Assembly: GCF_026151205.1 (NCBI RefSeq)
Contig: NC_087082.1
Span: forward strand, 13,177,865-13,241,864
Origin: Bolinopsis microptera
Taxonomy: Eukaryota > Ctenophora > Tentaculata > Lobata > Bolinopsidae
DNA: 64,000 nt
Direction of reading: 5' to 3'
The notes beneath the pieces are model-generated. The model made no database searches. It worked only from the letters and a program-made list of their open reading frames with translations, and had not been told where the DNA came from. Position numbers and translations under genes: made by a program. Below are positions 1 to 64,000 of this stretch, piece by piece; positions within the stretch are counted from its first letter, which is position 1, and every line of letters begins with the position of its first letter.

Positions 1-101
1 GTGACTGATATTCATAGTCCATTCTAGTTAATATAATGCTATTTATAATTATATTTCTTATAAAATTGGTTACGCTATTTGTAATTTGAAAACTATTGCA
101 G

Positions 102-3100
102 GAAAATAAGAACCATTGATACAAAACTCCGAGATCTCTCAGCTAAGGCGGCACAGTCCAGGATGGACAAGTTCACTAACAGTCTAAATGAACCTTTTGA
201 TGTCCTACCCAAAAAGAAACTTGAAGTTGAAGCCCCTGTGCAAGTTAATCTCATCACTCCTGCTCTCAGCGATGTTACTACATCAGATTTATTGCCCGTA
301 AGCACTTTTCAATACGAATACATAATTAGTTGTTAAAATAGCCTAACTGAGATAATATTGATATAATATCATTGACCGTCAAATGATCAATTTAATCTCT
401 GCGCCGACATTGTGATAATTGATAAAGGGAGCTGTTGTAATGAACAATTTTTTAAATGCCCTGGCCATCTTTAATAAAATCACGGACAACAATACAATTA
501 CTTGTTAACGACAGGTTGTTTATCTAAGCGATGACTCAGCAAGTCAACATAGCTACATTGACCCAAGAGATGAAAAGGATGCTGATTTTCATCCAGCCTC
601 GTCGAGTTCCTCTACTAGTACTTCGGAAACACCGAAAATCACGGTTTCCACTTACCTGAACTGCAGTCTGGATGGTATGGCAGCTGAGTTAGAAAGAAAT
701 TCTGCCGGCTTGGAGTCGACGGCACGCACGTTAACATCATTTTGCAGGGAACTATACAAAGGGGGTCATCTACAGCAGCCATTTGTTGTTCCCCGGTCAA
801 AACTTCAAAGCACATGTAAAAGAGATGGAAAGAAGAGGCTTGAAGCACTGTCAACTCGTTCTCCGTTAGGTTTGTACATATAATGTCTTAACGTTAATCA
901 GCTTAGTTTTTGTCTTTGACTTTTGGACATATTTATTACAAAAAAAAACTTGTAACTTTACTATTAGAATGAGTATGCTATAAATTAAAACTTGTTATTT
1001 TGCAGCAATATTCTTTGACGGAAAGGAGGATAAGAATATAAGGATGAGCCAAAAAGATGAAAAAGGTCACATACGACATAGTGTGGGGAAACGGAGCCAC
1101 TACTCTGTGGTAGAACAGCCTGGTGCGATCCCTCTTGGGATGTTTGTTCCAGAACAATCGACTGGTAAGCATTACTATTATTTAGATTAAACTTCGATTG
1201 AAAGTACGTTTAAAATTGTTCTTCTCCAGATTAGTGGTATAATGAACGGTTTAATGTTACAATTATATGTCTCATTCCTGCATTTTAACGTTGCATCAGA
1301 TTTCCGGAAAGGCTCTGCAGTTACACTGTAACATTTATGCGGATTCTTTGTTGATTACTTAATGTTTATATAGGTAGAGGCATTGCTGTTGGATTGTATG
1401 ACTACTTCCTAAGTCGTGGCATAACCACGGACAATACATTGTGTATAGGTGGAGACAACACTAGTGTTAATTCTGGCTACTTGGTAAGCAAATAACTCAT
1501 TTTTCATTTACGATTAGAAACTTTTTATGTTATAGCTGAGCATTGGACACTATCAAACAGCGACACAACCATTTCGTTCTCATAAAAATGTTGAAATAAA
1601 TCATTTTCAGGGAGGTGCTTTTCGAGAGTTTGAGGTTCTGCTACATCGAGCACTCCAAAGAGCCCTGTGCCTCTTACACCAAGTGGAACTCCCCCTAAGG
1701 AAATTGTACTTTCACTATGGAGGATCGACCAAGGGTGTGTTATTTACTTTAAAATTGAAGCTCTGTAGTCTTTTAGAATAACAGTTCAAAATTTCCACAA
1801 TATTAAACATTCCTTACTGTAACAATTGCAAGGATTTCCTTGATAACTAAACGAATAAATTATAATTGTGATTAATATCATCATCGTTAATTCTTACTTT
1901 CTAATACTTACACTTAAAGTAAAGTATCTATATTATGTATCATTACAGCACCTGGTGACTTTGACGGACCTATGGGGCCTTTCATTATGTCCAACGAACT
2001 TTGGCTGAAACCAGTTAGAGTTTTCAAAACGATCGGTAAAGATTTTCCTCGACTGCCCCAAGAGGTGATATATAATTTAAATTGTTATAACTAATGAATA
2101 ATCTTATTTTTGGATAGTTAGTACGTTTCTAATTTGCTAATAAGATAGTGCTGAACCGTTTTCCAGTTCCATGTTTGTCAACCATTGCGATAATTCTCGA
2201 CGAAATCATAGAGCTCTTCCCAAGCAATATTAAATTAATTGCCATCTTTTTTTCAGACATTGAGTAAGATGTCGAATGATGGCAAGTTGATGTATAAGTA
2301 TTGCATCACTGTCGAGACTGGTTTACACGACGACTTCGTATACAATGCAATCGGAAACTGCTCTACTGCTCGGTGGATTACGTTTGGAGCCAGAATCCTC
2401 CGATTTTACATATCGGGGGATCTTTCCTACAACACCCATATTTCTGAGTGTTTAGAGAGGATGGTGAACTTTATTGTAAATGTATATTACAAGGTACAAA
2501 TCAGAATATAGTGCTGGCACTTGTGAATTGCTTGCTAATTTTTATTGAAATAAATGATTTTAGAATATTGATTGAAACTGTACAGCATATGTTTTCTTTG
2601 TACCAAAGCTGCTCAGAGTTTCTATTAAATCGGACTTAAATAATTACTACTAGCATTTGATGGTTCTAATTCAATAGGTGTTTGCCAACATTAAGATGAG
2701 GAGCAGCTTAACAGACGCCCCAGCCCATATTTTCGATCAGATACGACTCACATGGAAACACTGCGAACCAGCAGAGCGTAAGGTCGTTTTTGAGTCGATA
2801 CAACAGAACGGCTATATGGCTCATCCCGAGAGCGTGATACTCGCCATGCTAGGTATGAATGACAACGAATAGTGAATATTATTTAAAAACTATAATACAT
2901 GAAGTATAAGCCGCTCGTTTCCTTGCCGTGTGATCATCACATTTATGTCTTTATCTGTTATATCTCCAAATAACATCATAGTAATAAGAGTATAATATCA
3001 TCATAGCAGTAAATATTCAACTTATATTCTGTACTTACGTCCGAATTCTTGCAGTTATAAATAAAATTAATAAATGCACAATTGCTCCTAGAATCGCTTG

Positions 3101-3925
3101 AATTTAACACATTATTCAACCCGCAAGATTTTACATCTATAATAGTATAGATATACTATACCTATAGCATATTTTTACCCAGGCGATCACAACAAAGACC
3201 ATCGAGAGAAAGGAATAGGGATTGTAAAGAATATTCGTCAATCAGAGGAGTGGGACAAGCACGTCGAAAGAGAGTCTGGTGTTCAGCGACCTAGACGAAT
3301 CCGACATTTCAAGTCCCCAAAGATATTCTTCGGATGTAAAACATATATGGAGATGGTCAAACTGAAGGTTGTGGTGAGTTTATAGATTATGTATAATGAT
3401 AGCAAAGTCTGGCAAACTAAAAGTGAGAACTCTTCGTGGTCATTCTACTGAACTAGTAGAATGCAGAATTTGTTAACTAATTTGCTTTACCAACTCTGTC
3501 AAATATTCCCATTTACCGGTCAAATAAATAATTTTCCCTTCAATCAGAAAGAGAACGGTCCGGTTCCAAAGAAGATAATCTTCCAAACGTACGACAATGA
3601 GTGGGAGCCAGTAACTTGCCCTCCCCTCATCTCCAAAATGTCAACTGCTGACCTGGAAAAGATAGGGGAAGCCCCCCTGGTTTGTAAGATTCCTTGCCAT
3701 AGTCAATCTGTGGAACACACTGTTGCACTTGTGTCCCACGCTGCTCAACGACGTCGGACTGAAGACACTCAGCTGATGAGTGTCCTTCAGATAGGAGCTG
3801 CACGGAAAGAGTTTTCGGGTAGAGTAACGCACAAGCGGTACAGAACTGAAACAGACTCGACTCCAAAGTCGAAGAAAGTTAAAGATACGCCCTTTAACAG
3901 GGAACTATTTAAGGATTTCGATTAA
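102..3925 (+). CDS. Transposase-like uncharacterised protein, 5'-partial multi-exon gene
   Basis: Ten exons with consistent GT/AG sites and phases: 102-297, 515-869, 1006-1164, 1374-1483, 1611-1734, 1949-2064, 2257-2493, 2678-2852, 3183-3373, 3548-3925 (TAA). They join into 679 residues; exon 1 here starts mid-codon after an AG, so the N-terminus lies left of the window. A Ser-rich N-terminal part is followed by a conserved core containing GGDNTSVNSGYLGG, CLLHQVELPLR, STKGPGDFDGPMG and ARILRFYISGD, then CKIPCHSQSVEHTVALV near the C-terminus and a basic tail. I recognise this as resembling a widespread family of uncharacterised invertebrate proteins that recur in many copies and look mobile-DNA derived; the Asp-containing GDNT block and the CxxHxxE-like block suggest an RNase H-fold transposase, but that is inference. 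No stops or frameshifts are seen and the gene has at least nine introns, which argues for a host-maintained (possibly domesticated) gene. Function unknown. Confidence 0.72.
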
Positions 3926-4499
3926 TAGACTTCAGATTAGTATAATCTATAAACTGAAAGTGGATGGTAATGAATTGTTGATAAATAAGTACTTTTGGAA
4001 AATAGTATTATTTATATTAAAATACTGTAATGAAAATCGAAGTTTTACAAATATATGAATTATGAAAAAAGAAAGTTCTGTTTTTAATTTTGTCATATAA
4101 GTATTAAGTGTTGGCGAAAAAATCATGGTACATTTTGTTGTAAAAAATTGGAACTTCGGTAACGCTAACAGTAATTATGAAATTGCCCTGAAAAATGTGT
4201 TAAAAGTGTCCATTGAGCAAGCTCACCCTCATGAGGAATATTGTTAAATAAGCTTAGGGGCTATTGCAGTGCAAATTGTTTCAAAGCCACTTGTTCAATT
4301 AACCGCAAGTTACATAATCATAACACCCCGTTGGGTCTAATATGGCATGAATTTAACACTAATTGGTAAATGGTAATACCAGGAAAAATAAATTCGTGGG
4401 TTCTGATTAATAGTATCTCATAACATAGTCATAGTATAATTTAGTATTAACTAGTTGCAGTGTTCAATGCAGATCGAAAAATTAAATTCAAAACCAAGT

Positions 4500-4731
4500 A
4501 GTATGAATATGTCATGGTTTATTCAATATAACAGTAGTAGTACAATATGAATAATAATTTAATTTAAAGCGATACGAGCTAAACTGCTGCCCGTAATTAG
4601 GCTTCAAATACTCTAAGGTGAACTCTGCTCCAAGATCTGGTTTTAAAACGGTACGATCTATACTGCTGCCCAAGAGTTAGGTTCCAAATACTCTAAGGTG
4701 AACTATGCTCAAAGATCTGGTTTTAAAACGG
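4500..4731. repeat. ~80-bp minisatellite flanking foldback element 1
   Basis: About 2.5 direct copies of a unit of roughly 80 bp, recognisable by CTGCTGCCC, AAATACTCTAAGGTGAAC and GATCTGGTTTTAAAACGGTA. The same unit reappears between the two foldback elements (5654-5805) and once more after the second (7006-7080), so it is the flank that was carried through the segmental duplication. Confidence 0.7.
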
Positions 4732-5653
4732 TACAATCCGAACAGTGTGACTATAATTTCACAATACAGTATAATATAGTCGCACTGTTCAGAGATTGTA
4801 GCCGGCTTATAACCACTTTCGATACCTAAACGGCTATTAGCCGGTTATAAGCCGGCTATTAGCCGTTTAGGTATCGAAAGTGGTTATAAGCCGGTTATAA
4901 GATATTAACTCAACTTCATCGTACTGAACGATAGTCAGGAGCCGGCTATAAGAAATTCAGCGAAAACGGCTATTAGCCGGTTATAAGCTGGCTATTAGCC
5001 GTTTAGGTATCGAAAGTGGTTATAAGCCGGCTATAAGCCGGCTATAAGATATTAACTTAACTTCATCGTACTGAACTGAGTTAATATCTTATAACCGGCT
5101 TATAGCCGGCTTATAACCACTTTCGATACCTAAACGGCTAATAGCCGGCTTATAACCGGCTAATAGCCGTTTTCACTGAATTTCTTATAGCCGGCTCCTG
5201 ACTATCGTTCAGTACGATGCATAGTTGAGTTAATATCTTATAACCGGCTTATAGCCGGCTTATAACATAACCACTTTTAATACCAAAACGGCTAATAGCA
5301 GGCTTATAACCGGCTAATAGCCGTCGCTCAACAACAAATGTAAGCGGCTACTATCCGGCTATAAGCCGGCTTATAGCCGGCTTATAACCACTTTTAATAC
5401 CAAAACGGCTAATAGCAGGCTTATAACCGGCTAATAGCCGTCGCTCAACATCAAATGTAAGCGGCTACTAACCGGCTATAAGCCGGCTTATAGCCGACTA
5501 TAAAAATTGTAGCCGGCTATAAGCCGGCTTATAGCCGGTTAGTAGCCGCTTACATTTGTTGTTGAGCGACGGCTATAGTAGTAGCCGGCTTATAGCCGGT
5601 CGGTGATCTACCAACTGGCCAAATAATTATAGTCACACTGTTCGGAGATTGTA
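4732..5653. mobile_element. Foldback DNA transposon, copy 1 (non-autonomous)
   Basis: Terminal inverted repeats beginning CCGAACAGTGTGACTATAAT are found at 4738 and, inverted, ending at 5645; including an outer TACAAT/ATTGTA the element spans 4732-5653 and is bounded by TA on both sides, consistent with a TA target duplication. The interior is built of short palindromic units (AGCCGGCTATAAGCCGGCT, AACGGCTATTAGCCG) arranged as large inverted arms whose centre is near 5070: about 150 bp on each side match as reverse complements. The left terminal 60 bp are themselves a small hairpin. No open reading frame of note. Family assignment (Tc1/mariner-like because of TA) is inference only. Confidence 0.7.
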
Positions 5654-5805
5654 AAACGTCTGACCGAGAATTAGGTTTAAAATACTCTAAGGTGAACCTT
5701 TCTCCGAGATCTGGTTTTAAAACGGTACGATCTATACTGCTGCCCAAGAGTTAGGTTCCAAATACTCTAAGGTGAACTATGCTCAAAGATCTGGTTTTAA
5801 AACGG
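5654..5805. repeat. Duplicated spacer between foldback elements
   Basis: Carries two copies of the ~80-bp flank unit; its second half is identical by eye to 4640-4731, and its first half to the sequence following copy 2 at 7006-7080. This marks the junction of a tandem duplication with a period near 1.07 kb. Confidence 0.7.
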
Positions 5806-7005
5806 TACAATCCGAACAGTGTGACTATAATTTCACAATACAGTATAATATAGTCGCACTGTTCAGAGATTGTAGCCGGCTTATAACCACTTTCGATACC
5901 TAAACGGCTATTAGCCGGTTATAAGCCGGCTATTAGCCGTTTAGGTATCGAAAGTGGTTATAAGCCGGCTATAAGCCGGCTATAAGCCGGTTATAAGATA
6001 TTAACTCAACTTCATCGTACTGAACGATAGTCAGGAGCCGGCTATAAGAAATTCAGCGAAAACGGCTATTAGCCGGTTATAAGCTGGCTATTAGCCGTTT
6101 AGGTATCGAAAGTGGTTATAAGCCGGCTATAAGCCGGCTATAAGCCGGTTATAAGATATTAACTCAACTTCATCGTACTGAACGATAGTCAGGAGCCGGC
6201 TATAAGAAATTCAGCGAAAACGGCTATTAGCCGGTTATAAGCTGGCTATTAGCCGTTTAGGTATCGAAAGTGGTTATAAGCCGGCTATAAGCCGGCTATA
6301 AGATATTAACTCAACTTCATCGTACTGAACGATAGTCAGGAGCCGGCTATAAGAAATTCAGCGAAAACGGCTATTAGCCGGTTATAAGCTGGCTATTAGC
6401 CGTTTAGGTATCGAAAGTGGTTATAAGCCGGCTATAAGCCGGCTATAAGATATTAACTTAACTTCATCGTACTGAACTGAGTTAATATCTTATAACCGGC
6501 TTATAACCACTTTCGATACCTAAACGGCTAATAGCAGGCTTATAACTGGCTAATAGCCGTTTTCACTGAATTTCTTATAGCCGGCTCCTGGCTATCGTTC
6601 AGTACGATGCATAGTTGAGTTAATATCTTATAACCGGCTTATAGCCGGCTTATAACATAACCACTTTTAATACCAAAACGGCTAATAGCAGGCTTATAAC
6701 CGGCTAATAGCCGTCGCTCAACAACAAATGTAAGCGGCTACTAACCGGCTATTAGCCGGCTTATAGCCGGCTTATAACCACTTTTAATACCAAAACGGCT
6801 AATAGCAGGCTTATTACCGGCTAATAGCCGTCGCTCAACATCAAATGTAAGCGGCTACTAACCGGCTACTAACCCGGCTTATAGCCGGCTATAAAAATTG
6901 TAGCCGGCTATAAGCCGGCTTATAGCCGGTTAGTAGCCGGCTTATAGCCGGTCGGTGATCTACCAACTGGCCAAATAATTATAGTCACACTGTTCGGAGA
7001 TTGTA
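5806..7005. mobile_element. Foldback DNA transposon, copy 2
   Basis: Same terminal repeats (CCGAACAGTGTG at 5812; inverted end at 6997) and TA borders as copy 1, but about 280 bp longer because an inner module with ATTAACTCAACTTCATCGTACTGAACGATAGTCAGG (given here only as landmarks ATTAACTCAACTTC and GAACGATAGTCAGG) is repeated three times on the left arm. Palindrome centre is near 6475. No coding capacity. Confidence 0.7.
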
Positions 7006-7080
7006 AAACGTCTGACCGAGAATTAGGTTTAAAATACTCTAAGGTGAACCTTTCTCCGAGATCTGGTTTTAAAACGGTAC

Positions 7081-10000
7081 GAGATAAATTTCCGAGGTAA
7101 ATTGTAAACTTGGGCTTCTAGCATCCAACTATGAACTAAAGTCCGTTTAAATAAAGTCCGACAAGGTAGTATGTAGTATTATTGATTATATTAAATGTAC
7201 AACTACAAGCTACAATTTGCTCAGGGTTAACATCTAATATTTTGGTCTTTCACTGTTCCAACAGCTACCCCGACCAATTTACCTCAATACGCATTGTACC
7301 AATTGATCCTCAGGGCTATAAGTTAGTTAAAGGTGTTATCACGTGATCTCGGTCACATGACTGCTAGTAAGACGCACCTTAGCTGCTCGAAGGGGGCAAT
7401 TAGAATACTGTACTCGCACAATTGCACATATGCTCAATACTGGATCGTCGACCACATTTCTTAATATGGTTAAATTGGCCATAGATATTATTGTTTACTC
7501 AATTGATATTATTGTTATTTCCAGAACAATGACTGGTCCATTTTCGATAAAACTTTCGCCATCTGAACTGTCATAATGTAAGCTTTACAACGGTACCAAT
7601 TCCATAAATACGATTAAAAAACCATCCACCCTAACATGCCCCTTTTCAAGGTCATCGTGAGAACGTTGAGATTATCAGCAGGCGTTGGTAACTTAGACTG
7701 AGATGGGGAACTACTGCCACTGGTGGAACCAGAGTGGTCACTCCAACTAGCAGAAATAAAGCTCATCGTTGAAAACTCACCGTGTTATACAGACAAACGA
7801 GATACAGCAAGTGAGAATTGGGAAGTTGTGGCAATATAATATAATCTTATGTTCAGGAAGTTTTAGTGTAATTTGGAGCAGTTAAGGGATGAGGCCACGT
7901 TGCCGCTTAAAGTTATTAATTTATAACGTTAAGCATGTTCATATAAGCTATGGAGTTCACCATTTGAGGAAAAAACGAGCGGAAAGATAGAGCTGGGACT
8001 AATTAAAAGTTGTATCATAACGTACTCATTTAATTACAGTCCTTTTTTGGCAAGATTCCAGTGTCACAACGATTCTTTTGAAAAAAAAAGTGATCGTACT
8101 AAATACTAAAGACCCGATTTTACATGATTTCAAGAATGAAAATCCTTAAAATCGGAGGTTTTTGTAAAATAACGTTCGTGTAAGATCGTTCAGCCCTTCG
8201 TTTCTATGATATACAAAAATGCACGAGCTTCCATACTTAAAAGTGCTGACATTAGACATACACTAAACAGGGATTTGTAATGAGGGATGAAATCTGGACT
8301 GAAGTTATACAAAATGGAGATATCCTGCAACATCAGGGCTTGTAAATCGAGATTACGTGATTTGTTATCTACCTATCTGAATTCTTGGCCATTATTAACA
8401 ACGCATAAAAGCCGCATCTGCTTTCTTTAGCGAGATGCGACCGCCAGATTTAACTAAGCCAGCTGAATTATTCAACAGGTAAGTCTTATATTATCAAGCC
8501 AAGGGCAACTTTCCCGACTACCAAGTCGAGGGACAGACCACAGCAATGTTAGTTAATCTTGATCTGGTCGAGATCATAGCAATTATAATCTTCCTTTAAC
8601 TTTAATAATTGCTCCGTACAGTAAAGTAAGAGGGTTATAAGAATTACACTAAAACACAGATCTTGTTATTCCGCAGCTAGATGAGCTAAATAATGTAATA
8701 AATGCGCCCCGATGACGTTAAACAAAAGTCTAAAGTGACCTGGACCTGTCTCTTGGACTATCCCCGACAGAAAATCACGTTGGAGGAAAGGTGGCAGCAA
8801 CTAAGAACAAGGTGAAGGTTAAGCGAAAAGTTAATCGTAACGACCATTTAACTAATTAACTTATTAACTAATTAACGAGCTCAACGTTGTGAAGTTGCTA
8901 ATTTCCAGTATATTGAATCAGGATCAGTGCCATGAAACTGTGAGGTTTAAAGTTTTTGTTGTAATGATATAGTGTCAAAACGCTTTCAGGGTGTTCCATG
9001 GCCAATCAGTCTGTTCGTAATTTGATGTAATGAACTGGGCAAGAGTTAAGTCCTGGTGGGATCTAAAGGGGTCAGCAAAAAAGTATTTCACGTAGAGAAA
9101 TAGGGACAAAATTATTAAACGAATGATTGCAGGTGGAATAATTTCAAAATTAAATAATTTTAGTCGCTTGATTAGTTGTTAGATGAGTACTCCTAAAAAG
9201 TATTACTAATCTGGTTCTTAAAAAGTTAACTAAGCTGAACTACCCTTGATTTGGTGAACTAACCTTGATATGGTGAACTTGCCAACTTTTCGATCCATGA
9301 CAGAGCGAGGTTTCAATTGTGTTTCATCTCTGCAGTCAAATTTACGCATGAATCATATGTTATATAATTGAATAGTGAATATTTTCATCGAAATTCTTCA
9401 AATCTTTATCATAAGCAAGTCATTATAATATGTACAATTGTGACATTGTATTTAACAGTCTTACACCCTTTTTTCCTAACCCGTAAGGGCCGAGAGGTCT
9501 TTACTGAAAGATCTCGTTGATCTAAATTCGGTAAAATTGTATTATGAAAATGATTTTCATGAGGCCATGTGCAGGTCTAAACAAATGTTTTTTAATGTTT
9601 CGAGTTGTCAGCACGATTAAATCTTTAAGTAGATTTTATAGGTTAGGAAACACTTAAGCGCATACTCTTCAGTTTGCTATACAAATCGCTTTAAAGAAAT
9701 TCATGTTCTTAGACCTGTCCAAACAACTTGAAATTAAAAACTGGTCTATAAACAATGCAGATTTGAGACAACTAGCTGTCAGATACATCTATATTATATT
9801 TTAAACTTGACGAAATCCCCCCAGCAACGGGGACCCAGACATAGAAAAAAGACGCCTCTGGCGTGACCGATTTCTGCTCGCAAATGGAGTTGAAACCTAG
9901 CCATTTTTAGCAGGGTTGTAAAAAAGGAAAGGAATAGAATATAGCATTCTTAGAATTTTGATTAAGGCTTTAGATTTTCTATAATTAACGTCGGAAGTGA

Positions 10001-10740
10001 GGTAAAATAAACGTTAGAATAATGGCGTTATTTTAGCAAAGGAATTACCTGCGTCATTGCTTAGCAACATCAAGAGATTGCACGTGCGCGAGCAACCACA
10101 GATTAGCAACGCACGTTGCCATGCTTTGTGATAAATCATGACTAGCTCACATTTACGCTCAAGATTATTACTAAGTTACTATTCATAACATTGGTTGTGA
10201 TTGATATTTTTTGATGCAGTAAAAAGTATATTCGTTTAGGAAATCATATCCGAATACTTACAACGTAGTCGTCATTGTCAAATAAAATCCATACTTTCTA
10301 CATACAGAGCTTAGAGCTAAATTATGGTGAAGATATTAGAGAAATGTAAACATAAATGAATTTTTAAATTTCCTTGAACAAAGCTTTCGACTAGCGGGTT
10401 TCTAGTATAATATAAGGCAACCAAGTAGAGTCGGCTGTAAATTTAAACCGAGGTTTAAACTTTTTAAATTAAAACATAAGACGGGTATAGAGAAGGGTAC
10501 CAATCATTGAAATTAAGATGGCGAGCAGTCCGTCGAACGGCACGTCACAGTGTCACAATTAAAGATGGCGTTTACTACGATAGGGCATATTCTACTCAGC
10601 CATCTACCTAACACTGGAACGTATCTCACCAAAATATAGATACAATTTCGCGAGATATGCCACTTGTAAGTCGTTGGAGTGACCCTCTAAGAGAGTTACA
10701 TTATTTTTATAACTTTACTGTAGACCTGAAAATTGCCGGA
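7081..10740. other. No gene recognised
   Basis: AT-rich non-coding sequence. I see no ORF with recognisable domains, no splice-linked exons and no clear terminal-repeat element. A single short open stretch near 9826-9896 is not convincing. Confidence 0.5.
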
Positions 10741-11020
10741 TCCTCAATCAAACGTATAATATAATATATAGATATATATAATATAGAAACATATTATTAC
10801 AACATAAAATAATTTATGACAACATATGACAACATAAAATAATTTATGACAGCATTTGACAACATATAACATGTTACAACAAAATATTACAACATTCAAT
10901 AGCATATAAAGATATAACAAAATGTTACAACATAAAACAATATATCGATAAAACGTGAAAGTTCCCTGGCATGCAGATGAAACCAACAAAGCTTGAACAC
11001 AGTTCAAATTTAAGCACATT
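10741..11020. repeat. AT-rich degenerate repeat (ACAACATA-type)
   Basis: Irregular reiteration of ACAACATAAAATAATTTATG and ACAACATATAAC-like words over about 200 bp. It creates a spurious long Tyr/Cys-rich frame on the minus strand; no gene. Confidence 0.6.
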
Positions 11021-11283
11021 TAATGTGATTAGCAGTATTAAACAGTTAAACGTTTCAATGCAGCAACTTAAAAGCTTTATGAAAGGAAACCTGAATAATA
11101 GCTTTAATTTAAAATTAACGCCTCAGAGCGTCTAATAATTTTGAAATCGACCGTTAAGGCATTAATAACGGATGGATACGGAAATTGTGGTAAAATTTGT
11201 ACTATATTGCGAAATTGTGGTAGATCGTAAACACGTTCTCACGTTAGTCCGCATCATACACACGCTGAAACCTTTAAACGAAC

Positions 11284-11881
11284 AGAGGAGGAGGAGGAGG
11301 AGGAGGAGGAGGAGGAGGAGGAGGAGGAGGAGGAGGAGGAGGAGGAGGAGGAGGAGGAGGAGGAGGAGGAGGAGGAGGAGGAGGAGGAGGAGGAGGAGGA
11401 GGAGGAGGAGGAGGAGGAGGAGGAGGAGGAGGAGGAGGAGGAGGAGGAGGAGGAGGAGGAGGAGGAGGAGGAGGAGGAGGAGGAGGAGGAGGAGGAGGAG
11501 GAGGAGGAGGAGGAGGAGGAGGAGGAGGAGGAGGAGGAGGAGGAGGAGGAGGAGGAGGAGGAGGAGGAGGAGGAGGAGGAGGAGGAGGAGGAGGAGGAGG
11601 AGGAGGAGGAGGAGGAGGAGGAGGAGGAGGAGGAGGAGGAGGAGGAGGAGGAGGAGGAGGAGGAGGAGGAGGAGGAGGAGGAGGAGGAGGAGGAGGAGGA
11701 GGAGGAGGAGGAGGAGGAGGAGGAGGAGGAGGAGGAGGAGGAGGAGGAGGAGGAGGAGGAGGAGGAGGAGGAGGAGGAGGAGGAGGAGGAGGAGGAGGAG
11801 GAGGAGGAGGAGGAGGAGGAGGAGGAGGAGGAGGAGGAGGGGGAGGAGGAGGAGGAGGAGGAGGAGGAGGAGGAGGAGGAG
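11284..11881. repeat. (GGA)n microsatellite, ~198 copies
   Basis: Almost pure GGA/TCC trinucleotide over about 600 bp with one visible interruption (an extra G triplet near 11840). The long Arg or Ser homopolymer frames it produces are artefacts of the repeat. Purine/pyrimidine asymmetry makes it a candidate H-DNA/triplex former. Confidence 0.98.
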
Positions 11882-13122
11882 AGTAAACCGTCCAAGTTAA
11901 GAAGACAAGTTAAACATCCTTTACAGATAAACTAAATAACCTTTTATCAAAAAATAACAACAAATAGCAAAAATGAAAAAAAACAACAAAATCGTCTTTT
12001 GTTACTCCAGCAAAAGCTCCTGCTAAAACAAACTTTTCGTATCACTTATATGTTTTAAACAAATCCCCCTCCAAGCAAAGATATTAATAAGAATAATCAG
12101 CAATCAGCAATGCTCTATAATATACGCTATCACTTAATGATATCTTACATCAGTTTGAGTTCTGCATCTTGAAAGAGTTAAGTGAGCATCTGCACCATCG
12201 TCCATCACAAGATCACATATATTTAAAACTACAGTGTGAGTGAAAGGCCAAGAAATATAGTCAGATCAGGGCGAGTAAAAACAACATTTATGAGATTATA
12301 TTATTTTCTGCTATTCAACTGGTTTCTAGTCTCAGTATATAATCATTGTCTATGAAAATCGTCATATTTATATTATTAGTATAAAGCAACTTGTGACAAC
12401 GAGATCTTTCCATGGTGAAAAATAAAAGGAAAAAATCAAAAGCCCAAGTTTAAGATGAACGAGATGATTCCCTTTCTTAGCATAGGTACGCAACGAACAA
12501 ATTTTATATTTTTAGAATCTATGTACCCTGTATAATGTATATCAACAATATTTATCCTATTAAACGTTTTGCATTTTCATAGTAGACAAAATTAGGCTTC
12601 CTAAAGAATCTATACTAAATATTAGGTTAATAAGGCCAAGAATGTCTTAAACCAAATATGCACAAAACTGTACAATAACTGAATTTCGGGTTTGTGACCC
12701 ACAATTTACAATTAGCAGAGTTTATTCATGTACTTGAACCTCCGCAAAAGTTTGACCATTTAGATATCCTCGGATAGTTAGTATCTTTAAATTGTATTTC
12801 TTCTGGTGCATACGGTGGATTTCTGTCAAGAGCTTGTCACCATTTGGAGCCATCATAATCTTAATTCTTATCTTTAACTAAATTTACTTTGTTTTCAGAG
12901 AAGAAGAATATCCGCTTTGCAGAGGTTGATTTTTCGTTCATACATTGTATGGGTAAAAACGAGTATTTGTTGCATCCTGAAAATTAAAGTTTTTAGGTGA
13001 ACTATTACAAGGTGAGCAGAATTGATATAGTGAGAAGTAGTATAGTCAGAATTCAGATGCAGAGATGAAAGAATGGTGAGAGCAGTAGGCTTATCTTATA
13101 AACCTACCTTATAATCTGCTCC
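11882..13122. other. Intergenic / 3' flank of the receptor gene
   Basis: No coding sequence recognised. On the minus strand an AATAAA lies at 12721-12726, about 400 bp beyond the receptor stop codon, and is a candidate polyadenylation signal; others could be used. Confidence 0.4.
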
Positions 13123-13123
13123 T

Positions 13124-16100
13124 TTACAACACTGCTTCCAAGTTAATATCTCCTTCATCAGGAGGTTCCCCTTCTTCCTGGTCGTCACCACTCTGCTTCT
13201 TTCCTGCCTCATCACCGGGTGAACCTAGACTTGGTTCGACAAACTCACGTATGGTCTTATGATACAGAAGTGGGCTTATCACAGCGTTGATGGTCAGTAC
13301 TGTCAGAGCGTAAGTGGCGTACCAGTCTGTGGCATCAATCAACCCAAGATTGTGGAGGCAACTTATGAGCATAAATGGCAGCCAACATGTAGCATATGCC
13401 CCGATCATCATCAAGAAACTTTGCAAAACTGTCCGGTTTTGACGACCAGTATCCTCATCGTCTACTTTGCGACGTTTAATGTAGATTACAATACTAGACA
13501 ATATCATCGCGATCACGCAAAATAGGTTGACGCCAAGTATGGACCAAACGAAGCTTTTGCTGTTTTTTTCTATTTCCTCCCTGCTCCTCGTTGCATCGTC
13601 ACTACGATCAAAATATTTGAAGAGGCAAACGCCATCATTTCCATAAAAGTGAACAGCACTTCTACTCAAGTTGCCGAAATCTCTGGTGAACATGCCGTCA
13701 ACCTTCTCCCCGATCACCTTCCACGTGAGAGCCTGGTACAGAGGTACGTACCAGGCAGGATCCAAGGACAATGTCCGTGATTCTCTGTGGTGACTTTGTT
13801 CGTGTTCATACCATCCGGGTAGTTCGCACACCGCCTTGTTAACTGGTACTACGTCTGACATATTGTAATATGTCTGGAAAATCTTGGAGTGCCTGAATTT
13901 ATTCACAAAGCCAGCGAAAAGCTTGTACTCTGGATCATAATAAATTCCCGACACAAAATGGTCTTCCCCGCGTTTAAACAGAGGTATAAAAGCAATTGCA
14001 AGTGAAGCAGCAACAACCACAAAAAGTGTTGTTTTTTTGTAGCCCCTGTAAGAGCCGGTCATAACACGTGACAACCTCATCAAACTCAATGCAGTCATAG
14101 CAAAGAGGGACAGCTGTATTCCAGTGGTGCTCAATACTCCTAAAACGGCACAAGCACTGCCCGTCAACCATTCTGCTTGTTTTTGGCAAAAGACTTTTCC
14201 AAAGACGATGCTATCGAAGATGGATATTACAATCAAGTAGATCCCAACGATGAAATTTCCAATTCCAATGAGACAAACAAGTCCCCTTGTGATCAGCAAA
14301 CTACCCGTTTCACCTTCTGAAGTACTCATTGCAACCTTGGTCACTGAGACGATGTTGAAGATGAGCGCTAGAATACCTATAAGCCAGCAGATACCTTTGA
14401 GCAGCAAGTTGTTGAGAATTTCTCTCCCACAGGACATGTTACACTCATCAGACAAATCAAAGCAGTCGAAAATACCGTCACATTTCTGAGAGAGAGGTAT
14501 TATCTGATGCATGACATCTGTCCTGTTCTTGGTGTTCTCACAAACCATGTGGTTGGAACAGTTACTTTCATCAGACATATCATCACAGTCGTTTCTAAGG
14601 TCACAAACCTGATTGTACTTTATACATTTGCCGTTATCACATTGGAAATAGTCATTTTGGTATTCACCTTCCTCGGACAATGTGACAAAAGCCAGTTGGG
14701 AGTTGTTGGCCAGGGTGTAAACTCTCTCGGGGTATTGTCCAGGACACGCATCAAAGCTTAAGGATTGATCGTGGAGAGGACAACGGGAGTTTATACATAG
14801 ACCCATGTAACTAAGGTAAACATAGAACTCGCCAAACAGATGGTTACAGTCTACTTTAGCAGCAGGAACATTCAACAGGGTGCTGACACCGAAAACATCG
14901 CCCGCAGGTCCTTCAAATTTCCTGATGTGACAAGCTTCATTTTCAGGTGGTCCTATCCAGGTGCACAAATCACGATTTGAGCAGTTTTCAATCACAGCCG
15001 ATGTTTTGAGGGTTGGGAAATCTCGCGAAATCTCGCAAATTTTGTTTTCAAGTGCGCAAGAGTTGACACCATCACAAAGAGAATCAAATTCAACATAGCC
15101 TTGCCAGCACAAGAGAACGTCTTGACAGGTTTTTTTTCCTATGATTGATCTTTCAGCGTAGTAACCAGTCCTACCTCCACAGAAGCGAACCTCCAGATCT
15201 TCATCTTCTCCATCCAGACAGTCAGTTTGGTTATCCATCAACCAGGCGACTGGTATCTCCATGTGTTTATCTACATTAAAACTGCGAGTACAACTCAGGT
15301 ATCCAGCTGTCGTTTGAGAGCATATTTCAAGGGTCTCGTCACTAGAATCAATGCAGTCAGCAACTCCGTCACAGAGTCTGTGTTTGTGAACTAGACAGTC
15401 AAGGTGTAACTTAGATGGATACTCACATGTATTTTCCAAGTTATTGTCACACAGATTAGCATAAATGGTCCTCTGAAAACCTCCCCCACAAACCACGTAC
15501 TTTGAAACACTGGACAGGTGACCCCTGACTAAACAGTAACCACCTACTCTGTCAACATCACTGCAGTTCGTTTGGTCCATGTAATCGTAACAGTACGGAT
15601 AAGTCCTAAAATCCGAATGTTGATATAAATAAAAGGTACTGCACCTAGTATTGTTAAATATGGGAACAGTGACGTCTCTTCCAAAACTCGTTTTTTGTCT
15701 GTAATGAAGACATGTGCTAAGAGTACTGTCATCTTCAACAGCACAGTTCAACTCGTCCTCCGAGTTAGCACACTGCACTCTCCAAGTACCACTACAAATG
15801 TATTCCGGGGACACATAACTGTAATTGCCATTATAACTATTGTTACAATACATCCCGTAAGTGTATCCATTACACCTACTTTCATCTTCACAGCCGTACG
15901 CGTCGCATTTATCGTCACAAACATTTGTGATCTCTTCCTCAGCGTCTGAGTCAGACCTGACCTCATCAGCTGTGTCACAACTGCCGCTGTATCTAGTACA
16001 CCTAACAAAACGAGATGGCCCTTCTTCCTCCTCGAAATAGCCTCCACACAACTCCGTGAAGCCACTTGATGAAAAATACGTCCCACTCCTGCTGAGGCCG

Positions 16101-19100
16101 CATGCTTGGTAAACGTGTGGGTCTCCTTTACACACATTGGTCACATTTATTAGAAAATAATCATCCTTGACGTAAAGGTACGAGATGTCCGAGTTAAGAC
16201 ATTTGAGTCCCCTTTGTCCGCAACTTATTTTCAAAAATCCTTTTATATTTATTATATAGCAATTGTCCCCTAAAGGTATGCTACCGCGTTCTTTGACTTT
16301 CTCGTTGATATGTCGCAAGCTGACGCAACCTGAGCAAGTTGTTTGTATTACGTGCCGGCGAAATAAAAAATGTAGTAAAAAAATCCTGTACTAGTTCAAA
16401 ATGATAAAAGTAAACAGATTTCCTTTTGTTTGGGAAAGAGAAACACTGGCAGCAGTCCACTCTACCCAATTATGGGTTTTGGTCAAATTCATTATATTTA
16501 TAGATAGATACATATTGATTTACTTCACGACAATCTGTTGCAAAACGGGGTTTCAGAAAACCCACTTCCCGATACTTCTAAAAACTTGAAACTTTTTTGC
16601 AGTCTAGACGCCCTGCAAACTTTCAAATTTCTTACTCAACAGTGGTGTGCGCCGCCGTGTTCTACCAAAATCGGCGGCGGCGTGGCCAAAATTAGCGGCG
16701 GCGGCAGCGTTCGGCGGCGTTGCCTGTGGACAATTGGCAGTTTCAGTTGTGACTCGACAAAATGGAAATTCATTGCTTAGGTAAAGGATTGACTTAGTAT
16801 TTATAAGGTTTAGACAGTTGCAAATTTCACTTCAATTCATCGTTGATCGTATGACAGGAATTCACAATTTCATGAAACATTGCATACCTTAGTTCCCAAA
16901 AATTTGTGTGCCATTATATTGAGCACAATTTATTTGAGCCCGAAAAATTTGGGCAAAAAATTTGAACTCATTTGGGCGACCGAAAATTTGGGCACAAATT
17001 CTTCGAAAAATGAACGATTTTCCACTAAAATTTCAGTTAGATATTTGCCTTAGTTCATTATATTCCTTATTATTCCAGTCATTTTGCTTTCAATTTTAAG
17101 CAGAAATAGAAAACACAAATTTCAAATATTATTTCACTTGGATATGAAGAAAAAGCCATCTTTCTATAGATTTCAGGGCCACAGGCCAAATGCCAAAAGT
17201 TTGGTTAGCAAAAAATTTAGCAGACGGAAAAGATTTATGCAATTAATTTGGTCTGCAAAAAATTTGGGCGAGAGGCCGGAGGCCCGCTCAAATTTTTTGT
17301 CGCCCAAATTTTTGGGAATTAAGGTATGCTACATCGAACTACTTGACGTCAGACATGCTAGAGGGATTTTATAATTATATCCAGCAATTATGCCTACCCC
17401 TATTAAATTTTTTTGAGTAATGTTTTGATAATTCAAATTTTAAAAATACCACGTTCACGCCGTTTGCGCCGCCGATAAATTGTTCGGCGCAGCGGCGTGG
17501 GCTAAAAAACTCGGCGGCGGCGCACACCCCTGTTACTAAATTTTAACATGATTTTTAAGGTACCTTTATTATAAATATGGCGATCTTGGGTTTCTTACCG
17601 GATTCGGACTAAACTATATCATTGGATCAATGAAAAACGAGTTAGGGGTCGTTAACATATTACGTAATTAATATTTTAGCAATTTTTACCCCCTCCCCCC
17701 TCCGTAATCAACCGTAATCAAGTTTCAAATTTCGGAGCTGAGAGTATAGAGATTATAGACACCCGCCACACATGATCTCAGCTATAATATTATGAGTATT
17801 TATGATTTAGTTTGAAGATCAAAATGCTTACCACTGCATGTAGGTACATCACAGTACTCCCATCGAGGCACAGTTCCCTCAGCATTAAAACACCAGGCGC
17901 TTGATTCACTGAGGAAAATGACGACACATGTCATATAAATGAAGAATTTCTAAAAGTTAAACAAAATTTCACAGATCATTTATATTGCAAAGCCCCTTCA
18001 TTGCAGTTTCATTGTACTTGTAGATTTTACTTAAATCTACAATAAATGTTTGTGCCCCTACCTTGTGCTCGACTTGATGACAATGATTATGGGACACTAC
18101 CAGATATCAGATATTAAAGACTTACCCGTCTGGATTTCTGCAATAGTTCTCTTGCAGTCCTGAATCAGAGTATCTGAAAATGTTTTTGTAATAAGCTATT
18201 TTCCTAAAGTAGATAGTGTTAATTGTGAATCGTAACTAACAATTTGAATTTGGCTTCTGTCGAGAGCCATTTTAGAAACATTTCGAAGTTTGGGTATAAA
18301 ATGATTTAGGACGCTCAATTTAATAGAGTACATTTTTAATCTTCCAAAATCCGAATAATCTGGATAAGAATATATCTAAATCTGGATTATGCCGTATTAT
18401 ATTGTGGCCGCCTGTGGGTGAGACTAGCTAATACCTGTTGTGCCTTAGAAGCACAAAGAAAACTTACGCCTCAGGAGTTATGCTGTGTTTATTAGGTGAT
18501 TGAGAGTCCCATCTCTGGCAGACGTGTCCTGATGCTGTGACAGATACATTTCCCCTGTAGTCTGATCCATCCACTTTATCAACACACTCTGGCCGGGCTG
18601 GAGTAAACCCATTTGTTATTCTCTTAGAACCTCGTGATTGAGCAGCATATATCACGAGTAAGGCAGGTCGACTAACGAAGTGCGCCACTAAGCCATCATA
18701 TATGATATACTAGTAGTAGTACTAGTAGAGTTTTCTGTGCCCCCGGCAGACCAAGGAGAACCTTTCCGTCGTTAACTTACGGCACAATAGTTCTCATAGT
18801 TGTCATATTTAATTCTGGACAAAAAGTTCAAAGTGGAAGAATTTTTGAAAAAAATTCAACGGACTTTAACTTGGACGGACCTTAAATGAACGCACTTTAT
18901 TTGAACGGACATTAAGATGAACATTAGGGCCTCCAGCGTTCAATTAATGTCCGTCCAAATAAGGTGCGATGAGGTATTTATTGCACACTCGTTTAGGCAA
19001 TATTAAGAAACCAAATTTTGGATCCATCAAAGTTGGAGAATTGGCTTGTGGTACCGAGAATTTACCATTTTTAAAAATACCATTTTTGACCACCTTTGCC

Positions 19101-20067
19101 AACTTCCTATAAATCTCCCGCTTTTTATAACCATCTGGTTAGGGTGTTAAAATCATCAGCAGTCCGTTTTTTTTCAAAAAACTGCATCAAAAAATATTAG
19201 TCACGAGACAAGTTAGGTCACTATTTATGAACCGTACTTTTAAAAGTACCGTGGAAGAATATGGGTTAAAATAAACCTGCTGAACGACTTCTTTTGACAT
19301 TAGTCTTAATGCCAGGAAAAACAGTAAAGGGGGTATATAACAGTATAGGAGATCAAATATTTAATGTAAATATTGATCGTTATAATTGAAGTAGACGTAG
19401 AAATGTCGATACGTTATTCAGCTATTTATTTCCATTAGAATCTTTCTTCACTGAGTCTATTCAGAAACAATCAGAAATTTGAATGAAAGAGTATAAGAGG
19501 TATAATAGTAGTATAGTGAGTAGAACTAGAAGGGCGACGGTCGTGCATGCCAGCGGCAGCACTGTGATGAATATAAAAACACCCTAAAATTCTTCCTTTT
19601 AAAGTTATGGTAGAAAATGTGATTTTTAATCTGTGAATAATATTAAATATTAGATAAACTCTTAACTCACTTCTAGCAAGAGCACTTCTAGATGGTACAG
19701 GAGTGTCTTGTGTCGGCATCAGTTTAGGGTCTCGTGGTGGCTCCAGTTTAGGGTCTGTTGTCTCAGTGTCCCGTTTGTTAATGAGTTTGCCATCGCTGCT
19801 ACTCGTATTGGAAAACACGATACTTTTGATCTCGTCCTCTGTTGATCCTGCACACGACTGGTTTAGCTATAAATATAACTACAAGTGTTTAATTTTAATG
19901 CTACAAATAAAAACTAGTGATAGCTCTATTTTTACAAACTAAATGAATATTTCATTAATAATTAAACTTGTACATGCTAAAAACTAACCTTGAGGAATTA
20001 AAGAAACACAAGAGGGGACCAACAGTAAAACCCAAAGTTGTAGTGCCCTCTTCATCATCAATATCAT
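13124..20067 (-). CDS. Kringle-LDLa-rhodopsin-family GPCR (LGR/RXFP/GRL101-like)
   Basis: Six coding exons on the minus strand, all with GT/AG and matching phases: 20067-19989, 19847-19671, 18597-18468, 18173-18126, 17908-17832, 16329-13124; 1238 residues. Exon 1 encodes a signal peptide (MKRALQLWVLLLVPSCVSL preceded by MILM). Exon 2 gives a Ser/Thr/Pro-rich linker. Exons 3-5 give a complete kringle at about residues 89-169 (six Cys; DYRG, GHVCQRW, YCRNPDG, WCF, RWEYCDVPTC). The large exon 6 holds LDLa repeats, the best at about 474-504, 729-759 and 765-798 (CDLRNDCDDMSDESNC, CDGIFDCFDLSDEC), with degenerate ones before, then seven membrane segments from about residue 810 to 1195. YLIVISIFDSIVFG, AEWLTGSACAV and FYGNDGVC match the LGR/relaxin-receptor class of rhodopsin receptors. 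No leucine-rich repeats were seen. Expected role: plasma-membrane receptor for an unknown, possibly peptide, ligand. The exon 6 acceptor (CTCAG|G at 16330-16331) has a weak polypyrimidine tract, so the kringle-LDLa join rests on phase match and adjacency. Confidence 0.85.
16655..16715. repeat. CGG-rich low-complexity segment
   Basis: Short (GGC/CGG)n-like tract interrupted by AAAT; an inverted related tract (GCGCCGCCG, GGCGGCGGCG) lies at 17458-17525 on the other side of the MITE, so the two may be the arms of a larger decayed inverted-repeat element of about 900 bp. Confidence 0.5.
16882..17328. mobile_element. MITE with 25-bp inverted repeats in receptor intron 5
   Basis: Ends GCATACCTTAGTTCCC and, inverted, GGGAATTAAGGTATGC match over about 25 bp with one mismatch; the TIR can be read as CCTTARTTCCC bordered by TA, consistent with a TA target site. 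Interior is rich in AAATTTGGGC words in both orientations; no ORF. It sits between the kringle exons and the LDLa/7TM exon. Confidence 0.65.
18885..18970. repeat. Imperfect ~28-bp inverted repeat in receptor intron 2
   Basis: CGCACTTTATTTGAACGGAC at about 18891 and its inverted counterpart GTCCGTCCAAATAAGGTGCG ending near 18968 pair with a few mismatches around a ~20-bp loop. It could be a tiny MITE or a remnant; a related half-site (GTCCGTTTAAATAAAGTCCG) is at about 7141. Confidence 0.45.
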
Positions 20068-20159
20068 GTCACCATTTTTCTGTGATTAATTGTAATACTT
20101 TGAAGACAGTTTTAAAATTAAATACAGTTAGCTATATTCAACGCGATACAACAAGGATT

Positions 20160-21960
20160 AGGAAGCCGAAGATCAAAAAGGGGCTCAATAAAAAACTCGA
20201 AGATGGCATTAAGTTAACATCCCACTGCTCCAATAATAATGGGGTTCACTATTAGATCTACAGCATCTAAATTGTATCAAATCGTCATATTACAACGCAC
20301 GAGTGACGGTTTAGAAGGTTTGCTACGAAACAATCAGTGTGGGTTTAGGAAGAACAGGTCATGCATTGATCAGATTTATTCACTCCGCACCATTATATCA
20401 CCATTATTATACATAACTGCCTTGAATATAATAATCTCCCCCTGTTTATACAGGGTGGGCAAAAAGTCAGTGGGCATACGTTGGCCTTAATAGCTCCACC
20501 ATGTTTTATATTTGAGAGCTGTTGCTTTGCAGATGGCATTCTGTACTTACTGGTTCGAGGATTCCGTCGTCAAAATTTGAAAATTCGAATATTTTAGACC
20601 ACGCCCATTCAATATTAAAACACCTTTACTGTTTTCTCTGAACATGCTGAACGCCTAATTTTTTCAGAGACGGTAGAGTATTAAATGTTGCATATGATCT
20701 GAAAAGATGAGGCAAAACAGATTAGAAATGATGAAGTTATCAAGCATTTTCTGTATCTCATTAACAAAATTGACTGGGTGTATATTTTGTAGACTTCAAG
20801 GCAGCTTTTGATTCAATCGACAGGGATTATATTTGGAATGCTTTCAGTCATAATTATGGCCTGCCATGTAAATACATCCGAATTATACAGGCATTCTTTA
20901 ATCGAACTGTCAGTGCTGTCAGACACAACGGTGAATTGTCAGAATGGTTTGAAGTAAGTTCTGGCAGTGGCCAAGGAGATTTTCAGGGTCCCCCACTTTT
21001 TAATGTCTGTCTCAATGTGGCTGCTGAGAGAACAGGAAAGCAACATTGCACCAAAGTGGTGTCTCACGGAGCGGTTCTTCAAAGATCTATCAGTCCGCTT
21101 GTTGATGATATCACTGTTAGATACGGATTATACAGATGACATGGCTGTACTGGATAACAGCGAGGAAGGTCTTCAAGAAACAACTGATCTTTTGTGTATG
21201 TATGGTGCCCACTGCCCAGGGAGGTCTCAGAACCAATGGTAAAAAGACTGAGGCTATGGTATAATTGGTAAAGCAACCTCTCAACGGCCATACACGAAAG
21301 AAGTCACAGTGAATATCACTGCTGAAGACACGCCAGTGCAGCAAGTTAGTGACTTTACATACTTAGGTACAATTATTTCCAGCGACAGCACTATCGACCG
21401 TGAACTGTCTGCTAGGATTCAGAAAGCTTCCGGATCCTTCAACCAACTCAGTAATATATGAAAAAACCGCAACATCAAGTCTTATACAAAGATCAGGATT
21501 TATGAGGTAGCAGTTTTGACAATATTGTTATATGGTAGTGAGGTTTGGAACAAAACAAAAAAGCAGCTTTGATGTGTTCCATCAGCGTTGCTTGAGGAGA
21601 ATAAATAGGATAAAATGGCTCGACCGGGTTAGAAAGACAAAAGTGCTGGAGCTTGCAAGGATAAATCTATGCAGTAGGGACGTATATAGGAGCAAACAGC
21701 CTGCGCTGGTTTGGCCATGTCACCAGAATGCCAGACACTAGGCTTCCTAAGTACCTGCTTAGATCTAAGGGTCGTCCAAGAAAGAACTGGATGAAATTTT
21801 TGCTGGAAGATGCTGCAGCGTTTTCAGGAAACACTGATATAGATCTATAAGGAACGAGCGAGATGGCTAGTGACCGCAAACACTGGAGGGAGATGATACG
21901 ACATAAACGGGAGTTCATTGGTGCAGGCCAATTGAATGATTGAGGATACCTAATCCAGTA
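20160..21960 (+). pseudogene. Decayed LINE reverse transcriptase, interrupted
   Basis: Pieces of one non-LTR retrotransposon RT lie in shifting frames: NNQCGFRKNRSCIDQIYSLR (20328-20390), VDFKAAFDSIDRDYIW (about 20790-20840), then EWFEVSSGSGQGDFQGPPLF (20942-21000), DYTDDMAVLDN (21128-21160, the YADD-box region with A changed to T), DFTYLGTIISSDSTIDREL (21350-21408) and, in another frame, FHQRCLRRINRIKWLDRVR. Several stops and frameshifts make it inactive. The element is split at 20449 by a small DNA transposon. The C-terminal part (KNWMKF, HWREMIRHKREFIGAGQ) continues to about 21940. Clade not assigned with confidence; it differs from the LINEs at 39-44 and 50-54 kb. Confidence 0.8.
20449..20780 (+). 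mobile_element. CAGGGTGGGC element, partial copy inside the LINE
   Basis: Starts TACAGGGTGGGC and follows, at high similarity, the first ~330 bp of the element at 57012-58279 (shared landmarks GAGAGCTGTTGCTTTGCA, GGATTCCGTCGTCAAAATTT, CAAAATTGACTGGGTG). The other end is absent: LINE coding sequence resumes shortly after, so the copy was truncated or internally deleted. Confidence 0.75.
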
Positions 21961-22375
21961 CAAGTAAGTTCGTAACCATGAATTATTCTCAATAACGCTG
22001 AGATTGAATATATATATAATATATTCATACTAATTGCTAATATATGTAATTCTACTACTAGTGTAACCCGTGCCTACGGCCGGGACTTCACTATCGCAGT
22101 TGAATTGCAAAAGTAAATAATAAACGGTGCAAAAGTTAAAACGGTGCAAAAGCATGAACTCGCTCAGTTGAAACCGGCCACATTAGAGTAAATTTAATTC
22201 TGAGCGCCCAACACGTATCCAATACAATAGTAATACTTAATAGGCAATATTCAATATTATTATATTGCGGCTCGATCCTGGATCTATAGCTCTACTGCCA
22301 AATTACCTAATTATATACTGTATACCAACGCTGTAATTATAGGGGAGCTGTAAATTTAATGAGCCCATGGGGCGA

Positions 22376-22420
22376 TCGAGAGAGAGAGAGAGCGAAAGAG
22401 AGAGAGATAGAGAGAGTGTG
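22376..22420. repeat. (GA)n microsatellite
   Basis: About 45 bp of GA repeats with interruptions. Confidence 0.85.
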
Positions 22421-22569
22421 TCAACATTTGGGGCACAAAACCATTAATTAAACCACTTACTATAAGTATAAAGAAAACGGCTTCGTCAGAAGCTGTTGTC
22501 GAAACTATACCGAAAAAAACCAGTTCCACAACTTTACCGTTTTCTTGATTAAGCCGTTCGAAAATAACA

Positions 22570-22616
22570 CACGTGCACACATACACACATCACACATACA
22601 CACACCCACACATTTT
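22570..22616. repeat. (CA)n microsatellite
   Basis: Interrupted CA/CACATA repeats. Confidence 0.8.
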
Positions 22617-23064
22617 TGTAATTATTAGTAATAGTACCGATATGAAAGACAATATTATATAATATTAATATATATGTATTAGTTATATGTTATAGTTATA
22701 GTATTAGTTATATATTATATAATTTGGTGCACCATACATTAACATATTGTGATCAACTGCAACCGTGTCGAATTTGACATTGTCATTTGAAAATTGTCCA
22801 TTGTCAATGGACTGACCCGGCATGCGCTTGGCGTTACTTCGTAGCAGGTTTGACATACGTTGCATGCCACTTTTCGCGCGAAACATGTATCAATAGCAGG
22901 TAACTTAACATAATTTCGAGAAGAAAGCGGCGCGCGCTATATCGAAGAAATTTAGACGAGCATTATCAGTAGATGTTTTCTTTTCAGAATTGTAATTATG
23001 TCGCGTACAAATGTGATCCAAAATATCGCAAAAGTTAGGTGCGTGCGGGAATTCCGGAATTTAC

Positions 23065-23141
23065 TTACTGGGCTGCGCTCAGCCTGTCATTCCGCCAAAT
23101 CTTTATGTTTATGAACATAATAGCCTGAGGTCCCCAGGTAA
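23065..23141 (+). mobile_element. 77-bp miniature TIR element, copy A
   Basis: Begins TTACTGGG and ends CCAGGTAA (inverted: TTACCTGG), bounded by a perfect 8-bp direct repeat GAATTTAC at 23057-23064 and 23142-23149. It is the most diverged of four copies in the window (others at 46652, 47359, 48501). The 8-bp duplication is typical of hAT-type transposition. No coding capacity. Confidence 0.85.
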
Positions 23142-23269
23142 GAATTTACATGTACAAATTGTACATCAATAAATAACACTGTTCGCAGAAGACTATAACT
23201 ATACCCTAGTCCCTAACTTATTATATATAATATGGTTAGGGTTTCGAATATAAATAATCATTCAGCTAT

Positions 23270-23500
23270 GACCCGCCGCGCACGAGTGCGCGGCTCCCCC
23301 TGTATTATATCGTAGTATAGAAACGACAATGGGTGATGGGGGTCACGACGTGATCATGATACAAGGTTCATCATACATGGTTAGGGTTAGGGTTGGGACT
23401 TGGGATTAGAGTTTATGTAAAACCGTATTGTTCGGCTGCAAAACCAAAAGTACCGTGATAGTTTAATTGGGCGAGCGAATTAGTAAGACGAAGAGCCATA
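23270..23500. mobile_element. Partial GGGCGAGCGA-family MITE
   Basis: Shares with 57379-57819 the module GACCCGCCGCGCACG near one end, a telomere-like GGTTAGGGTTAGGGTTGGGA tract, TTTATGTAAAACCGT and the terminal GGGCGAGCGAATTAGTAAGA. The left terminus is missing. Confidence 0.6.
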
Positions 23501-23605
23501 TATTATATAGCCCACTCCTATACAAATAGGTTTAGTCAATACACAATAGTGATACTGATCAATGGAAAATAAAATGAACAAATACTTAAAATCTCTAATT
23601 AATAA

Positions 23606-24060
23606 TTCGCTCGTCCAAAAATTATCACGTGACTTTGGTTTTTATGGTTTTGCAGCAGAACAAAACCATGAAAAAGGTTTTACATGAACCCTTATCCCAA
23701 CGACCAGATCCAACTTTATAACCCAAGCCATGACCCGGCCCGAAGCTATCCATAATGCATAACCGTAACCACAACCTGACCCTAACGGCTAACCCTAACT
23801 AACCAAAGCCAGCTAGCTAAACACTAAACAATTGAATTCGTGTTTTAGTTTTACTATATAGCCTAGCCTGTCACGTGACAAAAACAGTGTTTTGCCCATA
23901 ACTCTCCAGCGAAGCATTTTACCCTACTAAATACTACATATACGTCATTGGTCATGGGGGTGATTCAGAATCAGCGTCCAAAATATAGAATTAGATCGAA
24001 CTAGATTACTTTCATACCTTAGACTTTTTACAATAATTTTCTTAAAATTTGGGCGAGCGA
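23606..24060. mobile_element. GGGCGAGCGA-family MITE, inverted full-length copy
   Basis: Ends TTCGCTCGTCCAAAAATT and AAATTTGGGCGAGCGA are inverted repeats. The interior runs as the reverse complement of 57344-57819, including degenerate CCCTAA-like repeats (23660-23800) and the stretch over 23870-24000. About 455 bp, non-coding. Target duplication not clear. Confidence 0.7.
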
Positions 24061-25840
24061 TCAATAATGGCTTGACACACGCTGTATAACTCTTTTTGCG
24101 CGGTATACAATGTGTAGCAAACAATAGCAGGATCAAAAGCTTAAAGCCTATTCTATCTTTTTGTCGTCATGTTTTGTTTGCAGAAATTATGTTTGACAAA
24201 AGAATGTCAGGTCTATTTATAACTTTTATTGCCGCACCGCGCGGCCGGCGTGCACACAAGAGTCAAGCAACGTGTATATATAATATATATAGTATTATCT
24301 AATATAATAGTATTATCTAGCTTGCTAGTTTATTGTTCGATTCTCTCACGTGCACGGATGGCAAGAAATGAAAAGAGCGCTGCGCAGACTTGAGACTGAA
24401 TGGCGTGCCAGGCAAACTTAAAGATTAGCAAATAATGCGCCGTCCAATAATAGTAAACCTATATTTTCACGTGCCCATATCACGAGGTTTACTGCAGGTT
24501 CAATAATGATCTTTAGGCTTAGCTATATCATATATCCGACCTCATATCACCTCATATCCGACTTCACATCACGTTTGGACAAAAGGCATGTTTAACACAA
24601 AGAACTGCAGTAATTGCAGTTTGAGAAATACGCCAAACTAATTTAGGTTTCATTAATGAACAAGTGACATGGCACCCTACTGTTAGTGTTACTACTACAC
24701 ACTACAGGCTACAGGTGTGTACTGTGTAACAGAGATAACCAAAGTAACTCGACACGACTTGACTATAGTTATTTGTGATAATTATACCCGTTAATTTAGT
24801 TTAAGTTATTTTGGAGCAGTTCGGACTTCGGAGGTTATAAAATAAAACATAGGACACACTCGGTAAGATTCTGTGGATAGTATTGGACTAACGAGCTTAA
24901 AACTATTAACAATAATAAGTCAAACACTTTTTAAAGTTTAAGCAAAATATAAATATAACTTAACATTTAACACAGGTTAAATATGGGACATTGTACAATA
25001 TTACTGTTTATTTATGATGCAGTTAATAGTTAAATTAAACTCATTAAGTTTTCAGGTCATTTATAAAACCTGACACTAACTCACTGAGGGTTTAGAAGAT
25101 TTCTCGCTATATAATTCTAAATAAGAAAACATTACCAATACTCTTATCTTGACTATCTAAATCAAACGCATTTTTGGTTTTCAAGACTGGGGGAACAGTC
25201 AAGGTATGAAATGTGACAATTTTTAGGGGGCGATTTAGTTAGCGCCCTTAGCGAGATGCAGTAACACCACTGTGGTACTAATTGCAATATTTCACATTAA
25301 AACAAACTTGTATTAACTGCTTACTTAATAAAACCCACAAAAACCTTGCTGAATAATCCTGCAATATGTAACAGGGGTACTATCAAATTAACTAATTAAC
25401 TAATTAATTAAGTATGTAGTATGTACTGGTAAAATAATAACCTAGCACAAATCATAGCCTCCTCGTTTTGTAGCCTTGCAAATATAAAAGGTTTGAGCGA
25501 ACAAAGTACACAATGGCAACACATATAGCCCAACACACGTTTATAATAATACAAGTTGATAATATCGTTTTGTCTGCGAGAGGAAAGTAAGAGTGACCCC
25601 AGAATTAACGTATAGTCATGGTCTACACGCAGGATGGGGATCACAACAGAGTGCCCACTGCTCACTTATTCTGGACCCTGAAAGTTCGTGAATATTCTGG
25701 GCCACTCTAAATAAATTCAACTTCGTTACTCAAATTAGACTGGCTATCGACAGGTTAACAAATATTAAGCATATAAAATATGCTAAATATGCGGCATACA
25801 TACGGGGGAATACAAAGACACATTTATATTGTAATAGTAC
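24061..25840. other. No gene recognised
   Basis: AT-rich sequence without supportable exons or terminal-repeat elements; the open stretches are short and featureless. Confidence 0.5.
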
Positions 25841-26155
25841 GGATGGTTACTAGTTACTATAGTTACTATAGTTACTAGTTACTATATTTACTATAGTTAC
25901 TAGTTACTATAGTTACTATAGTTACTAGTTACTATAATTACTAGTTACTATAGTTACTAGTTACTATAGTTACTAGTTACTATAGTTACTAGTTACTATG
26001 GTTACTAGTTACTATGGTTACTAGTTACTTGTTACTATAGTTACTTGTTACTATAGTTACTAGTTACTATAGTTACTATAGTTACTATAGTTACTATAGT
26101 TACTATAGTTACTATAGTTACTATAGTTACTATAGTTACTAGTTACTATAGTTTC
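25841..26155. repeat. GTTACTATA/GTTACTA tandem repeat
   Basis: About 300 bp of reiterated AGTTACTATAGTTACTAGTT with variable unit length (7-16 bp). The unit is itself near-palindromic (ACTATAGT, ACTAGT), so the array can pair extensively with itself. It lies ~230 bp beyond the stop codon of the downstream CDP-DAG synthase gene. Confidence 0.9.
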
Positions 26156-26384
26156 TATTTGCTAAACTTAAACTGAGAGCAAAAACCGGGCACGTGACAG
26201 AAATTCTTCTCTTAACACGGCTTAAAACAACTACACACGTGACACAAACTGAAGTTTAAACGTGTCTCAAATTTAATTTAGATAAAGTTGCTAAGGCGTC
26301 AGTAGAGTCTACTTCTTGTAACCATGACAACACCACGGTTAAAGGAGGCCTCTTGTGGCGAGCAAGTCTCCGAGTGTCTTGTGG

Positions 26385-38143
<11,759 letters not shown>

Positions 38144-39170
38144 ATAAAGGAGCTACACACGTTTTTGTTGAAAACCAAAGCTAATCTCTCTATTCTTACT
38201 GGGTAGCAGGGCTATTCATGGACATAACATAGTTCAGTTACTTATTACAATTTAAAATATGATTGGTGCATTATTATATACATTGATGGGCATAAACAAT
38301 CCATATAATGTGTATCATCAATCAGGGTAAAATGTATTATAGTAGGCCCCATCCAGTATTATAGATGTATGGACTTACTACAGGGGTCAAAATATTCTCA
38401 AATGGATAAAAGTACCTGAATTATCCAATAATATACAATTTGTTGAGATATAAAGATTGCTATTGTTCAATGAAACAAGAAATTTAATTTTTAGCACATT
38501 TTACAGAAACAAAAAATGTATAACAATTCACCAAAAGGGCAGACAACTACCTGCAAGCATTTTAACACACAAAAACAGATGTTTGGATGCGTTGGGAGTT
38601 CGGATTTTGGGATCAACTATGGAAGATTACCCAATTTTTTGTCAAAGTAAAGCCAAAATTAAAAAGTTGTAAATTGAGCCTCACCATGATTGGTCATTGT
38701 TCATTCACAACGGAGACATTAAAGAATCACAATTTTGTAGAGTCAAAATTCGAATAATCAACTCAAAATCATTAAGGAAAACAAAATAGTACATCATTCC
38801 GCAGACTACGTATGGCATGATCATGATGGTAAACGCATCACGGCAATGGCATCTTGGCTGCAATGAGTTACGACTAGCGTTGATTGACATGCTGGTATAT
38901 CCATACAACCATGTGACCGCTTCTGAACCCAGTTAACACTTAACACTTAACAGTCAGCACTAATTGCATCCAAGATACCACGCATGTGATCAATTGTTTT
39001 ATAAATATTCCACGGACTGGGCTGGGCTTTTTACTGCCCCAAATGGAAAATTTATGAGATTTGGATCAGTCAAAAAATTGACAGACATCAGTCCAGTTAG
39101 CATCAGAATGCTAGGTGTAGAAGTTAGAGCTGCATTAGTTTTACAAAAATCGTAGTTTTATACTGGTGGT
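38144..39170. other. 5' flank of CDP-DAG synthase and LINE 5' flank
   Basis: No gene recognised. The synthase promoter should lie in the first few hundred bases (read on the minus strand), but no clear TATA or initiator stands out. Towards 39 kb the sequence may be decayed 5' LINE sequence; in-frame readthrough into the ORF1 below starts after a stop near 39155. Confidence 0.35.
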
Positions 39171-39242
39171 CTCAAATTTGGGCTGGACCCCAAAAAATCA
39201 TTTGGGCAGTGGCTCCCCGGAAAACAGTATTTTGCTCCGGTA

Positions 39243-39821
39243 GTGGGGGATATAAATCCTACAGTTTCATGTGGATACAGGAATGTTCTCTTGATGTGTG
39301 GTATAAATGATATCAGGAAACCTGAGATCAAAAATACCGCTGATATAAAGAACAATGTTTTTACACCATTTGTTCAGAAAGTAGAAATGATCCAAGCGCT
39401 TAACCCCAAAGCGAATATATTTGTGTGTCCGCTGCTGCCAACCAAACTCGTTGAGCTAAATCGGAAAGTTGTACATTATAATGGATTAATTTTTAAGGAG
39501 CTGCTTCATTCCAACTTTGGTGTGACTTTGGTACCTGGTTTTGACATGTTCTGTGATGAGGCTGGGCTCCTAAGCCAGCAATTCTCTAGGAACATTGGAC
39601 GAAACCAGAGACCGGACTATTTACACCTCAATTGGAGTGGTACAGCAAAACTGGGGGTTCTTATACGTGATACAATACTTTTAAGGATGAATGGAGGGAC
39701 TGATAGAAGGAAGAAGAGATCGGATAAAGTTGACAGTCGCTTATACTCCCAGACGATGGGTGGTTCCTCTCCTGCTGCTGCTGCGACTCAACAAGGGGAA
39801 GGTTACGTACCGTACCCATGA
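39243..39821 (+). CDS. LINE ORF1: SGNH/GDSL hydrolase-like (esterase) domain, N-terminus missing
   Basis: 192 residues. LLMCGINDIR matches SGNH block III (GxND) and RPDYLHLNWSGTAKLG carries the DxxH block V, so the C-terminal part of an SGNH hydrolase fold is clear. The block I Ser motif (GDS) should lie upstream and is not visible in frame, so the 5' part is lost or frameshifted. Esterase-type ORF1 proteins are known in CR1/L2-group LINEs. The reading frame ends in Pro/Ala/Ser-rich sequence; its TGA overlaps the ORF2 ATG. Confidence 0.75.
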   Translation: MGDINPTVSCGYRNVLLMCGINDIRKPEIKNTADIKNNVFTPFVQKVEMIQALNPKANIFVCPLLPTKLVELNRKVVHYNGLIFKELLHSNFGVTLVPGFDMFCDEAGLLSQQFSRNIGRNQRPDYLHLNWSGTAKLGVLIRDTILLRMNGGTDRRKKRSDKVDSRLYSQTMGGSSPAAAATQQGEGYVPYP

Positions 39822-42800
39822 ATAAATTAACCAAAGAGGTATGCCCTGTCTGTACAAAATTCATTTCCATTGGCCAATTCATTGCTGAATGTTGTAGGTG
39901 TGACTGTGCTATGCACCATAAATGCTATACTAAATCCAGTACAAACAAAATATATGAAGATTTTTACTGCCCTAACTGTGTACACTTAGCAAGTACTCGT
40001 TACAATCCGTTTATATATGAAGATACTGACTCTGAAAATAATAGTACTGACATTGATGAAACACTTGTAAACATCAACCGATTACTCAATAACTGTAACC
40101 CATATAGTGTTAAAGAATTTAATAAAACATTTTGCAACCAAATGAACGAGTACTCATCATTATTATTTCAAAATATCGATGGTAATAAATCTAACTTTGA
40201 TACTCTGGCAATAGAACTACAGAGATATATGAAATTTTCGATCATTGCTTTAGTAGAAACAAATGAAGGCCCCGAATTAAGTGACCTTTACCAACTGACT
40301 GGATACAATAGTTTCTACCAAAACACTTTGCAAGATAAAAGAAAAGGCACTGGAGTCGCTCTTTATGTATGTGATACCCTCAGTGCTACAGTAAATGGCA
40401 ATTTGTCCCATATATCTGAAAACCTAGAAACTCTATTTGTTACGATAAGCAGCAAGAATACTCCGGTCACTGTTGGTGTAGTTTATCGCCCTCCAAGTGG
40501 TGATGTAAATGTTGCATTATTAGAACTCTCAGCAATTCTCGATAATTTGCCGAAATGCAGTTACCTGGCAGGTGATTTCAACATTGATCTACATAATAAG
40601 GATAATGCGATTGTAAAACGTTATGAGGAAGTCCTGTTCAGTAGAGGATTTTTCCCCCTAATATCTCTGCCAACTCATGAGAAGCCAGGTTGTAAAGCAT
40701 CATGTATTGACAATATTATAACTAACGATGTAGAGAGTATAATAGCCTCAGGCACACTTACTGATCGTATATCCCACCACTCACCAGTCTTTCAAATATT
40801 TGAAAAGAGTATGGGATCCACTAAGAGTAACCTAAAATATAAACAGTATTACGACTACTGTAAGTCTAATGTTACCTCTTTTGTAAAGGACTTGGAACAT
40901 GAATTAGAGAATAAAGTAATTGACAACTTCACAGTATTTCATGATGTTTTCAAAAGTAGTATCGATAAAACGTGTAAGTTGGCAACCCCTAAGTCTTCCA
41001 AAAGAACTACACAAAATAACCCATGGATCACACCTGGTCTTATAGCCAAAATCAACCATCAGCACCAACTCTATGACAATTGGGCTAAAGTTAGAAAGAA
41101 AAAATGTAAACTTGGTGAAACTGATTATAAAGGTGGAACATGTCAATGCTTGAAATGTTGTGAAAAACGTTCTAGATACAAAACTTATAAGGATTATAGA
41201 AGGATGGTTAAAAAAGATCGCAAAGATGTTCAAACTAAGTGTTTTATGGGAAAATTTGCAGACACAAACGGTAATAGTAAGAAGACATGGGAACTGATTA
41301 ATCAAATACGAGGCAAACAGAAACGGCAAATAAAACCACTGTTTACTATAAACAATGAGAAGATAACCAATCGTAGAGTAATAGCCAATGAATTTAATAA
41401 GTATTTTGTTTCTCTAGCGTCTAATTTAAACGGGGCATATAATGAAATTGGAGAACTAACTATTAACAATCTTCCTAGTTTTTATGACTACCTGCCTAGA
41501 GCAAACACGTCCAGTATTTTCATGAATGACTGTACAGCTGACGAGGTTAGAATGATTATATCTGAACTGAAGAATGGGAAGTCATCCGACATCCCAATAC
41601 ATGTAGTTAAAGAATCGTCTAAAGTGATCTGTCCTATACTATCTTTATTATACAGTGAATGCATGAGGAATGGAGTATTCCCAGATGATTTAAAGACTGG
41701 GAGAATCAGTCCGATCTACAAGAAGGATAATGAGGAATTGCTGGAAAACTATAGGCCAGTATCAACCTTAGCTGTTTTTGGTAAGATATTTGAAAAAATT
41801 ATTTACAACAGACTGTATAGCTTCTTTCAGTCCCAGAAAATGATTTACGAGAACCAGGATACAAGGATACAAGGATACAAGGATACAAAAGTGATAATTA
41901 TTTTATTGAATTCACAATAGTTATAATTCTGAAATAATTTAAGGTTACACAATTCTAGTTATTTACAAATGTGTAGGGATAAAATAGAAATGTTTTATAA
42001 TACTATTTTTGAGGTCCTATAGCATTATGCATTGGCCAGTATTTGAGTGGAAATCTGGGCTCTTATAGTAGGCTGTAAAATTTTCGTTCACAGAGAGAAT
42101 TGAATGGATTGCTCTTGCTGTGGCAGTAAATTTTGTAGGGTCTAGTGTTTTATCGGATAGCAAACCGGCTAGGTCAGTAATATTTTTGGGATGGAAGTTA
42201 AATTTTTCTCTAACTGAGGAGTAGAGTAAACAGTCAGTTAGAACATGAATTTCGTCCTCAATAGGCTTAAGCCCCTTGCTGAAAAAGCAAAAAGTGCACC
42301 ATCGATGTTCTCTTGGTACTAGGGGGGTTTCGTAACGGCCCCTCTCAATGTAAAGATTGTGGCAGCTAATACGAAACCTTGTTAAGCTTTTCCGAGCATC
42401 GGGGATCTTAACCACTCCTAAGTATGTTTCTGGTTCAAAATCATGTTTAATTTGATTGTAGAATTCTAATTTAGGTGAGGATGCCTTGGCAGATTTCCAG
42501 GTATCCACAAATTCTTCCCTCATGTTGTGACTGATTTGGGTAGAGAGCTTGGATTTTGAAGAGGATGAGTGGGGGAAGTTATATTTGGTGAGAAGATTAG
42601 TGATGTTGGTGTACCAAGGAAGGCCCAGCATAATCTGCTCGTGAAATGCAGCGGAGAGGAGTTCATTTTCAGTGCTTTCAAGACGACTATAGAAATCTAT
42701 TGCAAGTTTGCAGGCTTCAAAGAAGAGGGGGTGGCGCCCACTTTCGCCCCAGCAGCCTATATTTGATGCTTTTGAATGGACAGACAAGGACCACTTGATA

Positions 42801-44530
42801 AACCTAAGGTGGAATCTTTCATAGTGGTCTTGTGAGATGTACCTGAGAGTATGCTGGGGGTTGGCTTTGCTATCTGTTTTGGAGAGGTATCTCATGGTTT
42901 TTGAGTGAGGACATAAGATTTGGCAGCCATAGAGCAGTATCGGTTTTATTAGAGAGTCAAATAGAATGTTTAGGGAACGGTGAGAGAGGGCATCTTTGAC
43001 GATATTGCCTTTGAGGCCATAGAGAGCACGGAGAGCCTTGGCCCTCAGTTCAGTATTTGCTGCTGTAAAAGATCCATTTCTGTGGAATATAATGCCAAGA
43101 TAGCAGTATTTTTCGGTGTGTTGGATGGGCTGGCCTCCCAAAATGAATGTTTCATAGGATTGTTTTCTTTTAGGAGGGCAGAATATGAGAACCAGTACGG
43201 ATTTAGAAAAAATCACTCCACAAGCCATGCCCTCAACTCCTCAGTGAATTACATAGAATCCTGTCTTAGCAAAAAACTGCATGTACTTGGAATATTTATT
43301 GATCTATCTAAAGCGTTTGACACGATCTCACATGAAAAACTACTTAATAAACTAGACAACTATGGAATACGTGGAAACGCCAATAGACTCATCGCTAGTT
43401 ATCTCTCTAACAGATATCAATATGTCTCTGTACTGGGCGAAGAGTCTGACAAGCTGCCTGTTCTCTTTGGAGTTCCCCAAGGCTCTTGTCTCGGACCCTT
43501 GCTATTTATAATATATGTTAACGACTTATTTAGAACAATTGATCTGGGCAAGTTCATACTATTTGCAGATGACACAAACATATTCGTAGTAGATGAATGT
43601 AGAAAAAAACTGTATGAAAGAGCAAACGAAATTCTTCGTTTGTTACACCAGTACATGAAATGCAACCTATTACATATAAATATAAAGAAATGCTGCTACA
43701 TTCACTTCAATCCGTCACGTACAGCTACTGATAATGAGGCAGATAACGAATCAGAATATATACTAACTCTGAATAATACGGTAATAAAGCGAGTTAAAGA
43801 GACCAAGTTTTTAGGTGTTATTATTGACGAAAAGCTAAAATGGGATGTTCAAATAAGAGCCCTCAACTCGAAACTTAGGTGTGAGATCGGAAGATTCAGT
43901 AGAATACGACACGTTATCCCAAAAAAACACCATAAAGAATTGTACCACACCCTATTTGAGTCACACCTAAGATTTGGAATATCGGTATGGGGTGGGTCGA
44001 GTAACAATATGCTTCAACCTATCTTCATCACTCAGAAAAAATGTATCAGAATACTATTTGGTGACCTTGAAGCATATCTAGATAAATTTAGAACATGTGC
44101 CAGAACACGTTGTATAGATGAACAAATCCTAGGAAGGGAATTCTTTGAAAAAGAGCATACAAAGCCGTGGCCGTTGTTTAACAAGAACGGCCTTCTTACC
44201 GTCCACAACCTCTACAAATACACATGTCTATTTGAACTGTTCAAAATTGTCAGATTAGAATCTCCAATCTCACTCCTATCTTTACTCCACAGATCACCAT
44301 CACAAAGACGTTCAGACCAGTTCATCACCCCGAACCCATCCTCCTCTTTCATTTATCAATCAACAAAAATGTGGAACGACTGTCGAAAAATTGACAGTTT
44401 GATAAGCTTTACTAAGTCAATGAACTTAGTTAAAGTAACACTAAAAAGTGAGCTACTCAAGATACAGTCCAGGTACGAAGAATTAGAATGGACAGAATTA
44501 AACTTCGATAAGAATGAGCTTGTATTTTAA
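39818..44530 (+). CDS. LINE ORF2: PHD finger, AP-endonuclease, reverse transcriptase (interrupted)
   Basis: Two in-frame halves, 39818-41857 (680 codons) and 43196-44530 (444 codons plus TAA), split by an inserted element between copies of GAGAACCAG. N-terminal Cys/His cluster CPVCTKF...CCRCDCAMHHKC...FYCPNCV is a PHD-like zinc finger (residues ~7-52). The endonuclease follows (QNIDGN, VETNEG, YRPPSG, YLAGDFNIDL, CIDNIITND, ISHHSPV). The RT has GRISPIYKKDN and ENYRPVS before the break, then FIDLSKAFDTISHEKL, GVPQGSCLGPLLF and ILFADDTN (catalytic FADD). The arrangement is that of CR1/Jockey-group non-LTR retrotransposons. No stop or frameshift is seen in either half, so it was probably competent shortly before being hit. 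A CATTTT-type repeat near 44606-44640 might be part of its 3' end. Confidence 0.88.
41858..43186 (-). mobile_element. 5'-truncated LINE inserted antisense into the LINE above
   Basis: 1329 bp on the minus strand flanked by a perfect 9-bp target duplication GAGAACCAG (41849-41857 and 43187-43195). It encodes the C-terminal third of a LINE ORF2 (from about 43180 to the stop at 42017): thumb/connection region GILLYGC-like motif KPILLYGCQILCPHSK, and a C-terminal zinc-binding pattern CTFCFF...HVLTDCLL. The 3' end has an AT-rich UTR and a tail of four 8-bp repeats (GATACAAG on the plus strand, 41858-41889). It belongs to a different lineage from its host element. The frame is open, so the insertion looks recent. 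Confidence 0.9.
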
Positions 44531-45740
44531 AACAGAGTCCTTTGACTTTATTATTTCGAAATTAAAGAATCGTTTGGCCATAACTCATTTCGTTCGCATT
44601 ATAAATTCACATTCACTTTCATTTTCATTTTCACTATCACACACAGTACAGGGTCATACCTCAATACCAAATTATTATAGGGCACAAGAACAAATTTGTT
44701 TACAATTATCAAAATTTGTTGAGCCCAGCAGCTTACTTCCTTTCCTCTCTTCCCCCGTCGTCTGGAGTGTGTGATTTTTGTTGATATCCGAGCTCTTATT
44801 TTTATCTTTTGGTTAACTTTCTGTGATTGGACTCGGTATTTTCGTCCCGGCCGAGTGGGACGATGCTTGCTCGCCAGTTAAGCTATACTGTAGATAACAC
44901 TAATTTCTACAAACCACAAAATATTAAATATAAAATGTGTCCAGTATGGCGCAAATGCATAATTTAATAATTTCTCGACGCCATCGTCGGGGTGAGAGTT
45001 ATCTGAACCAACTGCATGCCCCTACGATTGCGTCACCACTGGTGAGCAAGCATGTGTTTGTTGTTTAGTTGTGTTGAAAGGGAACATTACTTGATTAATT
45101 CATCCATTCGGATTTTAATAACGATGAGCTATGATATACCGTTCATCTTAGATTATTGGATCAATCTTATTATATGATTAGATTTTTAAACGAACTTGGC
45201 ACACAAAAGATTATAATGCGGAGGTTGGCTGGCTCTTCTATAATAAATACGACACTTCAATTTACAGAATGCTTGCTAGAGATAAGACAAAATATTATCA
45301 GACTATACATGCAGCATGAGTAACTGGTGGATAAGCCTTCGGTAAAAACGGATCCGGAAAAGTCAATGCGGCACTCGGGTCCTTGGTATTGTCGTCGGTA
45401 TATTGTCCATTATCTACGTTCTGCTTTTGTAGTTTAAACAATAGTGAGTTCTAAATATACAGCTTTAAACCGATTAAGTATGAATGAATGAAATACCTGA
45501 CAATCCGCACTCTTATAATCCAAAAGCATGAGTAACTCGTAGTGATGTATGATTTCTAGAAACTTTAAATTAAATTTGGCGCTCACAGGTCCTCATGAAT
45601 AAGTGATCGCCGCATAAGGTTCTGTAAATGCGCAGGGCACCTTCAAGCTTAAATTATTCACCTTACTGAGGCAGTCAACCAACGCGCGGCTTTATTTTTA
45701 TGATATGATATGTTTTGATTGTTATTAATAAATACCAAAA
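44531..45740. other. No gene recognised
   Basis: LINE 3' flank and unannotated AT-rich sequence. No exon with recognisable homology. Confidence 0.5.
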
Positions 45741-45782
45741 TTTAAATTTGTTTTCCTAAAAAAAAAATTTGTTTTCCTATTG
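45741..45782 (-). repeat. AGGAAAACAAATTT double motif (inverted copy)
   Basis: Two copies of AAATTTGTTTTCCT separated by an A-run. The reverse complement of the whole ~40-bp arrangement occurs at 55464-55505, 9.7 kb away; a variant (AGTGAAACAAATTT) occurs doubled at 47464 and 49216. Confidence 0.7.
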
Positions 45783-46651
45783 TTTGAATTGTTGAATGGA
45801 AATTTGGGTATTCCACTTATCATGGACTGGTTATATGAACATGATGATAAGACATGTTTATGTTCAAGTTTTGTAAATAACATGACTGAAATTAAAATTG
45901 TCTGAATGAGAGCTACCCCAGTCTTGAAATTCAGGCTGGCATGTATCTGGTGAAAAAAAAAACTTTCTGATCTCATTCAGTTCACCATTTATCAACTGTT
46001 CTAGGTTCATTTGTGATGGTTGTACCAATGACTCATGGTCTAACAGTCGGAGAAAATTCAGTGATACAATGTTTCCAATGATTGTATAGTAGGAACATTC
46101 AGTATTTTAACAAATCCCAGTCCATGTGCTTCGGTGCCACACATTCGAAACGAGATTCAAGAGTCTAGATGCTAAGGTACAGCAGTAATTATTAAGTTGA
46201 AGCTGTTAAATCCTCTAGTCTCACCAATCATTGACAAAGTATAAATGAATAAATAATAAAAAACAAACGACAAGAGCAAAAAGGGTTTAAAATATTAAAT
46301 TACAATGTTAATATTAATTAAATCAAAATTAATCGTTTAAAAAGCAAACGATAATAAAATAGATTACAGTAGAGTCCAGCTATAATATATAATGAACAAA
46401 AAAAATTCAAAATTCAAACTGTTTGAATTCAGTTTGTTAACCTAAACATTTCTTTTAAAAGAAAATTTAATTTTTAAGTTTGGTTAATTTAATAGCTGCG
46501 CGCATAATTTTAATTATTTCCAATTCCAGTTGCAGTACAAGAATGATTTTTTAAGTGCTTATAATAAACATTTTGGGCGTATGAGCCCAACATTTCATTT
46601 TCAATTTTTGCACATTTGTATCAATTTTATTACTGTTTCGTATAATATAAT

Positions 46652-46728
46652 TTACTGGGCCGCGCTCAGCCTGTCATTCCGCCTAATCTCTATGTTTACC
46701 AACATTAAAGCCTGGGGTTCTCAGGTAA
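46652..46728 (+). mobile_element. 77-bp miniature TIR element, copy B
   Basis: TTACTGGGCC...CTCAGGTAA with 8-bp direct repeats AATATAAT at 46644-46651 and 46729-46736. The flanks are AT-simple, so this duplication alone would be weak, but the coordinates agree exactly with the other copies. Confidence 0.85.
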
Positions 46729-46746
46729 AATATAATATAATATAAG

Positions 46747-47000
46747 TTTTTGATTGACGATAACAACCCATTGACATGGTTTCTATGCATATGCAAAACA
46801 AAGCAACGATCTGCGATGCAGAGCAAAAATAATAATAAATAAAATAAAAATTAAGATAGTTCTTGGAGGACTTCGCCGCTTCGACGCGCCGCGCGAACTA
46901 GCATTCTTGCTTCGCATCGAAGCAACGATCGCGTCGACGATCGTTGCTCTGCTTCGCAGAGCAACGATCTCGACGGATTGACATCGTCAATCAAGATAGT
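46747..47000. mobile_element. Candidate MITE with GC-rich hairpins
   Basis: TTGATTGACGAT at about 46751 and ATCGTCAATCAA at about 46985 are inverted ends. Inside are two consecutive perfect hairpins: AGCAACGATCG/CGATCGTTGCT (46919-46948) and GATCGTTGCTCTGC/GCAGAGCAACGATC with a TTC loop (46938-46970). No ORF. Confidence 0.5.
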
Positions 47001-47280
47001 TCTTGATACATGTTTCGTATCCAAATATTAGAGAATATCGGCGGCGCGCGCTTCGCACGCGAAAAGTGGCATGCAACGTATGTCAAGATAGTTCAATGAA
47101 ACGAAAATAGTTATCCATTATCATTCCTCAAATCAACCATCGATTCAAAAATGAATAAATTCATTTGCAGACATTTTTATAAATTTTATCCAATTATAAA
47201 AATTTATTGTATCACGTGGTGACCCCCACTGTCGCTTCACTATGCTGCATTATAGTCGCTTCACTACCCTTGTAGAGTTT

Positions 47281-47335
47281 TAACGATACAGGGGGAGCCG
47301 CGCACTCGCGCGCGGCGGGTCATACAACGTATGGC
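47281..47335 (-). repeat. CATACGTTGTATGACCCGCC module (inverted copy)
   Basis: ACAGGGGGAGCCGCGCAC followed by GCGGGTCATACAACGTATG. Same module, other orientation, occurs at 56778-56826, 57379-57412 and (part) 23275-23312. Confidence 0.7.
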
Positions 47336-47358
47336 AAGAAATTTACATTTGTCTAAAC

Positions 47359-47448
47359 TTTACCTGAGGACCCCAGGCTTTAATGTTGGTAAACAACATT
47401 AACCGAATGGAGATTAGGCGAAATGACAGGCTGAGCGCGGCCCAGTAA
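47359..47448 (-). mobile_element. Miniature TIR element, copy C (90 bp, inverted)
   Basis: TTTACCTGAGGACC...GCCCAGTAA with perfect 8-bp direct repeats GTCTAAAC at 47351-47358 and 47449-47456. It carries a ~13-bp internal insertion relative to copies A and B. Confidence 0.88.
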
Positions 47449-48127
47449 GTCTAAACTATATAATAGTGAAACAAATTTTTAGTGAAACAAATTTAAAATT
47501 ATACAAAACAAAAAGTTAAATATAATCATAATTAATGTTCATTGTTCATATTTTGCGCGGCTCAGTTTGCGGGACTTCCATTGTATAAGTACCCAGGAAA
47601 CCTAACCGTTAGGGGCCTAACTTCGTAAGTAAAAAAGATAGCGACTTCCGGTTTTTTGCAAAATGTTCGTCTTGTAAAAATAACGTTACCTCCCCAGGAG
47701 GAAAATTGGGGCTTCTCATTTTAAAAAGTTATTACAGAAAAACTGTTTTTGATGCTGCGCGCAACAAGCTAGAAAAATAACTTTGCAAAATAAACCCGTT
47801 GTTATGCGTGTGACGTCATCATGCATGACCATATTTGGAAATGCGCGTGAAGATAAGAGTACGTATTTTGCCGATCGCCTGCAGCACTTATTACGAAGTA
47901 GTTTCCAAAACTGTTATAGTCTTTTCTGTCCATTTTGTTGCTTTGGGATAATCAAGTGGATCACTGGATCCCATTAATTTTAATTGAAGTGAACACTGTT
48001 TTGAACAAAATTGAAAGCGTCTTTCGATTAAACAAATGTACAATGATTTCACATCTGAATGAGTAACTATCCAGCTGCTCAGTAGTTCTTATCTTATGTG
48101 CTGAAAGTTCATACTACACTCGATGAA

Positions 48128-48171
48128 TATTTTTATGGTGCACCCCCTATAGGGGGTGCACCATAAAAATA
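48128..48171. repeat. 44-bp perfect palindrome
   Basis: TTTTTATGGTGCACCCCCTA followed immediately by its exact reverse complement, with no spacer (centre between 48149 and 48150). Could form a cruciform or, if transcribed, a 22-bp hairpin stem. Confidence 0.9.
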
Positions 48172-48500
48172 AACTTGCTCGGATTTTAAAAATTTTTGTA
48201 CCATAGTTTTCTAGAGACTGTGAGAATTTTAACAATACCAAATTTGTCATACCTTTTTGGAAAGATCAGTGAGTTTCGCCTAGGTGCCATATTTGATGGT
48301 GCGCGGCTTTTGGAGCAAAATTAGCTGTAAAAGTCGCGTAATTTGACCAAATTTGACCAAATTCGTTGATTTTTGTTGTATTATTTAAAAATATCTTCAC
48401 ACTTCAGTTCCTTGAATGAGATCATTCTGAAAATTGGCGACGACCTTCTAATAGGGCTTTCACAACTGTCCGAAAAATTTGGTGGATATCGGAGTTGATG

Positions 48501-48583
48501 TTACTGGGCCGCGCTCAGCCTGTCATTCCGCCTAATCTCTATTCTGTTGTTTACCAACATTAAAGCCTGGGGTCCTCAGGTAA
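48501..48583 (+). mobile_element. Miniature TIR element, copy D (83 bp)
   Basis: TTACTGGGCCGCGCTC...GTCCTCAGGTAA with perfect 8-bp direct repeats AGTTGATG at 48493-48500 and 48584-48591. Nearly identical to copy B apart from a 6-bp insertion (CTGTTG). Confidence 0.9.
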
Positions 48584-48879
48584 AGTTGATGTAGTGATCA
48601 AAATGGGGCAAAATACGCTGCTTTTAGCTGCAACATAATGTCTGATGGTTGGATATGCTTTAAACTTTTCGGACACTTTCCTTGTAAGTCTATGAGTAAG
48701 CTTACCGCAATTTTTGTTGCAATCGGAGGTCGGGAAGGATACTTAATATTTATTTGTTTGAAGAAAATTGTGCTGGCCGAAATTAGCGCTAAAAAACCAT
48801 CCTACAGTCGGTACGCGCGGCTCACTGTCGATGGCGCACTACCTAGTAGTTAGTTAGTAGTAGTTAGTAGGTGACGGGA

Positions 48880-49170
48880 GCTTCTAAGCTTTCCGTAGTG
48901 CCCCCAACCTGCTTTCAGATATGGGAGTCATATATGCCTTCAGTTTCCACCCGGTGAACCTGGTCGGCGAGCCCCCAGGTTTCAACTGCGCATAATAATA
49001 TAGCCGTGCGGGTAATAAACCCCGGGTTGGCTTCTCGTGTATTCGGTAGTGTGGCCGACCCCACTACTCTGCTGCGCGTTGCCGTGTTGGGGTGCTATCC
49101 CGGCGCGCGCGCCGGAGCTAGCCCCTCTCCCCGGCCTCCGCGCACTTCGGCTATTTCGCTATATAAGAAT
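48880..49170. other. GC-rich segment of unknown origin
   Basis: Distinctly higher GC than its surroundings with CGGCGCGCGCGCCG near 49101 and an imperfect repeat of CCCGGTGAACCTGGTCGG-like words. It does not look like a tRNA, and no coding sequence is recognised. It might be a repeat fragment. Confidence 0.35.
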
Positions 49171-49252
49171 TGAAATCTGCGTTCGTTTTGCGTACTGTAT
49201 GTTTGGTAAGATAATTAGTGAAACAAATTTTTAGTGAAACAAATTTAAAATT

Positions 49253-50803
49253 TTATCCTTTATTTTACAATCATAATATAATAATATTTATAAGCCTCCG
49301 TTTTGAAAGTTTTAAATTTTAATATATTCACATTTCTATTTAAAATTCAATTTAATGTATAAGTCAATAACTGGCCGCCAAAGCCGCGCATTCTTAAAAA
49401 CATGATTAAATTGTTTATGATTATACGACAAATAGAAATACATTTAAAATTATCCGTGGTTTTTTTTAAAAAAATAAATTATAATCTTACCTAAATCCAA
49501 AGCCAGCTTTGTAAAATTTACTTTTAGATCAAAATATATCGTCAATTCTAAATATTTACAATGCAACATTTCATTAATTTACATACAAGCGTACTCCAGC
49601 CCCTGCACGCATCCGTTCTTATGCGGCGCGGCTCAAGCCGCGCACGCACGTATTATTTTATACTTTTTGCTTTCTAATAAATATCGTGTCAATGTGTACG
49701 TCTAAATGTTCATGCTTTGTGTAAACCGAATCCAATTGAGATTAGTGACAAGGATAAGGACCCAAGTGCCTGTACGGCTTTTTCGGACCCCTGTGGACCA
49801 CTACTCTTGAAGTCGCTCTACAACTATTGAACATTTATAACTGTTATATAATATATAACGACATTTGACAATTATTATCATTAATCTATAATCTAGCTGT
49901 CTTGCTGAGGGGGAGGAGTAAACGCTTCACAAACTAAAGTGCTTACAACATACAAAATTTAAAACCATCAACACGGTTATAGTTCATATCAAGGGCCAAT
50001 TTGGTATACCTCTATTTCGTTGTAATATCTAGTATATCTTCACATCTTAATACTATAATGAAATACAATAGGATACATGTTTCGAGAAAGAAAGGTTAGT
50101 CCGATTATTAACAAAAGTAAACAAAAGTCCATCAGGGACTCCACGGAGTCGAAAAAGGTACACGGCTGCTGTCTGGTGCTGCTAGGCATTTATTGATCAA
50201 GATGTTTTATTGTATTGGTTTTTGATGATTCTATTGTTCGTGACTAATCAAGTTCTAAGTGGGGGTATAAAGTGCTGCTTAAGATACTTCGTCATCTCAT
50301 GTCCAGTATAATGAATAAGATAGTAAACAATATAGTTTCAGTAGTTGACCCATACAGTTAAGTCCGTCATAATTCACAATTGTTTAGTCATCTGTCAAAT
50401 GTCAAAGTCGTTGTGTGTTTAGTCGCTGAGTTAGCAGTAAGATAAGTTGTTACGCGCGCGCGCGTTTAATCCCGTCGACGTGAAATGTGACAATGAAAAC
50501 GCTACAGAATTATTGTTTTCGCGCGTTACGTAGAATTTACTAGTGTGTAATACTGGTTAACACTGGGTGTACACTGAGTGTAAGTCGCTAAGTTTCATAT
50601 ACGAGCCGAATATTTCTAATTTTGAGTGTATCGTGAGCATGTTTTACAGTGCAATTGTTCGGTACTAGTGTGTTTGTGTGTATATATAAATATATCATCT
50701 TTGGAGTATGGTGTGTGGACTGTGGTAAATAATGTGTTTAGTTGGAGTGCAGTGGTTGCATGTATGAGGAAAGATAAGTGGTTATTTTAGTAACTCACAT
50801 TAA
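49253..50803. other. No gene recognised
   Basis: AT-rich. A (CG)n stretch of about 10 bp lies near 50454. The LINE 3' end reaches into the right part of this interval; no tail repeat is clear. Confidence 0.45.
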
Positions 50804-53735
50804 TCAAAACTTGAGCTTATTCGTGGCAAAATTAAGCTCACACCAATCAAGTGTATCATGCTTGAATTGCAATTCTTGTAAAGCAATTTTCAATGTATTC
50901 TTAAACCCGTTTGTCGGAGTATTAAAACTTATCTTACTTGATGTTTGTCGACAGCTGTTCCACATGTAGGATGATTGGTAGATGAATTGTGAGGATGGTT
51001 GTGATGTGATGAAATAATCCTCTCGTCGTGGTGACCTGTTAAATGATGAGTACAGTGATAATGGTTCCTCTAACTTATTAATTTTGAATAGTTCTAAGAG
51101 ACAAGTGTACTTATACAGGTTGTGAACAGTTAACAATTTCTGATTCTTAAACAAGGGCTTAGAGTGTTCTTTTTTGTAAAAGTCCACACCTAGTCTTTGC
51201 TCACCAAATGGTCGTGTCCGGGCACAAGTTCTAAATTTTTCTAAGTAAGCTTCTTTATCCCCAAATAGAATTCTTATACACTTTTTCTGTGTTTTAAAGA
51301 GAGGTTCGAGTCGGTTGTTGCTAATACCACCCCATACAGATATTCCAAATCCCAAATGTGATTCGAATAAAGTATGGTATAAATCCTTATAATACTGTTT
51401 AGGGACAATGTGTCGTATTCTGCATAACTTACCTACTTCACATTTAAGTTTTGAGTTAAGTGACCGTGTGTGAGTTTTCCAATTAAGTTGATCATCGATA
51501 ATGACACCTAGAAATTTAGCTTCTTGGACTTTTTTAATGACAACATTGTTCAAAGTTAATATGTTCTCGTCATTTTCTACTTCCTCTTTGGCACGTGACG
51601 GTCTAAAGTGGATAAAACAGCATTTCTTAATGTTAATATGTAATAAGTTTAGTTTCATATACTTATAAACAGATGCTAAAACTTCATTTCCCTTTTCGTA
51701 CAGTCTTCTGACACATGTTTCTTCAATAAATATGTTAGTGTCATCGGCAAATAGTATAAACGTTCCTATAATTGATGAGTTTCGGATGTCATTTATGTAG
51801 ATGATAAACAGCAGGGGACCTAAACAGGACCCTTGGGGCACTCCGTAAACAACGGGCAGTTTCTCAGAGTCTTCACCTAATACTGAGACATACTGGTATC
51901 TATTCGACAGGTAACTTGCTATAAGGTTGTTTGCATTTCCACGGATCCCATAATTTTCTAACTTATGCAGTAACTTTTCATGTGAGATTGTATCAAAAGC
52001 TTTGCTAAGATCAATAAATATTCCAAGTACGTGTTGTTTTTTCTTGAGACGTGATTCTATGTGGTTAACTGAGTAATTTAAAGCATAACTAGTCGAATGA
52101 TTTTTACGGAATCCGTACTGGTTTTCATACAAGGAATTCTGTGAATGAAAGAAGCTATATAATCTGTTGAATATAATTTTTTCAAATATTTTACCAAATA
52201 CTACAAGTGTCGACACAGGTCTATAATTTTCAAGGAGTTCCTGGTTATCTTTCTTGTAAATTGGACTAATCCTTCCAATCTTAAGGTCATCAGGGAATAT
52301 GCCATCTTTCATACATTCATTGTACAGTACAGTAAGTAGAGGAGTGACTATTTTTGAGGACTGTTTTACAACATGAATAGGAATATCACTTGCCTTACCG
52401 TTCTTAAGTTCAGATATGATTTTGCTAACCTCGTCTGTTGTGCAGTCATGCATGTAAATGCTGGAGGTGTTTGAGAGCGGTAAATAGTCATAGAAACTAG
52501 GTAGATTGTTTATGTTCATTTGACCAAGTTCATTGTAAGCAGTATTTAGGTCAGAGGCCAATGATACGAAATACTTATTGAATTCGTTTGCTATGATCCT
52601 CCTGTTCGTTATCTTAACGTTGTCTATGGTGAACAGCGGCTTTATTTCACGCCGCCGTTTTCCTCTTATACTATTAATTAGTTCCCAGGTCTTTTTACTA
52701 TTCCCGCTATTTTCTGCAAATTTACCAGAGAAGTAATCTGTTTTCACTGTTTGACGTGTTTTCTTTAGGACTTTTCTGTATTCTTTGTAGATAAGGTAGC
52801 GACTACGTTTTAGTGAGCATTCAGGGCACTGGCAAATCCCGCCCTTGTTATCAGTTTCCCCGAGTTTACATTTTCTATTTCTTATCTCAACCCAATTTTC
52901 GTACAGTTTATGCTGATTATTAATTGAGCAAATGAGACCGGGAGTTATCCAAGGGTTAACCTTAACAGTTCTCTTAGAGGTTTTCGGGGTTTCTAGTTTA
53001 AACGATTTTTCGATGCAGTTTTTGTAAGTGTCATGGAATTCAGTAAAGTTATGGATTATTTTAGTTTTAAGCTCATCTTCAAGATCCACTAGGAAGCCGT
53101 TAACATTTGATTGACAGAAATCATAATACTGTTTAATAGAAGTTTTTCCAGAGTTGACTTCAACATTCCAGTTAAATATGTTAAAAATAGGCGAGTGGTG
53201 AGTTATTCGTTCTTTTAGGGTGCCTGAAGTAATAACATTCTCAATGTCGTTGGTAAATATGTTGTCTATGCAAGATGCTTTACAGCCTGGTTTTTCGTGA
53301 GTAGCAATAGATATTAACGGACAAAATCCTTTACTGAACAATATTTCTTCATATTTTTGTACATTTTTGTTATCTTTATCATGAAGATCGATATTAAAGT
53401 CTCCAGCTAGATAACTAAACTTCGGCATGTGATCAAGAAGGTTAGAAAGTTCAACTAGAGCTTGGGAAATACAGCCACTTGGTGGACGATACAAAACACC
53501 TACATTAACAGGTTGATCTTCGTTACTTAATGATAAGACAAGTATTTCTAGATTTTCTGTGACTTGTGATATATTTTCAATTACTGTAGCATTTAATCTA
53601 TCGTCAACATAAAGGGCTACTCCAGTGCCCTTTTGTTTGTTAGGTGCTGTGTCCTGATAGTAACTATTATAACCGTCGAGCTGAAATAGGTTGCTTAATT
53701 CTTTCTTTATTTGTAAAGAATCAAAGTTGCCATGC
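50804..53735 (-). mobile_element. 5'-truncated CR1/Jockey-type LINE with open ORF2
   Basis: Minus-strand frame open from about 53730 to the stop at 50804-50806, roughly 975 codons. The start was placed upstream of the first TTG/ATG because the endonuclease homology continues (GTGVALYVDDRL) to GNFDSLQIKKELSNLF, where it breaks off. Endonuclease motifs YRPPSG, YLAGDFNIDL, CIDNIFTND, ITHHSPIF; RT motifs GRISPIYKKDN, FIDLSKAFDTISHEKLL, GVPQGSCLGPLLF and ILFADDTN are intact. The C-terminal region matches that of the LINE at 39.8-44.5 kb residue for residue over long stretches (SVWGG, KKCIRILFG, TVHNLYKYTCL), so the two are sister subfamilies. It lacks the PHD finger and ORF1. No stops were seen inside, so it is young. 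Confidence 0.9.
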
Positions 53736-53744
53736 CGCTCGCCC

Positions 53745-54125
53745 GAGCGTTTGGAGTTTTAGGAGCCAGTCCAGACACTTGCCTGGATTGCATCGCAATA
53801 GCTCCGTATCGACTCCTTACGCCCGAGTAAGTTGTTATATCCTATATACTCTGTAAGTTTCACGTTAGCGTCTGAGGTACCAGTCCAGACTATGTGTCTG
53901 GTTCGCATCGCGAAGGTCCTATAGTGACGCTTTGTGCTTAACTCAAGAGATGTGATTACAATGAGATTTAATTTTATTGTATGACTGTAACTTGGATATG
54001 GGTGATCAGGATTAGAAAATGTATCGTTTGCAGTACCGAGAGGTTGGAACTAAGGGAGCCAGCCTGGACTCTTGCCCAGATTGCATCGCAATAGCCCCTT
54101 GTCGACCCTCGCTCTCGTTCCTGGT
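53745..54125. repeat. Three related ~75-bp GC-richer modules
   Basis: Modules at 53755-53830, 53872-53940 and 54046-54118 share the order CCAGYCYRGACT, then TGGATTGCATCGCAATAGC (or GGTTCGCATCGCGAAGG), then CGAC/GACGC. Each contains the imperfect inverted repeat GCATCGCAA-type core. Spacing is about 115 and 175 bp. Nature unknown; the first directly abuts the LINE 5' breakpoint. Confidence 0.55.
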
Positions 54126-54432
54126 AACGGTGTGTGGTTACTATGGTAACAGTGTGTAGTTGCTATGGTAACTGTGTGTAGTTGCTATGGTTAGTTGCTA
54201 TGGTAACAGTGTGTAGTAGCCATGGTAACAGTGTGTAGTTGCTATGGTATCAGTGTGTAGTTGCTATGGTAACAGTGTGTAGTAGCTATAGTATCAGTAT
54301 GTAGTTACTATGGTAGCAGTGTTTAGTTGCTAGGTAGTGATTTGGAGTTGCTACGGTAACCGTGTGTGGTTGCTATGTTAAGAGTGTGTAGTTTCTATGG
54401 CAACATTGAATGGTTGCTGTGGTAACAATTTA
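54126..54432. repeat. ~27-bp minisatellite (GGTAACAGTGTGTAGTTGCTAT)
   Basis: About 11 degenerate copies of TGGTAACAGTGTGTAGTTGC, with divergence growing to the right. Confidence 0.9.
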
Positions 54433-55635
54433 GAGTTCTTCTTCGTTGACAAATTCTAGTAAAGTCGTTTCAAGTGATTAACATCGTTTAAATGAATAAA
54501 ACTGAATAAAAAGTTGAAACAATAGATAATAAAATTACCCGCCATGCGCGCTACCAGAGTAGCTAGCGCGCAAAACGTATTAAAGGATTGACAGCGAGAT
54601 CATTAGCACATACTGTGCTCAAATGGCGTTCGCGCGTTACGTAAAATATAGGAAAAATTTAAAATAGCAATCTCAATTCGAATCAAGATAACGCTGATAG
54701 GATGAATCAATCATTCATTGATAAACCAGTGTGTGCTACACTCATATCGTTTCATCTACACACTAAGTAATCACTAATCTATAATGATGAAGTAGTGGCA
54801 GAAAAGTCATGCCTTGTAACATGATCAGGTTTGACAGCGCTGCTATAGTCCCTTCGCATTTGATGGCTGAAGATTACTTCGGTGAGTCTGTTTGAGAGGT
54901 TGTGCTATTAGAGTGGAATTTACCAGTTGTAGGAGCTGCGCCTTGAGGGAAGAATGTAACCAGTTTTGGAAAACAGTCGCCCTGTCGTGTGGTAATATTT
55001 TAATTCTGTGAAAGCATGGTTCGAGGTAAAATTTATAAACAAGTAAGTAAAGTGAATCAATTTTACACGCTAAAACTTTATATAAACATGGGCTTTTAAG
55101 GAAAATAGATCATGTTAGGTCTGATATGTCTGGCCGGAGGCCTTTCTCTTTGATATGTGGTGTATGGCCATGGGCCGTTCTCTTTTGTATGATGTGGAGG
55201 ATGAGAATTTCAATAGGTATATAATATTTCATATTATATTACAAATGACGAGATCAATTTCTTGCCTGTAGACACGGATTAGTAGATGGGTTGGTCGAGG
55301 GGGGTATAATGCATGTCTGACTGCGAATCTCAGTTAGACAACTCTGATTTCAGGAACTTGGATAGAGAGTTGAGCTTTGTCTTAATAAGAGACGTGATGT
55401 CTGATGTTGGCATTCTTGTAATCTGTGCGAATGTCTAGGGAGACATGAGCTGTATCCATCAGAGGAAAACAAATTTTTTTTTTTTTAGGAAAACAAATTT
55501 AAATTGGTTCAGAGCAGTATCTGTTGTCCTGCATTGTGGCTGAGTAGCTGTCTGTCTGTTTGGCTTTGATTTCCGTAGATATTTATGCCTGTTCCTGGGA
55601 ATCTAGGGGTGTTAGTATACACACATGGGGGTGGA
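54433..55635. other. No gene recognised
   Basis: Non-coding. At 55464-55505 lies the plus-oriented doubled AGGAAAACAAATTT motif around a T-run, the inverted partner of 45741-45782. Confidence 0.45.
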
Positions 55636-55642
55636 ACGAATG

Positions 55643-56092
55643 TTAGTTTATAATTTTAGTTTAGCAGCCAATACGGAGGCAGGTAACGATCGAGAAAACA
55701 AGATGTGTTCTAAACGCCGTCAAAAACCGAAAGATGATGCAAAAAGGGTGTCTAGTCAACAAACAGAAGGACTGTAACTGAGACCCTGGTTCTATGAATG
55801 CTGACGATCTACAATATGCAGTAGAGAGAGACAGAATACAAATGAAAGAACAGAGCAATAGAATTATAACAAGAAACTTAGCCTGTAGAGTAAAACGGCT
55901 GAGAATTCCAGCACTCATATCAGAGAGTGTCCCCATTTCTGTTGGTGCTGACTTCCCAGAGAAGCAGCAGTGTCGTACTTTATCAGAGTTGCTTGTACCA
56001 GAGCGGTTGATATCAGTCTTCGTTAAGTTGAGGGGCTACTGATGATTTCTTGCTTCTATCCTGCTTCTGTTAGTTTATAATTTTAGTTTAGC
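55643..56092 (+). pseudogene. Broken ORF between 24-bp direct repeats, origin unknown
   Basis: GTTAGTTTATAATTTTAGTTTAGC occurs at about 55644 and again at about 56069. Between them one frame reads a basic stretch (KMCSKRRQKPKDDAKRVSSQ) to a stop, and a shifted frame (55794-56042) reads 82 residues beginning MNADDLQYAVERDRIQMKEQ and ending LRGY. The composition looks like real protein (charged, amphipathic) rather than random, and could be a retroelement ORF1 remnant with one frameshift, but I do not recognise the family. Confidence 0.35.
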
Positions 56093-56129
56093 CTGGAAGC
56101 TAAGAGGGGATTAGTAAACACGCAATAGT

Positions 56130-56640
56130 ATGGTACACTGCTGCCAGCTGACTCACCAGCAACAATGCATGTCCAAAGGGGAGGCAGAGGGAGAGATACC
56201 ACCGACAACCTGGGTGACAGGCCACCGACAGTGCACCCACCTCTGTAGGTCTGAGGGCGACAGGTCAAGAACCAGGTGAGACTAGTAATCAAACAGAAAA
56301 GGGACCGAACTGCTGAGGTGATTGAGTGAGTGAGATGCTGCATTGCTACTGGCTGACTCACCAGCAACAATGTAAGTCCAAGAAGAAAAAAGGAGAGACA
56401 CTGTCTGTTATCTGGGTGAGCCACCACCGACAGTGCTCCCACTTCTGTGGGGCTGAGGGTGTTGGCTCCAAGAACCAGCCGTGAGCAAACAGCGCCTGTC
56501 CCCCTCTATGGTTAACTTGAGAGTAACAGGACTATGCCATTCTCCAGGCCAATCCGTTCAGTAACCAGCTGACCCAGCACCACCTCTAATGGAAGATGTG
56601 GTTCGGATTGGACTTCGCTAGGATTTGTCAGTTTTTCTGT
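56130..56640. repeat. Two tandem ~195-bp repeat units
   Basis: Shared words GCTGACTCACCAGCAACAAT, ACCGACAGTGC, CCCACCTCTGTAGG/CCCACTTCTGTGGG, GGCTGAGGG and AAGAACCAG recur about 195 bp apart (first unit from about 56138, second from about 56335). Non-coding. Confidence 0.7.
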
Positions 56641-56769
56641 AGACACTAATGCTCTCTCGAGGAGAGACATGAGCCCCGGCGAAACTGACCAAAAACGTGG
56701 CAGGGATTCTCACCCTACGCACTACCTAGTATAAGCCAAGCCGTATTTGATATATTCAACGAACGGGTG

Positions 56770-57000
56770 TTTTTGTTGTCATACGTTGTATGACCCGCCG
56801 CGCGCACGAAGTGCGCGGCTTCCCCTGTATCGTCAGGACAATAAAGTGAAACGACCGTGGGGTTGCAACGTGATACAATGTTTTTGACTTTTCATGTCTG
56901 CATTGCATTGTTGTGCAGTGCATTTTATAAATATAAATAATGTATAATTTTTTATTACATTAAAATTGACACTAATCAAAACATAATAATACATGAAATA
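56770..57000. repeat. CATACGTTGTATGACCCGCC module and flank
   Basis: GTCATACGTTGTATGACCC at 56778 opens with a perfect palindrome (CATACGTTGTATG is near-palindromic) followed by CGCGCACGAAGTGCGCG, another palindrome, then sequence shared with the MITE at 57379. Probably a fragment of the GGGCGAGCGA family. Confidence 0.6.
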
Positions 57001-57011
57001 ATTTTAATTAG

Positions 57012-58279
57012 TACAGGGTGGGCCAAATGTAAATACCCATACGTTGGCCTTAACAGCTCCGCTGTGTTTTGTATTTGAGAGCTGTTGCTTTGCAAATGGT
57101 ATACTGTACTTATTACTGGTTCGAGGATTCCGTCGTCAAAATTTGAAAATTCGAATATTTTAGACCACGCCCATTCAATATTAAAACACCTATATTATTT
57201 TCTCTGAACATGCTGAACGCCTAATTTTTTCAGAGACGGTAAATTATCAAATGTTGCTGATCTGAAAACATGAGGCAAAACGGATTAGAAATGACGAAGC
57301 ATTTTCTGTATCTCGTTAACAAAATTGACTGGGTGATTATGTGCGCTCCTACTAAATCGCTCGCCCAAATTTTTTGTCATACGTTGTATGACCCGCCGCG
57401 CACGAAGTGCGCGGACGATAGTGAAACGACCGTGGGGGTCGCAACGTGATACAACAAATTTTAAGAAAATTCTTGTGAAAAGGCCCTTTCGGTATGAAAT
57501 TAGTCTCGATCAGTTAAGTGTATTTTTGGACGCTGATTCCGAATCACCCCCCATGACGTATAGTATAGGGTAAAAATGCTTCCCTGGAGAGTTATGGGCA
57601 AAAAACCATTTTGGTCACGTGACAGGCTAGTAAAACATGAATTCGATTGTTTAGGGCTCGGGTTAGGGTAACGGTTGTGGTAAGGGTTATGGATAGCTTC
57701 GGGGTTATGGTTAGGGTTAGGGTTGGGATTAGGGTTTATGTAAAACCGTTTTGTACAGCTGCAATACCATAAAAACCAAAGTCATGTGAAATTTTTGGGC
57801 GAGCGAATTAGTAAGAGCCGATTATGTGACACCGTGACACGACACCTTAATTGGGCACCCTTAACAATTCCCATAATGTTTAACGGGGTAGTTAACGGGG
57901 TCACCTTATCACGTGATTAGGTAAACCACTCACCTGATCACACGTAATGAATAAACTCGTCATGCTTCATATTTTGGTCATCTGAGAAGCTGCAGTTTTA
58001 ATTCTTTCAGGACAAACGTAATTCCAATGGCCATTGGCCAAACACTATTCAATAATATTTATTAGCTTGATCCGACTATCCAAACTATCAAACAAATGTG
58101 AAAATGAACCTCCATTTTAAAAAAATGAACGCGAATATTTTTCGAGTTGACAAATTCCTCGAACCAGTGGTGGTACTAAGTCATACCATGGTATACCAGA
58201 AGGAAGTATTTAAATTGGGCACTCAGTGAATGAGCTATAAAGGCCAACGTATGGGTACTGACTTTTGGCCCACCCTGTA
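57012..58279 (+). mobile_element. CAGGGTGGGCC TIR element, full length with a nested MITE
   Basis: Begins TACAGGGTGGGCCAAA and ends with the inverted TTTGGCCCACCCTGTA. About 785 bp without the nested insertion (57344-57819 plus one 9-bp duplicate). It aligns end to end, in inverse orientation, with 60215-60985. No transposase ORF; non-autonomous. Borders are compatible with a TA target site but the family is not assigned. Confidence 0.85.
57344..57819 (+). mobile_element. GGGCGAGCGA-family MITE nested in the element above
   Basis: 476 bp with inverted ends CGCTCCTACTAAATCGCTCG and, inverted, GGCTCTTACTAATTCGCTCG, flanked by a perfect 9-bp duplication GATTATGTG (57335-57343, 57820-57828). The interior holds the GACCCGCCGCGCACG module and a degenerate TTAGGG-like tract (57655-57745). 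A 9-bp duplication suggests a Mutator-like (MULE) mobiliser; this is inference. Confidence 0.88.
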
Positions 58280-59772
58280 TTTGTAAAATATTTTAATAAA
58301 TCGTTATTGATTATATAATTATTTATTTTGTATTGAAGATCAGGGGTTTTATTCATAATTTAACCATTCATACAATGCAAAGGTTTGTAAAAACATGATT
58401 CAATTGTCTTCTCCCATGTGGTTTAACTTTTTATTCCAATGACCATTACAACTATACAAGCCCTTTTAAAGTCAAATTTACTCAATGAAGAAACAGTGAC
58501 ACCAAAGTTACATGGTCAGTCATGATATCCCCTAAAGAACTGCCGTTAAAGCTAGTGGAGTGGTTGGTAACTGCCACCTTCAGTGTCCAAATTGCCGAGT
58601 ATTATACAACAACTACCTCAGAATATTTTTCTATACCATGCGCAAAATCGTCATTTGAATGTGGGACAAAAAAACTTAACTGTTTGAAAAAATTAACTGA
58701 GGTACTAGCAAAACTGCGCATTTTGGGATTTGGGGGTGCATTTTTCGGGGGGGAATTAAACCACTGCTCCTACTGCCTTAAAACTTATTCGATTGGATGG
58801 CCACTTAAGTACTTAAATGTAGCTGTGCTAAACTTTTTCGACAGTATATTATTGTCTATTTTAAGTAACTACGCATTTTAATAACAATGAATTTGAGTTG
58901 GTTTTTTTTGTACTCTAAAAAGTAGCTGGAAATCCGGACTTCCGGTGGAGGGGGGGGGGGGGGGGGGGGGTGGGCGGCGGCGGTTTTGAAAATTTGGACA
59001 CACCCGGACGGGGGAGGGGGTGGTCTGAAAATCTGCGATTTTGGCCTAAATGGATGGCCCCTTACAGCTCTCCCTACAGTGCTCTAGCTCTCCCTAGTCA
59101 TCAATCAGAGAATAAATAGCTTAATCACATCTGGGCTCATCAGCAATTTAAGTGGCTGTATTTTCTTCCATTTGATCTTGGTACCGAAGTATTTATCTCT
59201 ACTGTCATGGAAGGATTATTCTTGTCAATTTTCTTGTCAATTTTCATAGATTATGTTAATGCAATCACTGAGACAGGATTATTCCGGAACACTTGCTCCA
59301 ACCAGAGCCCTCACGCTCGCAGTAACGCGCGCCTGCCAAACGGCACTATTTTACTTGTGAAACAAGCGCGTCACGCAGTATGCGTAGACTCATGGCTCTG
59401 TGAACTGGAACACTTCAACAATATCATATTTTTATTAACAGGACACATATTTTTCCCGCAACAAGGGCTATAACTAATTCAAATATGTAACTGTATAGAC
59501 TTTTTATTATTATTAGTCAAATCCATACCCACCATGGCCTCCTAAACCTAATTACATTTAACCATGAAATTGAATCAGTTACGTGTTTTAAGACTCTACA
59601 TCTCATAAGAATACGAAAATTATCCCAGAATGGATTGTCAATTTTAGTGAGGAAAATCCTATTTTTAAAAGACTCAAATCGTGCTGAAACATTACATTAT
59701 ATATTATATAGTAGTTACATTATACATTATAGTACAATTTTGTATGAATTTATCCACAGATGATTATAAGGA
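58280..59772. other. No supported gene; poly-G tract
   Basis: A 119-codon open stretch at 58522-58881 has no recognisable domain and I do not call it. A poly-G run of about 22 bases begins near 58949 and is followed by CGG-rich sequence. Confidence 0.4.
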
Positions 59773-60456
59773 AATATATATAAAAGATAATATAAGAAAA
59801 GACATAGCTAGATTTTGAATTATTTAACCTTTTGGTGCTGTATAAAAATAACATTAATCTATTATTATTATATACAGGGTGGGCCAAAAGTCAGTGTGCA
59901 AACTTTGGCCTTAATAGCTCAGTCACTGAGTGCCCAATTGAAATACTTCCTTCTGGTACGACTTAGTACCACCACTGGTTCGAGGAATTTGTCAACCCGA
60001 AAAATATTCGCGTTCATTTTTTTCAAATGGAGGTTCATTTTCACATTTATTTGATAGTTTGGATAGTCGGATCAAGCTCAATAATATTGAATTGTGTTTG
60101 GCCATTCGAATTAGCCCATATATAAAAGATAATATAAGAAAAGACATAGCTAGATTTTGAATTATTTAACCTTTTGGTGCTGTATAAAAATAACATTAAT
60201 CTATTATTATTATATACAGGGTGGGCCAAAAGTCAGTGTGCAAACTTTGGCCTTAATAGCTCAGTCACTGAGTGCCCAATTGAAATACTTCCTTCTGGTA
60301 CGACTTAGTACCACCACTGGTTCGAGGAATTTGTCAACCCGAAAAATATTCGCGTTCATTTTTTTCAAATGGAGGTTCATTTTCACATTTATTTGATAGT
60401 TTGGATAGTCGGATCAAGCTTAATAATATTGAATTGTGTTTGGCCATTCGAATTAG
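59773..60456 (+). repeat. 342-bp tandem duplication including a transposon end
   Basis: Sequence from about 59773 (ATATATAAAAGATAATATAA) is repeated, virtually identically, 342 bp downstream from about 60115. Each unit includes ~100 bp of flank plus the first ~240 bp of the CAGGGTGGGCC element (starts at 59873 and 60215). Only the second is followed by the rest of the element. Confidence 0.9.
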
Positions 60457-60985
60457 GTTTGTCCTGAAAGAATTAGAACTGTAGCTTCTCAGATGACCGA
60501 GATATGAAGCATAACGAGTTAATTCATTACGTGTGATCAGGTGATTGGTTTACCTAATCACGTGATAAGGTGACCCCGTTAACTACCCCGTTAAACATTA
60601 TGGGAATTGTTAAGGGTGCCCAATTAAGGTGTCGTGTCACGGTGTCACATAATCACCCAGTCAATTTTGTTAACGAGATACAGAAAGTGCTTGATAACTT
60701 CGTCATTTCTAATCCGTTTTGCCTCATGTTTTCAGATCATATGCAACATTTGATAATCTACCGTCTCTGAAAAAATTAGGCGTTCAGCATGTTCAGAGAA
60801 AACAATATAGGTGTTTTAATATTGAATGGGCGTGGTCTAAAATATTCGAATTTTCAAATTTTGACGACGGAATCCTCGAACCAGTAAATACAGTATGCCA
60901 TCTGCAAAGCAACAGCTCTCAAATATAAAACACGGCGGAGGTATAAGACCCAACGTTTGCACACTGACTTTTGGCCCACCCTGTA
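60215..60985 (-). mobile_element. CAGGGTGGGCC TIR element, full-length copy (inverse orientation)
   Basis: 771 bp, TACAGGGTGGGCCAAAAGTC to the inverted GACTTTTGGCCCACCCTGTA. It is the reverse complement, copy for copy, of 57012-58279 minus the nested MITE; it shows a single CACATAATC (60646-60654), i.e. the unoccupied target site of that MITE. Confidence 0.88.
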
Positions 60986-61184
60986 GATACATTAAAACCG
61001 GGCCAAACATGGTTAAACATGAACATAATGTAAAGAATTAAAAGCCTGACTATCTGTAAACCCCAATTTACTGCAAACCCTGATTTACCACAGATTTTTC
61101 CTTTCTCCCAAATTCCGTGGTAAATCAGGGATTGCTGTAAAATAAGTTCATATTTTATATTAAATGACTTATTTATAGCAGATA

Positions 61185-62950
61185 ATGGTTGTGAAGATAA
61201 AACCTGTGAAGAAAGAGAGTTATTTCACTCATGTGGACTGCATCATCTCTTCTCCCATTCAGGACAAGCTCATTGTGTCAACTAATCTGTGCAAGAAATA
61301 TCTTGTAGATGTTAAAAGTGGCATCCTATCATGCAGCATACCATCATGTAAAATCCCTGCCATTGAGGATCAACGAATTTATAAATACTCAGAGCATAGA
61401 GAAGTATATGCCCTTGCAACTAATTCTGGAGTTTCTATCTGCAAATGGGACAATATTGTGTCCTCACCTGGCTCCATAGAATCAGACACATCATTCTACT
61501 CTGTTGACTGGATTGGTGACAACATAATCTCAGGTTAGGTCAACATTATCTTACAGACACATTCTGTATTACCAACATCAAACTAAGCAAAGAAAGCTAT
61601 TTTCTTATGCATCTAAGGCATTTCAATAAGTCTTTATGATATTGCACCACTGATTGACTTTTAATCTGAACCTGTAACATAAAATTAATCAGTGAATTCT
61701 GGCTTGTAAACAGGGAAGATCAGTCATCATAGCAAGAGCACAGCAGGAGCTTTTGAGAAATTAATTAAACAAGCATTTTTTATATTCAGGTGGAGACAAC
61801 GGTAAACTGATTGAAGTAGACGGTAATACCGGTACTTTAATTAACAATTATGATGGTCACAGTGGATCAGTGAATGTAGTGAGGAAAAGAGACCAGAACA
61901 CATTCGTATCTGCTGGATTTGATGGAATCTGCAGGGTTTGTAAATTTTATAACTTCTTTAATTACTTTAATTACACTGTAAAGTGTAAACCCCCACATAA
62001 ACAGCTTTTTTAAATGAGTTTAAATATAATGTAAATGTAAATTAATAAGTTTTCTTACCCTGGGCTCTGGAGTTAAAACTGAAATTGCTATTGTATACAG
62101 TTATCATATTATCCATAATTCAACGATCCACTAGAATTGAAATACCCCTAATAGATTTGGGACCGGAGGAGCAAGGAAGTTGAGCAACAGTTCACACCGT
62201 CAAGCTGGCAAAAAGCCAAGAGGAGTAAACTAGGATGTCACATAACTTGTCTAGATGTTTGGGATGATTGGGTGGTATGTGGGGGTGGTCCTAACCTCTC
62301 TTTGTGGTACCTCAAAGAAGGTACATACCTATTATCTAGTACCCCTCACAATATGCAAGTTAAAGTGTACATCTCTATTATAATTCAGAGAATTGTTTTT
62401 GTATGATAAAATTCGGTAAAAAGCAAAAGGTTGCAAAGTAACCATGGTAACGACCAAAAAGGGTTGTTACACGCACGTGCGCGTGCAAAGATTGTTAGAA
62501 CGGCATTTTTATCGGTTTTGTTGATATTACGTTGTGTTTAGTGCGAGCAATATTTTTATCGGCTGTATCTTCGGTTGTGTAGGATATTTGTTGATTAAAC
62601 TTACTAACAAAAAATACTATTAGCTTCCTTCCTGTGACCACGGGTTTTCTAGTTTATAATATAATATGTATTGCCTGTGCCCATGGAATTGGAAAGGAAT
62701 ATTTTCTAATTCTAAGGTCTGTAGAACTGTTGATTATTTTTTTCTTAAAACTTATAAACTTACTGACACTCTCTGTAAATATTTGTCATAGCTTTTGAAA
62801 ACCACTGTTTTGCCAGAGAGTGGGATAGCCCTGTTGGATATGGGGGATGCAGTACCATCAGTTGTTCGCTTCATGCCAGATACCATTGTAGCTGCAGGAA
62901 ACTCACCTTATCTCATGCACTGGGGATTATCAGGAAAACTCAAATATAAG
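61185..62950 (+). CDS. thoc6: THO complex subunit 6 (THOC6) WD40 protein, 3'-partial
   Basis: Five coding exons visible: 61185-61533, 61790-61935, 62155-62320, 62817-62950 (four joined here; the first two split the glycine of SGGDNGKL), all phase-consistent, giving about 265 residues before the window ends inside the next intron. THOC6 is the WD40 subunit of the THO/TREX complex in nuclear mRNA export. Diagnostic matches: GGDNGKLIEVDGNTGTL, HSGSVNVVRKRDQNTFVSAG, FDGICR then IWDRRSKEVEQQF, WVVCGGGPNLSLWYLKE and PYLMHWGLSGKLKY, in THOC6 order. For exon 4 the acceptor after TTTTGCCAG (62815-62816) was chosen over an upstream AG at 62790-62791 because it alone keeps phase and family spacing. Start taken at the first Met (MVVKIKPVKKESYF); N-terminal WD repeat is divergent. 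Remaining C-terminal blades lie beyond 64000. Confidence 0.88.
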
Positions 62951-64000
62951 GTAAGAATATCCTGTGTTTGATAGTTGCAGGCTGGGTGGTTTTAAAATAC
63001 TAGATTGGACATGAAATTATAGTTAGTGGACACAGTGGGCTGTGAGTGGGGGTCATGCTAGCATAGGGTATTTTAGACCATCACACATGCCCCTAACTTT
63101 GTTTCTACGGTAATTTGGGTATAAAAATACGATTCCAATCATTTACAGGGCCGAAAATGTCTCAGAAAAAATTTTTGGACCGATTTTGAGCAATCTTGTA
63201 GTCCAAAAATAGGAGGCTGATCCCAGGAAAAGTTGTTTTTTTAGAGGTTTAATCAATTTTAAAGCTCTTTTATGAACTGTAAACGAAGGACAGCTATCTT
63301 AGAAACTCAAATCTTTTTGAATTATGAAAAAATATTGATCAGAACAAAAGTTGTGCCCATTTATATGACCAAAATTTTCTGAAACACCAAATTGTTCCTG
63401 TTATTTTCAAAAATTTCGTTTAAAATCACGATTTTTTGGATTTTTATCAATTTTAACTATAATAATTGAGATATCTTGATTTTTCATCCATATGCATCTG
63501 GTCTAGGATGCAAAAAATGCCACAAACATGGAGAATAACTAAAATATGTCAATTTAATAGCAAAATTGAGCTCATAAATTATCTAAAAATGCAGCAAATT
63601 TTACCCAATTTTTGAGTTTCTTAATTTTTTAAACAGATATAACCCAAAGTTGCCCAAAGTGATTCATATTGCATCTGATTGGGAATTGTCTAAGCTTTCT
63701 AATGATACCATGCATTATATCGAACTATTGCAAACAAACAACGATTTCTGTCATCAAATACCCCAAAAATTGCCTAAAATACACGCCATAAAAAAGGCGC
63801 GGTCAAAAATCAGGTGAAAATGTTAAAGTCATACAGTTTTTTTAGATGGCTGAGTATTCTTAAGTACTATACTGTATTTCAATTATTAAAAACTGCCTTA
63901 ATCAGGCATTTTAGCCCAAAATAATAAATATTAGGCAATTTTTGGTTGAAAAATGCAAAATTTCTTGACAGTGAAAAATGGTATTTTTTCACGCGACGCC
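62951..64000. other. Intron of THOC6 gene (presumed)
   Basis: Begins with the donor GTAAGAAT. No further THOC6 exon is recognisable to the end of the window; the sequence is AT-rich and reads like an old repeat, without terminal repeats that I can identify. Confidence 0.5.

Follow-up and report, generated by a model that had tools for sequence, protein, structure and literature searches.

A miniature DNA transposon family of Bolinopsis microptera with nearly invariant ends and a central junction that differs between most copies

Introduction

Miniature non-autonomous cut-and-paste DNA transposons (MITEs) are short elements of high copy number that have inverted ends and are bounded by target duplications. 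Made1, a human MITE, is about 80 bp long, non-coding and present in high copy number; the family described here (family 1) is like it in these three respects but differs from it in superfamily and target, and we know of no per-copy junction in Made1. Other non-autonomous elements derive from gap-repair deletions with filler, as known for Ds or P elements, and such internal deletion derivatives share filler-bearing repair scars with family 1. In V(D)J joining, which proceeds by DDE recombination, fixed flanks are connected through trimmed and filled variable junctions. Family 1 also combines fixed flanks with a variable filled junction, but that junction lies inside the mobile element, and we would take the likeness to concern the products rather than a shared origin. 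Target duplications are strictly 8 bp in hAT elements and about 8-11 bp in Mutator-like elements (MULEs).

The scars of Ds/P-type derivatives and those in rice occur at excision sites or varied deletion points, whereas in family 1 most inserted copies have their junction at a single, narrowly defined place in the middle. For the rice excision sites, repair fillers are described at the scars (PMC4423477). Excerpts of the report on Muta1, a Mutator-like element of Aedes aegypti, describe 8- or 9-bp target duplications, no apparent target preference and many non-autonomous derivatives, all as in family 1, and describe truncated repeats in those derivatives but no new junction per copy (PMC5225508). 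Unlike Muta1, family 1 lacks long terminal repeats, and its TTAC...GTAA ends are not known to be linked to a MULE transposase. A literature search of partial coverage, which leaves absence unproven, yielded no recognised report of a new central junction in each copy of a MITE.

Family 1 is a mobile miniature element

The window, a stretch of 64,000 nucleotides of B. microptera DNA, contains the four family 1 copies of the original prediction at the places claimed, with one boundary of copy 3 corrected (Table 1). Copy 3 ends at 47448 and runs TTAC...GTAA like the others, as had been read, and starts at 47360 rather than at 47359; its duplication is one of 9 bp and not of 8 bp plus an extra T, while the exact 8-bp duplications of copies 1, 2 and 4 stand. 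An unusually GC-rich and conserved interior had also been proposed. The copies are indeed richer in GC than the window (47-49% vs 38%), but the richness resides in the ends and the middle is AT-rich; rather than being conserved, the middle is the variable part of the element. Copies 2, 3 and 4 have common half types, with their main differences confined to the core. An Rfam search of the window returned no match, and single-strand folding of the four copies gave z-scores of -2.12, -0.65, -0.73 and -2.24, which indicates no consistent excess of structure.

Table 1. Miniature elements and family 1 cores located in the window.
Feature	Position	Strand	Details
Family 1 copy 1	23065..23141	+	77 bp; exact 8-bp duplication GAATTTAC at 23057-23064 and 23142-23149
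Family 1 copy 2	46652..46728	+	77 bp; exact 8-bp duplication AATATAAT at 46644-46651 and 46729-46736
Family 1 copy 3	47360..47448	-	89 bp; 9-bp duplication GTCTAAACT at 47351-47359 and 47449-47457
Family 1 copy 4	48501..48583	+	83 bp; exact 8-bp duplication AGTTGATG at 48493-48500 and 48584-48591
Core of copy 1, with variable junction (element positions 33-59)	23097..23123	+	Coordinates derived from core definition
Core of copy 2	46684..46710	+	Coordinates derived from core definition
Core of copy 3	47378..47416	-	Coordinates derived from core definition
Core of copy 4	48533..48565	+	Coordinates derived from core definition
Second-family copy (TTGTATCACG...GTATGRCAA)	47207..47337	+	131 bp; variable core; flanks agree with 1 mismatch
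Second-family copy	57374..57454	-	81 bp; exact duplication; core unreadable between landmarks; converted from minus-strand position 6547
Second-family copy	56776..56878	-	103 bp; exact duplication; converted from minus-strand position 7123

Across the 264.65-Mb genome, the 32-bp left end of family 1 has 4083 matches at up to 3 mismatches compared with 0 for the reversed control, which excludes chance. The flanks agree at up to one mismatch in 102 of 119 parsed copies, compared with none when flanks were paired at random 1000 times. Among 117 non-redundant copies, the duplication is exact over 8 bp in 61, exact over 9 bp in 22 and imperfect by one mismatch in 19, with none that close in the remaining 15; on C1, 12 of 94 copies lack a duplication within one mismatch. 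We also found 15 empty places of a family 1 insertion within a host repeat, and the two that were read each contain a single GCTTGCAG, which confirms insertion. The predicted mobility and miniature size of the unit are thus borne out by general duplications and by the empty sites, and the copies read were not always embedded in one longer repeat. Family 1 has target duplications, inverted ends, short length and high copy number, and is a MITE. A screen of 360 kb of sequence for other families bounded by exact 8-bp repeats recovered family 1 only.

No long or autonomous element with family 1 ends was encountered among the places read (6/95 and 4/26 in two further pattern sets). Patterns that force a departure past the end led, at the places read, to small variants, short relics or members of a different repeat, and the departure-pattern search also returned a family 1 copy interrupted by a LINE (L138) and a truncated copy whose sequence lacks a right end (L137). 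The 99 exact left ends on C1 include no long form; four had no parsed right end, three of which are explained by a nested insertion (L106) or an imperfect right end (L125, L130), so that the right end is missing within 9.8 kb only at L089. Candidate long elements suggested by close facing left ends on C1 turned out to be separate or nested copies.

The central junction differs between most copies

The ends of family 1 are nearly invariant, and a short central junction differs between most copies, a variation that the original prediction overlooked. The 117 copies contain 103 distinct cores, and pooling equal-length cores within 3 substitutions still leaves 73 core types, 65 of them single-copy. 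For the 94 copies on C1 with an exact left end, we counted 87 distinct cores, with 82 copies having a core of their own, and 65 types after merging, of which 58 are single. All 33 copies with the left half AAATCTTTAT have distinct cores (26 merged types, 22 single), and their right 18 bp match a variant end in 32 copies and depart by a single mismatch in the other, as scored against three variant ends chosen post hoc. Left and right half types are associated with each other across the junction, with a mutual information of 0.924 compared with a maximum of 0.411 in 2000 permutations (n=87). Cores do recur in identical form, at different sites or in paralogues, in 20 of the 117 copies (6 classes), which indicates that junction change is not obligatory. 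The simple form with a 27-nt core, together with its substitution variants, accounts for 14/94 copies on C1 and for 26/117 overall, a fraction inflated by loci sampled for that form. Copies rarely depart within the exact left end (1 place and 4 places in two pattern searches), and short relics of 29 bp (L160), 36 bp (L075/L076) and 57 bp (L074) show that breaks are not strictly central.

Some copies were multiplied passively inside a host repeat. Passive copies of one insertion have an identical core (L096, L098, L142, L146, L149, L150), and ten filled places in the host repeat, counting the query's own, are exactly 291 bp long at 98-100% identity. Passive copies are mostly young, at 96-100% identity; the more diverged ones (L143-L145) have scattered one-base changes in the core and elsewhere alike. 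Passive multiplication in the host repeat mostly leaves the core unchanged, which, together with variable cores and fixed ends, suggests that the junction is re-made around transposition.

The fillers often appear to be copied from nearby sequence and resemble the products of end joining. Filler 5-mers are present in the element's own halves directly in 131 of 575 cases compared with 44.8 in shuffles, a figure inflated by single substitutions parsed as filler, and inverted in 115 of 575 compared with 38.2. Excluding the nested element at L048 gave 119/499 vs about 39 for direct and 50/499 vs about 32 for inverted matches, and inverted templating is modest. As a measure of microhomology, the overlap in 11 filler-free copies of one class averages 1.2 nt compared with 0.85 at random breakpoints, an equivocal difference.

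A second miniature family shows core variation like that of family 1. Exact duplications flank 14 of 22 copies (best of three registers), and no two of the 17 readable cores are identical, with two pairs apart by only one or two substitutions.

Proposed break and rejoining of the junction

We give an even chance to the reading that family 1 is a MITE whose junction is often remade by a break and end joining around transposition. A putative DDE-type transposase would act in trans, making staggered cuts of 8 or 9 bp. Its left half, roughly 42-46 bp long, meets a right half of about 30-40 bp at the short AT-rich junction, and both conserved halves are presumably transposase-binding ends. Such an element may be too short for easy bending with both ends in one transposase complex, and the molecule may break, or be cut, in its unprotected middle. 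Both bound halves would then integrate with the usual target duplication, and host end joining, perhaps polymerase-theta-like, would seal the middle while copying nearby sequence as filler. A wider cycle, in which ends travel as separate or separable half-molecules, the middle is re-created at each jump by end joining, most copies gain a heritable, barcode-like junction and at least two miniature families of the genome are affected, is a tentative proposal that we consider rather doubtful.

Ordinary drift, in which ends are under selection while a neutral centre gathers indels over a long history in many active lineages, could produce a similar pattern given that only the ends need recognition, and some cores do differ by ATT or TA slippage or by substitutions alone. 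Drift is improbable, however, in that the AAATCTTTAT class combines 26 merged core types from 33 cores with one mismatch in 594 right-end bases, half types remain linked, indels and copied fillers make up many of the differences, and passive copies mostly keep their core. We see a similarly slim chance for interrupted gap repair, by which copies would arise from a longer source through separate internal deletions and each retain about 42 bp on the left and about 30 bp on the right. Filler-bearing deletions are a familiar route to non-autonomous elements, and complete left halves all end at ...TATTCGG (519 exact places), with no common following base in the sample; against this, breakpoints appear too narrow for random repair tracts, and the exact C1 left ends lack a long form, a result that could overlook as much as a few percent of the long forms genome-wide.

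It is also possible, though unlikely, that movement is confined to a small number of source copies whose central hairpin is perfect (e.g., GGCTATTATGTT-TATG-AACATAATAGCC at L036) and that each new copy loses part of the hairpin's left arm upon insertion or shortly afterwards, the collapsed copies being stable. This would fit the finding that one arm usually lies in the right half with variation on the other arm, the resemblance of L036, L037 and L042 to partial forms of one perfect hairpin, the stability of most passive copies and a similar layout in the second family around GACGATACAGG. However, L036, the sole copy seen with the full 12-bp stem, has no target duplication, several cores exceed the presumed ancestor in length, and a GC-rich hairpin located elsewhere in the second family is mostly intact.

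Were each jump accompanied by a remade junction, the copies would constitute a one-by-one record of transposition events and a read-out of end-joining repair in a possibly early-branching animal. Family 1 would then exemplify, in nature, V(D)J-like junctional diversity arising from an ordinary transposon, and would hint at the way in which elements about as short as, or shorter than, the length at which DNA bends are able to move at all.

Superfamily and ends of family 1

The original prediction anticipated a hAT-like partner with the same ends, which our results do not support. The strict 8-bp duplication of hAT argues against that superfamily, given 22 exact 9-bp duplications beside 61 of exactly 8 bp among 117 copies. 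Scanning 20 hAT loci, from at least 150 domain matches, for family 1 ends revealed no paired ends; these loci contain six isolated one-mismatch 10-mers resembling the ends, and at 13 of them the ends form different pairs, CAGGGGTCGACCGA-like or TAGAGSCGTGAGC-like. The mixed 8- and 9-bp duplications instead resemble those of Mutator-like elements, within whose range they fall (8-11 bp; 8 or 9 in Muta1), and the genome contains 88 MULE-domain matches. The inverted ends of family 1 are short and imperfect (TTACTGGG / TTACCTGRGG). Introners are defined by entry into exons followed by splicing out; as judged by its letters, the right end of family 1, CAGGTAA, looks like a splice donor.

Family 1 is mobile and leaves 8- or 9-bp target duplications

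The four copies of family 1, the TTAC...GTAA miniature transposon, that the original prediction placed in the window are all there, and their flanking repeats are exact. The minus-strand copy is present as claimed, but it is better placed at 47360-47448, with a repeat of 9 bp instead of 8 bp. Within the assembly (264,652,675 bases in 232 contigs, the window lying inside contig C11), sequence matches fall almost entirely on contigs C1-C13, with a few on the small contigs C18, C27, C32, C103 and C186. The left end of family 1 occurs 4083 times at up to three mismatches, and its control 0 times. After removal of overlapping duplicates, 119 complete copies were parsed from the retrieved loci; seven left ends had no right end inside the set limit, and one more lay too close to an edge. 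A paralogue and a further copy, whose left end was poor, were then excluded to give a set of 117, in which two forms of one insertion (loci L096 and L098) were both kept.

Target duplications in this set are exact at 8 bp for 61 copies and at 9 bp for 22, contain one mismatch for 19, and are absent at that closeness for 15, and a control with shuffled flank partners gave a single near match over 20 rounds. The duplications lack a strong sequence preference. One insertion, at GCTTGCAG, lies inside a multi-copy host repeat that is empty at 15 places, where the query pieces flanking the element join with a 9-base overlap and the element is absent; sequence inspection of two of these places found one GCTTGCAG in each. 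Because family 1 shows both exact duplications and empty host-repeat sites, we conclude that it is mobile.

The inverted ends of family 1 are short and imperfect, and its length is far below transposase-coding size. An autonomous hAT-like partner with the same ends had been suggested; in a scan for 8-bp repeats only, the hAT loci carried other end pairs. Ends CAGGGGTCGACCGA/CAAGGGTCGACCGA, with exact 8-bp duplications and about 0.9-1.5 kb apart, were observed in that scan at loci L012-L017, L019, L020, L022 and L025. The mixture of 8- and 9-bp duplications resembles that of the Mutator-like element Muta1 in yeast, which produced 8-bp duplications in 21 events and 9-bp duplications in 39 (PMC5225508). 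The genome contains 88 MULE-domain matches. Our leading guess for the superfamily of family 1 is Mutator-like.

The core varies between near-constant ends

The core, which lies between the conserved left 32 bp and right 18 bp and holds the junction of the two halves, ranges from 7 to 118 nt, the longest containing a nested copy. It usually starts with [ATG]AATCT[CTA]TAT and mostly ends in a small-hairpin arm that reads either (GTT)WATGAACATRATAG or GTTTACCAACATTAAAG; the variation is situated between these two parts. The 117 copies contain 103 distinct cores. When cores of equal length and at most three substitutions apart were merged, 73 types remained, 65 of them single; the largest, a simple 27-nt form, comprises 26 copies, partly because loci were retrieved by that form. 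A sample from contig C1, taken in map order and picked by exact left end independently of the core, yielded 87 distinct cores in 94 copies, with 82 copies having a core of their own (65 types after merging, 58 single and the largest with 14 copies). The cleanest set shares the left half AAATCTTTAT and comprises 33 copies, whose 33 distinct cores merge into 26 types (22 single). Their right 18 bp are identical to one of three variant ends in 32/33 and differ by a single mismatch in 1/33, the variants having been defined after inspection and the entry limit for the right end being three mismatches; left ends are near-perfect by search design. Window copies 46652, 47360 and 48501 have half types in common and differ in their fillers, the extra bases at the junction.

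Junction features and a proposed break-and-repair origin

In the 54 filler-free copies, the halves overlap by 0-5 nt. The mean overlap in one class of 11 such copies is 1.2 nt, compared with 0.85 for random breakpoints, and therefore no microhomology preference is demonstrated. Filler 5-mers copy adjacent sequence directly in 131/575 cases (44.8 expected) and in inverted form in 115/575 (38.2 expected), sums that contain one nested element (L048); without it, the counts are 119/499 (about 39) and 50/499 (about 32). The right arm, for example, is duplicated in L104, and a left-end piece is inverted in L120. The fillers look like templated end joining. Junction breakpoints are narrow: pattern searches found departures inside the exact left end at 1 and 4 places and directly before the right end at 2, which are paralogues of one 36-bp copy, although, given the letters they specify, these patterns detect only about 1/3 and 1/10 of possible departures, so that the true counts are a few-fold higher. 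An exact match to the complete left half, ...TATTCGG, is present at 519 places, and no common base follows it in the sampled copies.

We favour a reading in which the unprotected middle of the element would often break during transposition and end joining would reseal it, sparing the transposase-bound ends. Such breakage and resealing would account for the variety of junctions, the narrowness of the breakpoints, the linkage between the halves, the copying seen in fillers and the small size of the element. Rival explanations are ordinary drift, hairpin collapse following insertion, and separate deletions from a longer source element. Passively multiplied copies of the host-repeat insertion provide a control for simple mutability, as a merely mutable centre would drift there too. 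Ten filled places, the query's own among them, are exactly 291 bp at 98-100% identity. Among the places read, the same 24-nt core is found at L096, L098, L142, L146, L149 and L150, though several have flank indels or duplications; scattered single-base changes, also within the core, occur at L143, L144 and L145. Because the passive copies largely retain their core, a control that is good but short of final given that most copies are young, the data point to alteration of the junction around the time of transposition.

Separate deletions would start from long source elements, and among 99 exact left ends from C1, L089 alone was without any right end. Left and right half types are linked across the junction, and both halves therefore derive from one lineage.

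A second family and other features

A second family of miniature elements, TTGTATCACG...GTATGACAA, also varies in its core; its members measure 74-224 bp, and 14/22 copies have exact 8-bp repeats (best of three registers). Its 17 cores readable between the same two landmarks are all different, two pairs by 1-2 substitutions only. The cause of the variable junctions may therefore be the host's repair or a shared transposase type rather than one sequence.

Positions of further features in the window, and very short family 1 copies by locus
Feature	Position or locus	Details
Second-family copies	47207-47337, 56776-56878, 57374-57454	8-bp duplications, variable core
LINE-like frames	39734-44530 and 50804-53758	reverse transcriptase domains on + (42974-44527) and on -
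Endonuclease match	39734-41917	in LINE-like frame; weak, under its cut-off
Long open frame	13124-16390	LDL-receptor class A repeat and rhodopsin-type receptor domain
GAG x199	11285-11881	near-perfect array
AC x334	34167-34835	near-perfect array
342-bp unit, twice	59776-60456	near-perfect array, 99%
Very short copy, 29 bp	L160	exact 8-bp duplication
Very short copies, 36 bp	L075, L076	intact 8- or 9-bp duplications; paralogues
Very short copy, 57 bp	L074	intact 8- or 9-bp duplication

A repeat related to the one that holds the GCTTGCAG insertion contains a different family 1 copy (L050) in opposite orientation; the duplication of L050 matches the GCTTGCAG site when reverse-complemented. At L151-L153 and L155, another repeat has the same 14-mer, TTACTGGGCCGCGC, following GCGATGCG.
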